A DNA stretch of 58,721 nucleotides from Betaproteobacteria bacterium. Lineage in GTDB: Bacteria; Pseudomonadota; Gammaproteobacteria; Burkholderiales; Thiobacillaceae. Of the stretch, positions 1-58,721 are shown piece after piece (the stretch's first letter is position 1; each line of letters begins with the position of its first letter). Position numbers and translations under genes: made by a program. The notes beneath the pieces were generated by a model that worked only from the letters and a program-made list of their open reading frames with translations, did not search any database and was not told the DNA's origin. The DNA is taken from NCBI GenBank assembly GCA_016873935.1, contig VGVT01000014.1, forward strand, positions 1 to 58,721, read 5' to 3'.

Positions 1-331
<331 letters not shown>

Positions 332-341
332 CAAGGCAAGC

Positions 342-391
342 GGCGTTCCGGAGTATCTGCCGCAGGCAGCCGCGGCAGCCTCCGGAACGCC
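342..391 (+). terminator. Stem-loop after katG, probable terminator
   Basis: A 12-bp perfect inverted repeat (342-353 pairs with 380-391) encloses a second 7-bp stem (357-363 with 372-378), starting 10 bp after the katG stop. There is no good U-tract behind it, so it may be a 3' stabilising hairpin rather than a classical rho-independent terminator. The rest of the gap to 569 shows no further recognisable feature. Confidence 0.55.
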
Positions 392-569
392 CACTTTCAG
401 GGCATGCCGGACAAGCGGGACGAGTGGGGCTGTGCCGGTTCTGTGGAGATTTCCCGACCGAGGACGTTCGTGAGCGTCTGCTACCGCCTCGTAGCGGTCT
501 TATTAGGTATGCGCGATGTATGTCAGCTACCGATTCAATGCGGCCGATCTCATGGGGTCGCTAAGTCGT

Positions 570-2531
570 TCAACTACTGGAAATCCCACAAAGTTGGAGA
601 TACTCATAGATGCAGTCATAGACCTGTGGCGCTTTTGTCGGGTCGGATGAGTCGCCAGGGGGAACAAAGATCACCATGCCTTGGCGAGCGCGGGTCAGCA
701 GTACCCGATAGGCGTTCTTGAGATAAAGCTGGCGATCGGGCGCATTCATGCGCTGCCACTTTGTGCCTCGAAAACTGAAGTACTGCCACTCGGCATTACC
801 CCGGCGGAAGTCGGCGTCCCAGCCAACGCAGGCCCAGTCAAGTTCAAGCCCTTGGATGTCGAATTCGCTCGCGGTTTCTTCGAGGTAGTACGACGAGCGG
901 ACATCCATCTTGTCATTCAAAAACCATACTGGGGCATCTATCTTTGACTTGATCCAGATGCCATCTGCTCGCAGGCGGTTCGCTCCAGATGAGGCTGTAA
1001 GGCCATAACGCTCACTGCCGCGAGCCTTGGTCTGCAGCCACGAACGCGCCTCTGCCAAACTGCGCGTCAGAAAGATCGGATATTTGTCCGCGATCGCCTG
1101 GTAGGTCACACGAGCCTGATCTGGCCTGTTATCCACAACATGCCCAACAAACTCAGACAAGGCCTCCGCACGGAACGATCGGATTGAAACCCCGAGGTGG
1201 AGGGCTTCATCCCATGATGCCGAACCCTTGGATAACTCCCTGGCCAGTTCTTTGTCCCAGATGTAATCACGGTCGTCGAGACGACTTGAAACATGAACTT
1301 CCCAGTCTGGATGCTGTTCGCGCAAAACAGTGATCCATTCGGCTAGGCCAGCCTCGCCCGTGTTGATCTCTTGACCACCTCCGATCAGACAAATCACCAC
1401 ACACCAGTCTCTGTGGCGGTTCATCGCGTCAAGCAGAAAGGCCGGTTCAGACATATCGAAGGTGGCATGCCCGCGTTTTTGCTGCATGAACTTGCTCGCC
1501 ATGTCGCGATTCCAGGCCCGCTGGGCCTCGTCGAATATCACCACCTTCTCGATCGGCGGGTTCGTGCTATCGAGTGCCTCGTCACGGAAATGATGGATGT
1601 TTTGCACGAAGGTTGAGACTTCACGGTACGCACGGCTTCGTGGGATGCCTTCCCGCTCAGCCTTGTCCCGAGCAAGTGCCTCCCGGAGAACATCGACCAG
1701 TGGACCATTTCCGGACAGGAAGACCGCATGCTCGTCAGAATGTTTCTCGGCACGCGATGTCGCGATGTTCAGGCCTGCGAGCGTCTTTCCTGCGCCTGGT
1801 ACGCCGGAAATAAAGCAGATGGCTTTACGGCTGTTTGATTTTGCGCGCTCGATGATCTGTTCAACGCGCCTGGCTGTCAGACCAAGGTTGTCTGCGCCAG
1901 CTTCTGATCGGGTGATTTCTTTGACATCGTGTTGTCGATACAAAGCCAGAGCAGCTTCCACGATGGTAGGGGTAGGTTGGTAGCCGGATTGTGACCAGGC
2001 GATGGCATCAATGGGTAATGCCGAACATAGATTTACCACCATCTCGATCGCTTGAGGCAAGTTCGCGGCCGAAAGGCACAGCGGTTCGGCGACCTGATCG
2101 GCGGCCCATTTGACCGCTGGGACTGGCTGAGATGGTGCAGCCGTAGGGATCAGTATCGGAACGATTGGGAGATTATGACTGCCTCGGTGAAAGTTCTTAA
2201 GATCAAGCGCGTAGTCATGCGCCTGCTCTACCGCGTAGCTATCAAAGTTGTGCGAACCAACCTTGAACTCAATGACGAACACCACCCCGCCTGTCAGTAA
2301 TACAACATCGGCCCTTTTGCCCATCCTGGGGATCGAAAACTCGAAGTAGATCCAACCCAACAGGGTAGGTACCAGAAGGCGGCGCAGGATCTGAATCTGG
2401 CCCTGCCAGGCATGCTTTTGCTCATGTTCCAAGGCAAAGCCATGTTGCATAGACAGCGTGCCGAGAATCGCATCTTCATCGGCATCCAAAAAATCCTGGA
2501 TGCTGGCTTCGTAGTAGGCAATACGGGGCAT
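570..2531 (-). CDS. DUF2075 superfamily-1 helicase with N-terminal PD-(D/E)XK-like nuclease motifs
   Basis: A 653-aa protein starting at ATG 2531. Seen: residues 60-110 carry a pattern typical of PD-(D/E)XK nucleases (D75, then E88-F-K90 in a hydrophobic strand, then Q103xxxY107 as in RecB-type nucleases). The remainder is an SF1 helicase core: Walker A GVPGAGKT (243-250), Walker B DEAQ (334-337), GGGQE (384-388), a QG-E-D motif V (556-565) and motif VI NAYRVLLTRAR (606-616). This helicase part matches the DUF2075 family. The gene is visibly poorer in G+C than its neighbours and stands alone between katG and the der operon, suggesting horizontal acquisition. Inference: a nucleic-acid processing or anti-phage enzyme. 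The nuclease call rests on motifs only; the helicase call is firm. Confidence 0.85.
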   Translation of the reverse strand: MPRIAYYEASIQDFLDADEDAILGTLSMQHGFALEHEQKHAWQGQIQILRRLLVPTLLGWIYFEFSIPRMGKRADVVLLTGGVVFVIEFKVGSHNFDSYAVEQAHDYALDLKNFHRGSHNLPIVPILIPTAAPSQPVPAVKWAADQVAEPLCLSAANLPQAIEMVVNLCSALPIDAIAWSQSGYQPTPTIVEAALALYRQHDVKEITRSEAGADNLGLTARRVEQIIERAKSNSRKAICFISGVPGAGKTLAGLNIATSRAEKHSDEHAVFLSGNGPLVDVLREALARDKAEREGIPRSRAYREVSTFVQNIHHFRDEALDSTNPPIEKVVIFDEAQRAWNRDMASKFMQQKRGHATFDMSEPAFLLDAMNRHRDWCVVICLIGGGQEINTGEAGLAEWITVLREQHPDWEVHVSSRLDDRDYIWDKELARELSKGSASWDEALHLGVSIRSFRAEALSEFVGHVVDNRPDQARVTYQAIADKYPIFLTRSLAEARSWLQTKARGSERYGLTASSGANRLRADGIWIKSKIDAPVWFLNDKMDVRSSYYLEETASEFDIQGLELDWACVGWDADFRRGNAEWQYFSFRGTKWQRMNAPDRQLYLKNAYRVLLTRARQGMVIFVPPGDSSDPTKAPQVYDCIYEYLQLCGISSS

Positions 2532-2804
2532 GCCGAAAATATACAGGCGATAGCGTCTGTACGACTCCGGAAATACGGAAAAATGGGCGTCAGCTTATGG
2601 CCGACAGCGGGAGTAGGTTCTCGGAGTGCCGAAGGTCGGCATCAGGTTCGATGCTGTCGGCTGCGGCTGTACCCCATAGCAGTCACTGCCGAAATTTTCA
2701 GCGACATACGCTGCTGGCTACAGGGATCAAGTTTCCATCACCGCGCTGAAATTCTCCTTCCAGTCCCCGTCCCGGGGCATCACACACCGGCCCGCAATAC
2801 GGGT
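2532..2804. other. Intergenic region with several dyads upstream of the DUF2075 gene
   Basis: This 273-bp stretch shows no plausible gene. It holds nested inverted repeats: GCCGACAGC at 2601-2609 with its complement at 2654-2662, an inner TGCCGA/TCGGCA hairpin at about 2628-2642, and TTTCAGCG (2697-2704) with CGCTGAAA (2745-2752). It must contain the promoter of the minus-strand DUF2075 gene and the 3' end of the der transcript. No clear -10/-35 pair could be assigned. Confidence 0.4.
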
Positions 2805-4223
2805 TCAACGCGCCTTGGGCTTGGCTTCCTTGGTGTGTCGCGGCCGCCGCTTCTCTTGCCGCTCGGCGGTGCGCTCCTGGCGCGGGGTCAGGTTGGAGGT
2901 CTCGCGCTTCTCGAAGGGGTTGTAATTGGCCTTGAAGTCCACGCGCAGGGGCGTGCCCTGCAGGTTGAAGGCGGTGCGGAAGACGTTTTCCAGATAGCGC
3001 TTGTAGGCGTCCGGCATGCCTTCCAGGTGGTTGCCGTGGATGACGATGATGGGCGGGTTGTTGCCGCCCTGGTGGGCGTACTTGGGCTTGGGCCGGAAGT
3101 TGCCGGCGCGCGGCGGCTGGTGCTGGGTGACCGCCTCCTGCAGCACGCGGGTGAGGCGCGGGGTGGAGAGCTTGGCCATGGCGGCGGCGTAGGCCTCGTC
3201 CACGGATTTCAGCACGCCGCCGACGCCGGTGCCCTTCAGCGCCGAGATGAAGTGGAAGCGGGCGAAGGTGAGGAAGTCCAGCTTGCGGTCGAGTTCGCGC
3301 TTGATCTGCTCGCGCTGGTAGCTGTCGAGGTCGTCCCACTTGTTGATGGCCACCACCAGGGCGCGGCCGGCCTCCAGGATGAAGCCGGCGAGGTGGGCGT
3401 CCTGGTCGGAGATCTCCTGGCGGGCGTCGAGCACCAGCACCACCACGTTGGCGTCCTCGATGGCTTGCAGGGTCTTGATGACCGAGAACTTCTCGATGGC
3501 TTCCGTCACCCGCCCCTTGCGCCGCACGCCGGCGGTGTCGATGAGGGTGTAGGGCTTGCCGTTGCGTTCGAAATCGACGTAGATGGAATCGCGCGTGGTG
3601 CCCGGCTGGTCGAAGGCGATGACCCGCTCCTCGCCGACGAAGGTGTTGACCAGGGTGGACTTGCCGACGTTGGGCCGGCCGACGATGGCGATCTTCGGAT
3701 GCTCGTCTTCGCCGGCCGCCTCGGGCTCCACCGCGAAGGGCTCCATGACCAGTTCGATGAGTTCGCGCACGCCCTCGCCGTGGGCGCCGGACACGGCCAC
3801 CGGCTGGCCCAGGCCGAGTTCGTGGAATTCGGCGGTGACCACGCCGGCGTTCATGCCCTCGGTCTTGTTCACGGCCACCAGCACCGGGCGGCCGGTGCGG
3901 CGCAGCTTGTCGGCGATGATCTTGTCCTGCGGCGCCAGACCGGCGCGGCCGTCCACCAGGAAGATGACGGCGTCGCCTTCCGCGACCGCCTGCAGGGTCT
4001 GCTTGGCCATCTCCGCCAGAATGCCGGTGTCCACCACCGGCTCGAAGCCGCCGGTATCCACCACCAGGAAGGGTTTGCCACCGACACGGCCGTGGCCGTA
4101 GTGGCGATCCCGGGTCAGGCCAGGCAGGTCATGGACGAGCGCGTCCCGCGTCTTGGTAAGCCGGTTGAACAGGGTGGACTTGCCGACGTTGGGCCGGCCG
4201 ACCAGGACGATGGTGGGTTTCAT
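2805..4223 (-). CDS. der: Ribosome biogenesis GTPase Der (EngA)
   Basis: A 472-aa protein with two tandem GTPase domains, the defining feature of Der, needed for 50S subunit maturation. Each domain opens with GRPNVGKST (residues ~8 and ~183). DTGGFE and DTAGVRRKG are the G3 motifs of domains 1 and 2, and NKTEG and NKWDD are the two G4 motifs. The C-terminal KH-like domain ends in a basic lysine/arginine-rich tail, as usual. ATG start at 4223. It is the last gene of the ndk-to-der operon, 93 bp after bamB, and the gap holds a heptamer-array hairpin. Confidence 0.97.
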
Positions 4224-4240
4224 GTTTGAGCGGGTCGCTT

Positions 4241-4320
4241 GTAGCCAGTAGCGGGTAGCTGGAAATTTCCGCGCCGGAGGCGCGCATGCATTCAGCTACA
4301 CGCCACAGACTACCAGCTAC
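4241..4320. repeat. GTAGCNN heptamer-array hairpin (bamB/der gap)
   Basis: Three left heptamers GTAGCCA, GTAGCGG, GTAGCTG (4241-4261) face four complementary-type heptamers ending in CTAC or CCAC (4293-4320). Between them sits a GC-rich mini-hairpin CGCGCC-GGA-GGCGCG (4270-4284). The bamB stop codon (TAG, 4317-4319 on minus) lies inside the right array. A second copy with the same design is at 39550-39651. Confidence 0.7.
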
Positions 4321-5477
4321 TGGCCGATCCTGAGCGCATACACCCCGCCGTTCGCGGTCTGCACCACCAGGCCGGACTTGAGCGGCAGCATGATGCCCTT
4401 GATGAGGCTGCCATCGGTGGCGGCGCGGGCTGCGAAGGCGCCGTCGTCGGCCTGGATCAGGTGAACATAGCCCTGATAATCACCCACGGCCACATACTTG
4501 TCGCCCACGGCCACCGGACTCGACAGCTTGCGGTCGCGCAGCTTGTCCTGCTTCCAGGGGTTGTTGCCGCGGTTCTTGTCAAAGGCGGCCACGCTGTCGC
4601 TCGCATCGACCACGTAGAGCTGGCGCTCGTCCAGATCGACGCCGCCGGTGCTGGAGGTGTCGCGCGCCCAGAGGGTGTTGCCGTTGGCGCGGTCGAAGCA
4701 GGCCACGCGGCCCTGGTAGGCGGCGGCACAGACGCGGCGGTCATCCATGGCCAGGGTGCCGGTGACGTCGGCGATGCGCTCCAGTTCGGTGGCGCCGCGC
4801 GGCAGGGCGACGTTGGCTTCCCATTGCGGCGCGCCGTTGTTCAGGGTCAGCGCGCTCAACCGGCCGCCGGCGTGGCCGGCATAGACGGCGTTGACGCCCA
4901 GCAACAGGTGGCTTTGCTCGCGCAGGATCAGGGTGGGCAGGCTGCGCGTGGTACTCCAGCGCGCCTTGCCGGTAGCGGCTTCGAGCAGATCGATGCGCCC
5001 GTCGTTGGTGCGCGCGGCGACGAGGCCGTTGACCGCTTCCGCGGGCGTCAGCAGTTCTCCGGAGAGCATGGCCGTCCATGCGCGCGCGCCGTCCGCGCTC
5101 TTGAAGGCGAGCAACTCGCCCTTGGGCGTGCCCACCAGCACCAGCCCCTCGCCCACGCCGACGCCGGAGGAAAGCGCGCGCCCAGCGTCGATGCGCCAGA
5201 TTTCGCGGCCGCTGGCGATATCCAGCTTGACGATGCGGCCGTCGCGGCCGGCGGCGTAGATCGCCTGGCCATCGGTGCCTGGCGAGAACTCATAGGCGCC
5301 GGCTTCGCCGACGCGGGCGTCCCAGGCCCGCTCCAGGCTGACGACGGCCTTGAAGTCCGGCAGCGGGGCCGGCTTGACGACCGGCGTCGAGGGGCCGAAC
5401 CAGTCGCCGAACCAGGAACAGCCGGACAGCGAGAGCGCCAGGCCCAGCACCAGCAGCGTCGAAGGGAATGCGCGCAC
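4317..5477 (-). CDS. bamB: Outer membrane protein assembly factor BamB (lipoprotein)
   Basis: A 386-aa PQQ-type beta-propeller lipoprotein of the BAM complex, which folds beta-barrel proteins into the outer membrane. GTG 5477 is preferred over an upstream in-frame ATG (5495): a GGGAGG ribosome-binding site precedes it, and the protein then starts directly with a lipoprotein signal peptide whose lipobox is LSGC. Repeated blade motifs such as GRDGRIVKLDIASGREIWR are seen. It starts one base after the yfgM stop, so it is translationally coupled. The stop codon lies inside a repeat array. Confidence 0.93.
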   Translation of the reverse strand: MRAFPSTLLVLGLALSLSGCSWFGDWFGPSTPVVKPAPLPDFKAVVSLERAWDARVGEAGAYEFSPGTDGQAIYAAGRDGRIVKLDIASGREIWRIDAGRALSSGVGVGEGLVLVGTPKGELLAFKSADGARAWTAMLSGELLTPAEAVNGLVAARTNDGRIDLLEAATGKARWSTTRSLPTLILREQSHLLLGVNAVYAGHAGGRLSALTLNNGAPQWEANVALPRGATELERIADVTGTLAMDDRRVCAAAYQGRVACFDRANGNTLWARDTSSTGGVDLDERQLYVVDASDSVAAFDKNRGNNPWKQDKLRDRKLSSPVAVGDKYVAVGDYQGYVHLIQADDGAFAARAATDGSLIKGIMLPLKSGLVVQTANGGVYALRIGQ

Positions 5478-5478
5478 G

Positions 5479-6108
5479 TCAGCCTCCCAAGCCATCCAGG
5501 CGGATTTCCACCAGGGGCTTCAGCGGGCTTGTGTCGCCCAGTTTTTCCAGCGCCTGTTTGTAGGCTTCACGCGCCTCGGCGGTCTTGCCCTGGGCCACCA
5601 GGATGTCGCCGCGCAACTGGCCTTCGAGGCCCTGAAAAGCCGGGGCGAAGGCGCCCTCCAACTGTTTCAGGGCGGCATCCAGTTCCTTCTGCTCGAACAG
5701 CAGACCGGCCAGGCGCAGGCGTGCCAACTGGCGCGCGCCGTCGTCGCGGGCATGTTGCATGGCGTACTCATATTGGGCGCGGGCGCTCTTCAGGTCGCCA
5801 GCCTCGTAATTGATGTGGCCGGCCAGCCAGGCGGCGGGCGTCGCGTAGGCGCTGCGGCCGTGCGCTTCCATGATTTGCGCGGCCGCATCCTTGGCGGCCT
5901 TCGCGTCGCCGCGGTTGGCGGCCTGCACGACCTGGTCGAACAGCATCGAAGCCGACGCCGCCTGATTGCGCTGCCAGGTCTCCCAGGCGCGCCAGCCGGC
6001 CACCGCCACCAGGAAAAGCGTCACGCCCCAGATGACCTTGTTGCCGTGCTGCTTCCACCAGGCTTTCGCATCGTCCAACTGTTCCTGTTCTTCAAGATCG
6101 AGTGCCAT
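5479..6108 (-). CDS. yfgM: YfgM family TPR-like periplasmic chaperone (ancillary SecYEG translocon protein)
   Basis: A 209-aa membrane-anchored protein. A short cytoplasmic N-terminus rich in D/E is followed by one transmembrane segment (about residues 23-42, VIWGVTLFLVAVAGWRAW) and a TPR-like domain with alanine-rich helical repeats. The family interacts with PpiD and SecYEG and supports envelope protein folding. Position between hisS and bamB is the conserved context. ATG start at 6108. The gap to hisS carries a GGGAAAC-type hairpin. Confidence 0.9.
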   Translation of the reverse strand: MALDLEEQEQLDDAKAWWKQHGNKVIWGVTLFLVAVAGWRAWETWQRNQAASASMLFDQVVQAANRGDAKAAKDAAAQIMEAHGRSAYATPAAWLAGHINYEAGDLKSARAQYEYAMQHARDDGARQLARLRLAGLLFEQKELDAALKQLEGAFAPAFQGLEGQLRGDILVAQGKTAEAREAYKQALEKLGDTSPLKPLVEIRLDGLGG

Positions 6109-6177
6109 GCATTGCTCCAGAAAATGGATAGAGGGAAACGGGAAATGAGAAAAGGGAAACGTAAGCGCGGGTTGGCT

Positions 6178-7473
<1,296 letters not shown>

Positions 7474-7484
7474 TGCTGAAGGAC

Positions 7485-7571
7485 GGGAAAAGGGAAAAGG
7501 GAAAAGGGAAACGTGGCCGGACGAACGGAACCGCGGGTTTCGCGTTTCCCGTTTCCCGTTTCCCGTTTCCC
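7485..7571. repeat. GGGAAAC heptamer-array hairpin in the ispG/hisS gap
   Basis: Three GGGAAAA heptamers plus one GGGAAAC (7485-7512) face four GTTTCCC heptamers (7544-7571). The 31-base spacer contains CGCGGGTTT, similar to the spacer of the copy at 6133-6211. It fills most of the space between the ispG stop (7592) and the hisS start (7473). Confidence 0.8.
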
Positions 7572-7591
7572 CAGCAACCAGGCCACCGCCA

Positions 7592-8827
7592 TCACGAGGA
7601 GCCCTTGCCATAAGTACGCTGGACATAGTCCTCGACGATGGCCTGGAACTCCTCGGCGATGCGCTCGCCCTTGAGGGTGACGGTCTTCTCGCCGTCGACG
7701 TAGACCGGGGCCACCGGGGTTTCGTTGGTGCCGGGCAGGCTGATGCCGACGTTGGCGTGCTTGCTCTCGCCGGGACCGTTGACGACGCACCCCATGACCG
7801 CCACGTTCATGCTCTCGACGCCGGGGTATTGAGCGCGCCAGACCGGCATCTGGCCGCGCAGCCAGTTCTGGATGCTCTGCGCCAGTTCCTGGAACACCGA
7901 GCTGGTGGTGCGGCCACAGCCGGGGCAGGCGGTGACCAGCGGGGTGAAGGAACGCAGGCCCAGGGTTTGCAGGATTTCCTGGGCCACCTGGACTTCGGTG
8001 GTACGCGGCTCGCCGGGTGCCGGGGTGAGGGACACCCGGATGGTGTCGCCGATGCCTTCCTGCAACAGGATCGCCAGGGCGGCGGTGGAGGCGACGATGC
8101 CCTTGCTGCCCATGCCCGCCTCGGTGAGGCCCAGGTGCAGGGCGTAATCGGAACGGGCGGCGAGGTCGCGGTAGACCTTAATCAGGTCCTGCACGCCGGA
8201 CAGCTTGCAGGACAGGATGATGCGGTCGCCAGCCAGGCCCAGTTCCTCGGCGCGCTTGGCGGAATCCAGGGCGGAGGTGATGAGGGCGTTGCGCATCACC
8301 TCCTCGGGCTCGTGCGGTGTCGGGCGCTTCGCGTTCTCGTCCATCATGCGCGCCAGCAGGTCCTGGTCCAGGCTGCCCCAATTGACGCCGATGCGCACCG
8401 CCTTGCCGTAGCGGGCGGCGGCTTCGATCAGCGTGGCGAACTGCTCGTCGCGCTTGCTGCCCCGGCCGACGTTGCCGGGATTGACGCGCAGCTTGGCGAG
8501 GGCCTGGGCGCACTCCGGCACGGCCTTCACCAGGCGGTGGCCGTTGAAGTGGAAGTCGCCGACCAGGGGCACGTCGCAGCCCATCGCATCCAGCTTCTCG
8601 CGGATGATCGGCACCGCCCGCGCCGCCTCCTCGGTGTTGACGGTGATGCGCACGACCTCCGAGCCGGCCTGCCAGAGCGCATGCACCTGCGCCGTGGTAC
8701 CGGCGATGTCGGCGGTGTCGGTGTTGGTCATCGACTGCACCACAACCGGCGCGCCGCCGCCGACCGGCACATGGCCGACCAGCACCCGGCGGGTGGGACG
8801 GCGCACGATGGGGGAACTCCAGTTCAC
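7592..8827 (-). CDS. ispG: 4-hydroxy-3-methylbut-2-enyl-diphosphate synthase (IspG/GcpE)
   Basis: A 411-aa [4Fe-4S] enzyme of the MEP isoprenoid pathway, reducing MEcPP to HMBPP. The N-terminal [17 protein letters not shown] is the TIM-barrel family signature. Near the C-terminus CPGCGRTT and [11 protein letters not shown] supply the three cluster cysteines. GTG start at 8827, 7 bp after the rodZ stop. Electrons come from flavodoxin or ferredoxin. Conserved neighbour of rodZ and hisS. Confidence 0.97.
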
Positions 8828-8834
8828 GACGGGT

Positions 8835-9704
8835 TCATTCCAGCGTCAGGCGGGCGACCTTCTGACCGATAAACGGAGTCAGGTCGATGACGTGGCCGTT
8901 GTAGCTCATGCGCACCCGCGCGGCCTCGCCCACCACCAGGCGAAAAGGCGGGTCGCCGGCAAAGCTGTCGACGCCGCCGGCGCGCACCAGCTTGGAGTAA
9001 CGCCGTCCCTTGCCATCCACCACCTGGATCCAGGCGTCGTGGTCGGCCTCGAAACGCAGGACATGCCGGTCTCCCGCCGGCGGGAGACCGGCCTCCACCG
9101 GGGCGGCGGCCTGCGTTGCCGGCAGCGGCGCCGGGTCGGGTTGCACATTCGGGGTCGCGGGCGCCGGAGAGAGACCCGCATCGGCCTGGGAAGGCATGGC
9201 GGTCTGGCCATCGCCTTGCGGCGGCGGAGCGGCGAGCGGCTCCGCCGGCGGCGGTGCCTCGGGCAGGGGGGAGACCACGGCTGGCGGGGCCGTCTGGTCG
9301 CTCAGCAGGCTGTCCTCGCCCTGCCGCAGCCAGTGGTAGAGCAGCGCCACCAACAGCAGGAAGAGGGCCAGGCCCAGCAGGGGCAACAGCACCCAGCGAT
9401 GCATGGGCGTGGAAGTAAAGGCGACGCCGGCGCTCGGCGCGGTGATGGTCTCCGACACGGTCGCCTGCGCATCGATGGGCGCGATGAGCTGCTCGGCATC
9501 GACTCCCACCATCCGCGCGTAATTGCGCACGAAACCACGCAGGAACACCTCGCCGGGCAGATGCGAGAGATCCTCGGCTTCCAGCGCCTCCACCTGGCGC
9601 GCGCTCATTTTCAGCTTGGCGGCGACGTCGGCCGCACTGAGTTCGCGGGCCTCGCGGGCGGCCTTGAGCTGCGCCCCGAAACCGGGCAGTAGGGTTTCGC
9701 TCAC
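8835..9704 (-). CDS. rodZ: RodZ-type cytoskeletal helix-turn-helix membrane protein
   Basis: A 289-aa protein with an N-terminal Cro/CI-like helix-turn-helix (residues ~9-75, [19 protein letters not shown]), one transmembrane segment (~103-127), a long proline/alanine-rich periplasmic linker and a C-terminal DUF4115 domain ending in a [14 protein letters not shown]-type strand. RodZ links MreB to the cell-wall elongation machinery. Start is GTG 9704 with a GGAGG site. The start overlaps the pilW stop (GTGA), implying coupling. Confidence 0.9.
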
Positions 9705-10501
9705 AATATGCCTCCGACTTGATCGTACTGTCCGGTGAGCAGCCATTGCGTCTGCAGGGCCTCGGGGAAACGGCGGCGCAACTGGGCGCCGTAATGGGCT
9801 TCCGCCTCGCGATCGCCCATATGCCGTTCCGCGCGCACCCCCACCCACAGAGCCGGCGCCGACAGCACGCTGGCGTCGCCCAGCTGGCGGATCTGCAGGC
9901 GCGCCGCCAGCCAGCGACCGTTCCGAACGTTGATCTCCGCCATGCCCAGGAGGGCAATGGGATGGTTGGGCGAGCGCTTGAGGGCACGCGCGAAATACAT
10001 CTCGGCGGCGGCTGGATCGGGCTTCTCCAGGGCGCAGGCGCCGGCGTTGGCGAGGGCGCGCTCCGGAGTCTCGTAAAGCGGGTTGGCGAGGGCCGCCTCG
10101 AAATGCTTGAGGGCTTCGTCGACGCGCTTGCGCTTGCAGAGGAACAGGCCGTAGTTGTTGTGACCCTCGGAATAACGGGGAGAGATCTCGATGGCGCGGC
10201 GGAAATTCTCCTCGGCCTGGCGGTCCTCGCGCAGTTCGCCATGCACCAGGCCGAGCATGTTGTAGGCCGGCGGATAATTGGGGTCCGCCTCGCGGGCGAT
10301 ATTGAGATTCTGCATGGCGAAACCGTACTTGCCCTGCGAGTAGTAGCCGGCACCCAGTTCGGTATGGATGCGCGCCTTCTGATTCACTTCCTTCGGCACA
10401 CGCGCTTCCGGGTTGACATCCTCCACCCTGTCGCCCGTCCGCAGGCCCGTGCAACCGGCCAGGAGCAAGACCAGGGGGAGCCAGGCTAAACGTGCATTCA
10501 T
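9701..10501 (-). CDS. pilW: Type IV pilus biogenesis lipoprotein PilW/PilF (TPR)
   Basis: A 266-aa TPR lipoprotein, the pilotin needed for outer-membrane assembly of the PilQ secretin. The signal peptide ends in the lipobox LLLAGC. Several TPR units follow, e.g. [20 protein letters not shown] and [23 protein letters not shown] 10501 overlaps the rlmN stop (ATGA). No other pilus genes are in the window; the rlmN-pilW-rodZ order is the conserved context. Confidence 0.92.
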
Positions 10502-11583
10502 GCGGCCAACTCCATGCGCTGCAAGACCCGGCGCGAACGGTCCTCCACCTGGCCGGCGAGCTGGCCGCAGGCGGCATCGATGTCGTCGCCGCGGGTCTTG
10601 CGCGTGGTGGCGATCCTGCCCTCGGCCATGAGCCGGCTGGCGAAGCGGCGCACCGTTTCGCCGGGGGAGCGGCGGAAGCCCGACATCGGGAAGGGATTGA
10701 AGGGAATCAGGTTGAACTTGCAGGGCACGTCGCGGGTGAGTTGCAGAAGCTGATCGGCGTGTTCGGGCCGGTCGTTGACGCCGTCCAGCATGATGTATTC
10801 GAAGGTGATGAAGTCGCGCGGGCCGTCGTTCACGTAGCGCTTGCAGGCGGCCATGAGTTGCTTCAGCGGGTACTTGCGGTTGATCGGCACCAGTTCGTCG
10901 CGCAGGGCGTCGTTCGACGCGTGCAGCGACACGGCCAGGGCCACGGGCATGCGTTCGCGCAGCCGGTCCATGGCCGGCACGATGCCGGAGGTGGAGATGG
11001 TGACCCGCCGCCGGGACAGGCCGTAAGCATGGTCGTCGAGCATCAGGGAAACCGCCGCCACGGTGGCGTCGAAGTTGAGCAGGGGCTCGCCCATGCCCAT
11101 CAGCACCACGTTGGAGATGATGCGCTCGCCTTTCGGATCGCGCCCCAGGGCGCGATTGGCCCACCACAGCTGGCCGACGATCTCGGCCACGCTCAGGTTG
11201 CGGTTGAAGCCCTGCTTGCCGGTGGAGCAGAAGGCGCAGTCGAGGGCGCAGCCAACCTGCGTGGACACGCACAGGGTGCCCCGGTCGGTCTCGGGGATGA
11301 ACACCGTCTCCACTCGATTGCTGGGCCCCACCTCCAGCAGCCACTTGCGGGTGCCGTCGGCGGAGATCTGCTCGTGCCCCAGGACGGGCGGCCGGATTTC
11401 GGCCACCTCGGGCAGCTTGGCGCGCAGGGACTTGGCCAGGTCGGTCATCCCCTCGAAGCTGTCGGCGCCGTACTGGTGCAGCCAGTGCATGACCTGGCGG
11501 GCGCGAAAGGGCTTCTCGCCGATGCTTTCGAAGAAAGCGACGAGAGCGGCCTGGTCGAGATCGAGGAGATTGACGCGATTCAA
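10498..11583 (-). CDS. rlmN: Dual-specificity 23S rRNA/tRNA C2-adenine methyltransferase RlmN
   Basis: A 361-aa radical SAM enzyme methylating A2503 of 23S rRNA and A37 of certain tRNAs. The CxxxCxxC cluster motif is C112, C116, C119 (CALDCAFC), and MGMGEPLLN is the typical GEP motif. A catalytic cysteine is expected near the C-terminus in GETVRRF. The longest frame starts at TTG 11583, 13 bp after the ndk stop; no strong Shine-Dalgarno is visible, but the N-terminus [10 protein letters not shown] fits the family. Confidence 0.95.
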
Positions 11584-11596
11584 CGGAGTGGCCGGA

Positions 11597-12022
11597 TCAG
11601 CGCGAATAGACCTGGGAGGCCGGGAAGAAATAGGCGATTTCCACGGCGGCGGTTTCCGGCGCGTCGGAGCCGTGCACGGCGTTGGCGTCGATGCTGGAGG
11701 CGAAGTCGGCGCGGATGCTGCCGGCCTCGGCCTTCTTGGGATCGGTGGCGCCCATCAGTTCGCGGTTCTTGGCGATGGCGTTGTCGCCTTCCAGCACCTG
11801 GATCATCACCGGGCCGGAGGTCATGAACTCGACCAGATCGTTGAAGAAGGGACGGCCCTTGTGCACGGCGTAGAAGCCTTCGGCCTCGGTCCTGGACAGG
11901 TGGGCCATACGGGCGGCGATGATCTTCAGGCCGTTGGACTCGAAGCGGGAATAGATCTTGCCGATGACGTTCTTGGCGACGGCGTCGGGTTTGACGATGG
12001 ACAGGGTGCGTTCGATAGCCAC
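11597..12022 (-). CDS. ndk: Nucleoside-diphosphate kinase
   Basis: A 141-aa enzyme balancing NTP pools by a phosphohistidine ping-pong mechanism. The start is GTG 12022 (reads [15 protein letters not shown]) behind GGAGAA with 7 bp spacing; no ATG is better placed. Catalytic His117 sits in [12 protein letters not shown]. Length matches the family (E. coli 143). First gene of the long minus-strand operon; its promoter must lie in 12023-12189. Confidence 0.97.
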
Positions 12023-12189
12023 TTGGGAATTCTCCGGGAGGGATGGGAAGCGGGATGAAGGTAGCAAAGCCGTGCGAAGGCTTTGAAAATACTTGGAAAA
12101 AAGCGCGCGCACCTTAGCACGAAACGCCCCTAAAATAAAGGCGATGCGCCGCACATGGGCGTCGAACGAGCCACCGCGAGGAGACAGGA

Positions 12190-12834
12190 ATGGCCGCCGA
12201 GGACAGGTCCCCGGAACAAGAGGATGTTCGCAGGAAAGCATTGCTGCGCTTGGGCGTGGCCGGGGTGGTGACCGCCGTTGCCCTGGCCGGTCTGTGGTGG
12301 CTGGACCAGGACGGGAAGAAACCGTCGGTGGCTGAAAAACCCCAGGCGATCCCCGCGCCCATCGTGCCGGCACCGCCCACCGACGTGGTGCCGCCGCAGG
12401 CCGAGACACCCTTGCCACCTGCCACGGCGGAGGACGCACCCCCGGCGCCGCCCGCCGAACCCGAGGCGCCGCCACCACCGCCCAAAGTGAGCAATCTGCC
12501 GAGTCCGCCAGCGCCAACGCCAACCCCGCCGCGCACACCGACGGCCACCCCTGGCGCCGCCGCCCCGGCCCCCTCGACGCCACCCGCGCCGCCCCCGCAT
12601 GCGGCGACCGTGCCGGCCGGCAAGGGCTTCGTGGTGCAATTGGGCGTGTTCAGCAATCCGGACAATGCGCGTGAACTGGTGGAGCGGCTCGCCAAGCAGG
12701 GGGTGCGCGCCCAACTGGAGGCCCGTGTCCATCTGGGGCCCTTCCGCAACCGTCAGGAAGCCGAGAAAGCCCAGGCGGAAATGCGACGACTCGGCTACAC
12801 GCCGCTGATCACGCCGGCGAGCACGGCGAAATGA
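12190..12834 (+). CDS. SPOR domain membrane protein
   Basis: A 214-aa protein. A cytoplasmic tail (1-20), one transmembrane helix (about 21-36, [16 protein letters not shown]), a very long proline/alanine-rich periplasmic linker (~45-137) and a C-terminal SPOR domain (~138-210, [21 protein letters not shown]). SPOR domains bind denuded peptidoglycan at the division septum; the architecture resembles FtsN or DedD but is not specific. Start ATG 12190 behind GACAGGA. It converges on tilS with a 26-bp tail overlap. Confidence 0.85.
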
Positions 12835-14212
12835 GCCAGCCGGGCTGGTCACTGCTGGCCAGGAATTCGGCGTCGGCGCCGATCTCCGCCACCCAGGCCA
12901 GACGCTCGCCGACGTAGACCAGGGGCAGTTGCTGCCGGCGCCAGGGCGGGATGCCCGCCTCGCGCAGCAGATCCTTGAGCGGACGCCGCGGCCGGTCGGG
13001 GGCGGTGCGCAAACGCTCGCCGCCGCGCCGCAGACGGACGGTCACCGGCCCCGGCTCCAGCCTGACCCCGGCACCGTGCGCCGGTGTGAAGCGCAATCCA
13101 CCGGCGTCGCCCAGTTCCAGCACCGCCTCACCGTTCCACGTCCACAGCGCCCCGGCCGGCGCGACGACGCGCGCGCTCGGCACGATGCGGGCGAGGTCGC
13201 GATGGCGGCGCAGGCCGACCGTGCCGAAGTCCACCATCACCCGCGCGTCCCGGCGCGCCTCCAGCAGTTGCCGCAGGCCCTCGCGCAGGGCTTCGGCATG
13301 CAGATCGGCACCCGCCAGTTCCAGGCGACGGCGCAGAAGGTTGCGCGCGCGCGCCGGCGAGAGGCCGGCCAGTGCGGCGATGCTCAGGCCCTCCGGCGTG
13401 AGCACCGCGCCGGCGTCGAGATCGGCCAGGTCGTCCAGCAAGGCCGCGGCCTCGGCGAAACGCTCGGCGGCGCGAGCCAGGGTTGCGCCCGGCGCGGCAA
13501 AGCGCGTCTCCAGCAGCGGCAGCACCTGGTGCCGCAGCAGGTTGCGGGCCAGGTGGGTGTGCAGGTTGCTTTCGTCCTCCACCCAGTACAGGCGGCGCGC
13601 GCGCGCCCAGGCGGCGATATGGGCGCGCGGCGCCGACAACAGCGGGCGCAGCAGCAACGGGGCGCCGGCCTGCAGGCGACGGCAGACCGGCATCGCCGCC
13701 AGGCCCTTGGCGCCGCCGCCGCGCAGCAGTTGCGCGAGCACCGTCTCGGCCTGGTCGTCGCGGTGATGCGCGAGGACCACGGCATCGGCGTCGAGGTCGG
13801 CGAATACCGCGTAGCGTGCCGCCCGCGCCGCGGCCTCCAGGCCCTCGCCGCGTTTGCGCACCTCGACCCGCGCGACTTGCAGGGGGACCTCGATATCGCC
13901 ACACACCCGCGCGCAGTGCCGCGCCCAGTCGTCGGCTTGCGGGGACAGGCCATGGTGCACATGCACGGCGGCGAGGGAAAATCCGCGCCGCGCGCGCAGC
14001 TCGGCAAGCAGATGCAGCAGCACGCTGGAATCGAGTCCGCCCGAATACCCGACCACCAAGCGCCCCGCGGCGGGCAGGTGGCTTTCCAGACAGGCGGAGA
14101 CCAGATCGATGAGGCCGGTGGTCTCCGCAAGAGACCTGTCTGCGCCCGTGCCGGCAATCGCGGCGGGCGCGACGGGAGTGGACTCAGGCCCGCCCTTCCT
14201 TGAACTTGCCAT
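12809..14212 (-). CDS. tilS: tRNA(Ile)-lysidine synthase
   Basis: A 467-aa N-type ATP pyrophosphatase that converts C34 of the AUA-reading tRNA-Ile to lysidine. The PP-loop SGGLDSS is at residues 57-63, followed by [13 protein letters not shown] and [13 protein letters not shown], all hallmarks of TilS. C-terminal TilS domains follow ([20 protein letters not shown]). The ATG at 14212 overlaps the end of accA by 29 bp and puts ~40 more residues before the P-loop than in E. coli, so the true start may be further in. Confidence 0.94.
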
Positions 14213-15149
14213 AGGCCATCAGGCGGGCGTAGCGATCGTTCAGCAGGGTATTGAGGGGTCGCTCGCGCAGGCCGGCCAGCACCTCCGACAGGGTCGCGCG
14301 CAGGTTCTCCAGCATGGCCTCGGGCTCGCGGTGCGCACCCCCCAGGGGCTCGCCGACGATGTGATCGACCAGGCCCAGGGCTTTCAGCTTGGTGGCGGTG
14401 ATGCCCAGCGATTCCGCGGCCTGTGGGGCCTTCTCCGCGCTTTTCCAGAGGATCGAGGCGCATCCTTCCGGCGAGATCACCGAATAGGTGGCGTACTGCA
14501 GCATGACGATCGCGTCACCCACGCCGATGGCCAGGGCGCCGCCGGAGCCCCCCTCGCCGATGACGGTACAGATGACGGGGGTTTTCAGTTCGGCCATGAC
14601 GTACAGGTTGCGGGCGATGGCCTCGGACTGGCCGCGCTCCTCGGCGTCGATGCCGGGGTAGGCGCCGGGGGTGTCGATGAAGGTGAACACCGGCAGGCGG
14701 AACTTCTCCGCCAGGCGCATCAGCCGCAGGGCCTTGCGGTAGCCTTCCGGCCGCGGCATGCCGAAGTTGCGGTACTGGCGCTCCTTGGTGTCGCGCCCCT
14801 TCTGGTGGCCGATGACGACCACCGGTTCACCCTGGAATCGGGCCAGGCCGCCGACGATGGCGGGATCGTCGGCAAAGGCGCGATCGCCGTGCAGTTCCTC
14901 GAATTCGCTGAACAGGCCCTGGATGTAGTCGAGCGCGTAGGGCCGCTGCGGATGGCGCGCGACCTGGGAGATCTGCCAGGCGTTGAGCTTGCCGTAGATC
15001 TGTTTGGTCAGCGCCGCACTCTTCTTGCGCAGGCGCTCGATTTCCTCGGAGATATCCAGGGCCGGATCGCCGCGGACTTCGGACAGCTCCTCGATCTTCG
15101 CCTCCAGTTCGGCGATGGACTGCTCAAAGTCGAGGAAGGTGACTTTCAT
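14184..15149 (-). CDS. accA: Acetyl-CoA carboxylase carboxyltransferase subunit alpha
   Basis: A 321-aa subunit, full length. With AccD it transfers CO2 from carboxybiotin to acetyl-CoA, giving malonyl-CoA for fatty acid synthesis. Signatures: [18 protein letters not shown] at the N-terminus, [40 protein letters not shown] and [18 protein letters not shown] start at 15149. The downstream tilS start overlaps its 3' end. Confidence 0.98.
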
Positions 15150-15206
15150 GATGGCTCGGGCTCGGGCAAGGGGCAGGCATTTTACCTGATCGCCCGCGCG
15201 GATTGG

Positions 15207-15692
15207 TCAATGCTGGTGACCGTGCGGCCCATGCACATGGCCATGCGCCACCTCCTCTGGCAGAGCGGCGCGCACCTCGCTGACCACGCACTTCAGGCGC
15301 AGGCTCTGGCCGGCCAGGGGATGGTTGCCATCCACCACCACCTTGCCCTCGGCCACGTCGGTGACGGTGTAGAGCATGACGTGGTGGCCGTCCTCGCTGG
15401 AGCCTTCCAGCTGCATGCCGACGTGCACCTCGGACGGGAACAGCTCGGCCGGCTCCACCCGCACCAGTTCGGCGTCGTATTCGCCGAACGCGTCTTCCGG
15501 CTCCAGCGCCAGGTCCAGTTCGGCGCCGGCACCCTGGCCCTCGAGGGCCGCCTCGACCTTGGGAAAGATGCCGTCGTAACCGCCGTGCAGGTACACCGCG
15601 GGGGCGTCATCGGTGGCCTCCTCCAGCAGTTCGCCGTCGGGGGTCGTCAGTTGGTAGGTCAGGGTGACCACGGTGTCCTTGGCGATCAGCAC
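15207..15692 (-). CDS. slyD: SlyD-like FKBP peptidyl-prolyl isomerase
   Basis: A 161-aa FKBP-family isomerase. The N-terminal FKBP half (DTVVTLTYQLTTPDGELLEE) is interrupted by an insert-in-flap domain (about residues 70-120), as in SlyD. The His-rich tail HGHVHGPHGHQH suits metal (nickel) binding. Start is GTG 15692 directly after the bcp stop (TGAGTG), with a GGAG site, so the two are coupled. Confidence 0.92.
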   Translation of the reverse strand: MLIAKDTVVTLTYQLTTPDGELLEEATDDAPAVYLHGGYDGIFPKVEAALEGQGAGAELDLALEPEDAFGEYDAELVRVEPAELFPSEVHVGMQLEGSSEDGHHVMLYTVTDVAEGKVVVDGNHPLAGQSLRLKCVVSEVRAALPEEVAHGHVHGPHGHQH

Positions 15693-16154
15693 TCACAGCT
15701 CCTTGACGAGTTTGAGAATTTCCGCGGCATGCCCCTTGGGCGTCACGTTCTGCAGGATATGGCGAATGCGGCCGCCGCCGTCGATGATGAAGGTGCTGCG
15801 GTTGATGCCTTCGCGCGACACGCCGTCCACCTCGCGCTGGACGACGACGCCATAGGCCTGGCAGACGCCGCCGTCCTTGTCCGCCAGCAGGCGCACGGTG
15901 ATGCCGTGCTTGTCGCGGAAGGCGCCGTGGCGGATGCAGTCGTCGCGCGACACGCCGGCCACCGCGCAGCCCAGCGCGGCATAGTCGCCTTCCAGATCGC
16001 TGAACTCGATGGCCTGGGTGGTGCAGCCCGGCGTATCATCGCGCACGTAGAAGAACAGCACGAGCGGCTTGCCGCGGTAATCCGAAAGCTTGGCGATGGT
16101 CATGTCCGCGTCGGGCAGTTCGAAATCGGGCGCCTTGTCGCCGATGTGCAGCAT
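15693..16154 (-). CDS. bcp: Thioredoxin-dependent thiol peroxidase (BCP-type peroxiredoxin)
   Basis: A 153-aa peroxiredoxin reducing peroxides with thioredoxin. Peroxidatic cysteine motif TPGCTTQ lies at ~residue 45, preceded by LVLFFYVRDD. The usual BCP resolving cysteine five residues later is absent, so it would act as a 1-Cys or atypical form. ATG 16154; longer in-frame readings upstream run antisense through ycfD and are rejected. Divergent from ycfD with only ~36 bp between starts. Confidence 0.95.
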   Translation of the reverse strand: MLHIGDKAPDFELPDADMTIAKLSDYRGKPLVLFFYVRDDTPGCTTQAIEFSDLEGDYAALGCAVAGVSRDDCIRHGAFRDKHGITVRLLADKDGGVCQAYGVVVQREVDGVSREGINRSTFIIDGGGRIRHILQNVTPKGHAAEILKLVKEL

Positions 16155-16190
16155 GGGGTCCGCTCCTGGGAAAAAAGCCGAGGGCATTAT

Positions 16191-17366
16191 ATGAGCAAAC
16201 GCGCCGCCTCCCGCCAAGGCTTTTGCATGCGGGATTTCTCCCTCCGCCGCCTGCTCGGCGGCATTCCCCCATCCACCTTCCTCGCCGAGTACTGGCAGAA
16301 ACGTCCCCTGCTGGTGCGCCAGGCCCTGCCCGGCTTCGGTGACTGGCTCGACCGCGACGGGCTCTCCGCCCTGGCCTGCCGCGACGACGCCGAGAGCCGC
16401 CTGGTGCGCCACCAGCGCGGGCGCTGGCGGCTCGATCACGGCCCGTTCGCCCGCGAGGAACTCGACGCCCTGCCGGCGCGCGGCTGGAGCCTGCTGGTTT
16501 CCGGGGTGAACCACCTGTTGCCCGAGGGCGACCGCCTGCTGCATGCCTTCGATTTCGTGCCGCACGCCCGCCTGGACGACCTGATGGTCAGTTTCGCCCC
16601 GGACGGCGGTGGCGTCGGACCGCATTTCGATTCCTATGACGTGTTTCTCATCCAGGGACTGGGCCGCCGGCGCTGGGAAATCGGCGGCCAGGACGATCTG
16701 GCGCTGGTGGAGGGCGCCCCCCTGCGCATCCTGCGCAACTTCCGCGCCGAGCAGTCCTGGGAACTGGAACCGGGCGACATACTCTACCTGCCGCCGCGCT
16801 TCGCCCACAACGGCGTCGCCCTGGGCGACTGCATGACCTGGTCGGTGGGCTTCCGCGCGCCGAAGGCGCAGGAAATCGTCGGCGAGTTCCTCAACCACCT
16901 GCAGGACACCCTGGACATCCCGGGCATGTACGCGGACCCGGCTCTGCGCCAGCCCCGCCACCCGGCCCGGCTGCCGGACGAGCTGGTGGACTGGGCGGCG
17001 GGGGTGGTGGATTCCCTGCGCTGGGGCCGCGCCGACATCGTCGACTTCCTCGGCCGCTATCTCAGCGAACCCAAGGCCCATGTGTTCTTCGAGCCGCCGA
17101 CCCGTCCGCTGTCGCCGGCCACCTTCGCGCGGCGCGTCGCCGTTACCGGAGTGGCGCTGGATGCGCGCAGCCGCTGCCTGTTCAGCGTGCGTACCTTCTT
17201 CATGAACGGCGAGCGTGTCGAGGCCGCGCCCGCCCTGCTGCCCGCCCTGCGCCAACTGGCCGACCACCGCCGGCTGCCGCCGGGCGAGTACGCGCAGAGC
17301 CTGCTGGCTCTGCTGCATGCCTGGTATGCGGCCGGCTATCTGCGCGCTACACCGGCGCATGGTTAA
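16191..17366 (+). CDS. roxA: JmjC/cupin ribosomal oxygenase (50S L16 arginine hydroxylase, YcfD/RoxA family)
   Basis: A 391-aa Fe(II)/2-oxoglutarate dioxygenase; the homologue in E. coli hydroxylates an arginine of ribosomal protein L16. The iron facial triad is visible: H-x-D in GPHFDSYDVFLIQG and a distal His in RFAHNGVAL. The N-terminal STFLAEYWQKRPLLVRQAL motif is typical. ATG 16191 gives 391 aa; an internal ATG at 16227 (MRDFSLRRLLGG, 379 aa) fits the family's usual length better. The C-terminal winged-helix dimerisation region is present. Confidence 0.9.
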   Translation: MSKRAASRQGFCMRDFSLRRLLGGIPPSTFLAEYWQKRPLLVRQALPGFGDWLDRDGLSALACRDDAESRLVRHQRGRWRLDHGPFAREELDALPARGWSLLVSGVNHLLPEGDRLLHAFDFVPHARLDDLMVSFAPDGGGVGPHFDSYDVFLIQGLGRRRWEIGGQDDLALVEGAPLRILRNFRAEQSWELEPGDILYLPPRFAHNGVALGDCMTWSVGFRAPKAQEIVGEFLNHLQDTLDIPGMYADPALRQPRHPARLPDELVDWAAGVVDSLRWGRADIVDFLGRYLSEPKAHVFFEPPTRPLSPATFARRVAVTGVALDARSRCLFSVRTFFMNGERVEAAPALLPALRQLADHRRLPPGEYAQSLLALLHAWYAAGYLRATPAHG

Positions 17367-17371
17367 CGCTA

Positions 17372-17389
17372 AAGTCGCGTAGGCGACTT
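17372..17389 (+). terminator. Short hairpin after roxA
   Basis: AAGTCGC-GTAG-GCGACTT forms a perfect 7-bp stem five bases after the roxA stop. There is no U-tract, so it is only a weak terminator candidate. Confidence 0.35.
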
Positions 17390-17398
17390 CTCGACGCT

Positions 17399-17437
17399 CC
17401 CCTCTACCGCGTGCGGGAGAGGGGTTGGGGGTGAGGG
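17399..17437. repeat. GC-rich palindromic repeat (LTPNPSPARGRGE-type)
   Basis: CCCCTCT (17399-17405) pairs with AGAGGGG (17418-17424) around an inner CCGC/GCGG stem, and is followed by GTTGGGGGTGAGGG. Read on the minus strand it encodes the spurious peptide LTPNPSPARGRGE, a known artefact of a palindromic repeat widespread in Proteobacteria. It is non-coding here. Confidence 0.75.
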
Positions 17438-17438
17438 A

Positions 17439-17489
17439 AACGGACATGACTTTCATGCTCCGGGACGTCTCCTCAAAGTCATGTCCGTT
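17439..17489. repeat. 15-bp perfect inverted repeat upstream of the Fur-like gene
   Basis: AACGGACATGACTTT (17439-17453) and its exact complement (17475-17489) are separated by 21 bases. A run of seven T follows at about 17500. It may be a terminator for the upstream strand, an operator, or part of the compound repeat beside it. Confidence 0.6.
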
Positions 17490-17544
17490 AGACCTTGCAT
17501 TTTTTTGTTACTAGAATGCTTCAACCTCGTGATCGCCGCCTGCC

Positions 17545-17985
17545 ATGACCAGCACGCCCACCCCCGTACTCTCCCGTGAACACCTCACGGACCTGTTGCG
17601 CGCCCATGACATCACGCCGACCCACCAGCGCATCGAGATCGCCCAGGTGCTGTTCTCGCGCTGCGAACACCTGTCGGCGGAACAGATCATGACTCTCGTC
17701 AACCGACGGCACAGCGAAACCTCGAAGGCCACCGTCTACAACACCCTGCGGCTGTTTCTGAGAAAAAAGCTGATCCGCGAGGTCATCGTCGATCCCGACA
17801 AAGCCTTCTTCGACCCCAACACCACACCGCACCACCATTTCTACGATACCCACAGCGGTGAACTCATCGACATTCCCGCCGCCGATCTCAGCATCCATGG
17901 CCTGCCCGAACCGCCGCGGGGCATGCTGACCGAGAGCGTGGATATCATCGTGCGCATCCGGCCGGGCGCCGCCGCCACGGCCTGA
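17545..17985 (+). CDS. Fur family transcriptional regulator (Irr/PerR-like)
   Basis: A 146-aa protein with an N-terminal winged helix (DITPTHQRIEIAQVLFSR, recognition part SKATVYNTLRLFLRKKLI) and a C-terminal dimerisation domain containing TPHHHFYDTHSGELIDIP. The consecutive histidines (HHH) match the haem/metal-binding region of Irr-type regulators more than classical Fur, and no CxxC zinc pair is seen. This suggests peroxide-, haem- or iron-responsive regulation, but the effector is inference. ATG 17545. The 5' region holds a 15-bp dyad. dctP follows 32 bp downstream. Confidence 0.88.
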   Translation: MTSTPTPVLSREHLTDLLRAHDITPTHQRIEIAQVLFSRCEHLSAEQIMTLVNRRHSETSKATVYNTLRLFLRKKLIREVIVDPDKAFFDPNTTPHHHFYDTHSGELIDIPAADLSIHGLPEPPRGMLTESVDIIVRIRPGAAATA

Positions 17986-18017
17986 ACCCTTCCAGCCTCG
18001 ACCGCGGAGAACCCTGC

Positions 18018-19100
18018 ATGCACCGACGCGCATTCCTGCGGGGCGCCGGCGCCGCCCTGGGCGCCGCCACCGCCAGCCTCGCCCCGCGCGCTTTCGCCGA
18101 TGGCCCCGCCATCCGCTGGCGCCTGGCCTCCAGTTTCCCGAAGAGCCTGGACACCATCTACGGCGCCGGCGAGCGCCTGGCCGAGCGCTTGCGCCAGCTC
18201 ACCGGCGGCAAGTTCCAGATCCGCGTCTTCGCGGGCGGCGACCTGGTGCCCGGCCTGCAGGTCATGGACGCGGTACAGAACGGCACCGTCGAATGCGGAC
18301 ACACGGCCAGCTACTACTACGTCGGCAAGAACATGGCCTTCGCCTTCGACTGCGCCCTGCCCTTCGGCCTCACCGCGCGCCAGCAAAACGCCTGGATGTA
18401 CGCGGGCGGCGGCCTGCAGGCGATGCGCGAGCTGTTCAGGCAGTACAACATCATCCAGTTCCCGGGCGGCAACACCGGCGCGCAGATGGGCGGCTGGTAC
18501 CGCCGCGAAATCAAGTCCCTGGCCGACCTGAAGGGCCTGAAGATCCGCATTCCCGGCATCGGCGGGCAGATCATGGCGAAGCTGGGCGCGGTGCCGCAGA
18601 CCCTGGCCGGCAGCGACATCTACCCGGCCCTGGAACGCGGTGCCCTGGACGCCACCGAATGGGTGGGGCCGCACGACGACGAGAAGCTGGGTTTCCACAA
18701 GATCGCCAAGCATTACTACTACCCCGGCTGGTGGGAGGGGGGGCCGCAGTTGTCCTTCTACGTCAACCTGGCGAAATGGAACGCCTTGCCCGAGGCCTAC
18801 CGGGCCGCCTTCGAGGCGGCCTGCGCCGAGGCCAACGTGGTCATGCTGGCGGAATACGACCAGCGCAATCCGCTGGCCCTCGCGCGGCTGCTGAAGCAGG
18901 GCGCCCGCCTGCGGCCGTTTCCCAAGGACATCATGGAAGCCGCACGCAACACCGCGCTCGCCATGTACGACGAGGAAGCCGCGAAGAACCCCAGCTTCGC
19001 GCGCATCTACGGCGACTGGAAGAAGTTCCGCGATCTGCAATTCGAATGGTTCAAGGTGGCGGAGGCCTCCTACGCGAATTTCCTCTATTACGCGAAGTGA
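18018..19100 (+). CDS. dctP: TRAP transporter substrate-binding protein (DctP family), Tat-exported
   Basis: A 360-aa periplasmic solute receptor for a TRAP carboxylate transporter. The N-terminus MHRRAFLRG followed by a hydrophobic alanine-rich stretch and ...PRAFA is a twin-arginine signal peptide. The family core is seen in RWRLASSFPKSLDTIYGAGE, GGDLVPGLQVMDAVQNG and the conserved arginine region LKGLKIRIPGIGGQIM, whose arginine normally binds a carboxylate. It is of the type receiving 2-oxo acids or similar. The membrane partners dctQM are 2.8 kb away on the other strand. Confidence 0.92.
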   Translation: MHRRAFLRGAGAALGAATASLAPRAFADGPAIRWRLASSFPKSLDTIYGAGERLAERLRQLTGGKFQIRVFAGGDLVPGLQVMDAVQNGTVECGHTASYYYVGKNMAFAFDCALPFGLTARQQNAWMYAGGGLQAMRELFRQYNIIQFPGGNTGAQMGGWYRREIKSLADLKGLKIRIPGIGGQIMAKLGAVPQTLAGSDIYPALERGALDATEWVGPHDDEKLGFHKIAKHYYYPGWWEGGPQLSFYVNLAKWNALPEAYRAAFEAACAEANVVMLAEYDQRNPLALARLLKQGARLRPFPKDIMEAARNTALAMYDEEAAKNPSFARIYGDWKKFRDLQFEWFKVAEASYANFLYYAK

Positions 19101-19154
19101 GGGGATCCCCGGTCGCGCTCAAGTAGCGGACCGCCCGTGTCGTTATCCTGCACA

Positions 19155-19172
19155 GACCCGCATGGGCGGGTC
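19155..19172 (+). promoter_or_regulatory. Dyad just upstream of the ppk2 ribosome-binding site
   Basis: GACCCGC-ATGG-GCGGGTC is a perfect 7-bp hairpin ending 14 bp before the ATG of the PPK2 gene, with AAAGG between. It could be an operator or a 5'-UTR hairpin. Confidence 0.35.
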
Positions 19173-19186
19173 GCGAAAGGTAAGCC

Positions 19187-20674
19187 ATGTTCGAATCCGC
19201 GGAACTCGGCCACAAGGTCGACAAGGAAACCTATGAACGGGAAGTGCCGATCCTGCGGGAAGCCCTGCTCGATGCGCAATACGACCTGATCAGCCAGCGC
19301 GGATTCCAGGTCGTCATCCTGGTCGGTGGCGTCGACGGCGCCGGGCGCAGCGAATGCGTGCAGCAGCTCAACGCCTGGCTCGATCCGCGCCACATCGAAA
19401 CCCACGGCATGGGGGAAATGTCCGACGAGGAACGCGACCGTCCGCCCATGTGGCGGTTCTGGCGCGAACTGCCGGCCAAGGGCAAGATCGGCGTGTTCCA
19501 GGGATCCTGGTACAGCCTGCCGATCCTGCACCGTGTCTACGGTGAAACCAGCAACGCCGCCCTGGCCGAAGCCATGGAGCGCAACGTGCGCTTCGAACGC
19601 ATGCTCAGCGACGAGGGTGCCCTGATCCTCAAGTTCTGGTTCCACCTGTCCAAGGCCGGGCAGAAAAAACGCCTGCTCGCCCTGGAAAAGGATCCCCGCA
19701 CCCGCTGGCGCGTCACCGAGCGCGACTGGCACCATTTCAAGCTGTACGACCGTTTCGCGCGGGTCTGCTCGCAGTCGCTGCGCGTGACCGGTACCGCACA
19801 CGCGCCCTGGCACATCATCGAGGGCGCGGACGCCCGCTATCGTGAACTGGTATTCGGCCGCATCCTGCTGGAAGCGATACGCAAGCGCCTGGATCGGCCC
19901 GCGCCCCCCGTCGACACTCCCGCGCAGCCGATGGCGCCGGCGGTCGACCAGCTCAACCTCCTGAGGGCGCTGGACCTGACCACCAGCCTACCGAAGGCCG
20001 CGTATCAGCAACAACTGGAAGCCTGGCAGGGCCGCCTGAACCTGCTCACCCGCGACAAGCGCTTCGCCAAGCTCTCCGTGGCCTGCGTGTTCGAGGGTCA
20101 CGACGCCGCCGGCAAGGGCGGCGCCATCCGCCGCATCACCGGCGCCCTCGACGCGCGGCGTTACCAGGTCATTCCCATCGCCGCTCCGAGCGACGAGGAG
20201 AAGGCCCAGCCCTATCTGTGGCGTTTCTGGCGGCACATCCCGCGGCGCGGCCGCCTCGCGATGTTCGACCGTTCCTGGTACGGCCGCGTGCTGGTCGAAC
20301 GGGTGGAAGGCTTCTGCGCCGAGCGCGACTGGCGACGGGCCTACCGGGAAATCAATGAATTCGAGGCGCAACTGGTCGAACACCGCGTGGTGCTGGTGAA
20401 GTTCTGGCTGTCGGTCAGCGAGGAGGAACAGCTCAAGCGCTTCCGGGAAAGGGAGGCCACGGGTTTCAAGCGTTACAAGATCACCCCGGACGACTGGCGC
20501 AATCGCGAGAAATGGCCCGCCTACGAACAGGCGGTGTGCGACATGGTCGACAAGACCAGCACGGAAATCGCGCCCTGGACCCTGGTGCCGGCCAACGACA
20601 AGTACCACGCCCGCATCCAGATCCTGAAGACCCTGTGCGAACGCATCGAGGCCGGCCTGCGAGACCGGCGTTGA
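19187..20674 (+). CDS. Polyphosphate:AMP phosphotransferase (two-domain PPK2)
   Basis: A 495-aa protein made of two tandem PPK2 domains. Domain 1 (~1-235) has a degenerate P-loop GGVDGAGRSE. Domain 2 (~260-495) has the active-type GHDAAGKGGAIRRITGALD and the lid RSWYGRVLVERVEGF. Two-domain PPK2 enzymes (PAP, class II) phosphorylate AMP to ADP with polyphosphate, and domain 2 carries catalysis. ATG 19187 follows AAAGG. It stands alone, converging on the FKBP gene. Confidence 0.93.
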   Translation: MFESAELGHKVDKETYEREVPILREALLDAQYDLISQRGFQVVILVGGVDGAGRSECVQQLNAWLDPRHIETHGMGEMSDEERDRPPMWRFWRELPAKGKIGVFQGSWYSLPILHRVYGETSNAALAEAMERNVRFERMLSDEGALILKFWFHLSKAGQKKRLLALEKDPRTRWRVTERDWHHFKLYDRFARVCSQSLRVTGTAHAPWHIIEGADARYRELVFGRILLEAIRKRLDRPAPPVDTPAQPMAPAVDQLNLLRALDLTTSLPKAAYQQQLEAWQGRLNLLTRDKRFAKLSVACVFEGHDAAGKGGAIRRITGALDARRYQVIPIAAPSDEEKAQPYLWRFWRHIPRRGRLAMFDRSWYGRVLVERVEGFCAERDWRRAYREINEFEAQLVEHRVVLVKFWLSVSEEEQLKRFREREATGFKRYKITPDDWRNREKWPAYEQAVCDMVDKTSTEIAPWTLVPANDKYHARIQILKTLCERIEAGLRDRR

Positions 20675-20692
20675 TGCGCGCATGCCCGGCTT

Positions 20693-21037
20693 TCAGCGCA
20701 CGGCGAGCAGTTCCACCTCGAACACCAGGGTGGCGTTGGGCGGAATGACGCCGCCGGCGCCGCGCGCGCCGTAGCCCAGATCGGGCGGGATGGTCAGCTT
20801 GCGGCGGCCGCCCACGCGCATGCCGGCGACGCCCTCGTCCCAGCCGCGGATCACGTAGCCGCGGCCGAGCGGAAAGTCGAAGGGTTCGTCGCGGTCGACG
20901 CTGGAGTCGAACTTGCTGCCGTCGGTCAACCAGCCGGTGTAGTGCACGCGCACGGTATCGCCGGTCTTGGCTTCCTCGCCCTCGCCGAGGTTGAGTTCAT
21001 CGATGATGAGACCGCTGGGGGTGGTCGTGGCGGACAT
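20693..21037 (-). CDS. FKBP-type peptidyl-prolyl cis-trans isomerase
   Basis: A 114-aa single FKBP domain without signal peptide, therefore cytoplasmic. Characteristic residues: [38 protein letters not shown] and [20 protein letters not shown]. It ends with the typical [10 protein letters not shown] strand. ATG 21037. Preceded upstream by the ompA-type gene with a terminator between them, so it is transcribed separately. Confidence 0.95.
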
Positions 21038-21090
21038 GTCTGCTCCTTGGGGTAGTCGGGCTTGCGCGTGTATGCGTGGAATCCCGCGAT

Positions 21091-21118
21091 AAAAAAACGG
21101 CGCGGCCGCGCCGCGCCG
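21091..21118 (-). terminator. Rho-independent terminator of the OmpA-like gene
   Basis: On the minus strand a perfect 9-bp stem (CGGCGCGGC-GCG-GCCGCGCCG, 21118-21098) is followed at once by seven U residues (21097-21091). It lies 20 bp after the stop of the OmpA-like gene and is the clearest intrinsic terminator in the window. Confidence 0.88.
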
Positions 21119-21137
21119 GGGTTGGACTTACGCGGGC

Positions 21138-21872
21138 CTACTGCAGCACCACCAGTACCACGCGGCGGTTCTCCTGGCGGCCGGCCTTCAGCTTGTTGTC
21201 GGCCACGGGAGCGCTCTCGCCGTAGGAAATCACCGACATGCGGTGCAGGGGGATGCCACCCTTCATGTTGAGATAACGCCGCACCGCCTCGGCACGGGTT
21301 TCACCGAGCTTCAGATTCAAGGCGGCGTCGCCGCGACTGTCGGTGTGTCCCTGGATCTCGATGAACACGTTCCTGTTCTCGCTCTTCAGCTTCGCGGCGA
21401 AGGCGTCCAGGGCGGCTTCCGCATCCTTGCCCAGCTTGGCCTTGTCGGAACCGAACTTCAACGTCTGGTCGCTCAACACCACCTCGTGCACCAGCTTGCC
21501 TTGCGCCAGCTTGCCGGCGGCGGTGGCCCGGTCCAAAGCCTCCTGGGCGGATTTGGAGAGATTCGCAACCTCCGCCTCGTTACGCGCGATGCGCTCGCCG
21601 TGGCCCTTGAGGGTGCCCTGCACGGCCTGCATGTCGGCAACCACGCCATCCACGCGCTGGTTGGTTCCAGCGATGGCCCCGGTGTTGCCCTGGATGCTGG
21701 ACTCGGCCTTGCCCACCCGGGTTTCCAGCGTACCGGTGCGGCCCTCGACGGCGGCAACCTGGCCGGAAACCGGCTTCATCTGCGATTGCACGTATTCGTG
21801 CACGTAATCCTTGGTGGCGCATCCGGGCAACAACAACACCGCGATGGCGGCCAGACTCAGAGCGGATTTCAT
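21138..21872 (-). CDS. OmpA-family lipoprotein with coiled-coil linker
   Basis: A 244-aa protein. The signal peptide ends in the lipobox LLPGC. Residues ~22-125 form a heptad-like, alanine/valine-rich coiled region (VEGRTGTLETRVGKAESSIQ), and ~130-244 form an OmpA-like peptidoglycan-binding domain (VFIEIQGHTDSRGDAALN ... GESAPVADN ... QENRRVVLVV). It would tether the outer membrane to the cell wall. A near-consensus sigma-28 promoter lies 42 bp upstream, hinting at co-regulation with flagella, and a strong terminator follows. Partner unknown. Confidence 0.9.
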   Translation of the reverse strand: MKSALSLAAIAVLLLPGCATKDYVHEYVQSQMKPVSGQVAAVEGRTGTLETRVGKAESSIQGNTGAIAGTNQRVDGVVADMQAVQGTLKGHGERIARNEAEVANLSKSAQEALDRATAAGKLAQGKLVHEVVLSDQTLKFGSDKAKLGKDAEAALDAFAAKLKSENRNVFIEIQGHTDSRGDAALNLKLGETRAEAVRRYLNMKGGIPLHRMSVISYGESAPVADNKLKAGRQENRRVVLVVLQ

Positions 21873-21913
21873 GATTACCTCACAAGTTGTCCCAATCCAG
21901 TTTACAGTTTAGC

Positions 21914-21941
21914 TTATCGGCTTCCGCGCGAAAAAGCTTTA
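21914..21941 (-). promoter_or_regulatory. Candidate sigma-28 (FliA) promoter for the OmpA-like gene
   Basis: On the minus strand TAAA (21941-21938; extended TAAAGCTT) and a perfect GCCGATAA (21921-21914) are separated so that TAAA-N16-GCCGATAA results. The known consensus is TAAA-N15-GCCGATAA, so the -10 is exact and the spacer one base long. It lies 42 bp before the ATG. Confidence 0.55.
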
Positions 21942-21957
21942 AGAACCATCGCCAAGC

Positions 21958-23358
21958 TCATTGGCCTGCCCCGGGTGGCAGGAAATGCACGGCTCCACCG
22001 TCACTGCCGGAGAAATCCGGGGCCGGCGCGGCCGCCTCGCCGCCACCCGAGCCGACCAGCTCGGGAAAGGCCAGCACCAGGGCAACCATGAGCAGTTGAA
22101 TGACCACGAAGGGCACGGCCCCCCAATAGATGTCGCCGGTGCGCACGCTCTTCGGCGCCACGCTGCGCAGGTAGAACAGGGCGAAGCCGAAGGGCGGGTG
22201 CATGAAGGAGGTCTGCATGTTCAGACCCAGCAGCACGCCGAACCAGATCGGATCGATGCCGAGCTTCATGGCGACCGGCGCCAGCAAGGGCACGATGATG
22301 AAGGCGATCTCGAAGAAATCGAGGAAGAAGGCGAGCACGAAGATCAGCAGATTCACCAGAATGAGGAAGCCCAGGGCGCCGCCCGGCAGGGCAGAGAGCA
22401 GGCCCTCGACCCAGAGGTCACCGTCCATCAGGCGAAACACCAGGGAAAACACGGTGGAGCCGATGAGGATGAAAATGACGAAGCTGGTCAGGCGGGCGGT
22501 CCTGTCCATCGCCTGCCGCAGCAGATCGAGGCTCAGCCTTTTCTTCGCCAGGGCCAGTGCCAGGGCGCCCACCGCGCCCATGGCGCCGCCCTCGGTGGGC
22601 GTGGCGATGCCGGCGAAGATGGTGCCCAGCACGAGAAAGATGAGCACCAGGGGCGGCCCCATGCTAACCAGGGCGCACCGATAAAGCGCCGCGCCGCGCA
22701 GGGTCCTCGCCTCCTGCGGCATGGCCGGCGCGGCGTTCGGTCGCGCGATCGCCACCAGCATGACGAAGACCAGATACAGGCCGGTCAGCACCAGGGCCGG
22801 CACCAGCGCGCCGCGATACATGTCGCCGACGCCGACGCCCAGTTGGTCGGCCAGGATGATGAGCACCAGGGAGGGCGGGATGATCTGCGCCAGGGTGCCG
22901 GAAGCGGCGATGACGCCGGCGGCCAGGCGCTTGTCGTAACCCAGGCGCAGCATGATGGGCAGGGAAATGAGGCCCATGGCGATCACCGAGGCCGCCACCA
23001 CGCCGGTGGTCGCCGCCAGCAGGGCGCCCACCAGCACCACCGAGTAGGCGAGGCCGCCGCGCATGGCGCCGAACAGCTGGCCCAGGGTATCCAGCAATTC
23101 CTCCGCCATGCCGCTGCGTTCCAGGATCAGGCCCATGAAGGTGAAGAAGGGAATCGCCAGCAGGGTGGCGTTGGACATGATGCCGAACACGCGCTCCGGC
23201 AGTGCCTGCAACTGCTCGAAGCCGAAGAAGCCCTGCTGCATGCCAAGGAGGGCGAAGAGCAGGCCGTTGGCGGCCAGGGAAAACGCAACCGGATAACCGA
23301 GCAGCAGAAAGACCACCAGACCGGTGAACATGAGCGGCGCCATCCACTCGAAGCTCAC
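21958..23358 (-). CDS. dctM: TRAP transporter large permease (DctM)
   Basis: A 466-aa integral membrane protein with ~12 predicted hydrophobic segments, the ion-coupled transport subunit. Typical stretches: FFTFMGLILERSGMAEELL, GVVAASVIAMGLISLPIML, ASGTLAQIIPPSLVLIILAD, ATPTEGGAMGAVGAL and HPPFGFALFYLRSVAP. Start is GTG 23358 with GGAGGAGG upstream; it overlaps the dctQ stop (GTGA). Cognate binding protein probably the dctP at 18018, though not adjacent. Confidence 0.95.
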   Translation of the reverse strand: MSFEWMAPLMFTGLVVFLLLGYPVAFSLAANGLLFALLGMQQGFFGFEQLQALPERVFGIMSNATLLAIPFFTFMGLILERSGMAEELLDTLGQLFGAMRGGLAYSVVLVGALLAATTGVVAASVIAMGLISLPIMLRLGYDKRLAAGVIAASGTLAQIIPPSLVLIILADQLGVGVGDMYRGALVPALVLTGLYLVFVMLVAIARPNAAPAMPQEARTLRGAALYRCALVSMGPPLVLIFLVLGTIFAGIATPTEGGAMGAVGALALALAKKRLSLDLLRQAMDRTARLTSFVIFILIGSTVFSLVFRLMDGDLWVEGLLSALPGGALGFLILVNLLIFVLAFFLDFFEIAFIIVPLLAPVAMKLGIDPIWFGVLLGLNMQTSFMHPPFGFALFYLRSVAPKSVRTGDIYWGAVPFVVIQLLMVALVLAFPELVGSGGGEAAAPAPDFSGSDGGAVHFLPPGAGQ

Positions 23359-23894
23359 ACCACCTCCTCCGCGCGCTCCTCGCTCCATCCGCCGCGCCCG
23401 GCGAGGAAGGCGGCGCGCTTGATGACCTCGGACAACCCCTGCAGGAACAACAGCGCGAAACCCAGGGGAATGGCGAGCTTGATCGGCCAGCGCAGCAACC
23501 CGCCTGCATCCGGCGAGGTCTCTCCCACCGCCCAGGAAGCCTGGAACGAGGCCCAGCCCAGCCAGGCGACGAGCCCTGCCAGGGGCAGCAGAAACAGAAG
23601 GCCGCCGAGCAGGTCGATCCAGGCCCGCGCTCGCGGCGTCAGGCGGCCGTAGAGCACGTCGACGCGGACATGGCCGTTGTGCAGATGGGTATAGCCGGCG
23701 CCCAGCAGGAAGATCATGGCGAACAGGTACCACTGCAGTTCCAGCCAGGCGTTGGAGGCGAGATCGAAGCCGTAGCGGGCGAGGGCGTTGCCGGCGGAAA
23801 CCAGGGTGGCCAGCAGGACCAGCCATTTCACGGCGCGGCCGACGCGGGTGTTGAGGGCGTCGATGGATCGGGCGAGGGCGAGCAGCGCGTCCAT
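23355..23894 (-). CDS. dctQ: TRAP transporter small permease (DctQ)
   Basis: A 179-aa four-helix membrane subunit. WLELQWYLFAMIFLLGAGYTHLHNGHVRVDVLYG is split over the characteristic second helix and loop of the family (the HVRVDV motif is diagnostic). ATG 23894 is directly preceded by a 9-bp hairpin whose 3' arm contains the probable ribosome-binding site. Translationally coupled to dctM. Confidence 0.92.
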   Translation of the reverse strand: MDALLALARSIDALNTRVGRAVKWLVLLATLVSAGNALARYGFDLASNAWLELQWYLFAMIFLLGAGYTHLHNGHVRVDVLYGRLTPRARAWIDLLGGLLFLLPLAGLVAWLGWASFQASWAVGETSPDAGGLLRWPIKLAIPLGFALLFLQGLSEVIKRAAFLAGRGGWSEERAEEVV

Positions 23895-23973
23895 GTCAGT
23901 TCCGCACGGCCGTTCCGAAGGAACTGACCTCCCCCTCGGGGGGAAACGAGCGCAGCGAGAAAGGGGGCTGTTT
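23895..23973. repeat. Intergenic hairpin and G-tract repeat before dctQ
   Basis: GTCAGTTCC (23895-23903) pairs with GGAACTGAC (23920-23928). It is followed by CCCCCTCGGGGGG (23931-23943) and a GAAACGAGCGCAGCGAGAAA spacer before GGGGG. The whole unit looks like a mobile-type palindromic repeat often seen between genes in Betaproteobacteria (recollection, not verified). The first hairpin sits immediately upstream of the dctQ ATG. Confidence 0.55.
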
Positions 23974-24596
23974 CATTCTAGCGCTCCAGCCTCGCGCAGC
24001 AGCTCCGCGAGGCTTTGCGCGATCCGGGCGTAGCCCTGGGCGTTGGGGTGCACGGGGTCGGCCTTGAGCGAAGCCTGCCGCAACACCTGATTCAGCGCTT
24101 CGCCCTCGAATGGCAGGGCATAGCGCTCGGCGAGACGGGGATAGAGGTCCGCCACCCCGCCCAGCAGTTTGGGCTCGGGCACGCCGATGAGCACCACCGC
24201 CACCCCTTGCGCGCGCGCCAGTTCGATCATCGCCGCCAGATTGGCTTCGGCGCTTGCCGCGCCGCCGCGCAGAAAGTCGTTACCGCCCAGGCAAAGCAGC
24301 AGGATGCGCGGCGCGTGCCGTTGCAGAACCTCGGGCAGGCGGCGCAGGCCCTGCTCGGTGGTCTCCCCCGGCACCCCGGCATTCACCACAGGGCGGCCGA
24401 TGAGGGCGCCCAACTGGGCGGGATAGGACTGCTCGGGAGCGGCGCCGGTACCGTGCGTGAGGCTGTCGCCGAAGGCCAGCAGCACGTCCTGCGCTCCCAG
24501 TCTGGGCAGGCCGGGATCGTCCCCGCCACAACCAGCCAGCAGCGCCGCCAGCAAGGCGCCCAGCAGCGGCCCGAGCCAGCGCCGCGTCAGCGTCAC
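23973..24596 (-). CDS. tesA: SGNH/GDSL esterase-lysophospholipase lipoprotein (TesA-like)
   Basis: A 207-aa hydrolase. The signal peptide ends in the lipobox LLAGC, so it is a lipoprotein and not the soluble periplasmic form of E. coli. SGNH blocks: GDSLTHGTGA (Ser nucleophile), NAGVPGETT (Gly), GGNDFLRG (Asn) and DPVHPNAQGYARIA (Asp/His). GTG 24596 starts 3 bp after the pmbA stop, so the two are probably co-transcribed. Confidence 0.93.
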   Translation of the reverse strand: MTLTRRWLGPLLGALLAALLAGCGGDDPGLPRLGAQDVLLAFGDSLTHGTGAAPEQSYPAQLGALIGRPVVNAGVPGETTEQGLRRLPEVLQRHAPRILLLCLGGNDFLRGGAASAEANLAAMIELARAQGVAVVLIGVPEPKLLGGVADLYPRLAERYALPFEGEALNQVLRQASLKADPVHPNAQGYARIAQSLAELLREAGALE

Positions 24597-24599
24597 GGC

Positions 24600-25955
24600 T
24601 CAATCCCCCGCCACGGTCATGCGCTCGACGAGGATGGAGCCGACGCGCCGTGATCCGCGCGTCTCCACGTCGGTGCCCAGGGCGACGATGCCGAGGAACA
24701 TGTCGCGCAGGTTGCCCGCCACCGTGACTTCCTCCACCGGGTGGACGATCTCGCCGTTTTCCACCCAGAAACCGGCGGCGCCGCGCGAGTAATCGCCGGT
24801 GACCATGTTGAGGCCGTGGCCGAGCAGTTCGGTGACCAGCAGCCCGGTATCCATCTTCTTCAGCAGAGCGGCGAAGTCCTCGCCGGTCGGCGGCACGATG
24901 AGATTGTGGTTGCCGCCGGCGTTGCCGGTGCTGCGCAGCCCCAGCTTGCGGGCACTGTAGCTGCCGAGGAAATAGCCTTGCAGCACGCCGTCGCGAACCA
25001 CGTCGCGGTCCCGCGTCGCCACGCCTTCCGAATCGAAGGGCGAGGAAGACAGGCCGCGCGGCAGGAAGGGCCGCTCCAGCAACTGGAAGAAATCGGGAAA
25101 CACCCGCGTGCCCAGGCTGTCGAGCAGAAAGGAGGACTTACGGTAGAGATGGCCGCCGGACACGGCGGAGACGAAGCTGGCGATGAGGCCGGTGGCGATC
25201 GGCGCCTCGAACAGCACCGGGCATTGCCGGGTGGACAGCCGGCGGCCGTTGAGGCGGCGCGCGGCGCGCTCGCCGGCGCGGCGGCCTACGGCGAGCGGGT
25301 CGTCGAGGTCGCTGGCAGCGCGCGCCGTGGTGTACCAGTAATCCCGCTGCATGCTGTCGCCTTCCTCGGCGATCACCGCGCAGGACAGGCTCTGCCGGCT
25401 GCTCGGATAGCCCGCGCAAAAGCCCAGGCTGTTGGCGTAGACGAAATGCGACGCCTGGCTGGACAGGGAGGCGCCTTCCGAGTTGGTGATGCGCGCGTCG
25501 GTTTCCAGGGCCGCCGCTTCGCAGGCCCGCGCCAATTCCCTGGCCTCCTCCACGCCGACACCCCAGGGATGATGGAGATCCAGCTCGGGCGGCGAGACGG
25601 CGAGCAGGTCGGCGTCGGCCAAGCCCGCGCAGGCGTCCTCGGCGGTAAAACGGGCGATGCTGAGCGCCTTGTCCACCGTGCGTGCGAGGGCGTCCGCGGA
25701 AAAATCCGAGGTCGAGGCATGGCCGCGGCGTTGGCCGAGGTAGACGGTCACGCCGACGCCCTTGTCGCGATTGTGCTCGATGGTCTCCACCTCACCGTGG
25801 CGCACGCCGACAGTCAGCCCGCCGCCCTCGGAGACCTCGGTCTCGGCGGCGCTGGCGCCGCCCTGGCGGGCCAGATCGAGGACGCGGGCGGCAAGCTCGC
25901 GCAAGGTCTCGTGGCTGTAACTGAAAGGACTGGCGGGGGGGATTTGGGTCGGCAC
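24600..25955 (-). CDS. pmbA: Metalloprotease-related protein PmbA/TldE
   Basis: A 451-aa member of the TldD/TldE family; TldD-TldE forms a heterodimeric protease acting on microcin precursors and CcdA, with TldE being the non-catalytic subunit. Family stretches: VGVRHGEVETIEHNRDKGVG, RITNSEGASLSSQ, YRKSSFLLDSLGTRVFP and ITAGDYSRGAAGFWVENGEI-like TGDYSRGAAGFWVENGEI. GTG 25955 is preferred (GGA upstream); a TTG at 25979 would add 8 residues. Divergent from darP, the same arrangement as in E. coli. Confidence 0.95.
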   Translation of the reverse strand: MPTQIPPASPFSYSHETLRELAARVLDLARQGGASAAETEVSEGGGLTVGVRHGEVETIEHNRDKGVGVTVYLGQRRGHASTSDFSADALARTVDKALSIARFTAEDACAGLADADLLAVSPPELDLHHPWGVGVEEARELARACEAAALETDARITNSEGASLSSQASHFVYANSLGFCAGYPSSRQSLSCAVIAEEGDSMQRDYWYTTARAASDLDDPLAVGRRAGERAARRLNGRRLSTRQCPVLFEAPIATGLIASFVSAVSGGHLYRKSSFLLDSLGTRVFPDFFQLLERPFLPRGLSSSPFDSEGVATRDRDVVRDGVLQGYFLGSYSARKLGLRSTGNAGGNHNLIVPPTGEDFAALLKKMDTGLLVTELLGHGLNMVTGDYSRGAAGFWVENGEIVHPVEEVTVAGNLRDMFLGIVALGTDVETRGSRRVGSILVERMTVAGD

Positions 25956-26038
25956 GATGGCATCCGGGCGCAGCGGCAAAGCCGTTATGATAGCAACCCC
26001 GCTCCGCTTTCCCGGCGCCGAGACGCCCTTATCGCCGC

Positions 26039-26533
26039 ATGGCCGCAGATCCCTCCGAACTCCCCGTCAGCAAGTCGCAACGCAAGCGCGAGATGACCGC
26101 CCTGCAGGACCTGGGCGCTGAACTGGTCAAGCTGAGCGCGGACCGCCTGGGCAAGCTGGACCTGCCGGAATTCCTGCGCGAGGCCCTACTTGAAGCACAG
26201 CGTCTCAGCAGCCATGGTGCCCTGCGCCGGCAGATGCAATATATCGGCAAACTCATGCGCAACGTCGACAGCGCGCCCATCGCCGAGCAACTGGCGGCGA
26301 TACGCGGCGAATCGGCCGCCGCCAAGGCCGAGTTCCATGCCATCGAGCGCTGGCGTGAGCGTCTCCTGGAGGATGACCAGGCGCTTACCGCATGGCTCGC
26401 TGCCCACCCGCGCGGCGATGCCCAGCACGCCCGCCAGCTCATCCGCAACGCGCGTCGCGAACTGGCCGAGGGCAAACCGCCGAAATCCAGCCGCGAGCTG
26501 TTCCGCTTCCTGCGCGATGTAGGGGAGGACTAA
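26039..26533 (+). CDS. darP: Ribosome biogenesis factor DarP (YjgA, DUF615)
   Basis: A 164-aa highly charged helical protein that binds pre-50S particles. Characteristic SKSQRKREMTALQDLGAELVKL at the N-terminus (cut here for length) and RQMQYIGKLMRN in the middle, ending in SRELFRFLRDV. ATG 26039. Length and context (divergent from pmbA) are the usual ones. A short GAGGAC/GTCCTC hairpin overlaps the stop codon. Confidence 0.95.
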   Translation: MAADPSELPVSKSQRKREMTALQDLGAELVKLSADRLGKLDLPEFLREALLEAQRLSSHGALRRQMQYIGKLMRNVDSAPIAEQLAAIRGESAAAKAEFHAIERWRERLLEDDQALTAWLAAHPRGDAQHARQLIRNARRELAEGKPPKSSRELFRFLRDVGED

Positions 26534-26544
26534 GCGTCCTCTTT
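26525..26544 (+). terminator. Weak terminator hairpin at the end of darP
   Basis: GAGGAC-TAAGC-GTCCTC (26525-26541) followed by TTT overlaps the darP stop codon. The six-base stem and short U-tract make it a weak terminator candidate. Confidence 0.4.
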
Positions 26545-26599
26545 CGTTAGGGGTCGTGCCGCGCGCCGACGCATCGCATTGCGCGCATCAGTCGAATCC

Positions 26600-26655
26600 G
26601 CCGACAGCTCTGTCGGCACTTCATCAACCACGACGCCTGGCTGTCGGGATTTTTT
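26600..26655 (+). promoter_or_regulatory. Alternative hairpins ending in a U-tract between darP and the kinase gene
   Basis: GCCGACAG (26600-26607) can pair with CTGTCGGC at 26610-26617 or with a second CTGTCGG at 26641-26647, the latter followed by GA and six T. The two pairings exclude each other. This could be an attenuator-like structure or simply the terminator of darP. Confidence 0.35.
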
Positions 26656-26720
26656 ACACTTGCAGACGGCGCGTGGCCGCGCGCCCGCGCGGAAGCCGTA
26701 TTCAAGGTGCTTGTCCGGCG

Positions 26721-26736
26721 TGGCACAGGGCTTGCT
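26721..26736 (+). promoter_or_regulatory. Sigma-54 (RpoN) promoter upstream of the histidine kinase
   Basis: TGGCAC-AGGGC-TTGCT (26721-26736) is an exact match to the -24/-12 consensus TGGCAC-N5-TTGC(A/T), 43 bp before the ATG of the kinase gene. The orientation and distance fit. Confidence 0.75.
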
Positions 26737-26779
26737 TTGATTTCTATACTCTACGCTCCGCCCGCCTATCCAGATCGCC

Positions 26780-28753
26780 ATGTCCTTGATACACCCTGCC
26801 CAGCCGCCCGCTGAAAAGCTGGTTTTCATCAGCCATCCCGGGGTGCTGGCACGCCTGTTGGCCGAGTTGGGCGGCGCCACCGACGTCGGCGAAGCGGGAG
26901 GCCGCCTGTTCATGCTGGACCCGGCCCTCGCCCTGCTCGCCCTGGAGGCCCTGGGCCAGTTGCATCCCGGCTGCCAACTCGCGGACATGCAGTTCGAGCA
27001 GCACCTGGCGCGCCTGGATCCGGTCACCGTCAAGAGCCTGGCCCTGGCCAGCGCGGCCGAGCAACTGGCCTCGCCGCCCTTCTCGCCCGAGACCCTGGAG
27101 ACGGGCTGGCGCAAGGCCCTCGCCACCGCCCATTTCAGCCGCGCCCTGGCGGAGAAGGCGGGCTATCCGGGACTGGACGAAGCCTGGCTGGCCGGGCTGC
27201 TGTGCTGGCTGCCACGCTTCGCGCGCAACGCCGGCTCGGACGCCGAGGCCGGCCGCCAGCAGGCCCTCGCCGCGCTCGACCGACTGCCGCTGCGCACCTT
27301 CCTGCCGGACGTGCTGCGTTACCTCAACGAACCCGCCCAGCGCCTGCGCGATGCCGCGCCGCTGGTGCGCATGGCGGTGGCCGCACACCGCCAGACCATG
27401 AACTATCCGGCCTGGATCCCGGCCATGCCGCATCCCGACACCCTGGTGCTGGCCGCCCCCATCGAGCGTGAACAGATCAGCGAAATCTATCTGGCCATGG
27501 GCCGCGCCGTCGACACGCTGGCTGCGGAGAACAGTTACCGCCAATCCGGTGAGATCGCCCGCGAGCTCAGCCGCATGGGACGTCTGGAAATGGTGGCCGG
27601 CGCGCATCCGCAGGACACCGCCGCCGCCGTGCTCAGCCTGGCCGACAGCCTGGCCAGCCAGGATGGCCTGGGCCAGGCCATCTACCTGCATCTGAATCCG
27701 CGCAGCGGCGCGCTCGAAGGCCAGGCCCTCGGCGGCCGCCCGACCCCGCCCATCGCCATCCAGCCCGAGGGCAGCACCACCGCCGCCGCCTGGGCATTGC
27801 TGACGCGGGCGCCGGTGGTGGTGACCCTGGACGCGCCGGCGGACGCGGCCGTGCTCGACCTGCAGATCATCCGCCAGGCCGGCGCCGAAGGGCTGGCGGC
27901 GATTCCCATCGGCTCCGGATCGCCGCTGGGCGTGTTGCTGGTTTGCGGTAGCCGCCAGGCCCTGAGCGCGGTCGCCGCGAATCCCATGCATTACGCCAGG
28001 CTGGGCGAACTCGCCGGCCGCCTGGTTCAGGCCGCGACAGCCGCGCCGTCGCAGAGCGGCGGCGAAGCCCTGGCGGCGAAGGTGCGCCGCACCGCGCACG
28101 AGATCAACAACCCCCTCGGCATCATCAAGAACTATCTGGCCATCCTGAAGATCAAGTTGGGGGACGAGGCGCCCATCGCCGATGAGTTGCGCATCATGCA
28201 CGAGGAGCTCGACCGCATCGTGCGCATCATGCGCGGCATGGTCCAGGACGAGGCGCCGACCGGATCGTTCCTCGAGCCGACCGACGTCAACGCGCTGATC
28301 GAAGACCTGGTGAAGGTGACGGATCCGTCCTGGCAGAACCGCGGCGTGCGCATCGTCCTCGCCCTCGATCCCGCCCTGCCGCTGCTGCCCTGCGACCGTG
28401 ACAAGCTCAAGCAGATCGTCCTCAACCTGCTGCTCAACGCCCTCGAAGCGACTCCCGAGGGCGGCAGCGTGCGCCTGGAGACCAACGCCCTGGTCAACCA
28501 CCGCCAGGAGAAGTTCGTCGAAATCCTGGTCGCCGACTCCGGTTCCGGCATCCCCGCCGAACTGGCGGGCCGCGTGTTCAGCCCCGTCGAATCAGCCAAG
28601 GGCGGCGGCCACGCCGGTCTCGGCCTGTCCATCGTCAAGGCCCTGACGCAGGCCATCCACGGCACCATCGCCTTCAAGAGCCACGCCACCGGCACCACAT
28701 TCCAGCTATCATTTCCCACGGCCACGGGAGCACCCCCAGCGGAGAACCCGTAA
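26780..28753 (+). CDS. HDOD-domain sensor histidine kinase
   Basis: A 657-aa soluble protein with no transmembrane segment. Domains in order: HDOD-like signalling domain (~10-215), GAF-like domain (~240-420), HisKA with the H-box HEINNPLG (His440) and HATPase_c (N-box NLLLNALEATPEGG, G1 ADSGSGIP, G2 GHAGLGLSIV). HDOD domains often control motility and c-di-GMP signalling. The next gene encodes its probable response regulator 33 bp downstream. An exact sigma-54 promoter precedes the gene. The signal is unknown. Confidence 0.9.
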   Translation: MSLIHPAQPPAEKLVFISHPGVLARLLAELGGATDVGEAGGRLFMLDPALALLALEALGQLHPGCQLADMQFEQHLARLDPVTVKSLALASAAEQLASPPFSPETLETGWRKALATAHFSRALAEKAGYPGLDEAWLAGLLCWLPRFARNAGSDAEAGRQQALAALDRLPLRTFLPDVLRYLNEPAQRLRDAAPLVRMAVAAHRQTMNYPAWIPAMPHPDTLVLAAPIEREQISEIYLAMGRAVDTLAAENSYRQSGEIARELSRMGRLEMVAGAHPQDTAAAVLSLADSLASQDGLGQAIYLHLNPRSGALEGQALGGRPTPPIAIQPEGSTTAAAWALLTRAPVVVTLDAPADAAVLDLQIIRQAGAEGLAAIPIGSGSPLGVLLVCGSRQALSAVAANPMHYARLGELAGRLVQAATAAPSQSGGEALAAKVRRTAHEINNPLGIIKNYLAILKIKLGDEAPIADELRIMHEELDRIVRIMRGMVQDEAPTGSFLEPTDVNALIEDLVKVTDPSWQNRGVRIVLALDPALPLLPCDRDKLKQIVLNLLLNALEATPEGGSVRLETNALVNHRQEKFVEILVADSGSGIPAELAGRVFSPVESAKGGGHAGLGLSIVKALTQAIHGTIAFKSHATGTTFQLSFPTATGAPPAENP

Positions 28754-28786
28754 CCGCATGCCGATACCAGCGAAGGGCCGACCTTG

Positions 28787-30943
28787 ATGCCGGGCAACTC
28801 CCCTCTCACCCACAGCAGCGCGCCCCTGATCAGTCTCCTGATCGTGGAGGACGAGCCGCGCTATCTGGAGAGCACCCGCCTGCTGGTCTCGCAATACGTG
28901 CATGCCGTCGATACCGCCGTCTCCGGCGCCCAGGCCATGGCCCTGCTGAACCGGCGCGCCTACGACCTGGCCCTGGTCGATCTGCGTCTGCCGGACGCCA
29001 GCGGCCACGACATCATGGCCTACATCCGCCAGCATCATCCGGGCTGCCGCGTCATCGTCATGAGCGGCGACAGCCAGATCGATTCCGCCATCCAGTCGTT
29101 GCGCCTGGGCGCCTACGATTACCTGCGCAAGCCCTGTGAGCCCGACGAACTGATCAAGACCATGCGCAACGCCGTGGCCAAGCTGCAACTGGAACGCGAC
29201 AACGCCCGCATGCTGCAGCAGCTGGAGCAGTCCGAGCAGTGGCACCGGCTGCTGGTCAACACTTCGCCGGACGTCATCTACACCCTCGACGCGCAGGGCG
29301 CCTTCACCTACGTCAACGACAGCATCGAGCGCACCCTGGGCTACGCGCCGGCGGAACTCATCGGCAAGGACTACCTGGTGCTGGTGCCGCCCGGCGAGGT
29401 CGAAAACGCCCGCTGGCGCCTGAACGAGCGCCGCACCGGCGAACGCGCGACACACAACCACGAGCTCCAGCTCAAGCGCAAGGAGGACCTGCTCAGCGCC
29501 CTGTCCGAGCACACCTCGGCGGATCACGTGGTGGTGGAACTGTCCGCCATGGGCATGTACCGCGCGGTGGATGCCGATCACCGCGAATTCCTCGGCAGCT
29601 ACGGCGTCGCCCGCGACATCAGCGAGCGCAAGGAGGCCGAGGCGACCATCGCCTTCCAGGCCTATCACGACCTGCTCACCGGCCTGCCCAACCGCGCCCT
29701 GTTCAAGGACCGCCTCGGCCAGGCCATCGTCCACGCCAAGCGGCACGGCCAGACCCTTGCCACACTGTTCCTGGACATGGACCGCTTCAAGGTGGTCAAC
29801 GACACCCTCGGCCACCTGGTCGGCGACGGCCTGCTGCAGGCGGTCGCCCAGCGCCTGCGCGGCAGCCTGCGCGAAGGCGACACCCTGTCGCGCATCGGCG
29901 GTGACGAGTTCATGCTGCTGCTGCCGCACATCCGCGGTCGCGACAATGCCGCCTTCATCGCGGAAAAGATCCTCGCTTCGCTGAAGCAACCCTTCAACGT
30001 CGAGGGCCACGAGATCTTCGTCGGCATCAGCATCGGCATCGCCGTATACCCGGACGACGGCGACACCATCGAAAGCCTGGTCAAACACGCCGACATCGCC
30101 ATGTACCACGCCAAGGACAGCGGCCGGAACGACTACAAGTTCTTCACCAGTGACCTGCGGAACTCCTTCAACGGCCGGCTGGCGGTGGAAAACGAGATGC
30201 GCCACGCCTTGGAGAAGCAGCAGTTCGAGGTCTTCTACCAGCCGCAGGTCGCCATCGCCGACCAGCGCATCCGCGGCATGGAGGCGCTCATCCGCTGGAA
30301 CCATCCCAGCCGCGGCATGGTGCCGCCCAACGAATTCATTCCCATCGCCGAGGACTGCGGCCTCATCACCCCGATCAACGAATGGGTGCTGGCCGCCGCC
30401 TGCCGCCAGGCCAGCCTGTGGCGCGACGCCAGCCTGCCGCCGATCACCATGGCGGTGAACCTGTCGGCGCGGCAGATCGAGCATCCCCAGTTCGTCGACA
30501 AGTTCACCCAGTGCCTGCGCGAGAATGGCATGGCCGGGCGCGGCATCGAGATCACCGAGAGCACCCTGATGCGCGACATGGACGGCAGCATCGAGAAGCT
30601 GCGCAAGCTCGCCGACCTCGGCGTGGAAATCTCCATCGACGACTTCGGCACCGGCTACTCCTCCCTGTCCTATCTCAAGAAGCTGCCCATCCACACCCTG
30701 AAGATCGACCGCAGCTTCATCCACGACCTCAACGGCCACCTCGACAACGGCAGCACCATCGTCGCCGGCATCACCGCCATGGCCAAGGGCCTCAACCTCA
30801 ACGTGGTGGCCGAGGGCGTGGAGACCCGCGCGCAGCTCGACTACCTGAGTTCCCTCGGCTGCGACGCCTACCAGGGCTTCCTGTTCAGCCGGCCGGTGGC
30901 GGTCGACAAGGCCACCGACCTGCTGGCGCGGCAAAAAGACTGA
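28787..30943 (+). CDS. Response regulator with PAS, GGDEF and EAL domains
   Basis: A 718-aa protein. Receiver domain (~16-135) with phospho-acceptor Asp65 in LALVDLRLPD and K of LRKP; PAS domain (~155-285); GGDEF domain with intact GGDEF at 371-375 and an inhibitory RxxD site (REGD) five residues before it; EAL domain with EAL at 499-501, plus NLSARQIE, EITES, DDFGTGYSSL, KIDRSF and AEGVET. Both c-di-GMP synthesis and hydrolysis motifs look intact. ATG 28787 is chosen over a TTG three bases earlier. Probable partner of the preceding kinase. Confidence 0.93.
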   Translation: MPGNSPLTHSSAPLISLLIVEDEPRYLESTRLLVSQYVHAVDTAVSGAQAMALLNRRAYDLALVDLRLPDASGHDIMAYIRQHHPGCRVIVMSGDSQIDSAIQSLRLGAYDYLRKPCEPDELIKTMRNAVAKLQLERDNARMLQQLEQSEQWHRLLVNTSPDVIYTLDAQGAFTYVNDSIERTLGYAPAELIGKDYLVLVPPGEVENARWRLNERRTGERATHNHELQLKRKEDLLSALSEHTSADHVVVELSAMGMYRAVDADHREFLGSYGVARDISERKEAEATIAFQAYHDLLTGLPNRALFKDRLGQAIVHAKRHGQTLATLFLDMDRFKVVNDTLGHLVGDGLLQAVAQRLRGSLREGDTLSRIGGDEFMLLLPHIRGRDNAAFIAEKILASLKQPFNVEGHEIFVGISIGIAVYPDDGDTIESLVKHADIAMYHAKDSGRNDYKFFTSDLRNSFNGRLAVENEMRHALEKQQFEVFYQPQVAIADQRIRGMEALIRWNHPSRGMVPPNEFIPIAEDCGLITPINEWVLAAACRQASLWRDASLPPITMAVNLSARQIEHPQFVDKFTQCLRENGMAGRGIEITESTLMRDMDGSIEKLRKLADLGVEISIDDFGTGYSSLSYLKKLPIHTLKIDRSFIHDLNGHLDNGSTIVAGITAMAKGLNLNVVAEGVETRAQLDYLSSLGCDAYQGFLFSRPVAVDKATDLLARQKD

Positions 30944-30999
30944 GCCCCACGCCCCGGCTTCCGGGAAAATAGGCGGTTGTTCCATCTCGTGCACGCGCC

Positions 31000-32802
<1,803 letters not shown>

Positions 32803-32815
32803 GCGCGGCGTCGGC

Positions 32816-34642
<1,827 letters not shown>

Positions 34643-34676
34643 GGGCCCGGACTATAGCCGGGACGCTAGTCAGGAA

Positions 34677-34950
34677 CTAGCAGCCTGTCGGACTTTGGAC
34701 GCGGGATGCGTTGGGCGTTTGGACGGATGGATGCAAGGCGCGTCGCGCAGGCCATGGTCGTTCCATGGCCAAGCGACGCAACACAGCAGGCGCCGTCCAA
34801 ACGCCCAACCCGAAGGGCCGGGGCCGCTTTTTGCGCAGGGCGGTGTTGCGGCTCGCTTGTTTGGAATGACCAAACGGCGCTTCGCCGCGCCTTGCCCTGC
34901 GCAAAAATCGGCCCCGGCGCACCCACGGCCAAAGTCCGACAGGCTGCTAG
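34677..34950. mobile_element. 274-bp MITE-like palindromic element with 22-bp terminal inverted repeats
   Basis: Perfect 22-bp terminal inverted repeats occupy 34677-34698 and 34929-34950, starting and ending in CTAG. Inside are two further arms. Arm 1 is a 17-bp perfect inverted repeat (GTTGGGCGTTTGGACGG and complement) capped by GCGTCGC/GCGACGC and GGCCATGG/CCATGGCC. Arm 2 is a 22-bp inverted repeat with one mismatch around TTTTTGCGCAGGGC, capped by TTTGG/CCAAA. The whole would fold as a cloverleaf. No transposase gene. The right end supplies the stop codon of the NqrM-like gene. It is probably a non-autonomous repeat; the CTAG ends may hide a target-site duplication. Confidence 0.75.
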
Positions 34951-35135
34951 CGGGGCGTATCGCAGGAGCCGCCGGAACAGGCGCCGCCACCGCCGCAGGA
35001 TCCGCACTTGCCGGTTTCCCGGAAGGGACCCAGTTCCGGATGGCGGCGGGCGAAGCCTTCATAGATGCGCTGCACGGCGATGCCGAACAGAGCGATGCAG
35101 AGGATCAGACCGATGGTGATCAGGTAGGTGTCCAT
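34947..35135 (-). CDS. Small NqrM-like membrane protein with C-terminal cysteine cluster
   Basis: A 62-aa protein. One N-terminal transmembrane helix (MDTYLITIGLILCIALFGIA, residues 1-20) is followed by a short linker and a cysteine-rich tail, CX2CX5CX4C in KCGSCGGGGACSGGSCD. The size, the M-x-T-x-LIT start, single helix and terminal cysteines resemble NqrM, the factor needed to mature the Fe-S centre of Na+-NQR, although the cysteine spacing differs. It follows rnfA by 4 bp and is the last gene of the rnf operon. Inference: Fe-S maturation factor for RnfAE. The stop codon lies inside the repeat element, so the C-terminus may have been altered. Confidence 0.75.
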   Translation of the reverse strand: MDTYLITIGLILCIALFGIAVQRIYEGFARRHPELGPFRETGKCGSCGGGGACSGGSCDTPR

Positions 35136-35139
35136 GCCC

Positions 35140-35727
35140 CTACTCGCCCGCCCCCAGGCCGGCGAAGCCCATGAAGGCCAGGGACAGCAGGCCCGCCAGC
35201 ATCAGCGACAAGGCGGTGCCCTGCACCACGTTGGGCACGCCGGCCAGGTTCAGGCGCTCGCGCAGGCCGGCCATCAGCAGCAGCGCCAGGGTGAAGCCGG
35301 CGCCGGCGCCGAGGGCGAACACCAGGGCTTGCGCGAGGCTGTATTCGCGCGCGGTCTGGAACAGGGCGACGCCGAGGATGGCGCAGTTGGTGGTGATCAG
35401 CGGCAGGTAGATGCCCAGCGCGCGGAACAGGGCCGGGCTGTACTTCTTCATCACCATTTCCACCAGTTGCACCGCCGAGGCGATGATGACGATGTAGGAG
35501 ATCAGGCGGAGGAATTCCAGCTCGAAGACGGTCACCAGGTAGTTGAGTCCGTAGGCGCACAGGCTGGCCACCAGCATGACGAAGGAAGTGGCGGCGCCCA
35601 TCGGCAGGGCGGTGTTGAGGCGGCCGGAGACGCCGATGAACGGGCACAGGCCGAGGAACATGGCGAGCACGAAGTTGTTGGCCAGCACCGTGGCCAGGAA
35701 GATCTGGGTGAGTGTCGCTTCAGCCAT
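35140..35727 (-). CDS. rnfA: Rnf complex subunit RnfA (RsxA)
   Basis: A 195-aa integral membrane protein with six hydrophobic segments. Contains the conserved cysteine loop NNFVLAMFLGLCPFIGVSG and TNCAILGVALFQTA, which together with RnfE bind an intramembrane [2Fe-2S] cluster. ATG 35727 (MAEATLTQIF) is preferred to the longer reading; length equals E. coli RsxA (193). Its start overlaps the end of rnfE by 8 bp. Confidence 0.97.
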   Translation of the reverse strand: MAEATLTQIFLATVLANNFVLAMFLGLCPFIGVSGRLNTALPMGAATSFVMLVASLCAYGLNYLVTVFELEFLRLISYIVIIASAVQLVEMVMKKYSPALFRALGIYLPLITTNCAILGVALFQTAREYSLAQALVFALGAGAGFTLALLLMAGLRERLNLAGVPNVVQGTALSLMLAGLLSLAFMGFAGLGAGE

Positions 35728-36382
35728 GGCTCGCCTCCCCCGCGGCGACAACGGGTTCCCGCGGCGCCGGCTTGCGGTTGCGCCACCAGTTGAACAGCAG
35801 CAGCCAGGCGCCCAGCACGAAGAAACCGCCGGGCGGCAGCACCATCACCACCCAGGGCTGGAAGTCCGGCCCGAACAGGGGCACGCCGAACAGGGTTCCG
35901 GCGCCCAATATCTCGCGCACCGAACCGAGGGCGAACAGGCCGATGCTGAAACCGATGCCCATGCCCAGGGCGTTGATCAAAGCGCGGCCGGGGGCGAACT
36001 TGGAGGCGTGGGCCTCGGCGCGGCCGAGGATCATGCAGTTCACCACGATGAGCTGGATGAAGGCGCCGAGGGCTTCGTAGAGCTCCAGGCTGATGGCGGC
36101 GATGAGGTAATCGACGATGGTGACGAAGGTGGCGATGATGACGATGTAGGTGGCGATGCGCACTTCCCTGGGCACGATCCTGCGCATCAGCGACACCAGC
36201 AGGGCCGAGCCCAGCAGCACGAAGGTGGTGGCCGCGCCCATGGCCAGGGCATTGACCGCCGACACCGTCACCGCCAGGGCCGGGCACAGGCCCAGCACCA
36301 TCACGAACACCGGGTTCTGCTTCCAGATGCCTTCCAGGAACTCGTCCAGGTTGGTGGGGGGGGTCTGACCGGGGATGACCAT
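35720..36382 (-). CDS. rnfE: Rnf complex subunit RnfE (RsxE)
   Basis: A 220-aa membrane protein, inverted-topology homologue of RnfA. Conserved cysteine loops are QNPVFVMVLGLCPALAVT and IVVNCMILGRAEAHAS. It forms the RnfA-RnfE pair that carries electrons across the membrane. ATG 36382, one base after the rnfG stop. C-terminal tail extends ~20 residues past the last helix. Confidence 0.96.
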   Translation of the reverse strand: MVIPGQTPPTNLDEFLEGIWKQNPVFVMVLGLCPALAVTVSAVNALAMGAATTFVLLGSALLVSLMRRIVPREVRIATYIVIIATFVTIVDYLIAAISLELYEALGAFIQLIVVNCMILGRAEAHASKFAPGRALINALGMGIGFSIGLFALGSVREILGAGTLFGVPLFGPDFQPWVVMVLPPGGFFVLGAWLLLFNWWRNRKPAPREPVVAAGEASHG

Positions 36383-36383
36383 C

Positions 36384-37061
36384 TCATTGCCCTCCTTGCA
36401 ACTTGTCCAGATGCGGCGCCAGCAGGGGCACCAGTTTCTGGGCGCTGTCGTTGATGCCGCGGGCGACGGCGCGGGACGTCACGGTGGCGCCGGAGATGGC
36501 GTCGATCTCCCAGGGGTTCTGCTTGCCGCCGTTCTTCACCACCCGGATCGGGTTGGCCAGGGCGTCGCCGGCGGCGCCGAGGCGCGCATCCAGGGCCTCG
36601 AAATTCTTCAGGAAGGCCTTGTCGAAAATGATCTTGTCGCCGATGCCGGGGGTTTCCCGGTGGCCGACCACGCCGAAGCCGTCGATGGCCTGTTTGGCGG
36701 GATTGTAGGCATACAGCACGCGCACCATGTCGGCGTAGCCCATGGCCGCCGCCTCGGCGGCCAGGCCCCTGAGCTGGCCGGCCTGGTCGTAGGCGGCGTA
36801 GAACTTCACCGCGCCGGCCGGCACGGCGCCGCCCTCGGGCACCAGGCCGGCCTTGCCGACGTGAAACGCCTTCATGCTGTGCGCGCCGGGAATCACCTTG
36901 AACACCGCCCGCTCCAGGGCGACGCGCTTGTTCGCGTTGATGGCCTCCAGGGTGTTCTGGTAGGTCAGCACCAGCAGGATGCCGCATACCGTGGCCACCA
37001 GGCCGAGGGTGCGGATCATGGCGGCGCTGGGGGTGACGGGTTGCAGGGTGGCCTCGCTCAT
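36384..37061 (-). CDS. rnfG: Rnf complex subunit RnfG (FMN-binding)
   Basis: A 225-aa protein with an N-terminal membrane anchor (~15-34) and a periplasmic FMN-binding domain. The covalent flavinylation motif SGATVTS is at 190-196, with Thr193 the expected FMN attachment site (by ApbE). GHRETPGIGDKI is also conserved. ATG 37061 overlaps the rnfD stop (ATGA). No apbE gene is in the window. Confidence 0.97.
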   Translation of the reverse strand: MSEATLQPVTPSAAMIRTLGLVATVCGILLVLTYQNTLEAINANKRVALERAVFKVIPGAHSMKAFHVGKAGLVPEGGAVPAGAVKFYAAYDQAGQLRGLAAEAAAMGYADMVRVLYAYNPAKQAIDGFGVVGHRETPGIGDKIIFDKAFLKNFEALDARLGAAGDALANPIRVVKNGGKQNPWEIDAISGATVTSRAVARGINDSAQKLVPLLAPHLDKLQGGQ

Positions 37062-38107
37062 GCCTTCTTCCCCTTCCCCGCGCCGAACACGCGTGGCTGG
37101 GTGACTTGGTCGATCAGCGGCGTCAGCGCGTTGCCGAGCAGGATGGCGTACATGATGCCCTCGGTGAGTCCGCCGAAGTAGCGGATCATCACCGTGGTGA
37201 CGCCGATGAGAATGCCGTAGATCCACACGCCGAGCGGGGTGACCGGCGAGGTCGCCATGTCGGTGGCCATGAACACCGCGCCCAGCACCAGGCCGCCCGA
37301 CAACAGCACGAAATAGGGCGGCGGAAAGCGAGTCGGATCGAACAGGTGGAACAGCAGGGCGAGCAGCAAGGCGCTGCCCAGGATCGCCGCCGGAATGCGC
37401 CAGTCGAGAAAACGCCGGGCGGCGAGATACAGGCCGCAGACCAGGACCAGCAAGGCGGAGGTCTCGCCGACCGAGGCCGCGGACACGCCGGACAGCATGT
37501 CGCCGAAGTCGGCCACCTGATTCTCGAATTTCCAGCGCGCCAGCGGGGTCGCGCCGGTGAAACCGTCGACCACGTGCCCCTTCACCCAGGCGGTGATGTC
37601 GGGCGGGATCATCAGCGGCGCCGTCAGGGTGGTCGGGACGAACTCGCTGAAGCGGCCGGGAAACTGCGCCGGCACCCAGGTGGTAATGGCCACCGGGAAG
37701 GCCGCCTGGACGAAGGCGCGCCCGACCAGGGCGGGGTTGAAGACGTTGTAGCCGATGCCGCCGAACAGGGCCTTGCCCAGGGCGATGGCGGCGAAACCGG
37801 CGACGACGCCCATCCACAGCGGGAAGGACGGCGGCAGGGTGAGCGCCAGCAGCAGACCGGTGATGGTGGCGGACCAGTCGGACAGGGTGCTGGCGGTAGA
37901 AGACAGGCGGTTGAACAGGCGCTCGGTGAGCAGGCAGGTGGCGACCACCGTCAACATCAGGGCCAGGGCGGAGAGGCCGTATTGCCAGACCGCGAAGGCA
38001 CAGATGGGCAGCAGCGCCAGCACCACGTGGAACATGATGCGTTCGACGCTGGTGCCCTTCACCACATGCGGCGCGGTGCGGAGTTCAAGACGGAGCGGTT
38101 GGGTCAT
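37058..38107 (-). CDS. rnfD: Rnf complex subunit RnfD (FMN-binding membrane subunit)
   Basis: A 349-aa membrane protein with about ten helices. Covalent FMN site in DGFTGATPLARW, with Thr187 as the attachment residue. Other conserved stretches: GGIGYNVFNPALVGRAF and ATDMATSPVTPLGVWIYG. ATG 38107, 18 bp after the rnfC stop. With RnfG it forms the transmembrane flavin path. Confidence 0.97.
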   Translation of the reverse strand: MTQPLRLELRTAPHVVKGTSVERIMFHVVLALLPICAFAVWQYGLSALALMLTVVATCLLTERLFNRLSSTASTLSDWSATITGLLLALTLPPSFPLWMGVVAGFAAIALGKALFGGIGYNVFNPALVGRAFVQAAFPVAITTWVPAQFPGRFSEFVPTTLTAPLMIPPDITAWVKGHVVDGFTGATPLARWKFENQVADFGDMLSGVSAASVGETSALLVLVCGLYLAARRFLDWRIPAAILGSALLLALLFHLFDPTRFPPPYFVLLSGGLVLGAVFMATDMATSPVTPLGVWIYGILIGVTTVMIRYFGGLTEGIMYAILLGNALTPLIDQVTQPRVFGAGKGKKA

Positions 38108-38125
38108 GGCGGTTCGGGCGCGATT

Positions 38126-39547
38126 TCAATCGGGATGCACGGAGGGTTTCCTGCCGTGCGTCGGCGGCGCGCCGAAGTCGAAGCGTTCGCCGCTCTCGTG
38201 CGCGGGAGCCTTGGCGGCCACGCGCTCGCGCAGGATCGCCTTGGCCACCTTGAACTGCTGCACCAGGGGAATGTGGGCGGGGCAGACATAGGTGCAACAG
38301 CCGCACTCGAAGCACTCGCCGATGTGGTGGTCGCTGCTCATCAGGTCGTACTCCCGCCGCGCCGCCAGCATGCCCAGCATGGACGGGTTCAGGCCCATGG
38401 GACAGACGTTCACGCACTCGCCGCACTTGATACAGGGATAAGACCGGCGGGACGCCGGTGCCTCGATGTGGCGTCGGTCGAACACCAGGATGCCGGACAC
38501 CGCCTTGGTCACCGGCACCTCCAGGGAAGCCACGGCCTGGCCCATCATGGGGCCGCCCAGGATGATCTCGCGCTCGGACACGTCTTGCGCGCCGGCCCAC
38601 TCCAGCACCGTGCGCATGGGCGTGCCGATGGGCACCCAGTAATCGCCGGGCTTTTTGATGCCGGGCCCGGTGACCGTCACCACGCGTTCGGTGAGGCCCT
38701 GGCCGGCGGGCAGGATCTGGCCCAACTGGGTCAGGGTGCCGACGTTGTTGACCACCACGCCGACGTGCATGGGCAGCTTGCCGGGCGGCACCTCGATGCC
38801 CAGCAGGGACTTGATCAACATCTTCTCGGCGCCCTGCGGATACTTGGTCGGCACCACTTCGACGCTGATGGCGCCGTCGGCCGGCAGTCGCGCGCGCATG
38901 GCCGCGGCGGCGTCGGGCTTGTTGTCCTCGACGCCGATGATGGCGCGCCCGGCGCCGATGGCGCGCATGGCGATGCGGATGCCCTGCATGAGGTCATCCG
39001 GATGCTCGCGCATCAGCTTGTGGTCACAGGTGAGATAGGGCTCGCACTCGCAACCGTTGACGATCAGCGTGTGGATGGCGAACTCGCCCGGCACGGTCAT
39101 CTTCGCGTGGCTGGGAAAGGCGGCGCCGCCCAGGCCGACCATGCCGGAGTCCTGGATGACCTGCAGCAATTCCTTGGGGCTCAGGGCGTCCAGGTCGCGC
39201 GGCTCGGCCCAGCGGATTTCCTGGGTGGAGGCTTCATAGACCCGGATGACGATGGATTCCACCCAGGGACCGCGCGCGCTGGGCTTCAACTCGATGGATT
39301 CGACGACACCGTCGGCGGGGGCATGGATGGGCACCGACAGAAACCCGTTGGCCCGCGCGATGGGTTGGCCACGCACGACCTCCTCGCCGGCCCGGACGAG
39401 GGGCACCGCCGGCTTGCCGATGTGTTGCGCGAGGGGGAGGATCATGCGCGACGCGAACGGCATCCGACGAATCGGACTGCCGGCAGTGCTCTTGTTCCCG
39501 TCGGGGTGGACCCCGCGGGAGAATGTCTTTTTGCGCCAGGGAAACAT
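38126..39547 (-). CDS. rnfC: Rnf complex subunit RnfC (NADH/FMN, 2x[4Fe-4S])
   Basis: A 473-aa peripheral subunit, the NAD(H) exchange site. N-terminal barrel-sandwich segment (RAGEEVVRGQPIARANGFLS), glycine-rich NADH/FMN loop GLGGAAFPSHAK (138-149), and two [4Fe-4S] motifs: C372/375/378/382 and C412/415/418/422. It lacks the long alanine-rich C-terminal extension of enterobacterial RsxC. ATG 39547. It is separated from nifJ by 109 bp holding a heptamer-array hairpin. Confidence 0.97.
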   Translation of the reverse strand: MFPWRKKTFSRGVHPDGNKSTAGSPIRRMPFASRMILPLAQHIGKPAVPLVRAGEEVVRGQPIARANGFLSVPIHAPADGVVESIELKPSARGPWVESIVIRVYEASTQEIRWAEPRDLDALSPKELLQVIQDSGMVGLGGAAFPSHAKMTVPGEFAIHTLIVNGCECEPYLTCDHKLMREHPDDLMQGIRIAMRAIGAGRAIIGVEDNKPDAAAAMRARLPADGAISVEVVPTKYPQGAEKMLIKSLLGIEVPPGKLPMHVGVVVNNVGTLTQLGQILPAGQGLTERVVTVTGPGIKKPGDYWVPIGTPMRTVLEWAGAQDVSEREIILGGPMMGQAVASLEVPVTKAVSGILVFDRRHIEAPASRRSYPCIKCGECVNVCPMGLNPSMLGMLAARREYDLMSSDHHIGECFECGCCTYVCPAHIPLVQQFKVAKAILRERVAAKAPAHESGERFDFGAPPTHGRKPSVHPD

Positions 39548-39549
39548 TG

Positions 39550-39651
39550 GTTAGCGGGTAGCTGGTAGTGGGTAGTCGGTAGCTTTGATCTTGCGCGCCT
39601 TCGGCGCGGAAACTTCAGGCTACGATCTACTGGCTACCCGCTACCCGCTTC
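39550..39651. repeat. GTAGCNN heptamer-array hairpin (nifJ/rnfC gap)
   Basis: Five left heptamers of the form G(G/T)TAGNN (39550-39584) face five heptamers ending in CTAC or CTTC (39617-39651). Between them lies a mini-hairpin CGCGCC-TTC-GGCGCG. The design is the same as at 4241-4320. It occupies almost the whole gap between the nifJ stop (39657) and the rnfC start (39547). Confidence 0.75.
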
Positions 39652-39656
39652 TCCTG

Positions 39657-42600
39657 TCAGTTGTACTTCGCCGCGCGGGCCATCAGTTTTTCGAGGCCCG
39701 GCTCGTTCATGTTCCAGGGCGTGCCGGGGTGCAGGCAGCCGGCGGTGCACTTCTCGGCGGACTTCACCAGGTCGGCGTACTTGTTGCCCTGGGGATTGAT
39801 GACCACCACCTTCTTGTCGGCGTTGTACTGGAAGGTCTTCGGCGCGAGCTTGGTGCACTCGTCGCAGGCCGTGCATTCCGGCGTGTCCACGTACACCGGC
39901 TCGTAGCCGTCGGCGCTGGCCGCCGGCCGGGCCTGCGCCGGCGCGGCAGCGACAGCGGGCGCATCCACCGGGATGTCGGCACCGAAGCTGGCCAGACTGG
40001 CGCTGATCCTGCCCAGCAACTCGGCGCGGGCCTGCTCGGCGATGGCCTCGGTGTCCACGGCTTCCTTGTTGAGGCCGGCGACGTCGCGCAGCTGCTGCCA
40101 GAACTGCTGGCGCTCCTCGCAGGAGTTGACCAGCTCGGCGGAGACGATGACCCGCATCAGGCGCTGCTTCTTGTCCACCGCCCAGATGTAGGGGAACTTG
40201 CCGTCGCGCTCCTCGGCGGAGAGCTTGAGGAATTCGGCGACGGGCAGCATGTCGTCGTTCCAGGTCTCCGGCGGCGCCTTGCGGAACTGTTTGGCGAAGC
40301 GGCCTTCGGTCAGCGCGAAGTCGGCGAAGGTGAAGGGCAGTTCCATCTTCTGCTCGTCGCCCTGCTCGTCCTTGTAGGTCAGGGTGTAAACCGGCCACTC
40401 GGCATCCAGCTCCGGGTTGCCTTCCAGGCTGACACACTCGCTGAAGGTCGTGCCGGCGTCGGGATCGAAGCGGAACAACGGATAGGCGCGGGATTCCACC
40501 GCCATCTTCGACTGTTGCACCGAGGTATCGTCGCCGACGCCATGTTCCGGCGGGCAGACGGCATAGATGTTGAACAGCGCCGGACGCCGTGAATTCAGGC
40601 CGTCGATGAAGCTCTCGATCAGGTGGGTGGGGCTGGAGATGGCACCCTGCATGACATAGGCGGAGCGGTGCGCCATGCCGATGAGGGAGATTTCCTTGCG
40701 GATCTCCTTCTTGCCGTGGTCCTTCTTGCCGTAGGGCGACATGTCCGCCACCTGGCTGATGAAGCCGGAGGTGCAGGCCTGGCCGCCGGTGTTGGAATAG
40801 ACCTGGGTGTCCACCACGAAGATCTTCACCGGCATCTGGGTCATCAGGGCGCGGGACAGGTTCTGGAAGCCGATGTCGTACATGGCGCCGTCGCCGCCCA
40901 TGGCCACCACCGGCGGGCACAGCCGCCACTCTTCCTCGCTGAACTTGTCCCAGGTGAAGTAGGTGAACTCGGCGTCATGTACCGCCGGGTTGTAGCCGCC
41001 GTTGAGCTCGATTTCGGCCATGCGCACGGCCTTGAAGCCGTCCGCCATCTTCGTCATGTGGCCTTCGAACAGGCCCAGGGCCACGGAGGGCGAGTCCTGG
41101 AACAGGTGCGAGGTCCAGGGGAAGGGATAGGGGCTGTAGGGGAAGGTGGAACCCCACACCGAGGTGCAGCCGGTGGCGTTGACGATGCCCATCTCGGCGC
41201 GGCCGCGGCCGGTGGGGCCTTGCATGTAGCGCCAACGCAGGTCCTTCAGGCGAGCCAGCAACTGCGTCACCCACTTCAGCCATTGCGGGTCGATGGGCTG
41301 CACCTGGGCCCGCTGCTTGAGACTTTCGGAGAGGTTGGCGAGGGTCAGATCCTGGCCCTTGCTCGCCTCCACGGCGGCCAGCACGGCGCCGGTGTTGGAC
41401 AAGTCGACGGTCTCGGTGAGCTTCATGCGCAGATGCTTTTCCAGACCATCGACGAGGCCGTCCAGCTTCTGCACGAAGGCCGCCACCCGCGGCTGCATCA
41501 GCGCGGTGACAGTGGAAGTGAACAGGTGGATGGAGGTCTTCTCGCCGCAGCCCAGGCAGGCGCCGTCGCCGCAGTTCATGGAGTTGTAGTTTTTCTTGTC
41601 GAGCAGCAGGGTTTCCAGGGCGCCGATCTTCTCCTCCAGATCGTCGATGCGGTCGTATTCCCTGGGCGTGGTGGGCAGGTCGAGCCAGAAATTCCAGTCG
41701 GCGCGCAGGGTGGCGATGCTGTCCTCGGTCTGCGTCACCATCTTCAGGGCATCGTCATCGCACACTTCGACGCAGAGCGCGCAGCCCTTGCAGGTATAGG
41801 GATTGACGGTGATGGAGAAGAGGCCGCCGGAGCCCTTGTTCTTCTTTTCCTTGTTGGTCCAGTACGGCTTGGTGGTGGCGAACTGGAAGGCGCCGATCTC
41901 CTTCTCCAGCAGGTGGTATTCCTCCTCCATGGCCGCGTTGCCCTGGTTGGGATCCTCGTGCATGGCGTCCTCGATGGCCCGCTTGAGCAGGGCGCGCACA
42001 TCGAGGCCGTCCTTGTCGAGGGCGCCGCGCAGCTTCTTCTCGATGGTGCGCACGCCCTTGCGCAGGAAGCGGGTGATGCGGCCGCTGGTCTCGATGTTGG
42101 TGACGGCGGTATTGAGCACGTCGCCGACGGTGGAGACCAGGCCGGGAATGGCGGAATCCGGGCACTGCACGTAGCAGTTGCCGCAGGCGGTGCAGTTCTC
42201 GGCGATCCACACCGGATGCTCGAAGCGGATCTGCGTCATGTCCCGATAGACGCCGGTGACGGCGGGCACCAGGGCCAGCCCCATGAAGGGATCGGCCAGG
42301 TTGTCGGAGCCCTTGCCGGAAATGTAGAAGTTGCCGGTCTGTTCCCAGAAGCGATGGATGTCGGCGGCCTTGTCCAGCCGGCCGTCGTTCTCCGGCATGC
42401 GCTTCAGCATGATGGGCAGGGCGGGCATGACCTTGGCGCCCGGCGCCTGGCGCGCGCCCACCTTCTTCACTTCGGCGGGAATCTCGTGGATCTCGGTGTA
42501 ACCGCGCTTCACCACGCGCAGGTTGTCCTGCACCACGCGCTCGCCCTTGCCGCCGAACTTGTCGCGCAACTGGTTCTCGATGGCCTTGAACAGGGATTCC

Positions 42601-44618
42601 TCGGTGAGGCCGGAACGCTGCTGGATGTCGGAAGCGTGGAAGAAGGCCCCCTGGAAGGCGATGCCCTGCATGCGCAATTGCAGGTCCGGGTTGAAGGATT
42701 CCTCGCGGGCGATGGTGAAGGCGTCCAGATAGAACACCTTGATGTCGTTGTCGACGATGGTCTTCTGGATGTGCAGCGGGAACGTGGCCCACAGCGCAGC
42801 GGCGTCCGGCAGGTTGCACTGGATGATGAACACGCCGCCCTTGGACAGGCCCGCCACCGCGTTGGTGTGGCCGAACACGTTGGGGTCGGGCGAGAGCACC
42901 ACGTCGACGTGGGTGTATTCGCAATTGACGCGGATGGGTTCCGGCGCCGCCGACAGGTAGTAGGTAGTGGGCTGACCCTTCTTCTCGGAACCGTACTTGG
43001 GGTTCGCCTTGATGTCCCAGCCCAAGAGCTCGAACAGGGTCATAGCCAGGTTCTTGCCGGTGGTCACCGCGCCCCAGCCGCCCACCGAGTGCATGCGCAC
43101 GGCGATGGCGCCCTTCGGCATCAGGTTGGGGTTCTCGCTGCCGCGCAGGGCCAGTTCCTTGATCCTGGGATAGGCGGCAACCAGTTCCTGCTGGTGGATT
43201 TCCTGCTTCGGGTTCGCCGCCTGGTCGCGCACGAAGTCGATGGAAAGATAGAAGAACTTCTTGTGCGCACCCTTGTCGAGCATGTTTTCGACCGCAGCCA
43301 CCAGGGCTTCCGGTTGCAGGTCGCGCGAGCCCAGGCCATAACAGCCGGAATACAGGCGCGGCATGTCGCCGGCCTTGTAGGCGGCGTAGCCGGGGTAGGA
43401 AGTGGCGTCCATGCCGTTCTCGACGCACTTGGTCACGGTGGAACGCACTTCGCGCATCAGCGGCAGGTCTTCCGACAGCGGCTGGTCGGTGCGTTCCAGC
43501 ACCGCCACGCCCTTCTTGCCCTTCAGCACATGGCCCAGCAGTTCGCCGGGGAAGGGACGGAAGCAAGTGATGTTGACCACGCCCACCTTGAGCTTGCGGT
43601 TCTCGCGCAGCCAGTCGGCGACGGCGGCGGCCTGCACGGTCATGGAGCCCATGCCGAGGATGAGGTAGTCGGCGTCATCGCAGAGATAAGTGTCGACGCG
43701 GCTGTACGTGCGGCCGGTCAGCTCGCCGAACTCGGCCATGCACTGATCCATGATGGCCGGGATGTGCTGGAAGAAATACGGACGCTGGGCGGCGGTGGCC
43801 TGCATGTGCGCGTCCTGGTTGGCGACGCCGCCGGACACCACCGGGCTGTCCACGTCCCAGATCGCCGGCACGCGGCGGCGCTGCGGACCGTAGAGGATTT
43901 CCTGTGCGGGGGTGGGCGTGGGGATGATGTCGTCGGGCTTGCCCAGGTATTCCTCCACCAGTTCCCGCTCCGGCACCAGCACCGGCTCGATCAGGTGGGT
44001 GGTCAAGAAGCCGTCCATGCCCATGATGGCCGGGGTGAGGGACAACTCGGCGGTCTTGCGCGCGATCAGGTTGAGGTCGGCGGCTTCCTGGGCGCTCTTC
44101 GCCATGACCTGGATGAAGCCGGTGTCGTCGACGCAGTGGTAGTCGTCATGGCCGCAGTGCACGTTCAGCGTGGCCTTGGTGATGGCGCGGCAGCCCATGT
44201 TGAGCACGTAGGGCAGGCGCTTGCCGACGGCGCCGTAGAGCGACTCGTGCATGAAGGCCACACCCTGGGCGGAGGAGAAGTTCACAGAGCGCAGGCCGGT
44301 CATTGCCATGCCGGCGGTGACGCCGGCGGCGGCGTGCTCGGATTCCGGCTCCAGGAAGATCAGCGGCCGGCCGGAGATGTTGACGTGGCCGGCGGCGGCG
44401 GCTTCCGACCAGTACTCGCCCATGTTGGTGGAGGGCGTGATGGGATAGGCGCCGGCGGCGTCGGAGGCTTCCCGCTCCACCAGGATGACGGCGGTGTTGC
44501 CGTCGATGGCGTCGCGCACGCCGGGGTACCTGGCGGCCTTGGCGCCGGTCTTGGTGGCGGTGCCCGGCTCGATGAGATGCATGGCGCCTAGGAGCTTGGA
44601 AATGGGGTTCTTGATCAT
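39657..44618 (-). CDS. nifJ: Giant pyruvate:ferredoxin (flavodoxin) oxidoreductase with C-terminal ferredoxin-like domain
   Basis: A 1653-aa protein, ~450 residues longer than usual single-chain PFOR (~1170-1230). It oxidises pyruvate plus CoA to acetyl-CoA and CO2, reducing ferredoxin. In order: alpha domain with AYPITPSTNMGEYW (58-70), gamma/CoA parts, [4Fe-4S] motifs C809/812/815/819 and C943/946/949/953 (124 residues apart because of a charged helical insert), GDGACLGCGEKTS with C1021/C1024, a further ~100-residue insert (1040-1140), NATGCTSVWG (1147-1156), TPP motif GGDGAMYDIG to NTGG (1241-1279) and C1355. After an Ala/Pro linker (1550-1570) comes a ferredoxin-like end with C1582/1585/1588 and C1624/1628. 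ATG 44618, 13 bp after rnfB. Substrate pyruvate is inferred from family. Confidence 0.94.
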   Translation of the reverse strand: MIKNPISKLLGAMHLIEPGTATKTGAKAARYPGVRDAIDGNTAVILVEREASDAAGAYPITPSTNMGEYWSEAAAAGHVNISGRPLIFLEPESEHAAAGVTAGMAMTGLRSVNFSSAQGVAFMHESLYGAVGKRLPYVLNMGCRAITKATLNVHCGHDDYHCVDDTGFIQVMAKSAQEAADLNLIARKTAELSLTPAIMGMDGFLTTHLIEPVLVPERELVEEYLGKPDDIIPTPTPAQEILYGPQRRRVPAIWDVDSPVVSGGVANQDAHMQATAAQRPYFFQHIPAIMDQCMAEFGELTGRTYSRVDTYLCDDADYLILGMGSMTVQAAAVADWLRENRKLKVGVVNITCFRPFPGELLGHVLKGKKGVAVLERTDQPLSEDLPLMREVRSTVTKCVENGMDATSYPGYAAYKAGDMPRLYSGCYGLGSRDLQPEALVAAVENMLDKGAHKKFFYLSIDFVRDQAANPKQEIHQQELVAAYPRIKELALRGSENPNLMPKGAIAVRMHSVGGWGAVTTGKNLAMTLFELLGWDIKANPKYGSEKKGQPTTYYLSAAPEPIRVNCEYTHVDVVLSPDPNVFGHTNAVAGLSKGGVFIIQCNLPDAAALWATFPLHIQKTIVDNDIKVFYLDAFTIAREESFNPDLQLRMQGIAFQGAFFHASDIQQRSGLTEESLFKAIENQLRDKFGGKGERVVQDNLRVVKRGYTEIHEIPAEVKKVGARQAPGAKVMPALPIMLKRMPENDGRLDKAADIHRFWEQTGNFYISGKGSDNLADPFMGLALVPAVTGVYRDMTQIRFEHPVWIAENCTACGNCYVQCPDSAIPGLVSTVGDVLNTAVTNIETSGRITRFLRKGVRTIEKKLRGALDKDGLDVRALLKRAIEDAMHEDPNQGNAAMEEEYHLLEKEIGAFQFATTKPYWTNKEKKNKGSGGLFSITVNPYTCKGCALCVEVCDDDALKMVTQTEDSIATLRADWNFWLDLPTTPREYDRIDDLEEKIGALETLLLDKKNYNSMNCGDGACLGCGEKTSIHLFTSTVTALMQPRVAAFVQKLDGLVDGLEKHLRMKLTETVDLSNTGAVLAAVEASKGQDLTLANLSESLKQRAQVQPIDPQWLKWVTQLLARLKDLRWRYMQGPTGRGRAEMGIVNATGCTSVWGSTFPYSPYPFPWTSHLFQDSPSVALGLFEGHMTKMADGFKAVRMAEIELNGGYNPAVHDAEFTYFTWDKFSEEEWRLCPPVVAMGGDGAMYDIGFQNLSRALMTQMPVKIFVVDTQVYSNTGGQACTSGFISQVADMSPYGKKDHGKKEIRKEISLIGMAHRSAYVMQGAISSPTHLIESFIDGLNSRRPALFNIYAVCPPEHGVGDDTSVQQSKMAVESRAYPLFRFDPDAGTTFSECVSLEGNPELDAEWPVYTLTYKDEQGDEQKMELPFTFADFALTEGRFAKQFRKAPPETWNDDMLPVAEFLKLSAEERDGKFPYIWAVDKKQRLMRVIVSAELVNSCEERQQFWQQLRDVAGLNKEAVDTEAIAEQARAELLGRISASLASFGADIPVDAPAVAAAPAQARPAASADGYEPVYVDTPECTACDECTKLAPKTFQYNADKKVVVINPQGNKYADLVKSAEKCTAGCLHPGTPWNMNEPGLEKLMARAAKYN

Positions 44619-44631
44619 GATGGAAGGCCTC

Positions 44632-45516
44632 TCAAACAACGTTGGCGCGCATCGGCAGCGCCTCTATGCGGATGATCTTCTTGGCTTCGCGGCCTTTCAC
44701 CGCCTGGCCGTCCTGCAGCCAGACCATGGCCCCCGTGGGGCAGCGCTCGATCGCCACGGCAGACGCCAATCGGTTCTTGGCGTAGTCGATCACCGCCAGG
44801 TTGTTGTCCAGGCGGATCAGACCGGGGGCGGCATCCATGACGCATTTGCCGCAGGCGGTGCAGGCCACCTCGCATTGCGCCTCGGCAACATCGCCGTCCG
44901 CCCGGCTCCTGCAGGCCACCCAGAGCTTGTGGCTCACGGGCTGCAAGGAAAACAGGTCCTTGGGGCACACCTCGACGCAATCGCCGCAGGCGGAGCACAG
45001 ATCGGCATCCACGACGGGAAGCCCGAAGGAATTCATGGTGATGGCGTCGAAGTCACACACCGACTCGCAATCGCCCAGGCCCAGGCAGCCCCAGGCGCAG
45101 GCCTTGCCGCCGCCGGACACTGTTGCGGCAGCGCGACAGCTACCGAGTCCCTGGTAGTGGGCACGCACGTAGGCGACATGGCTGCCGCCGGCGCAGGCCA
45201 GGCGCGCCACGCGCTTCTCCACGTCGCCCAGGGACACGCCCAGGAAACTGGCGATGTAGGCATTCATCTCCGGCGCGTTGACCGTGCACTTGCCCGGCAC
45301 GATCTCGCCCGCCACCACCTGCTCGGCGAAGTTGCGGCAGCCGGCGGTGCCGCAGGCGCCGCAGTTGGACTTGGGCAGGTATTCCTCGACCTCGCCGATG
45401 CGTGGATCTTCATAGACATAGAGACGCTTGTTGGCCACCGCCAACAGCCAGGCCAACAGGGTGCCCAGGACGGCCATGAAGGCGCCTGCCACCGCGATGC
45501 CGGACATCATCTCCAT
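44632..45516 (-). CDS. rnfB: Rnf complex subunit RnfB, multi-cluster ferredoxin type
   Basis: A 294-aa subunit that receives electrons from ferredoxin. Membrane anchor at ~6-28, then the RnfB signature cluster C52/C55/C60/C77 (NCGACGTAGC). Many more cysteines follow: C108, 127, 140, 144, 150, 154; C174/177/180/184 (CSACGDCVEVC); C202, 215, 219, 222, 225 and 259, enough for several further [4Fe-4S] clusters. ATG 45516 has AAAGG 8 bp upstream and is preferred to a GTG three codons earlier. First gene of the operon; promoter lies in the dyad-containing gap with the LysR gene. Confidence 0.94.
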   Translation of the reverse strand: MEMMSGIAVAGAFMAVLGTLLAWLLAVANKRLYVYEDPRIGEVEEYLPKSNCGACGTAGCRNFAEQVVAGEIVPGKCTVNAPEMNAYIASFLGVSLGDVEKRVARLACAGGSHVAYVRAHYQGLGSCRAAATVSGGGKACAWGCLGLGDCESVCDFDAITMNSFGLPVVDADLCSACGDCVEVCPKDLFSLQPVSHKLWVACRSRADGDVAEAQCEVACTACGKCVMDAAPGLIRLDNNLAVIDYAKNRLASAVAIERCPTGAMVWLQDGQAVKGREAKKIIRIEALPMRANVV

Positions 45517-45544
45517 CTCGAACACCTTTCTGGACTTGTGTATT

Positions 45545-45576
45545 CAACAATTCGGACCATCAAGTCGAAATTGTTG
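45545..45576. promoter_or_regulatory. 8-bp dyad near rnfB, candidate operator
   Basis: CAACAATT (45545-45552) and AATTGTTG (45569-45576) form a perfect inverted repeat with a 16-base spacer, about 30 bp upstream of the rnfB start. This is the right place for a regulator of the rnf-nifJ operon. Confidence 0.5.
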
Positions 45577-45608
45577 CAGTGCACAGTGTAAAAGTTTCAC
45601 TCCTCAGG

Positions 45609-45642
45609 TCAGCCAATAATTTCAATCTTGCATATTGGCTGA
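45609..45642. promoter_or_regulatory. 10-bp dyad in the rnfB/lysR gap, candidate LysR-type operator
   Basis: TCAGCCAATA (45609-45618) and TATTGGCTGA (45633-45642) are a perfect inverted repeat with a 14-base spacer. The position between divergent regulator and target operon is typical of LysR-type binding sites, which often overlap the regulator's own promoter. Confidence 0.6.
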
Positions 45643-45711
45643 TTTAATGGTGCGATGCACAATACCCAAACTTATCCGCCTGGCCCGGGTATTCCTTTAT
45701 AGGTGACCACC

Positions 45712-46641
45712 ATGCCTTCCGATGCCCCGCTGTACTACAAGAACAACCGGCTCAAGCAACTGCGCGCCTTCTACCAGGTCGTCCGCTGCGGCAGCATTTC
45801 CAAGGCGGCCGACAAGCTGTTCCTCTCGCAACCCTCCGTCTCCCTGCAGATCCAGGCCCTGGAGCGGGAACTCAACGTGGTCCTGTTCGAGCGGCGCGGT
45901 CCCCACCTCAAGCTCACCCCCGAGGGCGAAGTCCTGTTCCAGCTTTCCGAGCCCCTGGTCGACGGCATCGACAAGCTGCAGGAAACCTTCGCCGGCCACT
46001 TCGGCAAGCTGGAATCGGGCGAACTCAAAATCGGCGCCGGCGAATCCACCATCCTCTACATCCTGCCGGAACCGGTGCGCCAGTTCGTCACCGCCTACCC
46101 CAAGGTGCAGCTCAAGATGCACAACGTCACCGGCCGCGACGGCCTGAAGATGTTGCGCTCCGACGAGATCGACTTCGCCGTGGGCTCCATGCTGGAGGTG
46201 CCCGAGGACATCGAATACAAGCCGGTGGTGAACTACGACCCCATGCTCATCACCCCCCTGGGCCACCCCCTGGCGGAAAAATCCGCCGCCGGCGGCGAGA
46301 TCACCCTGGAGGACGTCAGCCAGTACGGTCTCATCCTGCCGCCCAGCCACCTGTCCACCTGGCGCATCGTCAAGTACGTGTTCCAGCAGAACAACCTCAC
46401 CTTCACCGTCACCCTGGAAGCCGGCGGCTGGGAAGTCATCAAGAAATACGTCAGCCTGGGCATGGGCATCTCCATCGTCACCGACATCTGCCTGGAAGGC
46501 ACCGAACCCCTGGTGCGCATCCCCCTCACCCAGTACTTCCCCCAGCGCAGCTACGGCCTGGTGTTGAGAAAGGGCCGCTTCCTCTCGCCCCAGGCGAGAA
46601 GGTTCATGGAGATCATGGAAGGGGTGTTCGCGGCGAATTGA
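45712..46641 (+). CDS. LysR-type transcriptional regulator (CysB-like)
   Basis: A 309-aa protein. N-terminal winged helix-turn-helix (~10-70, GSISKAADKLFLSQPSVSLQ, LKLTPEGEVL) and a periplasmic-binding-protein-like effector domain (~100-300). ATG 45712 has AGGTGA six bases upstream and is preferred to the GTG at 45703. Divergent from the rnfB-nifJ-rnf operon with 195 bp between starts and two perfect dyads in that space, so it most likely controls that operon and itself. Effector unknown; CysB-type members sense O-acetylserine or small acids. Confidence 0.9.
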   Translation: MPSDAPLYYKNNRLKQLRAFYQVVRCGSISKAADKLFLSQPSVSLQIQALERELNVVLFERRGPHLKLTPEGEVLFQLSEPLVDGIDKLQETFAGHFGKLESGELKIGAGESTILYILPEPVRQFVTAYPKVQLKMHNVTGRDGLKMLRSDEIDFAVGSMLEVPEDIEYKPVVNYDPMLITPLGHPLAEKSAAGGEITLEDVSQYGLILPPSHLSTWRIVKYVFQQNNLTFTVTLEAGGWEVIKKYVSLGMGISIVTDICLEGTEPLVRIPLTQYFPQRSYGLVLRKGRFLSPQARRFMEIMEGVFAAN

Positions 46642-46668
46642 GCGGCGCGTAAGCTCGACGCGCGCGAC

Positions 46669-48573
46669 TCATGCCGCCCGGGCCGACAACGCCCTGACGA
46701 TAAAATCCCGCGCCACGCGCGGCTTCGGCACGCGCATATCGAACCAGCCGCGCACGTCGTCGTCGAGGCCGAGGCCGTGCATGTAGTTGTACAGCGCCTT
46801 GTTGAGGGCGACGCCAAGGCGGTCGTGATCGACGCCGGCGGGGTCGATGAAGCCGACGTCGTTGCGCGCGAAACTCACCGGCGGCAACGGTTTCAGTATC
46901 ACGCCGTAGTCCTCCGGGCGCAGACCCACCGGCGCATGCACGGTGCAGGCGAAGCGATGGAAGAAACCGGACTGGATGCAGCCGGCGGCGAACAACTGGC
47001 GCACGTATTCGAGCGCGTCGACGGTGTCCTGCACGGTCTGCGTCGGGAAGCCGTACATCAGGTAGGCGTGCACCAGGATGCCGGCTTCGGCGAAGGCATG
47101 GGTGACGCGCGCCACCTGCGGCACCGAGACACCCTTTTGCATCAATTTCAGCAGGCGGTCTGAAGCCACTTCGAGACCGCCGGACACCGCGATGCAGCCG
47201 CTGTCGGCGAGTTGCCGGCAGAGTTGCGGGGTGAAGGATTTCTCGAAGCGGATGTTGCCCCACCAGGATATCGCCCGGTTGCGGCGGCGGAGTTCCTCGG
47301 CCAGCGCCTTCAGCACCTTGGGCGGCGCGGCTTCGTCGACGAAGTGAAAACCGGTCTGGCCGGTCTCCGCGATGACCGCCTCGATGCGGTCGGCCAGCAA
47401 TTCGGCGCCGGTGGCATCGTAGCGCGCGATGTAATCCAGGCTGACGTCGCAGAAGCTGCATTTCTTCCAGTAGCAGCCGTGCGCCACGGTCAGCTTGTTC
47501 CAGCGCGCGTCCGACCAGAGCCGGTGCATCGGGTTGAGCATATCCAGGATCGCCAGGTAGCGGTCCAGCGGCAGGCCGTCCCAGGTCGGCGTGCCGACCT
47601 CGGCGAAGGGGATGTCCGCCTCGCCGCAATCGAAATAACGCACAGCGCCGCCCTCGCGCAGGAAGGTGCGCACCAGTCGATCCGCCCCCCGCTCGCCGCG
47701 CAGGTGTGCGAGCAGCGCCAGCAACGGGCGCTCGCCGTCATCCAGGGTGACGTAGTCGAAATAATCGAACACGCGCGCTTCCTTGAGTTCGCGCAGCTCG
47801 GTGTTGACGAAGCCGCCGCCGAGCACGGTGCGGATGTGGGGGTGCGCGGCCTTGATCGCCTGTGCGACGCGGAAGGCGGCATAGACGTTGCCGGGGAAGG
47901 GCGCTGACACCAGCACCAGATCCGGCGCGTGCCGCGCGATGGCCTCCAGGGTCAGCTCGCCCAGGGTGGTGTCGACCAGGTTGGGCGGCGCCGCCAGGGC
48001 CGCGGCGAGCGGTTCGAAACTGGCCTGGCTTTGCGCCAGCGACTCGGCATAGCGCACGAATTCGAAACGCGCGTCGACCGCCTCGCGCAGCACGTCGGCA
48101 AGATCGTTGAGGTACAGCGTCGCCAGATGCCGGGCGCGGTCCTGCACGCCGAGCGCGCCGAACGCCCAGGCCAGCGGATCGCCGCCGTCCGGGTCGATGT
48201 AGACGTCGAGCGCGGCGAAGCGCGGCCCCTCCGGCAGGAAATCACGCCGCGCGATGCGATGCGCGAGGCTGGGATCGCGCCCCTGCAGGAAGGCGACGAC
48301 GGCGTCGATGCTGGCGAGATACCTCGGGAAATGCTCGGCGAAGGCGACGAGCACCGGCGCCCGCCGCGCCGGCGGGATGACCTCGACGCGGGCGCGGATC
48401 GCGCGCAGCCCGTCCGGCGTGAACAAGCGCAGCACCAGGGCCAGGGCAAGATCTTCCTGCGTGGCGGCGACGCCGCGCGAACGCAGGAAGCCGGTGAGAT
48501 AAGCGGTCGACGGGTAAGGCGTGTTGAGTTGCGTCATCGGCGGGATGACGGAAAGGACGCCACACCTTTGCAT
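46669..48573 (-). CDS. B12-binding-domain radical SAM protein
   Basis: A 634-aa protein of the cobalamin-binding radical SAM type. The N-terminal part (~1-330) resembles a B12-binding region (PDLVLVSAPFPGNVYAAFRV, LGGGFVNTELRELK). The radical SAM core has C-x3-C-x2-C in GCYWKKCSFCDVS, with VSGGLEVASDRLLKLMQKG and AYLMYGFPTQTVQDT downstream. Members methylate or rearrange inert carbons, but no specific reaction can be assigned. ATG 48573 (a TTG two codons earlier is possible). Its start overlaps the end of the DUF3301 gene region. Confidence 0.88.
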   Translation of the reverse strand: MQRCGVLSVIPPMTQLNTPYPSTAYLTGFLRSRGVAATQEDLALALVLRLFTPDGLRAIRARVEVIPPARRAPVLVAFAEHFPRYLASIDAVVAFLQGRDPSLAHRIARRDFLPEGPRFAALDVYIDPDGGDPLAWAFGALGVQDRARHLATLYLNDLADVLREAVDARFEFVRYAESLAQSQASFEPLAAALAAPPNLVDTTLGELTLEAIARHAPDLVLVSAPFPGNVYAAFRVAQAIKAAHPHIRTVLGGGFVNTELRELKEARVFDYFDYVTLDDGERPLLALLAHLRGERGADRLVRTFLREGGAVRYFDCGEADIPFAEVGTPTWDGLPLDRYLAILDMLNPMHRLWSDARWNKLTVAHGCYWKKCSFCDVSLDYIARYDATGAELLADRIEAVIAETGQTGFHFVDEAAPPKVLKALAEELRRRNRAISWWGNIRFEKSFTPQLCRQLADSGCIAVSGGLEVASDRLLKLMQKGVSVPQVARVTHAFAEAGILVHAYLMYGFPTQTVQDTVDALEYVRQLFAAGCIQSGFFHRFACTVHAPVGLRPEDYGVILKPLPPVSFARNDVGFIDPAGVDHDRLGVALNKALYNYMHGLGLDDDVRGWFDMRVPKPRVARDFIVRALSARAA

Positions 48574-48575
48574 AC

Positions 48576-48878
48576 TCAACTGAGCAAATCGGCCGACAGG
48601 AGCTTATTCCCCAGCAGGTACACCCGCCCCGCCTGGCGGTCGTCGCCGACGCTGGAATATTCGAAGCTGTATTCCCGGTAGACGCGGGCGCGCATGTCGG
48701 GGTCGCGGCGCAGGGCCATCTTGCGCAGGGCGACGGTGTCGTCGAGGAACTGCACGCCAGCCTGTTCGCAGACGCGGCGGGCGGCTTGCAGGGCGAGTTC
48801 GCACTTTTGCAGGCCGTCCCACCAGAAGGCGCCGAGGCCGGCCAGGCCGGCGAGCAGCAGCCCCTCGGTCGGGTTCAT
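48576..48878 (-). CDS. DUF3301 family small membrane protein
   Basis: A 100-aa protein. One N-terminal hydrophobic segment (GLLLAGLAGLGAFWWDGLQ) is followed by a conserved region with LALQAARRVCEQAGVQFLDD and MRARVYREYSFEYSSVGDDR, typical of DUF3301, whose function is unknown. ATG 48878 overlaps the rhlE stop by one base (TAATG), indicating coupling. Confidence 0.8.
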   Translation of the reverse strand: MNPTEGLLLAGLAGLGAFWWDGLQKCELALQAARRVCEQAGVQFLDDTVALRKMALRRDPDMRARVYREYSFEYSSVGDDRQAGRVYLLGNKLLSADLLS

Positions 48879-50206
48879 TACTGGCCGCTGGGAGGAGCGG
48901 GCTCGGCCGGGCGGGCAGGCGGCATCAGCAGGGCGCACACCGGTTCGGCGCGGCGGCGGCCGCTGCGCGCCGGGGCCATGGGCGCATCGTTGCCGGGGAC
49001 GACGGCGGGAGCGGCGACGTGGACCGGCGCCGGCTCGGGCAGGGGAACGGGCTTCAGGTCGCGTTTGATGAAACGTTCGATACCGGCCAGCAGCCGTTCC
49101 TCCTCGTGCGAGACCAGGGAGACGGCGAGGCCGGAGGCGCCGGCGCGGCCGGTGCGGCCGATGCGGTGGACGTAATCCTCCGGCGAATAAGGCAGCTCGA
49201 AGTTCACCACGCAGGGCAGTTCGACGATGTCCAGACCGCGCGCGGCGATGTCGGTGGCCACCAGCAGTCGCATCTTGCCCTGCTTGAAGCCGTCGAGGGC
49301 GGCGAGCCGCTCCAACTGGGCCTTGTCGCCGTGAATGGTGGCGGCTTGGATGCCGCGCTTGAGCAGGCGCCGGCCGAGCTTGTCGGCGGCGATCTTGGTG
49401 CGGGTGAAGACCAGGGCCTGGCTGATATCGCGGGCCTTGATCACCTGGACCAGGGCGTCCAGCTTGTCGTCTTCCTTGACCTTGTGCACCACCTGCTCGA
49501 CGGTCTCGGCGGCGGTGTTGCGGCGGGCCACTTCCACCTTGAGCGGGTTCTGCAGGAAGCTTTTCGCCAGGCCGACGATGTTGTCGTCGAAGGTGGCGGA
49601 GAACAGCAGGGTCTGGCGCTTGCTCGGCAGCAGGTTGAGGATGCGCTTGAGGTCGGGCAGGAAGCCCATGTCGAGCATGCGGTCGGCCTCGTCCAGCACC
49701 AGGAACTGCACGTTGGCCAGGTGCACCACTTTGCTGCCGGCGTGGTCGAGCAGGCGGCCGGGGGTGGCCACCAGGATTTCGACACCGGCCTTGAGGTCGG
49801 CTTCCTGCGGTTTCATGTCGACGCCGCCGAACACCACGGTGCTGCGCAGCGGCAGATTCTTGTTGTAGGTCACCACGCTCTCGTGCACCTGGATGGCGAG
49901 TTCGCGGGTGGGCGCCAGCACCAGGGCGCGCACCGGGTGGCGCGCGGGGGAGGCGCTGGCGTTGGCGTGCGGGATCATCTTCTGCAGCAACGGCAGGGCG
50001 AAGGCGGCGGTCTTGCCGGTGCCGGTCTGGGCCTGGGCCATGAGGTCGCGGCCCGAGAGCACCAGGGGGATGGCCTGCTTCTGGATGGGGGTGGGGGTCT
50101 TGTAGCCCATTCCATCCAGGGCCGCGAGGATTTTCGCGTCCAGCCCCAGGTCGGCGAAGGTGGTGGCCGCTTCGAGGGCGGGTGCGTGTTCAGTGCCGAC
50201 TTCCAT
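48878..50206 (-). CDS. rhlE: DEAD-box RNA helicase (RhlE-like)
   Basis: A 442-aa RNA helicase. Q motif TFADLGLDAKILAALDGMGYKTPTPIQ split around GYKTPTPIQ; motif I AQTGTGKT, motif II DEAD, motif III SAT, motif VI HRIGRTGRAG. The C-terminal ~60 residues are proline/alanine-rich and basic, as in RhlE. ATG 50206 overlaps the stop of the upstream MBL gene (TGATG); the longer frame upstream is a shadow of that gene. Confidence 0.94.
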   Translation of the reverse strand: MEVGTEHAPALEAATTFADLGLDAKILAALDGMGYKTPTPIQKQAIPLVLSGRDLMAQAQTGTGKTAAFALPLLQKMIPHANASASPARHPVRALVLAPTRELAIQVHESVVTYNKNLPLRSTVVFGGVDMKPQEADLKAGVEILVATPGRLLDHAGSKVVHLANVQFLVLDEADRMLDMGFLPDLKRILNLLPSKRQTLLFSATFDDNIVGLAKSFLQNPLKVEVARRNTAAETVEQVVHKVKEDDKLDALVQVIKARDISQALVFTRTKIAADKLGRRLLKRGIQAATIHGDKAQLERLAALDGFKQGKMRLLVATDIAARGLDIVELPCVVNFELPYSPEDYVHRIGRTGRAGASGLAVSLVSHEEERLLAGIERFIKRDLKPVPLPEPAPVHVAAPAVVPGNDAPMAPARSGRRRAEPVCALLMPPARPAEPAPPSGQ

Positions 50207-50967
50207 CAGAGTTCCCGCCAATCCAGTCCGGTTTCCTGATCGGCGACGCCGATCCAGTGTGCTTCGCAACCCAGGGCCTCGGCGAGCGCCATGCGCGCCA
50301 GCTCCGGGCTGTTGTTCTCCTCGGACAGGTGGGCCGCCACCACGTGCCTGAGGCTGGGGCCGGCCACCCGCGCCAGCAGCGCGGCGGCGGCGTTGTCGAG
50401 GTGGCCGTAGCGGCCGAGGATGCGCCGCTTGAGGGCGGCCGGGTAGCTTCCGGCCTCCAGTTTCGCCACGTCGTGATTGCATTCCAGCGCCAGGCCGTCG
50501 CAGCCCTCCAACACCTGTTCCATGTGCGAAGTGACATGGCCGGCATCGGTGAGCAGGCCGAAGCGGCGGGCACCGTCGGTGAAGACGAACTGGACCGGTT
50601 CCCGTGCGTCGTGCGGCACCGGATAGGGGGTGATTTCCAGATCGCCCAGGGCGAAGGAGCGATGCCCTTCCAGGATGCGGGGCGAAGCGGGGGCATCGCC
50701 CAGCGCTTCCAGCATGGCGTGGCTGCCATGCGAAAGCCAGACCGGACAACGCGCGGCCTGGGCCACCTTGGCGGCGCCGCGGCCATGATCGCTGTGCTCG
50801 TGGGTGATGAGGATGGCGGCCAGGCTGTCCACGTCAACGCCCAGCCGGCTCATGCGGCGGCCGGTTTCGCGGATGCCGAAGCCGCAGTCCACCAGGATGC
50901 GGGTGTCTCCGGCTTCCACCAACCAGGCATTGCCCTTGCTGCCGCTGCCGAGACATCCGAAGCGCAT
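50206..50967 (-). CDS. MBL-fold metallo-hydrolase (YycJ/WalJ-like)
   Basis: A 253-aa metallo-beta-lactamase-fold protein. Start RFGCLGSGSKGNAWLVEAGD and the metal-binding motif THEHSDHGRG (HxHxDH) are typical of the YycJ/VicX group; further metal ligands include D of DAGHVTSH and the C-terminal HLSEENNS histidine. Probably a phosphodiesterase or nuclease. ATG 50967, four bases after the bamC stop. Confidence 0.9.
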   Translation of the reverse strand: MRFGCLGSGSKGNAWLVEAGDTRILVDCGFGIRETGRRMSRLGVDVDSLAAILITHEHSDHGRGAAKVAQAARCPVWLSHGSHAMLEALGDAPASPRILEGHRSFALGDLEITPYPVPHDAREPVQFVFTDGARRFGLLTDAGHVTSHMEQVLEGCDGLALECNHDVAKLEAGSYPAALKRRILGRYGHLDNAAAALLARVAGPSLRHVVAAHLSEENNSPELARMALAEALGCEAHWIGVADQETGLDWREL

Positions 50968-50971
50968 CCGT

Positions 50972-52096
50972 TTACTTGAGCTGTTCGAACAACAGGGTGG
51001 CGATGCGGGTGCCGGTGGCGTTGGCGGCCGGCGCTCCGTCGTCCTGATACACGCCTAGGCTGGTCTGGGTGTCGCCGCCCTGGACCCGCACCTGATAGCG
51101 CGCAGCCTTGGCCTTGGGATCATCCGAGCGCCAGAACGCCAGCTTCGACAACAGGCCCTTGTCCTTGACACCGGCCTCCGGGTCGGCATAACGCACGTAG
51201 TAGACGCCGCCGGCGCGGTCGCGGTCCTCGACGACGAAGCCGATGCGGTCCAGGGCCAGGCCGACGCGGCGCCAGGCCCGATCGAAGGATTCCGGCAACT
51301 GCAGGCCCGGCGCTTTGCCGCCGCCCTGAACCATCACGGCCTGGGGCGGTTGCGCCTGCGCGGCGAGCATGGTCTTGGCCTGCGCCTCCTCGACACCGAA
51401 GCGCACCATGAGGCGGCGCAGCATCTCGGCCTCCAGTTCCGGATCGGCGGCGCGCGGCTGCCAGACGGTCTTGCCCTGGCCCTGATCGCCCCCCCCCACG
51501 GTACCCTGGTAGACCTCGTACATGCCACGGTGACTGAGATAGATCTCGGTACGCTGATCCGCGGTACTTTCCAGGCGGGTGCGGAACTTGTCGCGCTCGG
51601 CCGTGGAATAGAGACCGTCGATGACCTTGCCGAGCAGGGTGCGCAAGGCATCCTGGGGAATCTTGGCGCGGTTTTCCGCCCAGTCGGTTTCCATGATGCC
51701 GGCGTCGGGAATTTCCAGGCTGATGATGAAGCCCATTTCCTGCCAGAAATCCTTCACCACCGGCCACACCTCTTTGGCCGGCATCTTCACCACCAGCCAG
51801 CGCTGGGTGCCGTCGCGCTCCATGGTGACATTGTCCACCTTGGGCAGCAGGGGCTGCGCCGCGCCGGCCTGCGGCTTGCCGGCGCGCTCGCGGTCGTAAG
51901 CCGAGAAGGTGGCGCTGCCCTTGGCGTTGCTGTCCGGCACCGCAAAGCGGTTGTCGCCCGAGGGCATGACCAAGTCCGGCGGCGCTTCCAGGCTGGGCAG
52001 GGCACCGGCGGATTTGTAATCGATCTTCTTGTCCTCCAGCACGCTGCAGCCGGTCGCGGCCAGGGCAAGGACGATCAGCGGGACGGCATGGCGCAT
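50972..52096 (-). CDS. bamC: Outer membrane protein assembly factor BamC (NlpB)
   Basis: A 374-aa lipoprotein of the BAM complex. ATG 52096 (MRHAVPL) leads to a signal peptide with lipobox AATGC and the characteristic unstructured N-terminal part binding BamD (KIDYKSAGALPSLEAPPDL). Two helix-grip domains follow (WPVVKDFWQEMGFIISLE and DRAWRRVGLALDRIGFVVED). Directly downstream of dapA, the conserved order also seen in E. coli. Confidence 0.93.
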   Translation of the reverse strand: MRHAVPLIVLALAATGCSVLEDKKIDYKSAGALPSLEAPPDLVMPSGDNRFAVPDSNAKGSATFSAYDRERAGKPQAGAAQPLLPKVDNVTMERDGTQRWLVVKMPAKEVWPVVKDFWQEMGFIISLEIPDAGIMETDWAENRAKIPQDALRTLLGKVIDGLYSTAERDKFRTRLESTADQRTEIYLSHRGMYEVYQGTVGGGDQGQGKTVWQPRAADPELEAEMLRRLMVRFGVEEAQAKTMLAAQAQPPQAVMVQGGGKAPGLQLPESFDRAWRRVGLALDRIGFVVEDRDRAGGVYYVRYADPEAGVKDKGLLSKLAFWRSDDPKAKAARYQVRVQGGDTQTSLGVYQDDGAPAANATGTRIATLLFEQLK

Positions 52097-52107
52097 GGGT
52101 GATGACC

Positions 52108-52983
52108 TCACAGGCAACCCGCCTCCCGCATCACGGCACGCAGGGTGTCGTGATGGGCAGCGGACAGGGGGACCAGGGGCAGGCGGATGCCGGGCTGGAT
52201 GCGCTCCATCTCGGCGAGCGCCCACTTGACGGGAATGGGGTTGGCTTCCACGAACAGTTTCTGATGCAGGCCCAGCAGTCGGTAATTGATCTCGCGCGCC
52301 CGTGCCAGGTTCCCGGCCATGGCCGCCACGCTCATTTCGTGCATGAGGGCGGGCGCCACATTGGCGGTAACGGAAATGACGCCCTTGCCGCCCAGCAGCA
52401 TGAGCACCATGCCGCTGGCGTCGTCGCCGCTGTACACGGCGAAATCAGCAGGCGCCCGCTTGATGAGGTCGGAACCCCGCTCGATGTTGCCGGTGGCGTC
52501 CTTGATGCCGATGATGCCGGGCACGCCGGCCAGACGCAGGACGGTATCGTTGCCGATGTCGGAGGCGGTGCGGCCCGGCACGTTGTAGAGGACCATGGGT
52601 AGTTCCACCGCCTCGGCAATGGCCTTGAAGTGCCGGTAGAGCCCCTCCTGGGTGGGCTTGTTGTAATAGGGCGCGACCGACAGGCCGGCGGTGGCGCCGG
52701 CCTGCTTCGCGCATTCGGTTAGTTCGATGGCCTCCGACGTCGAGTTGGCGCCGGTGCCCGCGATGACGGGCACACGGCCGGCGGCCTGTTCCACTGCGAC
52801 GCGGATCAGCAGGCAGTGTTCCTCGGTGTTCACCGTCGGTGACTCGCCGGTGGTGCCGACGATGACCAGACCGTCGGTGCCCTGCCCGATGTGCCAGTCG
52901 ATGAGCGTGCGGAAGGCGGGCAAATCCAGGCTGCCATCGGGCAGCATGGGGGTAACGAGTGCTACGAGACTGCCGGTGATCAT
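52108..52983 (-). CDS. dapA: 4-hydroxy-tetrahydrodipicolinate synthase
   Basis: A 291-aa lysine/meso-DAP pathway enzyme condensing pyruvate with aspartate semialdehyde. Signatures: [14 protein letters not shown], the catalytic tyrosine in [10 protein letters not shown] and the Schiff-base lysine in [15 protein letters not shown] 52983. Supplies peptidoglycan precursor; upstream of bamC. Confidence 0.98.
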
Positions 52984-53046
52984 GGTGAAGGCGTGGCTGT
53001 TTAAAAAAACTGATTTTACCCGAAACTCGGCGAGGCCATTCCCACC

Positions 53047-53547
53047 TCAGGGCTTGCGCGCGCACAAGCGCTGCAGGCAGCGCCGCTGCTCCGGTTCCTC
53101 GACGTCCTCGTAGGCAAGCACGCGCAGTCGGCCATGTACGGTTTCCAGCAACTCGCCCGGCAACAACAGATGCAGCGGATTGCGTGGGCGGCCATATTTC
53201 GCTTGGCCCAGGGCAAAGGTTTCGTAGATCAGCAGGCCTCCCGTCTCCAGGCTGTCGATGAGCACGTCGAACAGGGGCCGGTGCAGATAATTCGTGACCA
53301 CGACGCCACCGAAGCGGCGGCCCGGGTAAGGCCAGGGGCCGTTCTCCAGATCCGCTTGCAGCCAGTCGATGCCGGGCGTGCCGCGCATTGGCCCGATCAG
53401 GCCGAGGTCGATGTCCACCGCCGCAACCGGATGGCCTAGCGCGCCCAGATAGCCGGCGTGACGGCCGTTGCCGCAGGCCAGGTCGAGGACGGAACGCCCG
53501 GCCGGGATGAGACCGGCCCAGCGCGCCACCCAGGCGGAGGGATTCAT
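53047..53547 (-). CDS. Class I SAM-dependent methyltransferase
   Basis: A 166-aa small methyltransferase. Motif I is VLDLACGNGRHAGYLG; then AVDIDLGLI, WLQADLENGPWP and TNYLHRPLFDVLIDSL, as in TehB-like or UbiE-like short enzymes. The substrate is unknown. ATG 53547 overlaps the fliR stop (ATGA), so it is translated from the flagellar transcript. Confidence 0.88.
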   Translation of the reverse strand: MNPSAWVARWAGLIPAGRSVLDLACGNGRHAGYLGALGHPVAAVDIDLGLIGPMRGTPGIDWLQADLENGPWPYPGRRFGGVVVTNYLHRPLFDVLIDSLETGGLLIYETFALGQAKYGRPRNPLHLLLPGELLETVHGRLRVLAYEDVEEPEQRRCLQRLCARKP

Positions 53548-54329
53548 CGCCCCGCCACCCCGAACATGGCGGCAGCGCCCACCTGCATAGCCTTGAGCCA
53601 GAGCTGTTCGAGCAGCCCCGGCAGATAGGCGAGAGTGAAATACAGCACCACGAAACCGGCGCCCAGGGTGAGAGGGAAGCCGATGGCGAAGATGTTCAGC
53701 TGCGGCGAGGCACGGGTCATCATGCCGATGGCGAGATTGGTGGCGAGGAGGGCAGCGGTGATCGGCAGCGCGATATGCAGGGCCGTGCTGAACAGTGCCG
53801 CGGCCCAGTTCGCCACCATGGCGAAACCGGCGCCGCTCAGGCTGGCCGACACGGGAATGTCGTAGAAACTCTGCACCAGGGCGCCGATGACCAAATGGTG
53901 GCCGTTCAAGGCGAACAGAACGAGGGCGCTGGTGAGCACCAGGAACTGGGCGATCACCGGGGTCTGCGCGCCGTTCACGGGGTCGAATAGTGTGGCGAAG
54001 GACAGGCCCATCTGCAGGCCGATGAACTGGCCGGCCAGTTCGACCGCGGCAAAGATGATGCGCAGAGTGAATCCCAGGGCGGCGCCGATGGCGATCTGCT
54101 GCAACAGGACCAGGATGCCGTCGGCGGACATCAGCACCACCGGCTCGACGGGAGGCAGGACCGGAACGATGGCCACGGCAAGGGCCACGCCCAGTATCAG
54201 CCGCACCCGCGCCGGCGCGGAGCGGTTGCCGAGCAGTGGATCGAAGGACAACCAGGCGAGAATGCGCACCAGGGGAAACAGAAACAGCGTCAGCATGCCC
54301 TCCAGGTCTACGGACGACAGGGTGAGCAT
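53544..54329 (-). CDS. fliR: Flagellar export apparatus protein FliR
   Basis: A 261-aa membrane protein with about six helices, part of the FliPQR export gate of the flagellar type III secretion system. Typical RILAWLSFDPLLGNRSAPARVR, ALGFTLRIIFAAVELAGQFI and QMGLSFATLFDPVNG. ATG 54329, four bases after the fliQ stop. Confidence 0.96.
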   Translation of the reverse strand: MLTLSSVDLEGMLTLFLFPLVRILAWLSFDPLLGNRSAPARVRLILGVALAVAIVPVLPPVEPVVLMSADGILVLLQQIAIGAALGFTLRIIFAAVELAGQFIGLQMGLSFATLFDPVNGAQTPVIAQFLVLTSALVLFALNGHHLVIGALVQSFYDIPVSASLSGAGFAMVANWAAALFSTALHIALPITAALLATNLAIGMMTRASPQLNIFAIGFPLTLGAGFVVLYFTLAYLPGLLEQLWLKAMQVGAAAMFGVAGR

Positions 54330-54333
54330 GAAC

Positions 54334-54603
54334 TCAGCCCACTAGAGTGGGAATGCTACCTAGCAGCCTGACCACGTAGTCCACCAGCAGTTGCAGTGCC
54401 CAGGGACCGGTGATGACCAGCACGATGAACATGAGGACGAGCTTGGGGATGAAGGTCAGCGTCATCTCATTGATCTGCGTCGCCGCCTGGAAGATGGACA
54501 CCAGCAGGCCCATGCCGAGGGAGGCCAGCAAGGCCGGCCCGGCCACCAGCATGGCAATTTCGAGTGCCTGGCGCATGAGGGCGATGACGGTGTCCGGCGT
54601 CAT
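54334..54603 (-). CDS. fliQ: Flagellar export apparatus protein FliQ
   Basis: An 89-aa two-helix membrane protein of the FliPQR gate. MTPDTVIALMRQALEIAMLV, GLLVSIFQAATQINEMTL and FIPKLVLMFIVLVITGPW are the family stretches. ATG 54603 overlaps the fliP stop (54600); the track-length upstream extension is excluded by family length. Confidence 0.97.
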   Translation of the reverse strand: MTPDTVIALMRQALEIAMLVAGPALLASLGMGLLVSIFQAATQINEMTLTFIPKLVLMFIVLVITGPWALQLLVDYVVRLLGSIPTLVG

Positions 54604-55334
54604 AGGTGGAAAGTCTGCACAAGGGAGGCGATGAGCAGGTTCCAACCGTCCGCCATGACGAACAGCATGATCTTGAAGGGCAGCGAGACCAGCATGGGCG
54701 AAAGCATCATCATGCCCATGGACATGAGCACGCTGGCCACCACCATGTCGATGATGAGGAAGGGGATGAAGACGATGAAGCCGATCTGGAAAGCCGTTTT
54801 CAGTTCACTGATGACATAGGCGGGGACCAGCACGCGCAGGGGGGTTTCCTCCGGCGTGTTCAGCGGCGGCACCTTGGCCAGGCGCACGAACAGGGCCAGA
54901 TCCTCCTGGCGCGTCTGCTTCAGCATGAAATCCTTGAGCGGACGGGAACCCAGGTCGGCCGCCTGGACCAGGCTGATCTTGTCTTCCGAAAAGGGCTTCC
55001 AGGCCGTCTCGTGAATTTTGTCGAAGACCGGGGCCATGATGAAAAAGGTCAGGAACAGCGACAGGCCGACGATCACCTGGTTGGGCGGCGAGTTCATGGT
55101 GCCCATGGCCTGGCGCAGCAGGGCGAGGACGATGACGATGCGCGTGAAGGCGGTCATCATCAGTAACAGCGCCGGCAGGAAGGTCAGCGCCGTGAGCAGC
55201 AGCAGGGTTTCGATGCTGAGCGTGTAATTGGTGGCGCCCCCCGCCCCCGGCGAGCTGGAGAAGGCGGGAATGCCCGGCGCCGCCCAGGCGAGAACTGGGA
55301 AGAACAGGAAGAGGAGTGCTAGGGCGCGCGCCAT
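54600..55334 (-). CDS. fliP: Flagellar export apparatus protein FliP
   Basis: A 244-aa membrane protein with a cleavable signal peptide (LLFLFFPVLAWAAP) and four helices. Family motifs: LLTALTFLPALLLMMTAFTR, LRQAMGTMNSPPNQVIVGLS and IPFLIIDMVVASVLMSMGMM. ATG 55334. Forms the core of the export pore with FliQ and FliR. Confidence 0.98.
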   Translation of the reverse strand: MARALALLFLFFPVLAWAAPGIPAFSSSPGAGGATNYTLSIETLLLLTALTFLPALLLMMTAFTRIVIVLALLRQAMGTMNSPPNQVIVGLSLFLTFFIMAPVFDKIHETAWKPFSEDKISLVQAADLGSRPLKDFMLKQTRQEDLALFVRLAKVPPLNTPEETPLRVLVPAYVISELKTAFQIGFIVFIPFLIIDMVVASVLMSMGMMMLSPMLVSLPFKIMLFVMADGWNLLIASLVQTFHL

Positions 55335-55390
55335 GATGCGCGGATTCTAACGGACTTAGTGCCGACCCATGCCGGGTCAAGCCGACTTCG

Positions 55391-55807
55391 TCAGGGCTGG
55401 CGCTTGGAAATCAGTTCCTTCAGCTTGTCGGCGAAGCCGGGCATCGGATTTTGCGGGGACGGCACGAAGCCCTCCGGTCTCGGCAGGGTATGCAAGGTAT
55501 TGACCTGACCACCGCCAACACCGAGCAACAGCCAGGTTTCGCCCACCTCCACCACGACCAGGCGCTCGCGCGGGCCCAGCATGACGCCACCGACCACCTT
55601 AACCGCGCCCTGGGCGCCGGTCTGTCCGGGGGAAAAGCGGCGCAGGAACCAGAAAAAAACCGCCAGCGTGGCGAGCACGATGAGCAGGCCGACCAGTCCC
55701 TGGAACAGGGCGCCGCCCGTCGAGACTGGCGGAGTCGGCTCCGCGCCCCAGGCCGGGAGAGCCAGGGCAAGACCTGCGAGGAAACCGGATAGACCGGGAA
55801 GCCTCAT
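55391..55807 (-). CDS. fliO: Flagellar biosynthesis protein FliO
   Basis: A 138-aa protein with an N-terminal signal-like segment and a transmembrane helix (~38-56, LVGLLIVLATLAVFFWFLRRF) and a cytoplasmic part with VVGGVMLGPRERLVVVEVGE, typical of FliO, the chaperone-like factor for FliP assembly. ATG 55807 overlaps the fliN stop (ATGA). Confidence 0.93.
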   Translation of the reverse strand: MRLPGLSGFLAGLALALPAWGAEPTPPVSTGGALFQGLVGLLIVLATLAVFFWFLRRFSPGQTGAQGAVKVVGGVMLGPRERLVVVEVGETWLLLGVGGGQVNTLHTLPRPEGFVPSPQNPMPGFADKLKELISKRQP

Positions 55808-56286
55808 CGATTGATGCGGCGCAGCCGCTCGGCGGGACTGATGATGTCGGTCAGGCGGATGCCGAACTTGTCGTTGACCACCACCACCTCACCCTGAGCG
55901 ATCAGGCAGCCGTTCACCAGCACGTCCATGGGCTGGCCGGCGAGGCCGTCCAGTTCCACCACCGAGCCCTGCGCCAATTGCAGCAGGTTGCGGATGGCAA
56001 TCTTGGTGCGGCCCAGTTCGACGTTGAGCTGCACGGGAATGTCGAGGATCAGGTCGAGGTTGTTGGCCGCCGGCTGCACGGCATCCGGGGAGAGGCTCTG
56101 AAAGATCTGCGCCGCCTGAGGCTGCGTTTCGGCGCCGGCCTTGTCCGCCTGTTCCTGCTCGGCCAGGGCGGCGGCCCAGTCGTCTCCACCACCCCCGGCG
56201 GCCGGGGTGGTGTTCTCCTGTTCGGCCAGGGCGGCGGCCCAGTCGTCGGCGGAGATGTCGTCCTGCTGTTGCGCGTCTTCGCTCAT
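55804..56286 (-). CDS. fliN: Flagellar motor switch protein FliN
   Basis: A 160-aa C-ring protein. The C-terminal SpoA domain (~80-160) contains IPVQLNVELGRTKIAIRNLL, GSVVELDGLAGQPMDVLVNG and IAQGEVVVVNDKFGIRL. The N-terminal part carries a duplicated DDWAAALAEQE motif. ATG 56286 (6 bp from GGGAG) is preferred to the ATG three bases earlier; it overlaps the fliM stop. Confidence 0.96.
   Translation of the reverse strand: MSEDAQQQDDISADDWAAALAEQENTTPAAGGGGDDWAAALAEQEQADKAGAETQPQAAQIFQSLSPDAVQPAANNLDLILDIPVQLNVELGRTKIAIRNLLQLAQGSVVELDGLAGQPMDVLVNGCLIAQGEVVVVNDKFGIRLTDIISPAERLRRINR
56153..56247. repeat. Internal direct duplication in fliN
   Basis: A 32-bp direct repeat with one mismatch (56153-56184 and 56216-56247) encodes the motif DDWAAALAEQE twice in the N-terminal region of FliN. 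The copies are 63 bp apart, so the reading frame is kept. Confidence 0.85.
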
Positions 56287-57281
56287 CATAGGCTCCCGGC
56301 ACAGGACATCTGATCCTGACCCTGCAGGACCTGCTCCACTTTCAAGGCCAGTTGTCCACTACGCTGACCATACTGACAGCGGAAAAGGGGCACACCGTCG
56401 ACGTGCGCAACCACGGCATCCGGCACTTCCAGTGAAATCACGTCGCCGACCTTGAGATCGACGATTTGTCGCAGGGTGACCGAAGTATGTCCCAGGTTCG
56501 CCACCAGTTCCACCTCCGCGTCCTGCACCTGCAGCCGCATTTGCGAAATCCAGCGTTCGTCGGCCTCCGCGCGATCGGCCTGCATCGTGCTGGTGAGCTG
56601 GTCGCGGATCGGTTCGATCATGCTGTAGGGAATGCAGACATGGAAATCTCCGCCGCCAGAGCCCAGTTCGATGTTGAAGGTGTTCACCACCACCACTTCC
56701 GTCGGCGTGGCAATGTTGGCGAACTGGGTGTTCATTTCCGAACGCACGTATTCGAAGCGGATGGGAAAGATCGCTTCCCAGGCCTTGCGCATTTCTTCGA
56801 ACACCACTTCCAGCATCTTCTTGATGATGCGCTGCTCGGTGGGCGTGAAGTCGCGCCCCTCGACGCGCATGTGGTAGCGGCCGTCGCCGCCGAACAGGTT
56901 GTCGATGACCAGGAACACCAGATTCGGATCGAACACGAACAGCGCGGTGCCGCGCAGCGGGTTCATGTGCACCATGTTCAGGTTGGTGGGCACCACCAGG
57001 TTGCGCACGAATTCGCTGTATTTGATGACAGTCACCGGCCCCACCGAGATTTCCGCGGTGCGGCGGATAAGGTTGAACAGGCCGATGCGGAAGTTGCGGG
57101 CGAAGCGTTCGTTGATGATTTCCAGCGTGGGCATGCGCCCGCGCACGATGCGTTCCTGGCGGCCGATGTCGTAGACGCGGACATCCCCCCCGGCCTCCTC
57201 GGCCGTGGATTCCTCGGATTCCCCGGTCACGCCCCTGAGCAGGGCGTCGACCTCTTCCTGGGAAAGGATGTCGTCGGCCAC
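56286..57281 (-). CDS. fliM: Flagellar motor switch protein FliM
   Basis: A 331-aa C-ring protein. N-terminal CheY-P binding peptide DDILSQEEVDALL, CheC-like middle domain (INERFARNFRIGLFNLIRR, LFVFDPNLVFLVIDNLFGGDG) and C-terminal SpoA domain (LRQIVDLKVGDVISLEVPD). Start GTG 57281. The CheY-binding peptide is intact, implying chemotactic switching control. Confidence 0.97.
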   Translation of the reverse strand: MADDILSQEEVDALLRGVTGESEESTAEEAGGDVRVYDIGRQERIVRGRMPTLEIINERFARNFRIGLFNLIRRTAEISVGPVTVIKYSEFVRNLVVPTNLNMVHMNPLRGTALFVFDPNLVFLVIDNLFGGDGRYHMRVEGRDFTPTEQRIIKKMLEVVFEEMRKAWEAIFPIRFEYVRSEMNTQFANIATPTEVVVVNTFNIELGSGGGDFHVCIPYSMIEPIRDQLTSTMQADRAEADERWISQMRLQVQDAEVELVANLGHTSVTLRQIVDLKVGDVISLEVPDAVVAHVDGVPLFRCQYGQRSGQLALKVEQVLQGQDQMSCAGSL

Positions 57282-57291
57282 GTTGTTCCAG

Positions 57292-57792
57292 TCAGCCCTG
57301 GATGATGAAGGAAGCGAACAACACTTTCTTGACCCCCTCCGCCTCGTTTTCGACCTTCAGCACGGCATTCACCGCCTGGGCGATCTCCGCGGCCAGCGCA
57401 TCCTTGCCTTCCTGCTGGGTCAACTCGTCGGTGGTCTTGCCTGACAACAGGCGGATCAAGGCATCGCGCACCTCGGGCATGCGCTGCTTGATCTTCGCCT
57501 GGACCTCGGCATTCCCAAGCATAAGCTGGATGTCGGTCTGCAGGTAGCTTTGCTGATCCGACAGGTTGACGGCAAAGGTCTCCAGGCGCTCGTACACCGG
57601 TGGAGTCTTGTCTTCCACTTCCGCCTCGGCCACCTCGGCCTGTTCCGCATCCGGCTGCGACAGCATCAGGTAGGCGGCGACACCGCCGCCCAGCACGAGC
57701 ACCGCCACCACCGCCAGGATGAGGATCAGCTTGCCCTTTTTCTTGGGTACTTGCGCTTCCGCTTCCGCAGCCGGCGCTTCCTCTTTCGCCAC
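57292..57792 (-). CDS. fliL: Flagellar basal body-associated protein FliL
   Basis: A 166-aa single-pass membrane protein. Basic KKKGK precedes the helix LILILAVVAVLVLGGGVAAYLML (~22-44), then an acidic linker and the FliL domain with VNLSDQQSYLQTDIQLML and MPEVRDALIRLLSGKTTDEL, ending in KVLFASFIIQG. Start is GTG 57792 behind GGGGG. It supports stator function around the motor. Confidence 0.95.
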   Translation of the reverse strand: MAKEEAPAAEAEAQVPKKKGKLILILAVVAVLVLGGGVAAYLMLSQPDAEQAEVAEAEVEDKTPPVYERLETFAVNLSDQQSYLQTDIQLMLGNAEVQAKIKQRMPEVRDALIRLLSGKTTDELTQQEGKDALAAEIAQAVNAVLKVENEAEGVKKVLFASFIIQG

Positions 57793-57940
57793 ATCGCCCC
57801 CTATGGAAAAACCCTTGCCAGAAAATATCGCGCAAAAACAGAATGTTTCTTCACGAAGCTTATGTTCTTTATTACGTCATAACAAAACAATAGGCAAGCC
57901 CCGGCGCCTGCGGGCTGCGCATGCCAGGCCCGCGCGACTC
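57793..57940 (-). promoter_or_regulatory. AT-rich gap between fliK and fliL
   Basis: This 148-bp gap is the longest in the flagellar cluster and unusually AT-rich at 57830-57895. On the minus strand it begins with a GC-rich imperfect hairpin (AGCCC ... GGGGCT) followed by a T-rich stretch, a weak terminator candidate for fliK. A promoter for fliLMNOPQR is likely here, but no sigma-54 or sigma-28 consensus could be matched. Confidence 0.35.
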
Positions 57941-58721
57941 TCAGACGTAAAGATCCACCAGCCCCATGCCACGCATCGGCAACGCGCGCGCAGTCATCTC
58001 CTCGGAAGCTTGCGTGGAGGTGCCCGCGGAAGTGCGCATATCCCCTCGCGCGGCTTCGTCACGCGCGAAGGCCTCGTCGCGAACCTGGGCCTCGCCAAGA
58101 TTGATGCCGGCTTGGGCCATGAGTTCGCGCAGGCGCGGCATGGCGGTTTCCAGGGCATCGCGCACGCCGGGATTGGCGGAGAAGAACTGGGCCACGGCCT
58201 CGCCGCCGGACACGCTTAGACGCACCTCCAAGGCCCCTAGATGCGGCGGATTCAGGCTGAGTTCGGCGAATCGCGCATGACGCCCGGCCAGCCAGACGAC
58301 CTTCTCACCCAGTTCACTCGCGAAGGCCGGGGAGCGGAATGGCGCCTCGATGGCCACATTCAGGCGACCTTCGAGCTGCCGGGGAAGGACATCGAACAGC
58401 CTCGACATGGCGGGATCGGTCAGCACGCCCCCCGTCGTCGGGACAAGGGCAGCGGTTCCGCCCGGGCCGGTGGTGGTACTGGCCGAAACGGCGGCCAGGG
58501 CATCGACGATACCCTCGCGCGCGAGGCCAGCCCCCGCCGCGGACTGGGCCGCCGCATGGGCGGCCAGCGATTGCGGCAAGGCTTGCCCCTTTGTGGCTGC
58601 ATCGGCGGCAGGGTTTGCCGGTCTGGTCAGCCCATCGGCGGGGTAGCGTGACAGGTCTGCCCGGGTCTTCGCGGTTTCCGGCAGTCCAGTGGCCGATGCT
58701 GGCGCGGGGTGCGCTGTTGCG
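57941..58721 (-). CDS. fliK: Flagellar hook-length control protein FliK, C-terminal part (5' end outside window)
   Basis: The minus-strand frame is open from the window end to TGA 57943-57941, giving at least 259 codons. The C-terminal domain contains GEKVVWLAGRHARFAELSLNPPHLG and LEVRLSVSGGEAVAQFFSAN, the Flg_hook domain that switches export specificity when the hook is complete. The upstream part is low-complexity alanine-rich, as usual. Position before fliL is canonical. No start codon should be assigned within the window. Confidence 0.93.
   Translation of the reverse strand, partial: ATAHPAPASATGLPETAKTRADLSRYPADGLTRPANPAADAATKGQALPQSLAAHAAAQSAAGAGLAREGIVDALAAVSASTTTGPGGTAALVPTTGGVLTDPAMSRLFDVLPRQLEGRLNVAIEAPFRSPAFASELGEKVVWLAGRHARFAELSLNPPHLGALEVRLSVSGGEAVAQFFSANPGVRDALETAMPRLRELMAQAGINLGEAQVRDEAFARDEAARGDMRTSAGTSTQASEEMTARALPMRGMGLVDLYV

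Follow-up and report, generated by a model that had tools for sequence, protein, structure and literature searches.

The Rnf complex, first described in nitrogen fixation by Rhodobacter, is usually drawn as a pump fed from the free ferredoxin pool, the transfer of electrons from ferredoxin to NADH being its energetically downhill direction. The order rnfB-PFOR-rnfC (PFOR, pyruvate:ferredoxin oxidoreductase) is already known, having been reported for the gill symbiont of Solemya velum, where PFOR lies between rnfB2 and rnfC2 and pyruvate was proposed as the electron donor for rnf2 (PMC4287430). In Endoriftia, isoforms of PFOR, 2-oxoglutarate oxidoreductase (OGOR) and RNF have been described, with the direction marked as unknown in the passages concerned (PMC11636981). 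The window analysed here, the whole stretch of 58,721 nucleotides of contig VGVT01000014.1 from a betaproteobacterium of the Thiobacillaceae, carries a giant 2-oxoacid oxidoreductase gene inside an Rnf gene set, which suggests carbon chemistry plugged into the pump. We think it fairly probable that the product of the locus is a dedicated Rnf ion pump in which a pyruvate-type oxidoreductase of its own serves the low-potential side, mainly in reductive use.

The order and strand given in the original prediction were borne out, with rnfB, PFOR, rnfC, rnfD, rnfG, rnfE, rnfA and a gene for a small Cys-rich membrane protein on the minus strand and a LysR-type gene divergent from them. The rnfB gene (44632..45525) encodes a long-form protein of 297 aa with an N-terminal FeS domain and several 4Fe-4S motifs (PF04060, Fer4) that scored just under the cut-off of TIGR01944 (67.7 bits against 68.7). 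Downstream of the giant gene (39657..44618) follow rnfC (38126..39547, 473 aa; TIGR01945, 501.5 bits, cut-off 246), rnfD (37058..38107, 349 aa; TIGR01946, 291.5 bits, cut-off 207), rnfG (36384..37061, 225 aa, FMN-binding, PF04205; just under TIGR01947 with 89 bits, cut-off 102), rnfE (35720..36382, 220 aa; TIGR01948, 220 bits, cut-off 213.4) and rnfA (35140..35751, 203 aa from TTG; TIGR01943, 238.7 bits, cut-off 229.3), the last with an alternative ATG start at 35727, 24 bases 3' of the TTG. Subunits A, B, C, D, E and G all lie in this one cluster, four of the six over curated cut-offs. Short gaps with repeated ATGA overlaps had been predicted; the gaps were 13 bases at rnfB/PFOR, 18 at rnfC/rnfD, 1 at rnfG/rnfE and 4 at rnfA/small ORF, with a spacing of 109 bases from PFOR to rnfC, and in place of repeated overlaps a single 4-base ATGA-type junction was found (rnfD/rnfG, 37058-37061), rnfE and rnfA overlapping by 8 or 32 bases according to the start codon chosen. 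The small gene (34947..35135, minus strand) encodes 62 aa with one hydrophobic stretch and a Cys-rich tail (HPELGPFR...CGSC...C...C). Its product matched no Pfam or NCBIfam model at E <= 0.001, Pfam presumably holding a model of NqrM, and the earlier label 'NqrM-like' therefore rests on resemblance. A similar small ORF was seen by eye 3' of rnfA in 67 of 82 listed (overlapping) loci, while 13 had none and the picks in 2 look spurious.

The oxidoreductase gene (minus strand) starts with ATG at 44618 and encodes a single chain of 1653 aa with a C-terminal tethered ferredoxin. The domains POR_N, PFOR_II, POR and TPP_enzyme_C all scored over their Pfam cut-offs and were accompanied by Fer4_13, which places the product in the 2-oxoacid:ferredoxin oxidoreductase superfamily. 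The earlier designation nifJ does not apply in the strict sense, the giant scoring 405.8 bits against a TIGR02176 cut-off of 911.35 and the canonical PFOR of the same genome 1650. Residues T59, E92, R142 and N1274 (plus 2 for ATG-based numbering) are equivalent to T31, E64, R114 and N996 of Desulfovibrio africanus PFOR, which we take to be pyruvate-contacting or pyruvate-specific residues, and they were invariant in 17/17 aligned sequences, as were all cluster cysteines and the four cysteines of the fused ferredoxin. The giant thus has the pyruvate-specific active-site residues, and pyruvate is its predicted substrate. The C-terminal single [4Fe-4S] ferredoxin domain (Fer4_13; 39657..39893, minus strand) sits behind a low-confidence linker, as seen when the C-terminal half (907 aa) was modelled with AlphaFold from 17 sequences; the mean pLDDT was poor (59.9), with block means of 80-88 over the last 67 residues and 28-45 in the linker, and the model was used solely for this domain and linker and is silent on docking. 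No relative of the giant was found in viral contigs.

Co-occurrence of the gene order across genomes, a point that the original prediction had left to be checked, was widespread, reaching many families and several labelled phyla, and an assembly artefact is excluded because the order is conserved. Among the named loci (L131-L210), which include the culturable, non-pathogenic carriers Rubrivivax gelatinosus (L185) and Allochromatium (L184, L189), rnfB lay directly upstream of the giant in 77/80 and rnfC directly downstream in 68/80, most misses being contig edges, and in the relative regions rnfB was adjacent in 20/20 and rnfC in 19/20, the one miss (L039) ending 425 bases past the gene. The class sample contained 21 type I genomes, counted as matches of at least 55% identity with fragments included, and the 13 regions fetched from these had rnfB in 12 and rnfC in 12; nine further matching genomes comprised three with only the sister type described below, five that appear to be split and one (G256, 35%) left unplaced. 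These counts are not additive since named loci overlap class-sample genomes, L131, L132, L163, L187, L191 and L197 being the same contigs as the matches of G017, G030, G012, G300, G161 and G011. Exceptions to the order were L093, with rnfB 3' of rnfA, and L200, without rnfB within 10 kb upstream; the 472 bases upstream in L190 were also without rnfB. When 39 genomes were checked, an RnfC gene adjoined the giant in 27 of 29 carriers, the contigs of the two exceptions (G002, G006) breaking there, in G006 with both contigs ending at the PFOR-rnfC junction. Complete module RnfC copies scored 463-509 bits, and the 10 non-carriers had RnfC copies of another score class only (532-579 bits) or none. 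The giant and the module RnfC are gained and lost as a unit, and this adjacency, together with the conserved order, supports well the earlier idea of a dedicated module. Distances of PFOR and Rnf subunits were correlated over 72 loci (r 0.80-0.88, values without a housekeeping control).

A very stable hairpin with heptad repeats (39548..39656, minus strand; -56.9 kcal/mol, z = -6.0; heptad array at 39552-39583) fills the gap between PFOR and rnfC, and therefore a uniform single transcript is not to be assumed. Folding with z < -4 was found in 26/67 PFOR-rnfC gaps of 40-420 bases versus 14/194 gaps at the other five junctions, and the hairpin argues that the PFOR-side and rnfC-side halves may be expressed unequally.

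The LysR-type regulator gene (45703..46641, plus strand; start GTG at 45703 or ATG at 45712) encodes HTH_1 and LysR_substrate domains. Calling it CysB-like, as was done earlier, is loose, since with the PRK12684 / CysB models the protein scored 151.9 bits where the cut-off is 402 (CysB-family model) and 141.5 bits where it is 436, and of the 25 NCBIfam LysR models shown not one reached its own cut-off. A divergent LysR orthologue lay less than 700 bases from rnfB in 47 of the 114 (overlapping) type I loci scanned, and dropping 7 identical copies before counting left 40 distinct lysR-rnfB intergenic regions. The first palindrome scan of these regions yielded no common perfect inverted repeat, and a looser half-site scan gave the element that was later counted. 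In the window this operator-like element, ATTGAAATTATTGG (45613..45626, minus strand), lies between lysR and rnfB and coincides in part with an arm of the inverted repeat AGCCAATA-N14-TATTGGCT, which is perfect in the window and L036 only and near-perfect in L040. At least 12 of its 14 positions matched in 37/40 distinct regions (0.2 expected), a count that is not independent because the element was picked from the same regions, some of which come from close relatives. The operator-like ATTGAAATWATTGG is present a single time in the window's genome, and even with up to one mismatch allowed the element has no other site there, a result free of the weakness that comes from this choice. The predicted dedicated divergent regulator gains support from an element unique in the genome, and the rnfB promoter is probably the main target of LysR.

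A sister operon (type II), recognized from six low-identity long matches in the class sample, had the order korA-korB-ext-rnfB-dead giant-rnfC-D-G-E-A in 6/6 loci found, with intact KorA and KorB upstream (korA was confirmed upstream of korB in G227). In all six, the dead giant has lost the four proximal-cluster cysteines and the equivalents of T31, E64 and N996 and keeps the eight cysteines of both ferredoxin-type clusters, the ferredoxin tail being on a second fragment, the ext protein; in 4/6 ext proteins an asparagine still aligns at the N996 position, a point counted against the favoured reading given below. Having lost residues of both the thiamine site and the proximal cluster, the copy placed between rnfB and rnfC is predicted to be catalytically inactive, and the sister operon appears to be new here. 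Since the dead giant is kept between rnfB and rnfC with its electron-transfer clusters, its retention argues that a PFOR-derived scaffold wires 2-oxoacid chemistry to Rnf. Split two-gene PFOR-like relatives were found in L102, L103 and L216, and tblastn detected no rnf in the stretches of L100, L102 and L103. The split genes of L216 are followed by sucC-, sucD-, korA- and korB-like genes, and those of L215, another split relative, by sucC- and korA-like genes.

This scaffold bears on whether the operon merely co-regulates PFOR and Rnf while free ferredoxin carries the electrons, an arrangement with which the ferredoxin-like domains kept by RnfB agree and in which the hairpin between the halves would permit unequal amounts. 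We consider such co-location without physical coupling unlikely, as one would hardly expect a dead PFOR to be retained in 6/6 sister operons with two electron-transfer clusters intact unless it served as wiring, and the enzyme already has a fused ferredoxin. Counted against a wired pump were the possibility that the fused ferredoxin reduces soluble carriers, the strong PFOR-rnfC hairpin, the presence of a canonical PFOR and the poor C-terminal structure model.

The direction of electron flow is left undecided by the sequence, and we lean towards pyruvate synthesis because the hosts are mostly RuBisCO-bearing and PDH (pyruvate dehydrogenase) is kept where examined. Besides the module, the window's genome has canonical PFOR, PDH, RuBisCO and another rnf cluster, which runs rnfABCDGE and showed no PFOR match in the 9.2 kb read. 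Absence of PDH was rejected on finding PDH E1, whose presence, like that of the canonical PFOR, leaves the implied replacement of PDH by the module unsupported. RuBisCO was present in 18/21 type I genomes versus 158/348 others, an association confounded by ancestry and including two weak, possibly RuBisCO-like matches (G112, 1.3e-70; G378, 7.6e-66). This skew, the neighbour genes of L215 and L216, which belong to an apparent reductive TCA cluster, and the additional presence of PDH were counted for the synthetic direction; the first two tell against a catabolic reading, the first of the two directions in the original prediction, in which anoxic oxidation of pyruvate supplies the reduced ferredoxin that Rnf converts into NADH and an ion gradient. 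That reading is possible, if on the doubtful side, as it follows the downhill direction of Rnf and the donor proposed for the Solemya velum symbiont, and canonical PFOR and PDH may cover other needs and leave room for an anoxic isoform. A supply of low-potential electrons for N2 fixation would fit the first description of Rnf, in Rhodobacter nitrogen fixation, and the enrichment of nifH (8/21 type I genomes versus 23/348 others), but it is very improbable as a general role, 13 of the 21 carriers, the window's genome included, having no nifH match at E <= 1e-100.

For the favoured reading, a dedicated and mainly reductive pump, we infer docking, electron path and ion coupling as follows. Pyruvate and CoA would be interconverted with acetyl-CoA and CO2 at the thiamine diphosphate of the giant, and electrons would pass from the proximal cluster through the two ferredoxin-type [4Fe-4S] clusters to the C-terminal tethered ferredoxin, which would swing on its linker to RnfB. 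From there they would travel via the membrane subunits to RnfC and NAD+, and ion transport would be coupled to this flow. The reaction is reversible: in its main use, Rnf would draw on the ion gradient to drive electrons from NADH uphill to the tethered ferredoxin, where they would serve pyruvate synthesis, while anoxia would call for the oxidative direction. More tentatively, and with chances somewhat short of even, Rnf may in these bacteria be a 2-oxoacid:NAD+ ion pump of modular build. In such a membrane supercomplex, a PFOR-derived scaffold with a tethered ferredoxin, its gene lying between those of RnfB and RnfC, would stand in for free ferredoxin, and evolution would have exchanged the catalytic head, which would be pyruvate-type in the window's operon and KorAB, of 2-oxoglutarate type, in the sister operon, with the original PFOR reduced there to a dead electron-conducting adaptor. 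Should a 2-oxoacid oxidoreductase indeed be tied directly to Rnf, the membrane gradient would be linked to carbon oxidation or CO2 fixation with no ferredoxin pool in between, and this would apply to sulfur oxidizers, to purple bacteria and to animal symbionts. Such a link would go some way to explaining how Calvin-cycle bacteria that respire or are phototrophic could meet the cost of low-potential carboxylations, and in the sister operon an enzyme of metabolism would have given up catalysis and been retained as a wire.

Compared with single-chain enzymes of the NifJ/PFOR type (TIGR02176; PDB 1b0p/7plm, 6cin), the giant shares the domain order, the thiamine site, the sites of the proximal and two ferredoxin-type clusters and the pyruvate-contacting residues, whereas it is about 27-31% identical to the canonical copy in its own genome, is about 450 residues longer with inserts between clusters and an extra C-terminal ferredoxin, lacks an EKR domain match and is encoded inside rnf. 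The split PFOR-like enzyme is made of two polypeptides, which in L216 are 40% and 43% identical to the halves of the giant and have no ferredoxin tail. Relative to the Rnf complex (RnfABCDGE), all six subunits are present, in the order rnfBCDGEA interrupted by the oxidoreductase gene. The rnf2 operon of the Solemya velum symbiont likewise has PFOR between rnfB2 and rnfC2, and a symbiont genome (strain WH, our locus L199) shows the same order as the window; the Rnf-complex section of the rnf2 description (PMC4287430) gives the position and the suggested pyruvate donor and mentions neither a fused ferredoxin nor how widely the operon is spread nor the dead-scaffold sister operon. In Endoriftia, a dimeric OGOR (korAB(3)) and a PFOR-like gene decrease jointly when H2S is limiting (PMC11636981); the passages concerned give no gene order, and this joint decrease, which is what the sister operon would predict, makes the pair a candidate for it.

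On the minus strand, rnfB (44632–45525) is followed by the gene for the giant, a 1653-aa single-chain 2-oxoacid oxidoreductase (39657–44618, start ATG at 44618), rnfC (38126–39547), rnfD (37058–38107), rnfG (36384–37061), rnfE (35720–36382), rnfA (35140–35751) and a gene for a protein of 62 aa, Cys-rich and with one hydrophobic stretch (34947–35135), while a LysR gene (45703–46641, plus strand) diverges from rnfB. Coordinates bore out the gene order and strands of the original prediction, rnfB-PFOR-rnfC-D-G-E-A-small gene with a divergent LysR. The window is one entire contig of a 2.70 Mb genome in 121 contigs, which also holds a second rnf cluster, ordered rnfABCDGE, with no PFOR match alongside within 9.2 kb. 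A MITE-like element of 270 bases (34679–34948), whose terminal inverted repeat, AGCAGCCTGTCGGACTTTGG, is 20 bases long, lies just 3′ of the operon; AGCAGCCTGTCGGACTTTGG ends also bracket a stretch (contig C70, 7383–7653) directly 5′ of the canonical PFOR gene and were found on contigs C54 and C2. The LysR gene is adjoined by a gene (46669–48579) for a B12-binding radical SAM protein whose top match, rSAM_ocin_1 (RiPP maturation C-methyltransferase), was under cut-off, and a Schlafen group 3 helicase domain occurs in a protein encoded close to the contig end (570–2531).

The giant carries POR_N, PFOR_II, POR and TPP_enzyme_C domains and a C-terminal Fer4_13 ferredoxin in Pfam. Its score on the PFOR equivalog model was 405.8 bits, under the cut-off of 911.35, whereas the canonical PFOR of the same genome, to which the giant is about 27–31% identical, scored 1650 bits on that model. 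Residues were compared in an alignment of the window's giant with 16 homologues (55–93% identical to it). T59, E92, R142 and N1274 (adding 2 gives ATG-based numbering), which align with the pyruvate-contacting residues T31, E64, R114 and N996 of Desulfovibrio PFOR, were invariant in 17/17 sequences, as were the other residues checked: the thiamine GDG motif and the cysteines of the proximal cluster (four), the two ferredoxin-type clusters (eight) and the C-terminal ferredoxin (four). Structure prediction for the C-terminal half gave a model that was poor overall (pLDDT 59.9), with block means of 80–88 for the last 67 residues and 28–45 for the linker before them.

The gene order proved to be shared across genomes, with rnfB and rnfC flanking the giant in most regions of three overlapping sets (relatives' regions, class-sample regions and named loci). 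Among 20 relatives' regions, rnfB adjoins the giant upstream in all 20 and rnfC lies downstream in 19; the exception is in genome G006, where the contig (L039) stops 425 bases past the giant and a matching rnfC lies on a second contig, 211 bases from its end. In the class-wide sample, 30/369 genomes had a match to the giant (E <= 1e-90) and 21 of these were judged to be type I, the operon type of the window. Thirteen type I regions were fetched from the 21 genomes; rnfB was upstream in 12, being relocated behind rnfA in L093, and rnfC downstream in 12, with L087 ending at a contig edge. In a phylum sample, 43/398 genomes had a match, three of them type I. Of the best 80 of at least 527 relatives, taken as named loci, 77 had rnfB (the misses being L204, with 70 bases of contig upstream, L190, with 472 bases lacking rnfB, and L200, with 10 kb lacking it) and 68 had rnfC; in the remaining 12 the contig runs on for no more than 263 bases. 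By PFOR identity, the closest named loci listed include Thiobacillus sp. UBA3361, Hydrogenophilus sp. and a Thiobacillaceae bacterium; the list may lack the record of the window itself and those very close to it. Named carriers among the matches listed include Rhodocyclus tenuis, Sulfurisoma, Rubrivivax gelatinosus, Sedimenticola, Thiocapsa, Allochromatium, Ectothiorhodospira, Halorhodospira and the Solemya velum symbiont, and carrier MAGs are listed under Acidobacteria, Verrucomicrobia, Calditrichaeota and Hydrogenedentota, labels that can be wrong. In several relatives (L035, L037, L040, L042) rnfC and rnfD are separated by an additional conserved frame of roughly 200 aa with a common N-terminal motif, LTREF; this frame is absent from the window.

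RnfC was searched for in 39 genomes. It adjoins the giant in 27 of the 29 carriers, and in the other two (G002, G006) contigs break at that junction. Complete RnfC copies of the module scored 463–509 bits; the 10 genomes without the giant had RnfC copies only at 532–579 bits, or none (G013, G036). PFOR and Rnf-subunit distances correlated across 72 loci (r 0.80–0.88, with no housekeeping gene as baseline).

Six class-sample genomes hold a relative of the giant at 27–30% identity, in a sister operon ordered korA-korB-ext-rnfB-dead giant-rnfC-D-G-E-A in 6/6 loci (L097, L098, L099, L101, L212 and L213, with L223); korA was confirmed present in G227, and korA and ext are each split into two frames in L101. 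In 6/6 the dead giant has lost the equivalents of T31, E64 and N996 (Desulfovibrio numbering), the full GDG motif and every one of the four proximal-cluster cysteines, and has retained the complete set of eight cysteines for its two ferredoxin-type clusters; the R114 equivalent is kept in 5/6. The ext protein, which is homologous to the C-terminal 60% of the giant, is without the GDG motif in 6/6 and has at most one proximal-cluster cysteine; in 4/6 it has an asparagine aligned with N996, and its ferredoxin cysteines are complete in 5/6, L101 having that domain in a separate downstream frame. KorA retains YPITP (5/5 scanned) and KorB retains GDG (6/6), and their substrate is assumed from the family to be 2-oxoglutarate. 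Both operon types occur together in three genomes (G409, G278, G227). Because the dead giant, without catalysis, keeps its electron-transfer clusters and its place between rnfB and rnfC, it is the best evidence in this analysis that the job of the PFOR scaffold would be wiring to Rnf.

As to direction, PDH E1 and RuBisCO are both encoded in the window's genome. RuBisCO (E <= 1e-40) was matched in 18/21 type I genomes, two of the matches being weak, vs 158/348 others (Fisher p = 4e-4, ancestry ignored), and nifH (E <= 1e-100) in 8/21 vs 23/348 (p = 9e-5, ancestry ignored). At L216, a split relative of the giant is followed by Fe-S and FAD genes and sucC-, sucD-, korA- and korB-like genes, and at L215 sucC- and korA-like genes lie alongside split PFOR-like genes. 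The suc and kor genes were assigned by visual inspection of their N-termini, and these neighbourhoods, which belong to a different class of the phylum, look like a reductive TCA cluster. The RuBisCO skew and the suc- and kor-like neighbours of the split relatives incline the evidence to reductive carboxylation, pyruvate oxidation being a possible but less favoured direction. A further full-length relative (L214, 4651–9687, family f229; 1678 aa, 35–39% identity) has all the catalytic motifs checked.

A divergent LysR gene was present at 47/114 type I loci scanned, many being without one. The motif ATTGAAATWATTGG was matched at 12 or more of its 14 positions in 37/40 distinct lysR-rnfB intergenic regions (0.2 expected). 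As it occurs once in the window's genome (at most one mismatch allowed), at 45613–45626, the LysR protein is a candidate dedicated regulator of the rnfB promoter and the motif a candidate operator. The PFOR-rnfC gap of the window contains a hairpin (39548–39656) of −56.9 kcal/mol. Strong hairpins (z < −4) were found in 26/67 PFOR-rnfC gaps (40–420 bases) vs 14/194 gaps at the other five junctions, and their sequences appear unrelated between many species. The relative amounts of the soluble and membrane halves may be set by the hairpin, and because of it one uniform transcript should not be assumed across the operon. Arrays of 7-base repeats with differing heptamers occur at 6133–6212, 7485–7571 and 39552–39583, the first two being inverted pairs; relatives have similar hairpins built from other heptamers.

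In excerpts of three papers, genes for Rnf and 2-oxoacid oxidoreductases are listed, but not in the rnfB-PFOR-rnfC arrangement (PMC6593406, PMC4853749, PMC4914600), and the portions of the open-licence PMC literature searched gave no account of the ferredoxin fusion, of how widely the order is conserved or of the dead-scaffold operon. In Endoriftia, as excerpted, korAB(3) and a 'PFOR-like' enzyme drop together under low H2S, and their direction is called unknown (PMC11636981). The place of PFOR within rnf2 of the S. velum symbiont, between rnfB2 and rnfC2, is already known from the excerpted account, which proposed pyruvate as the electron donor (PMC4287430).
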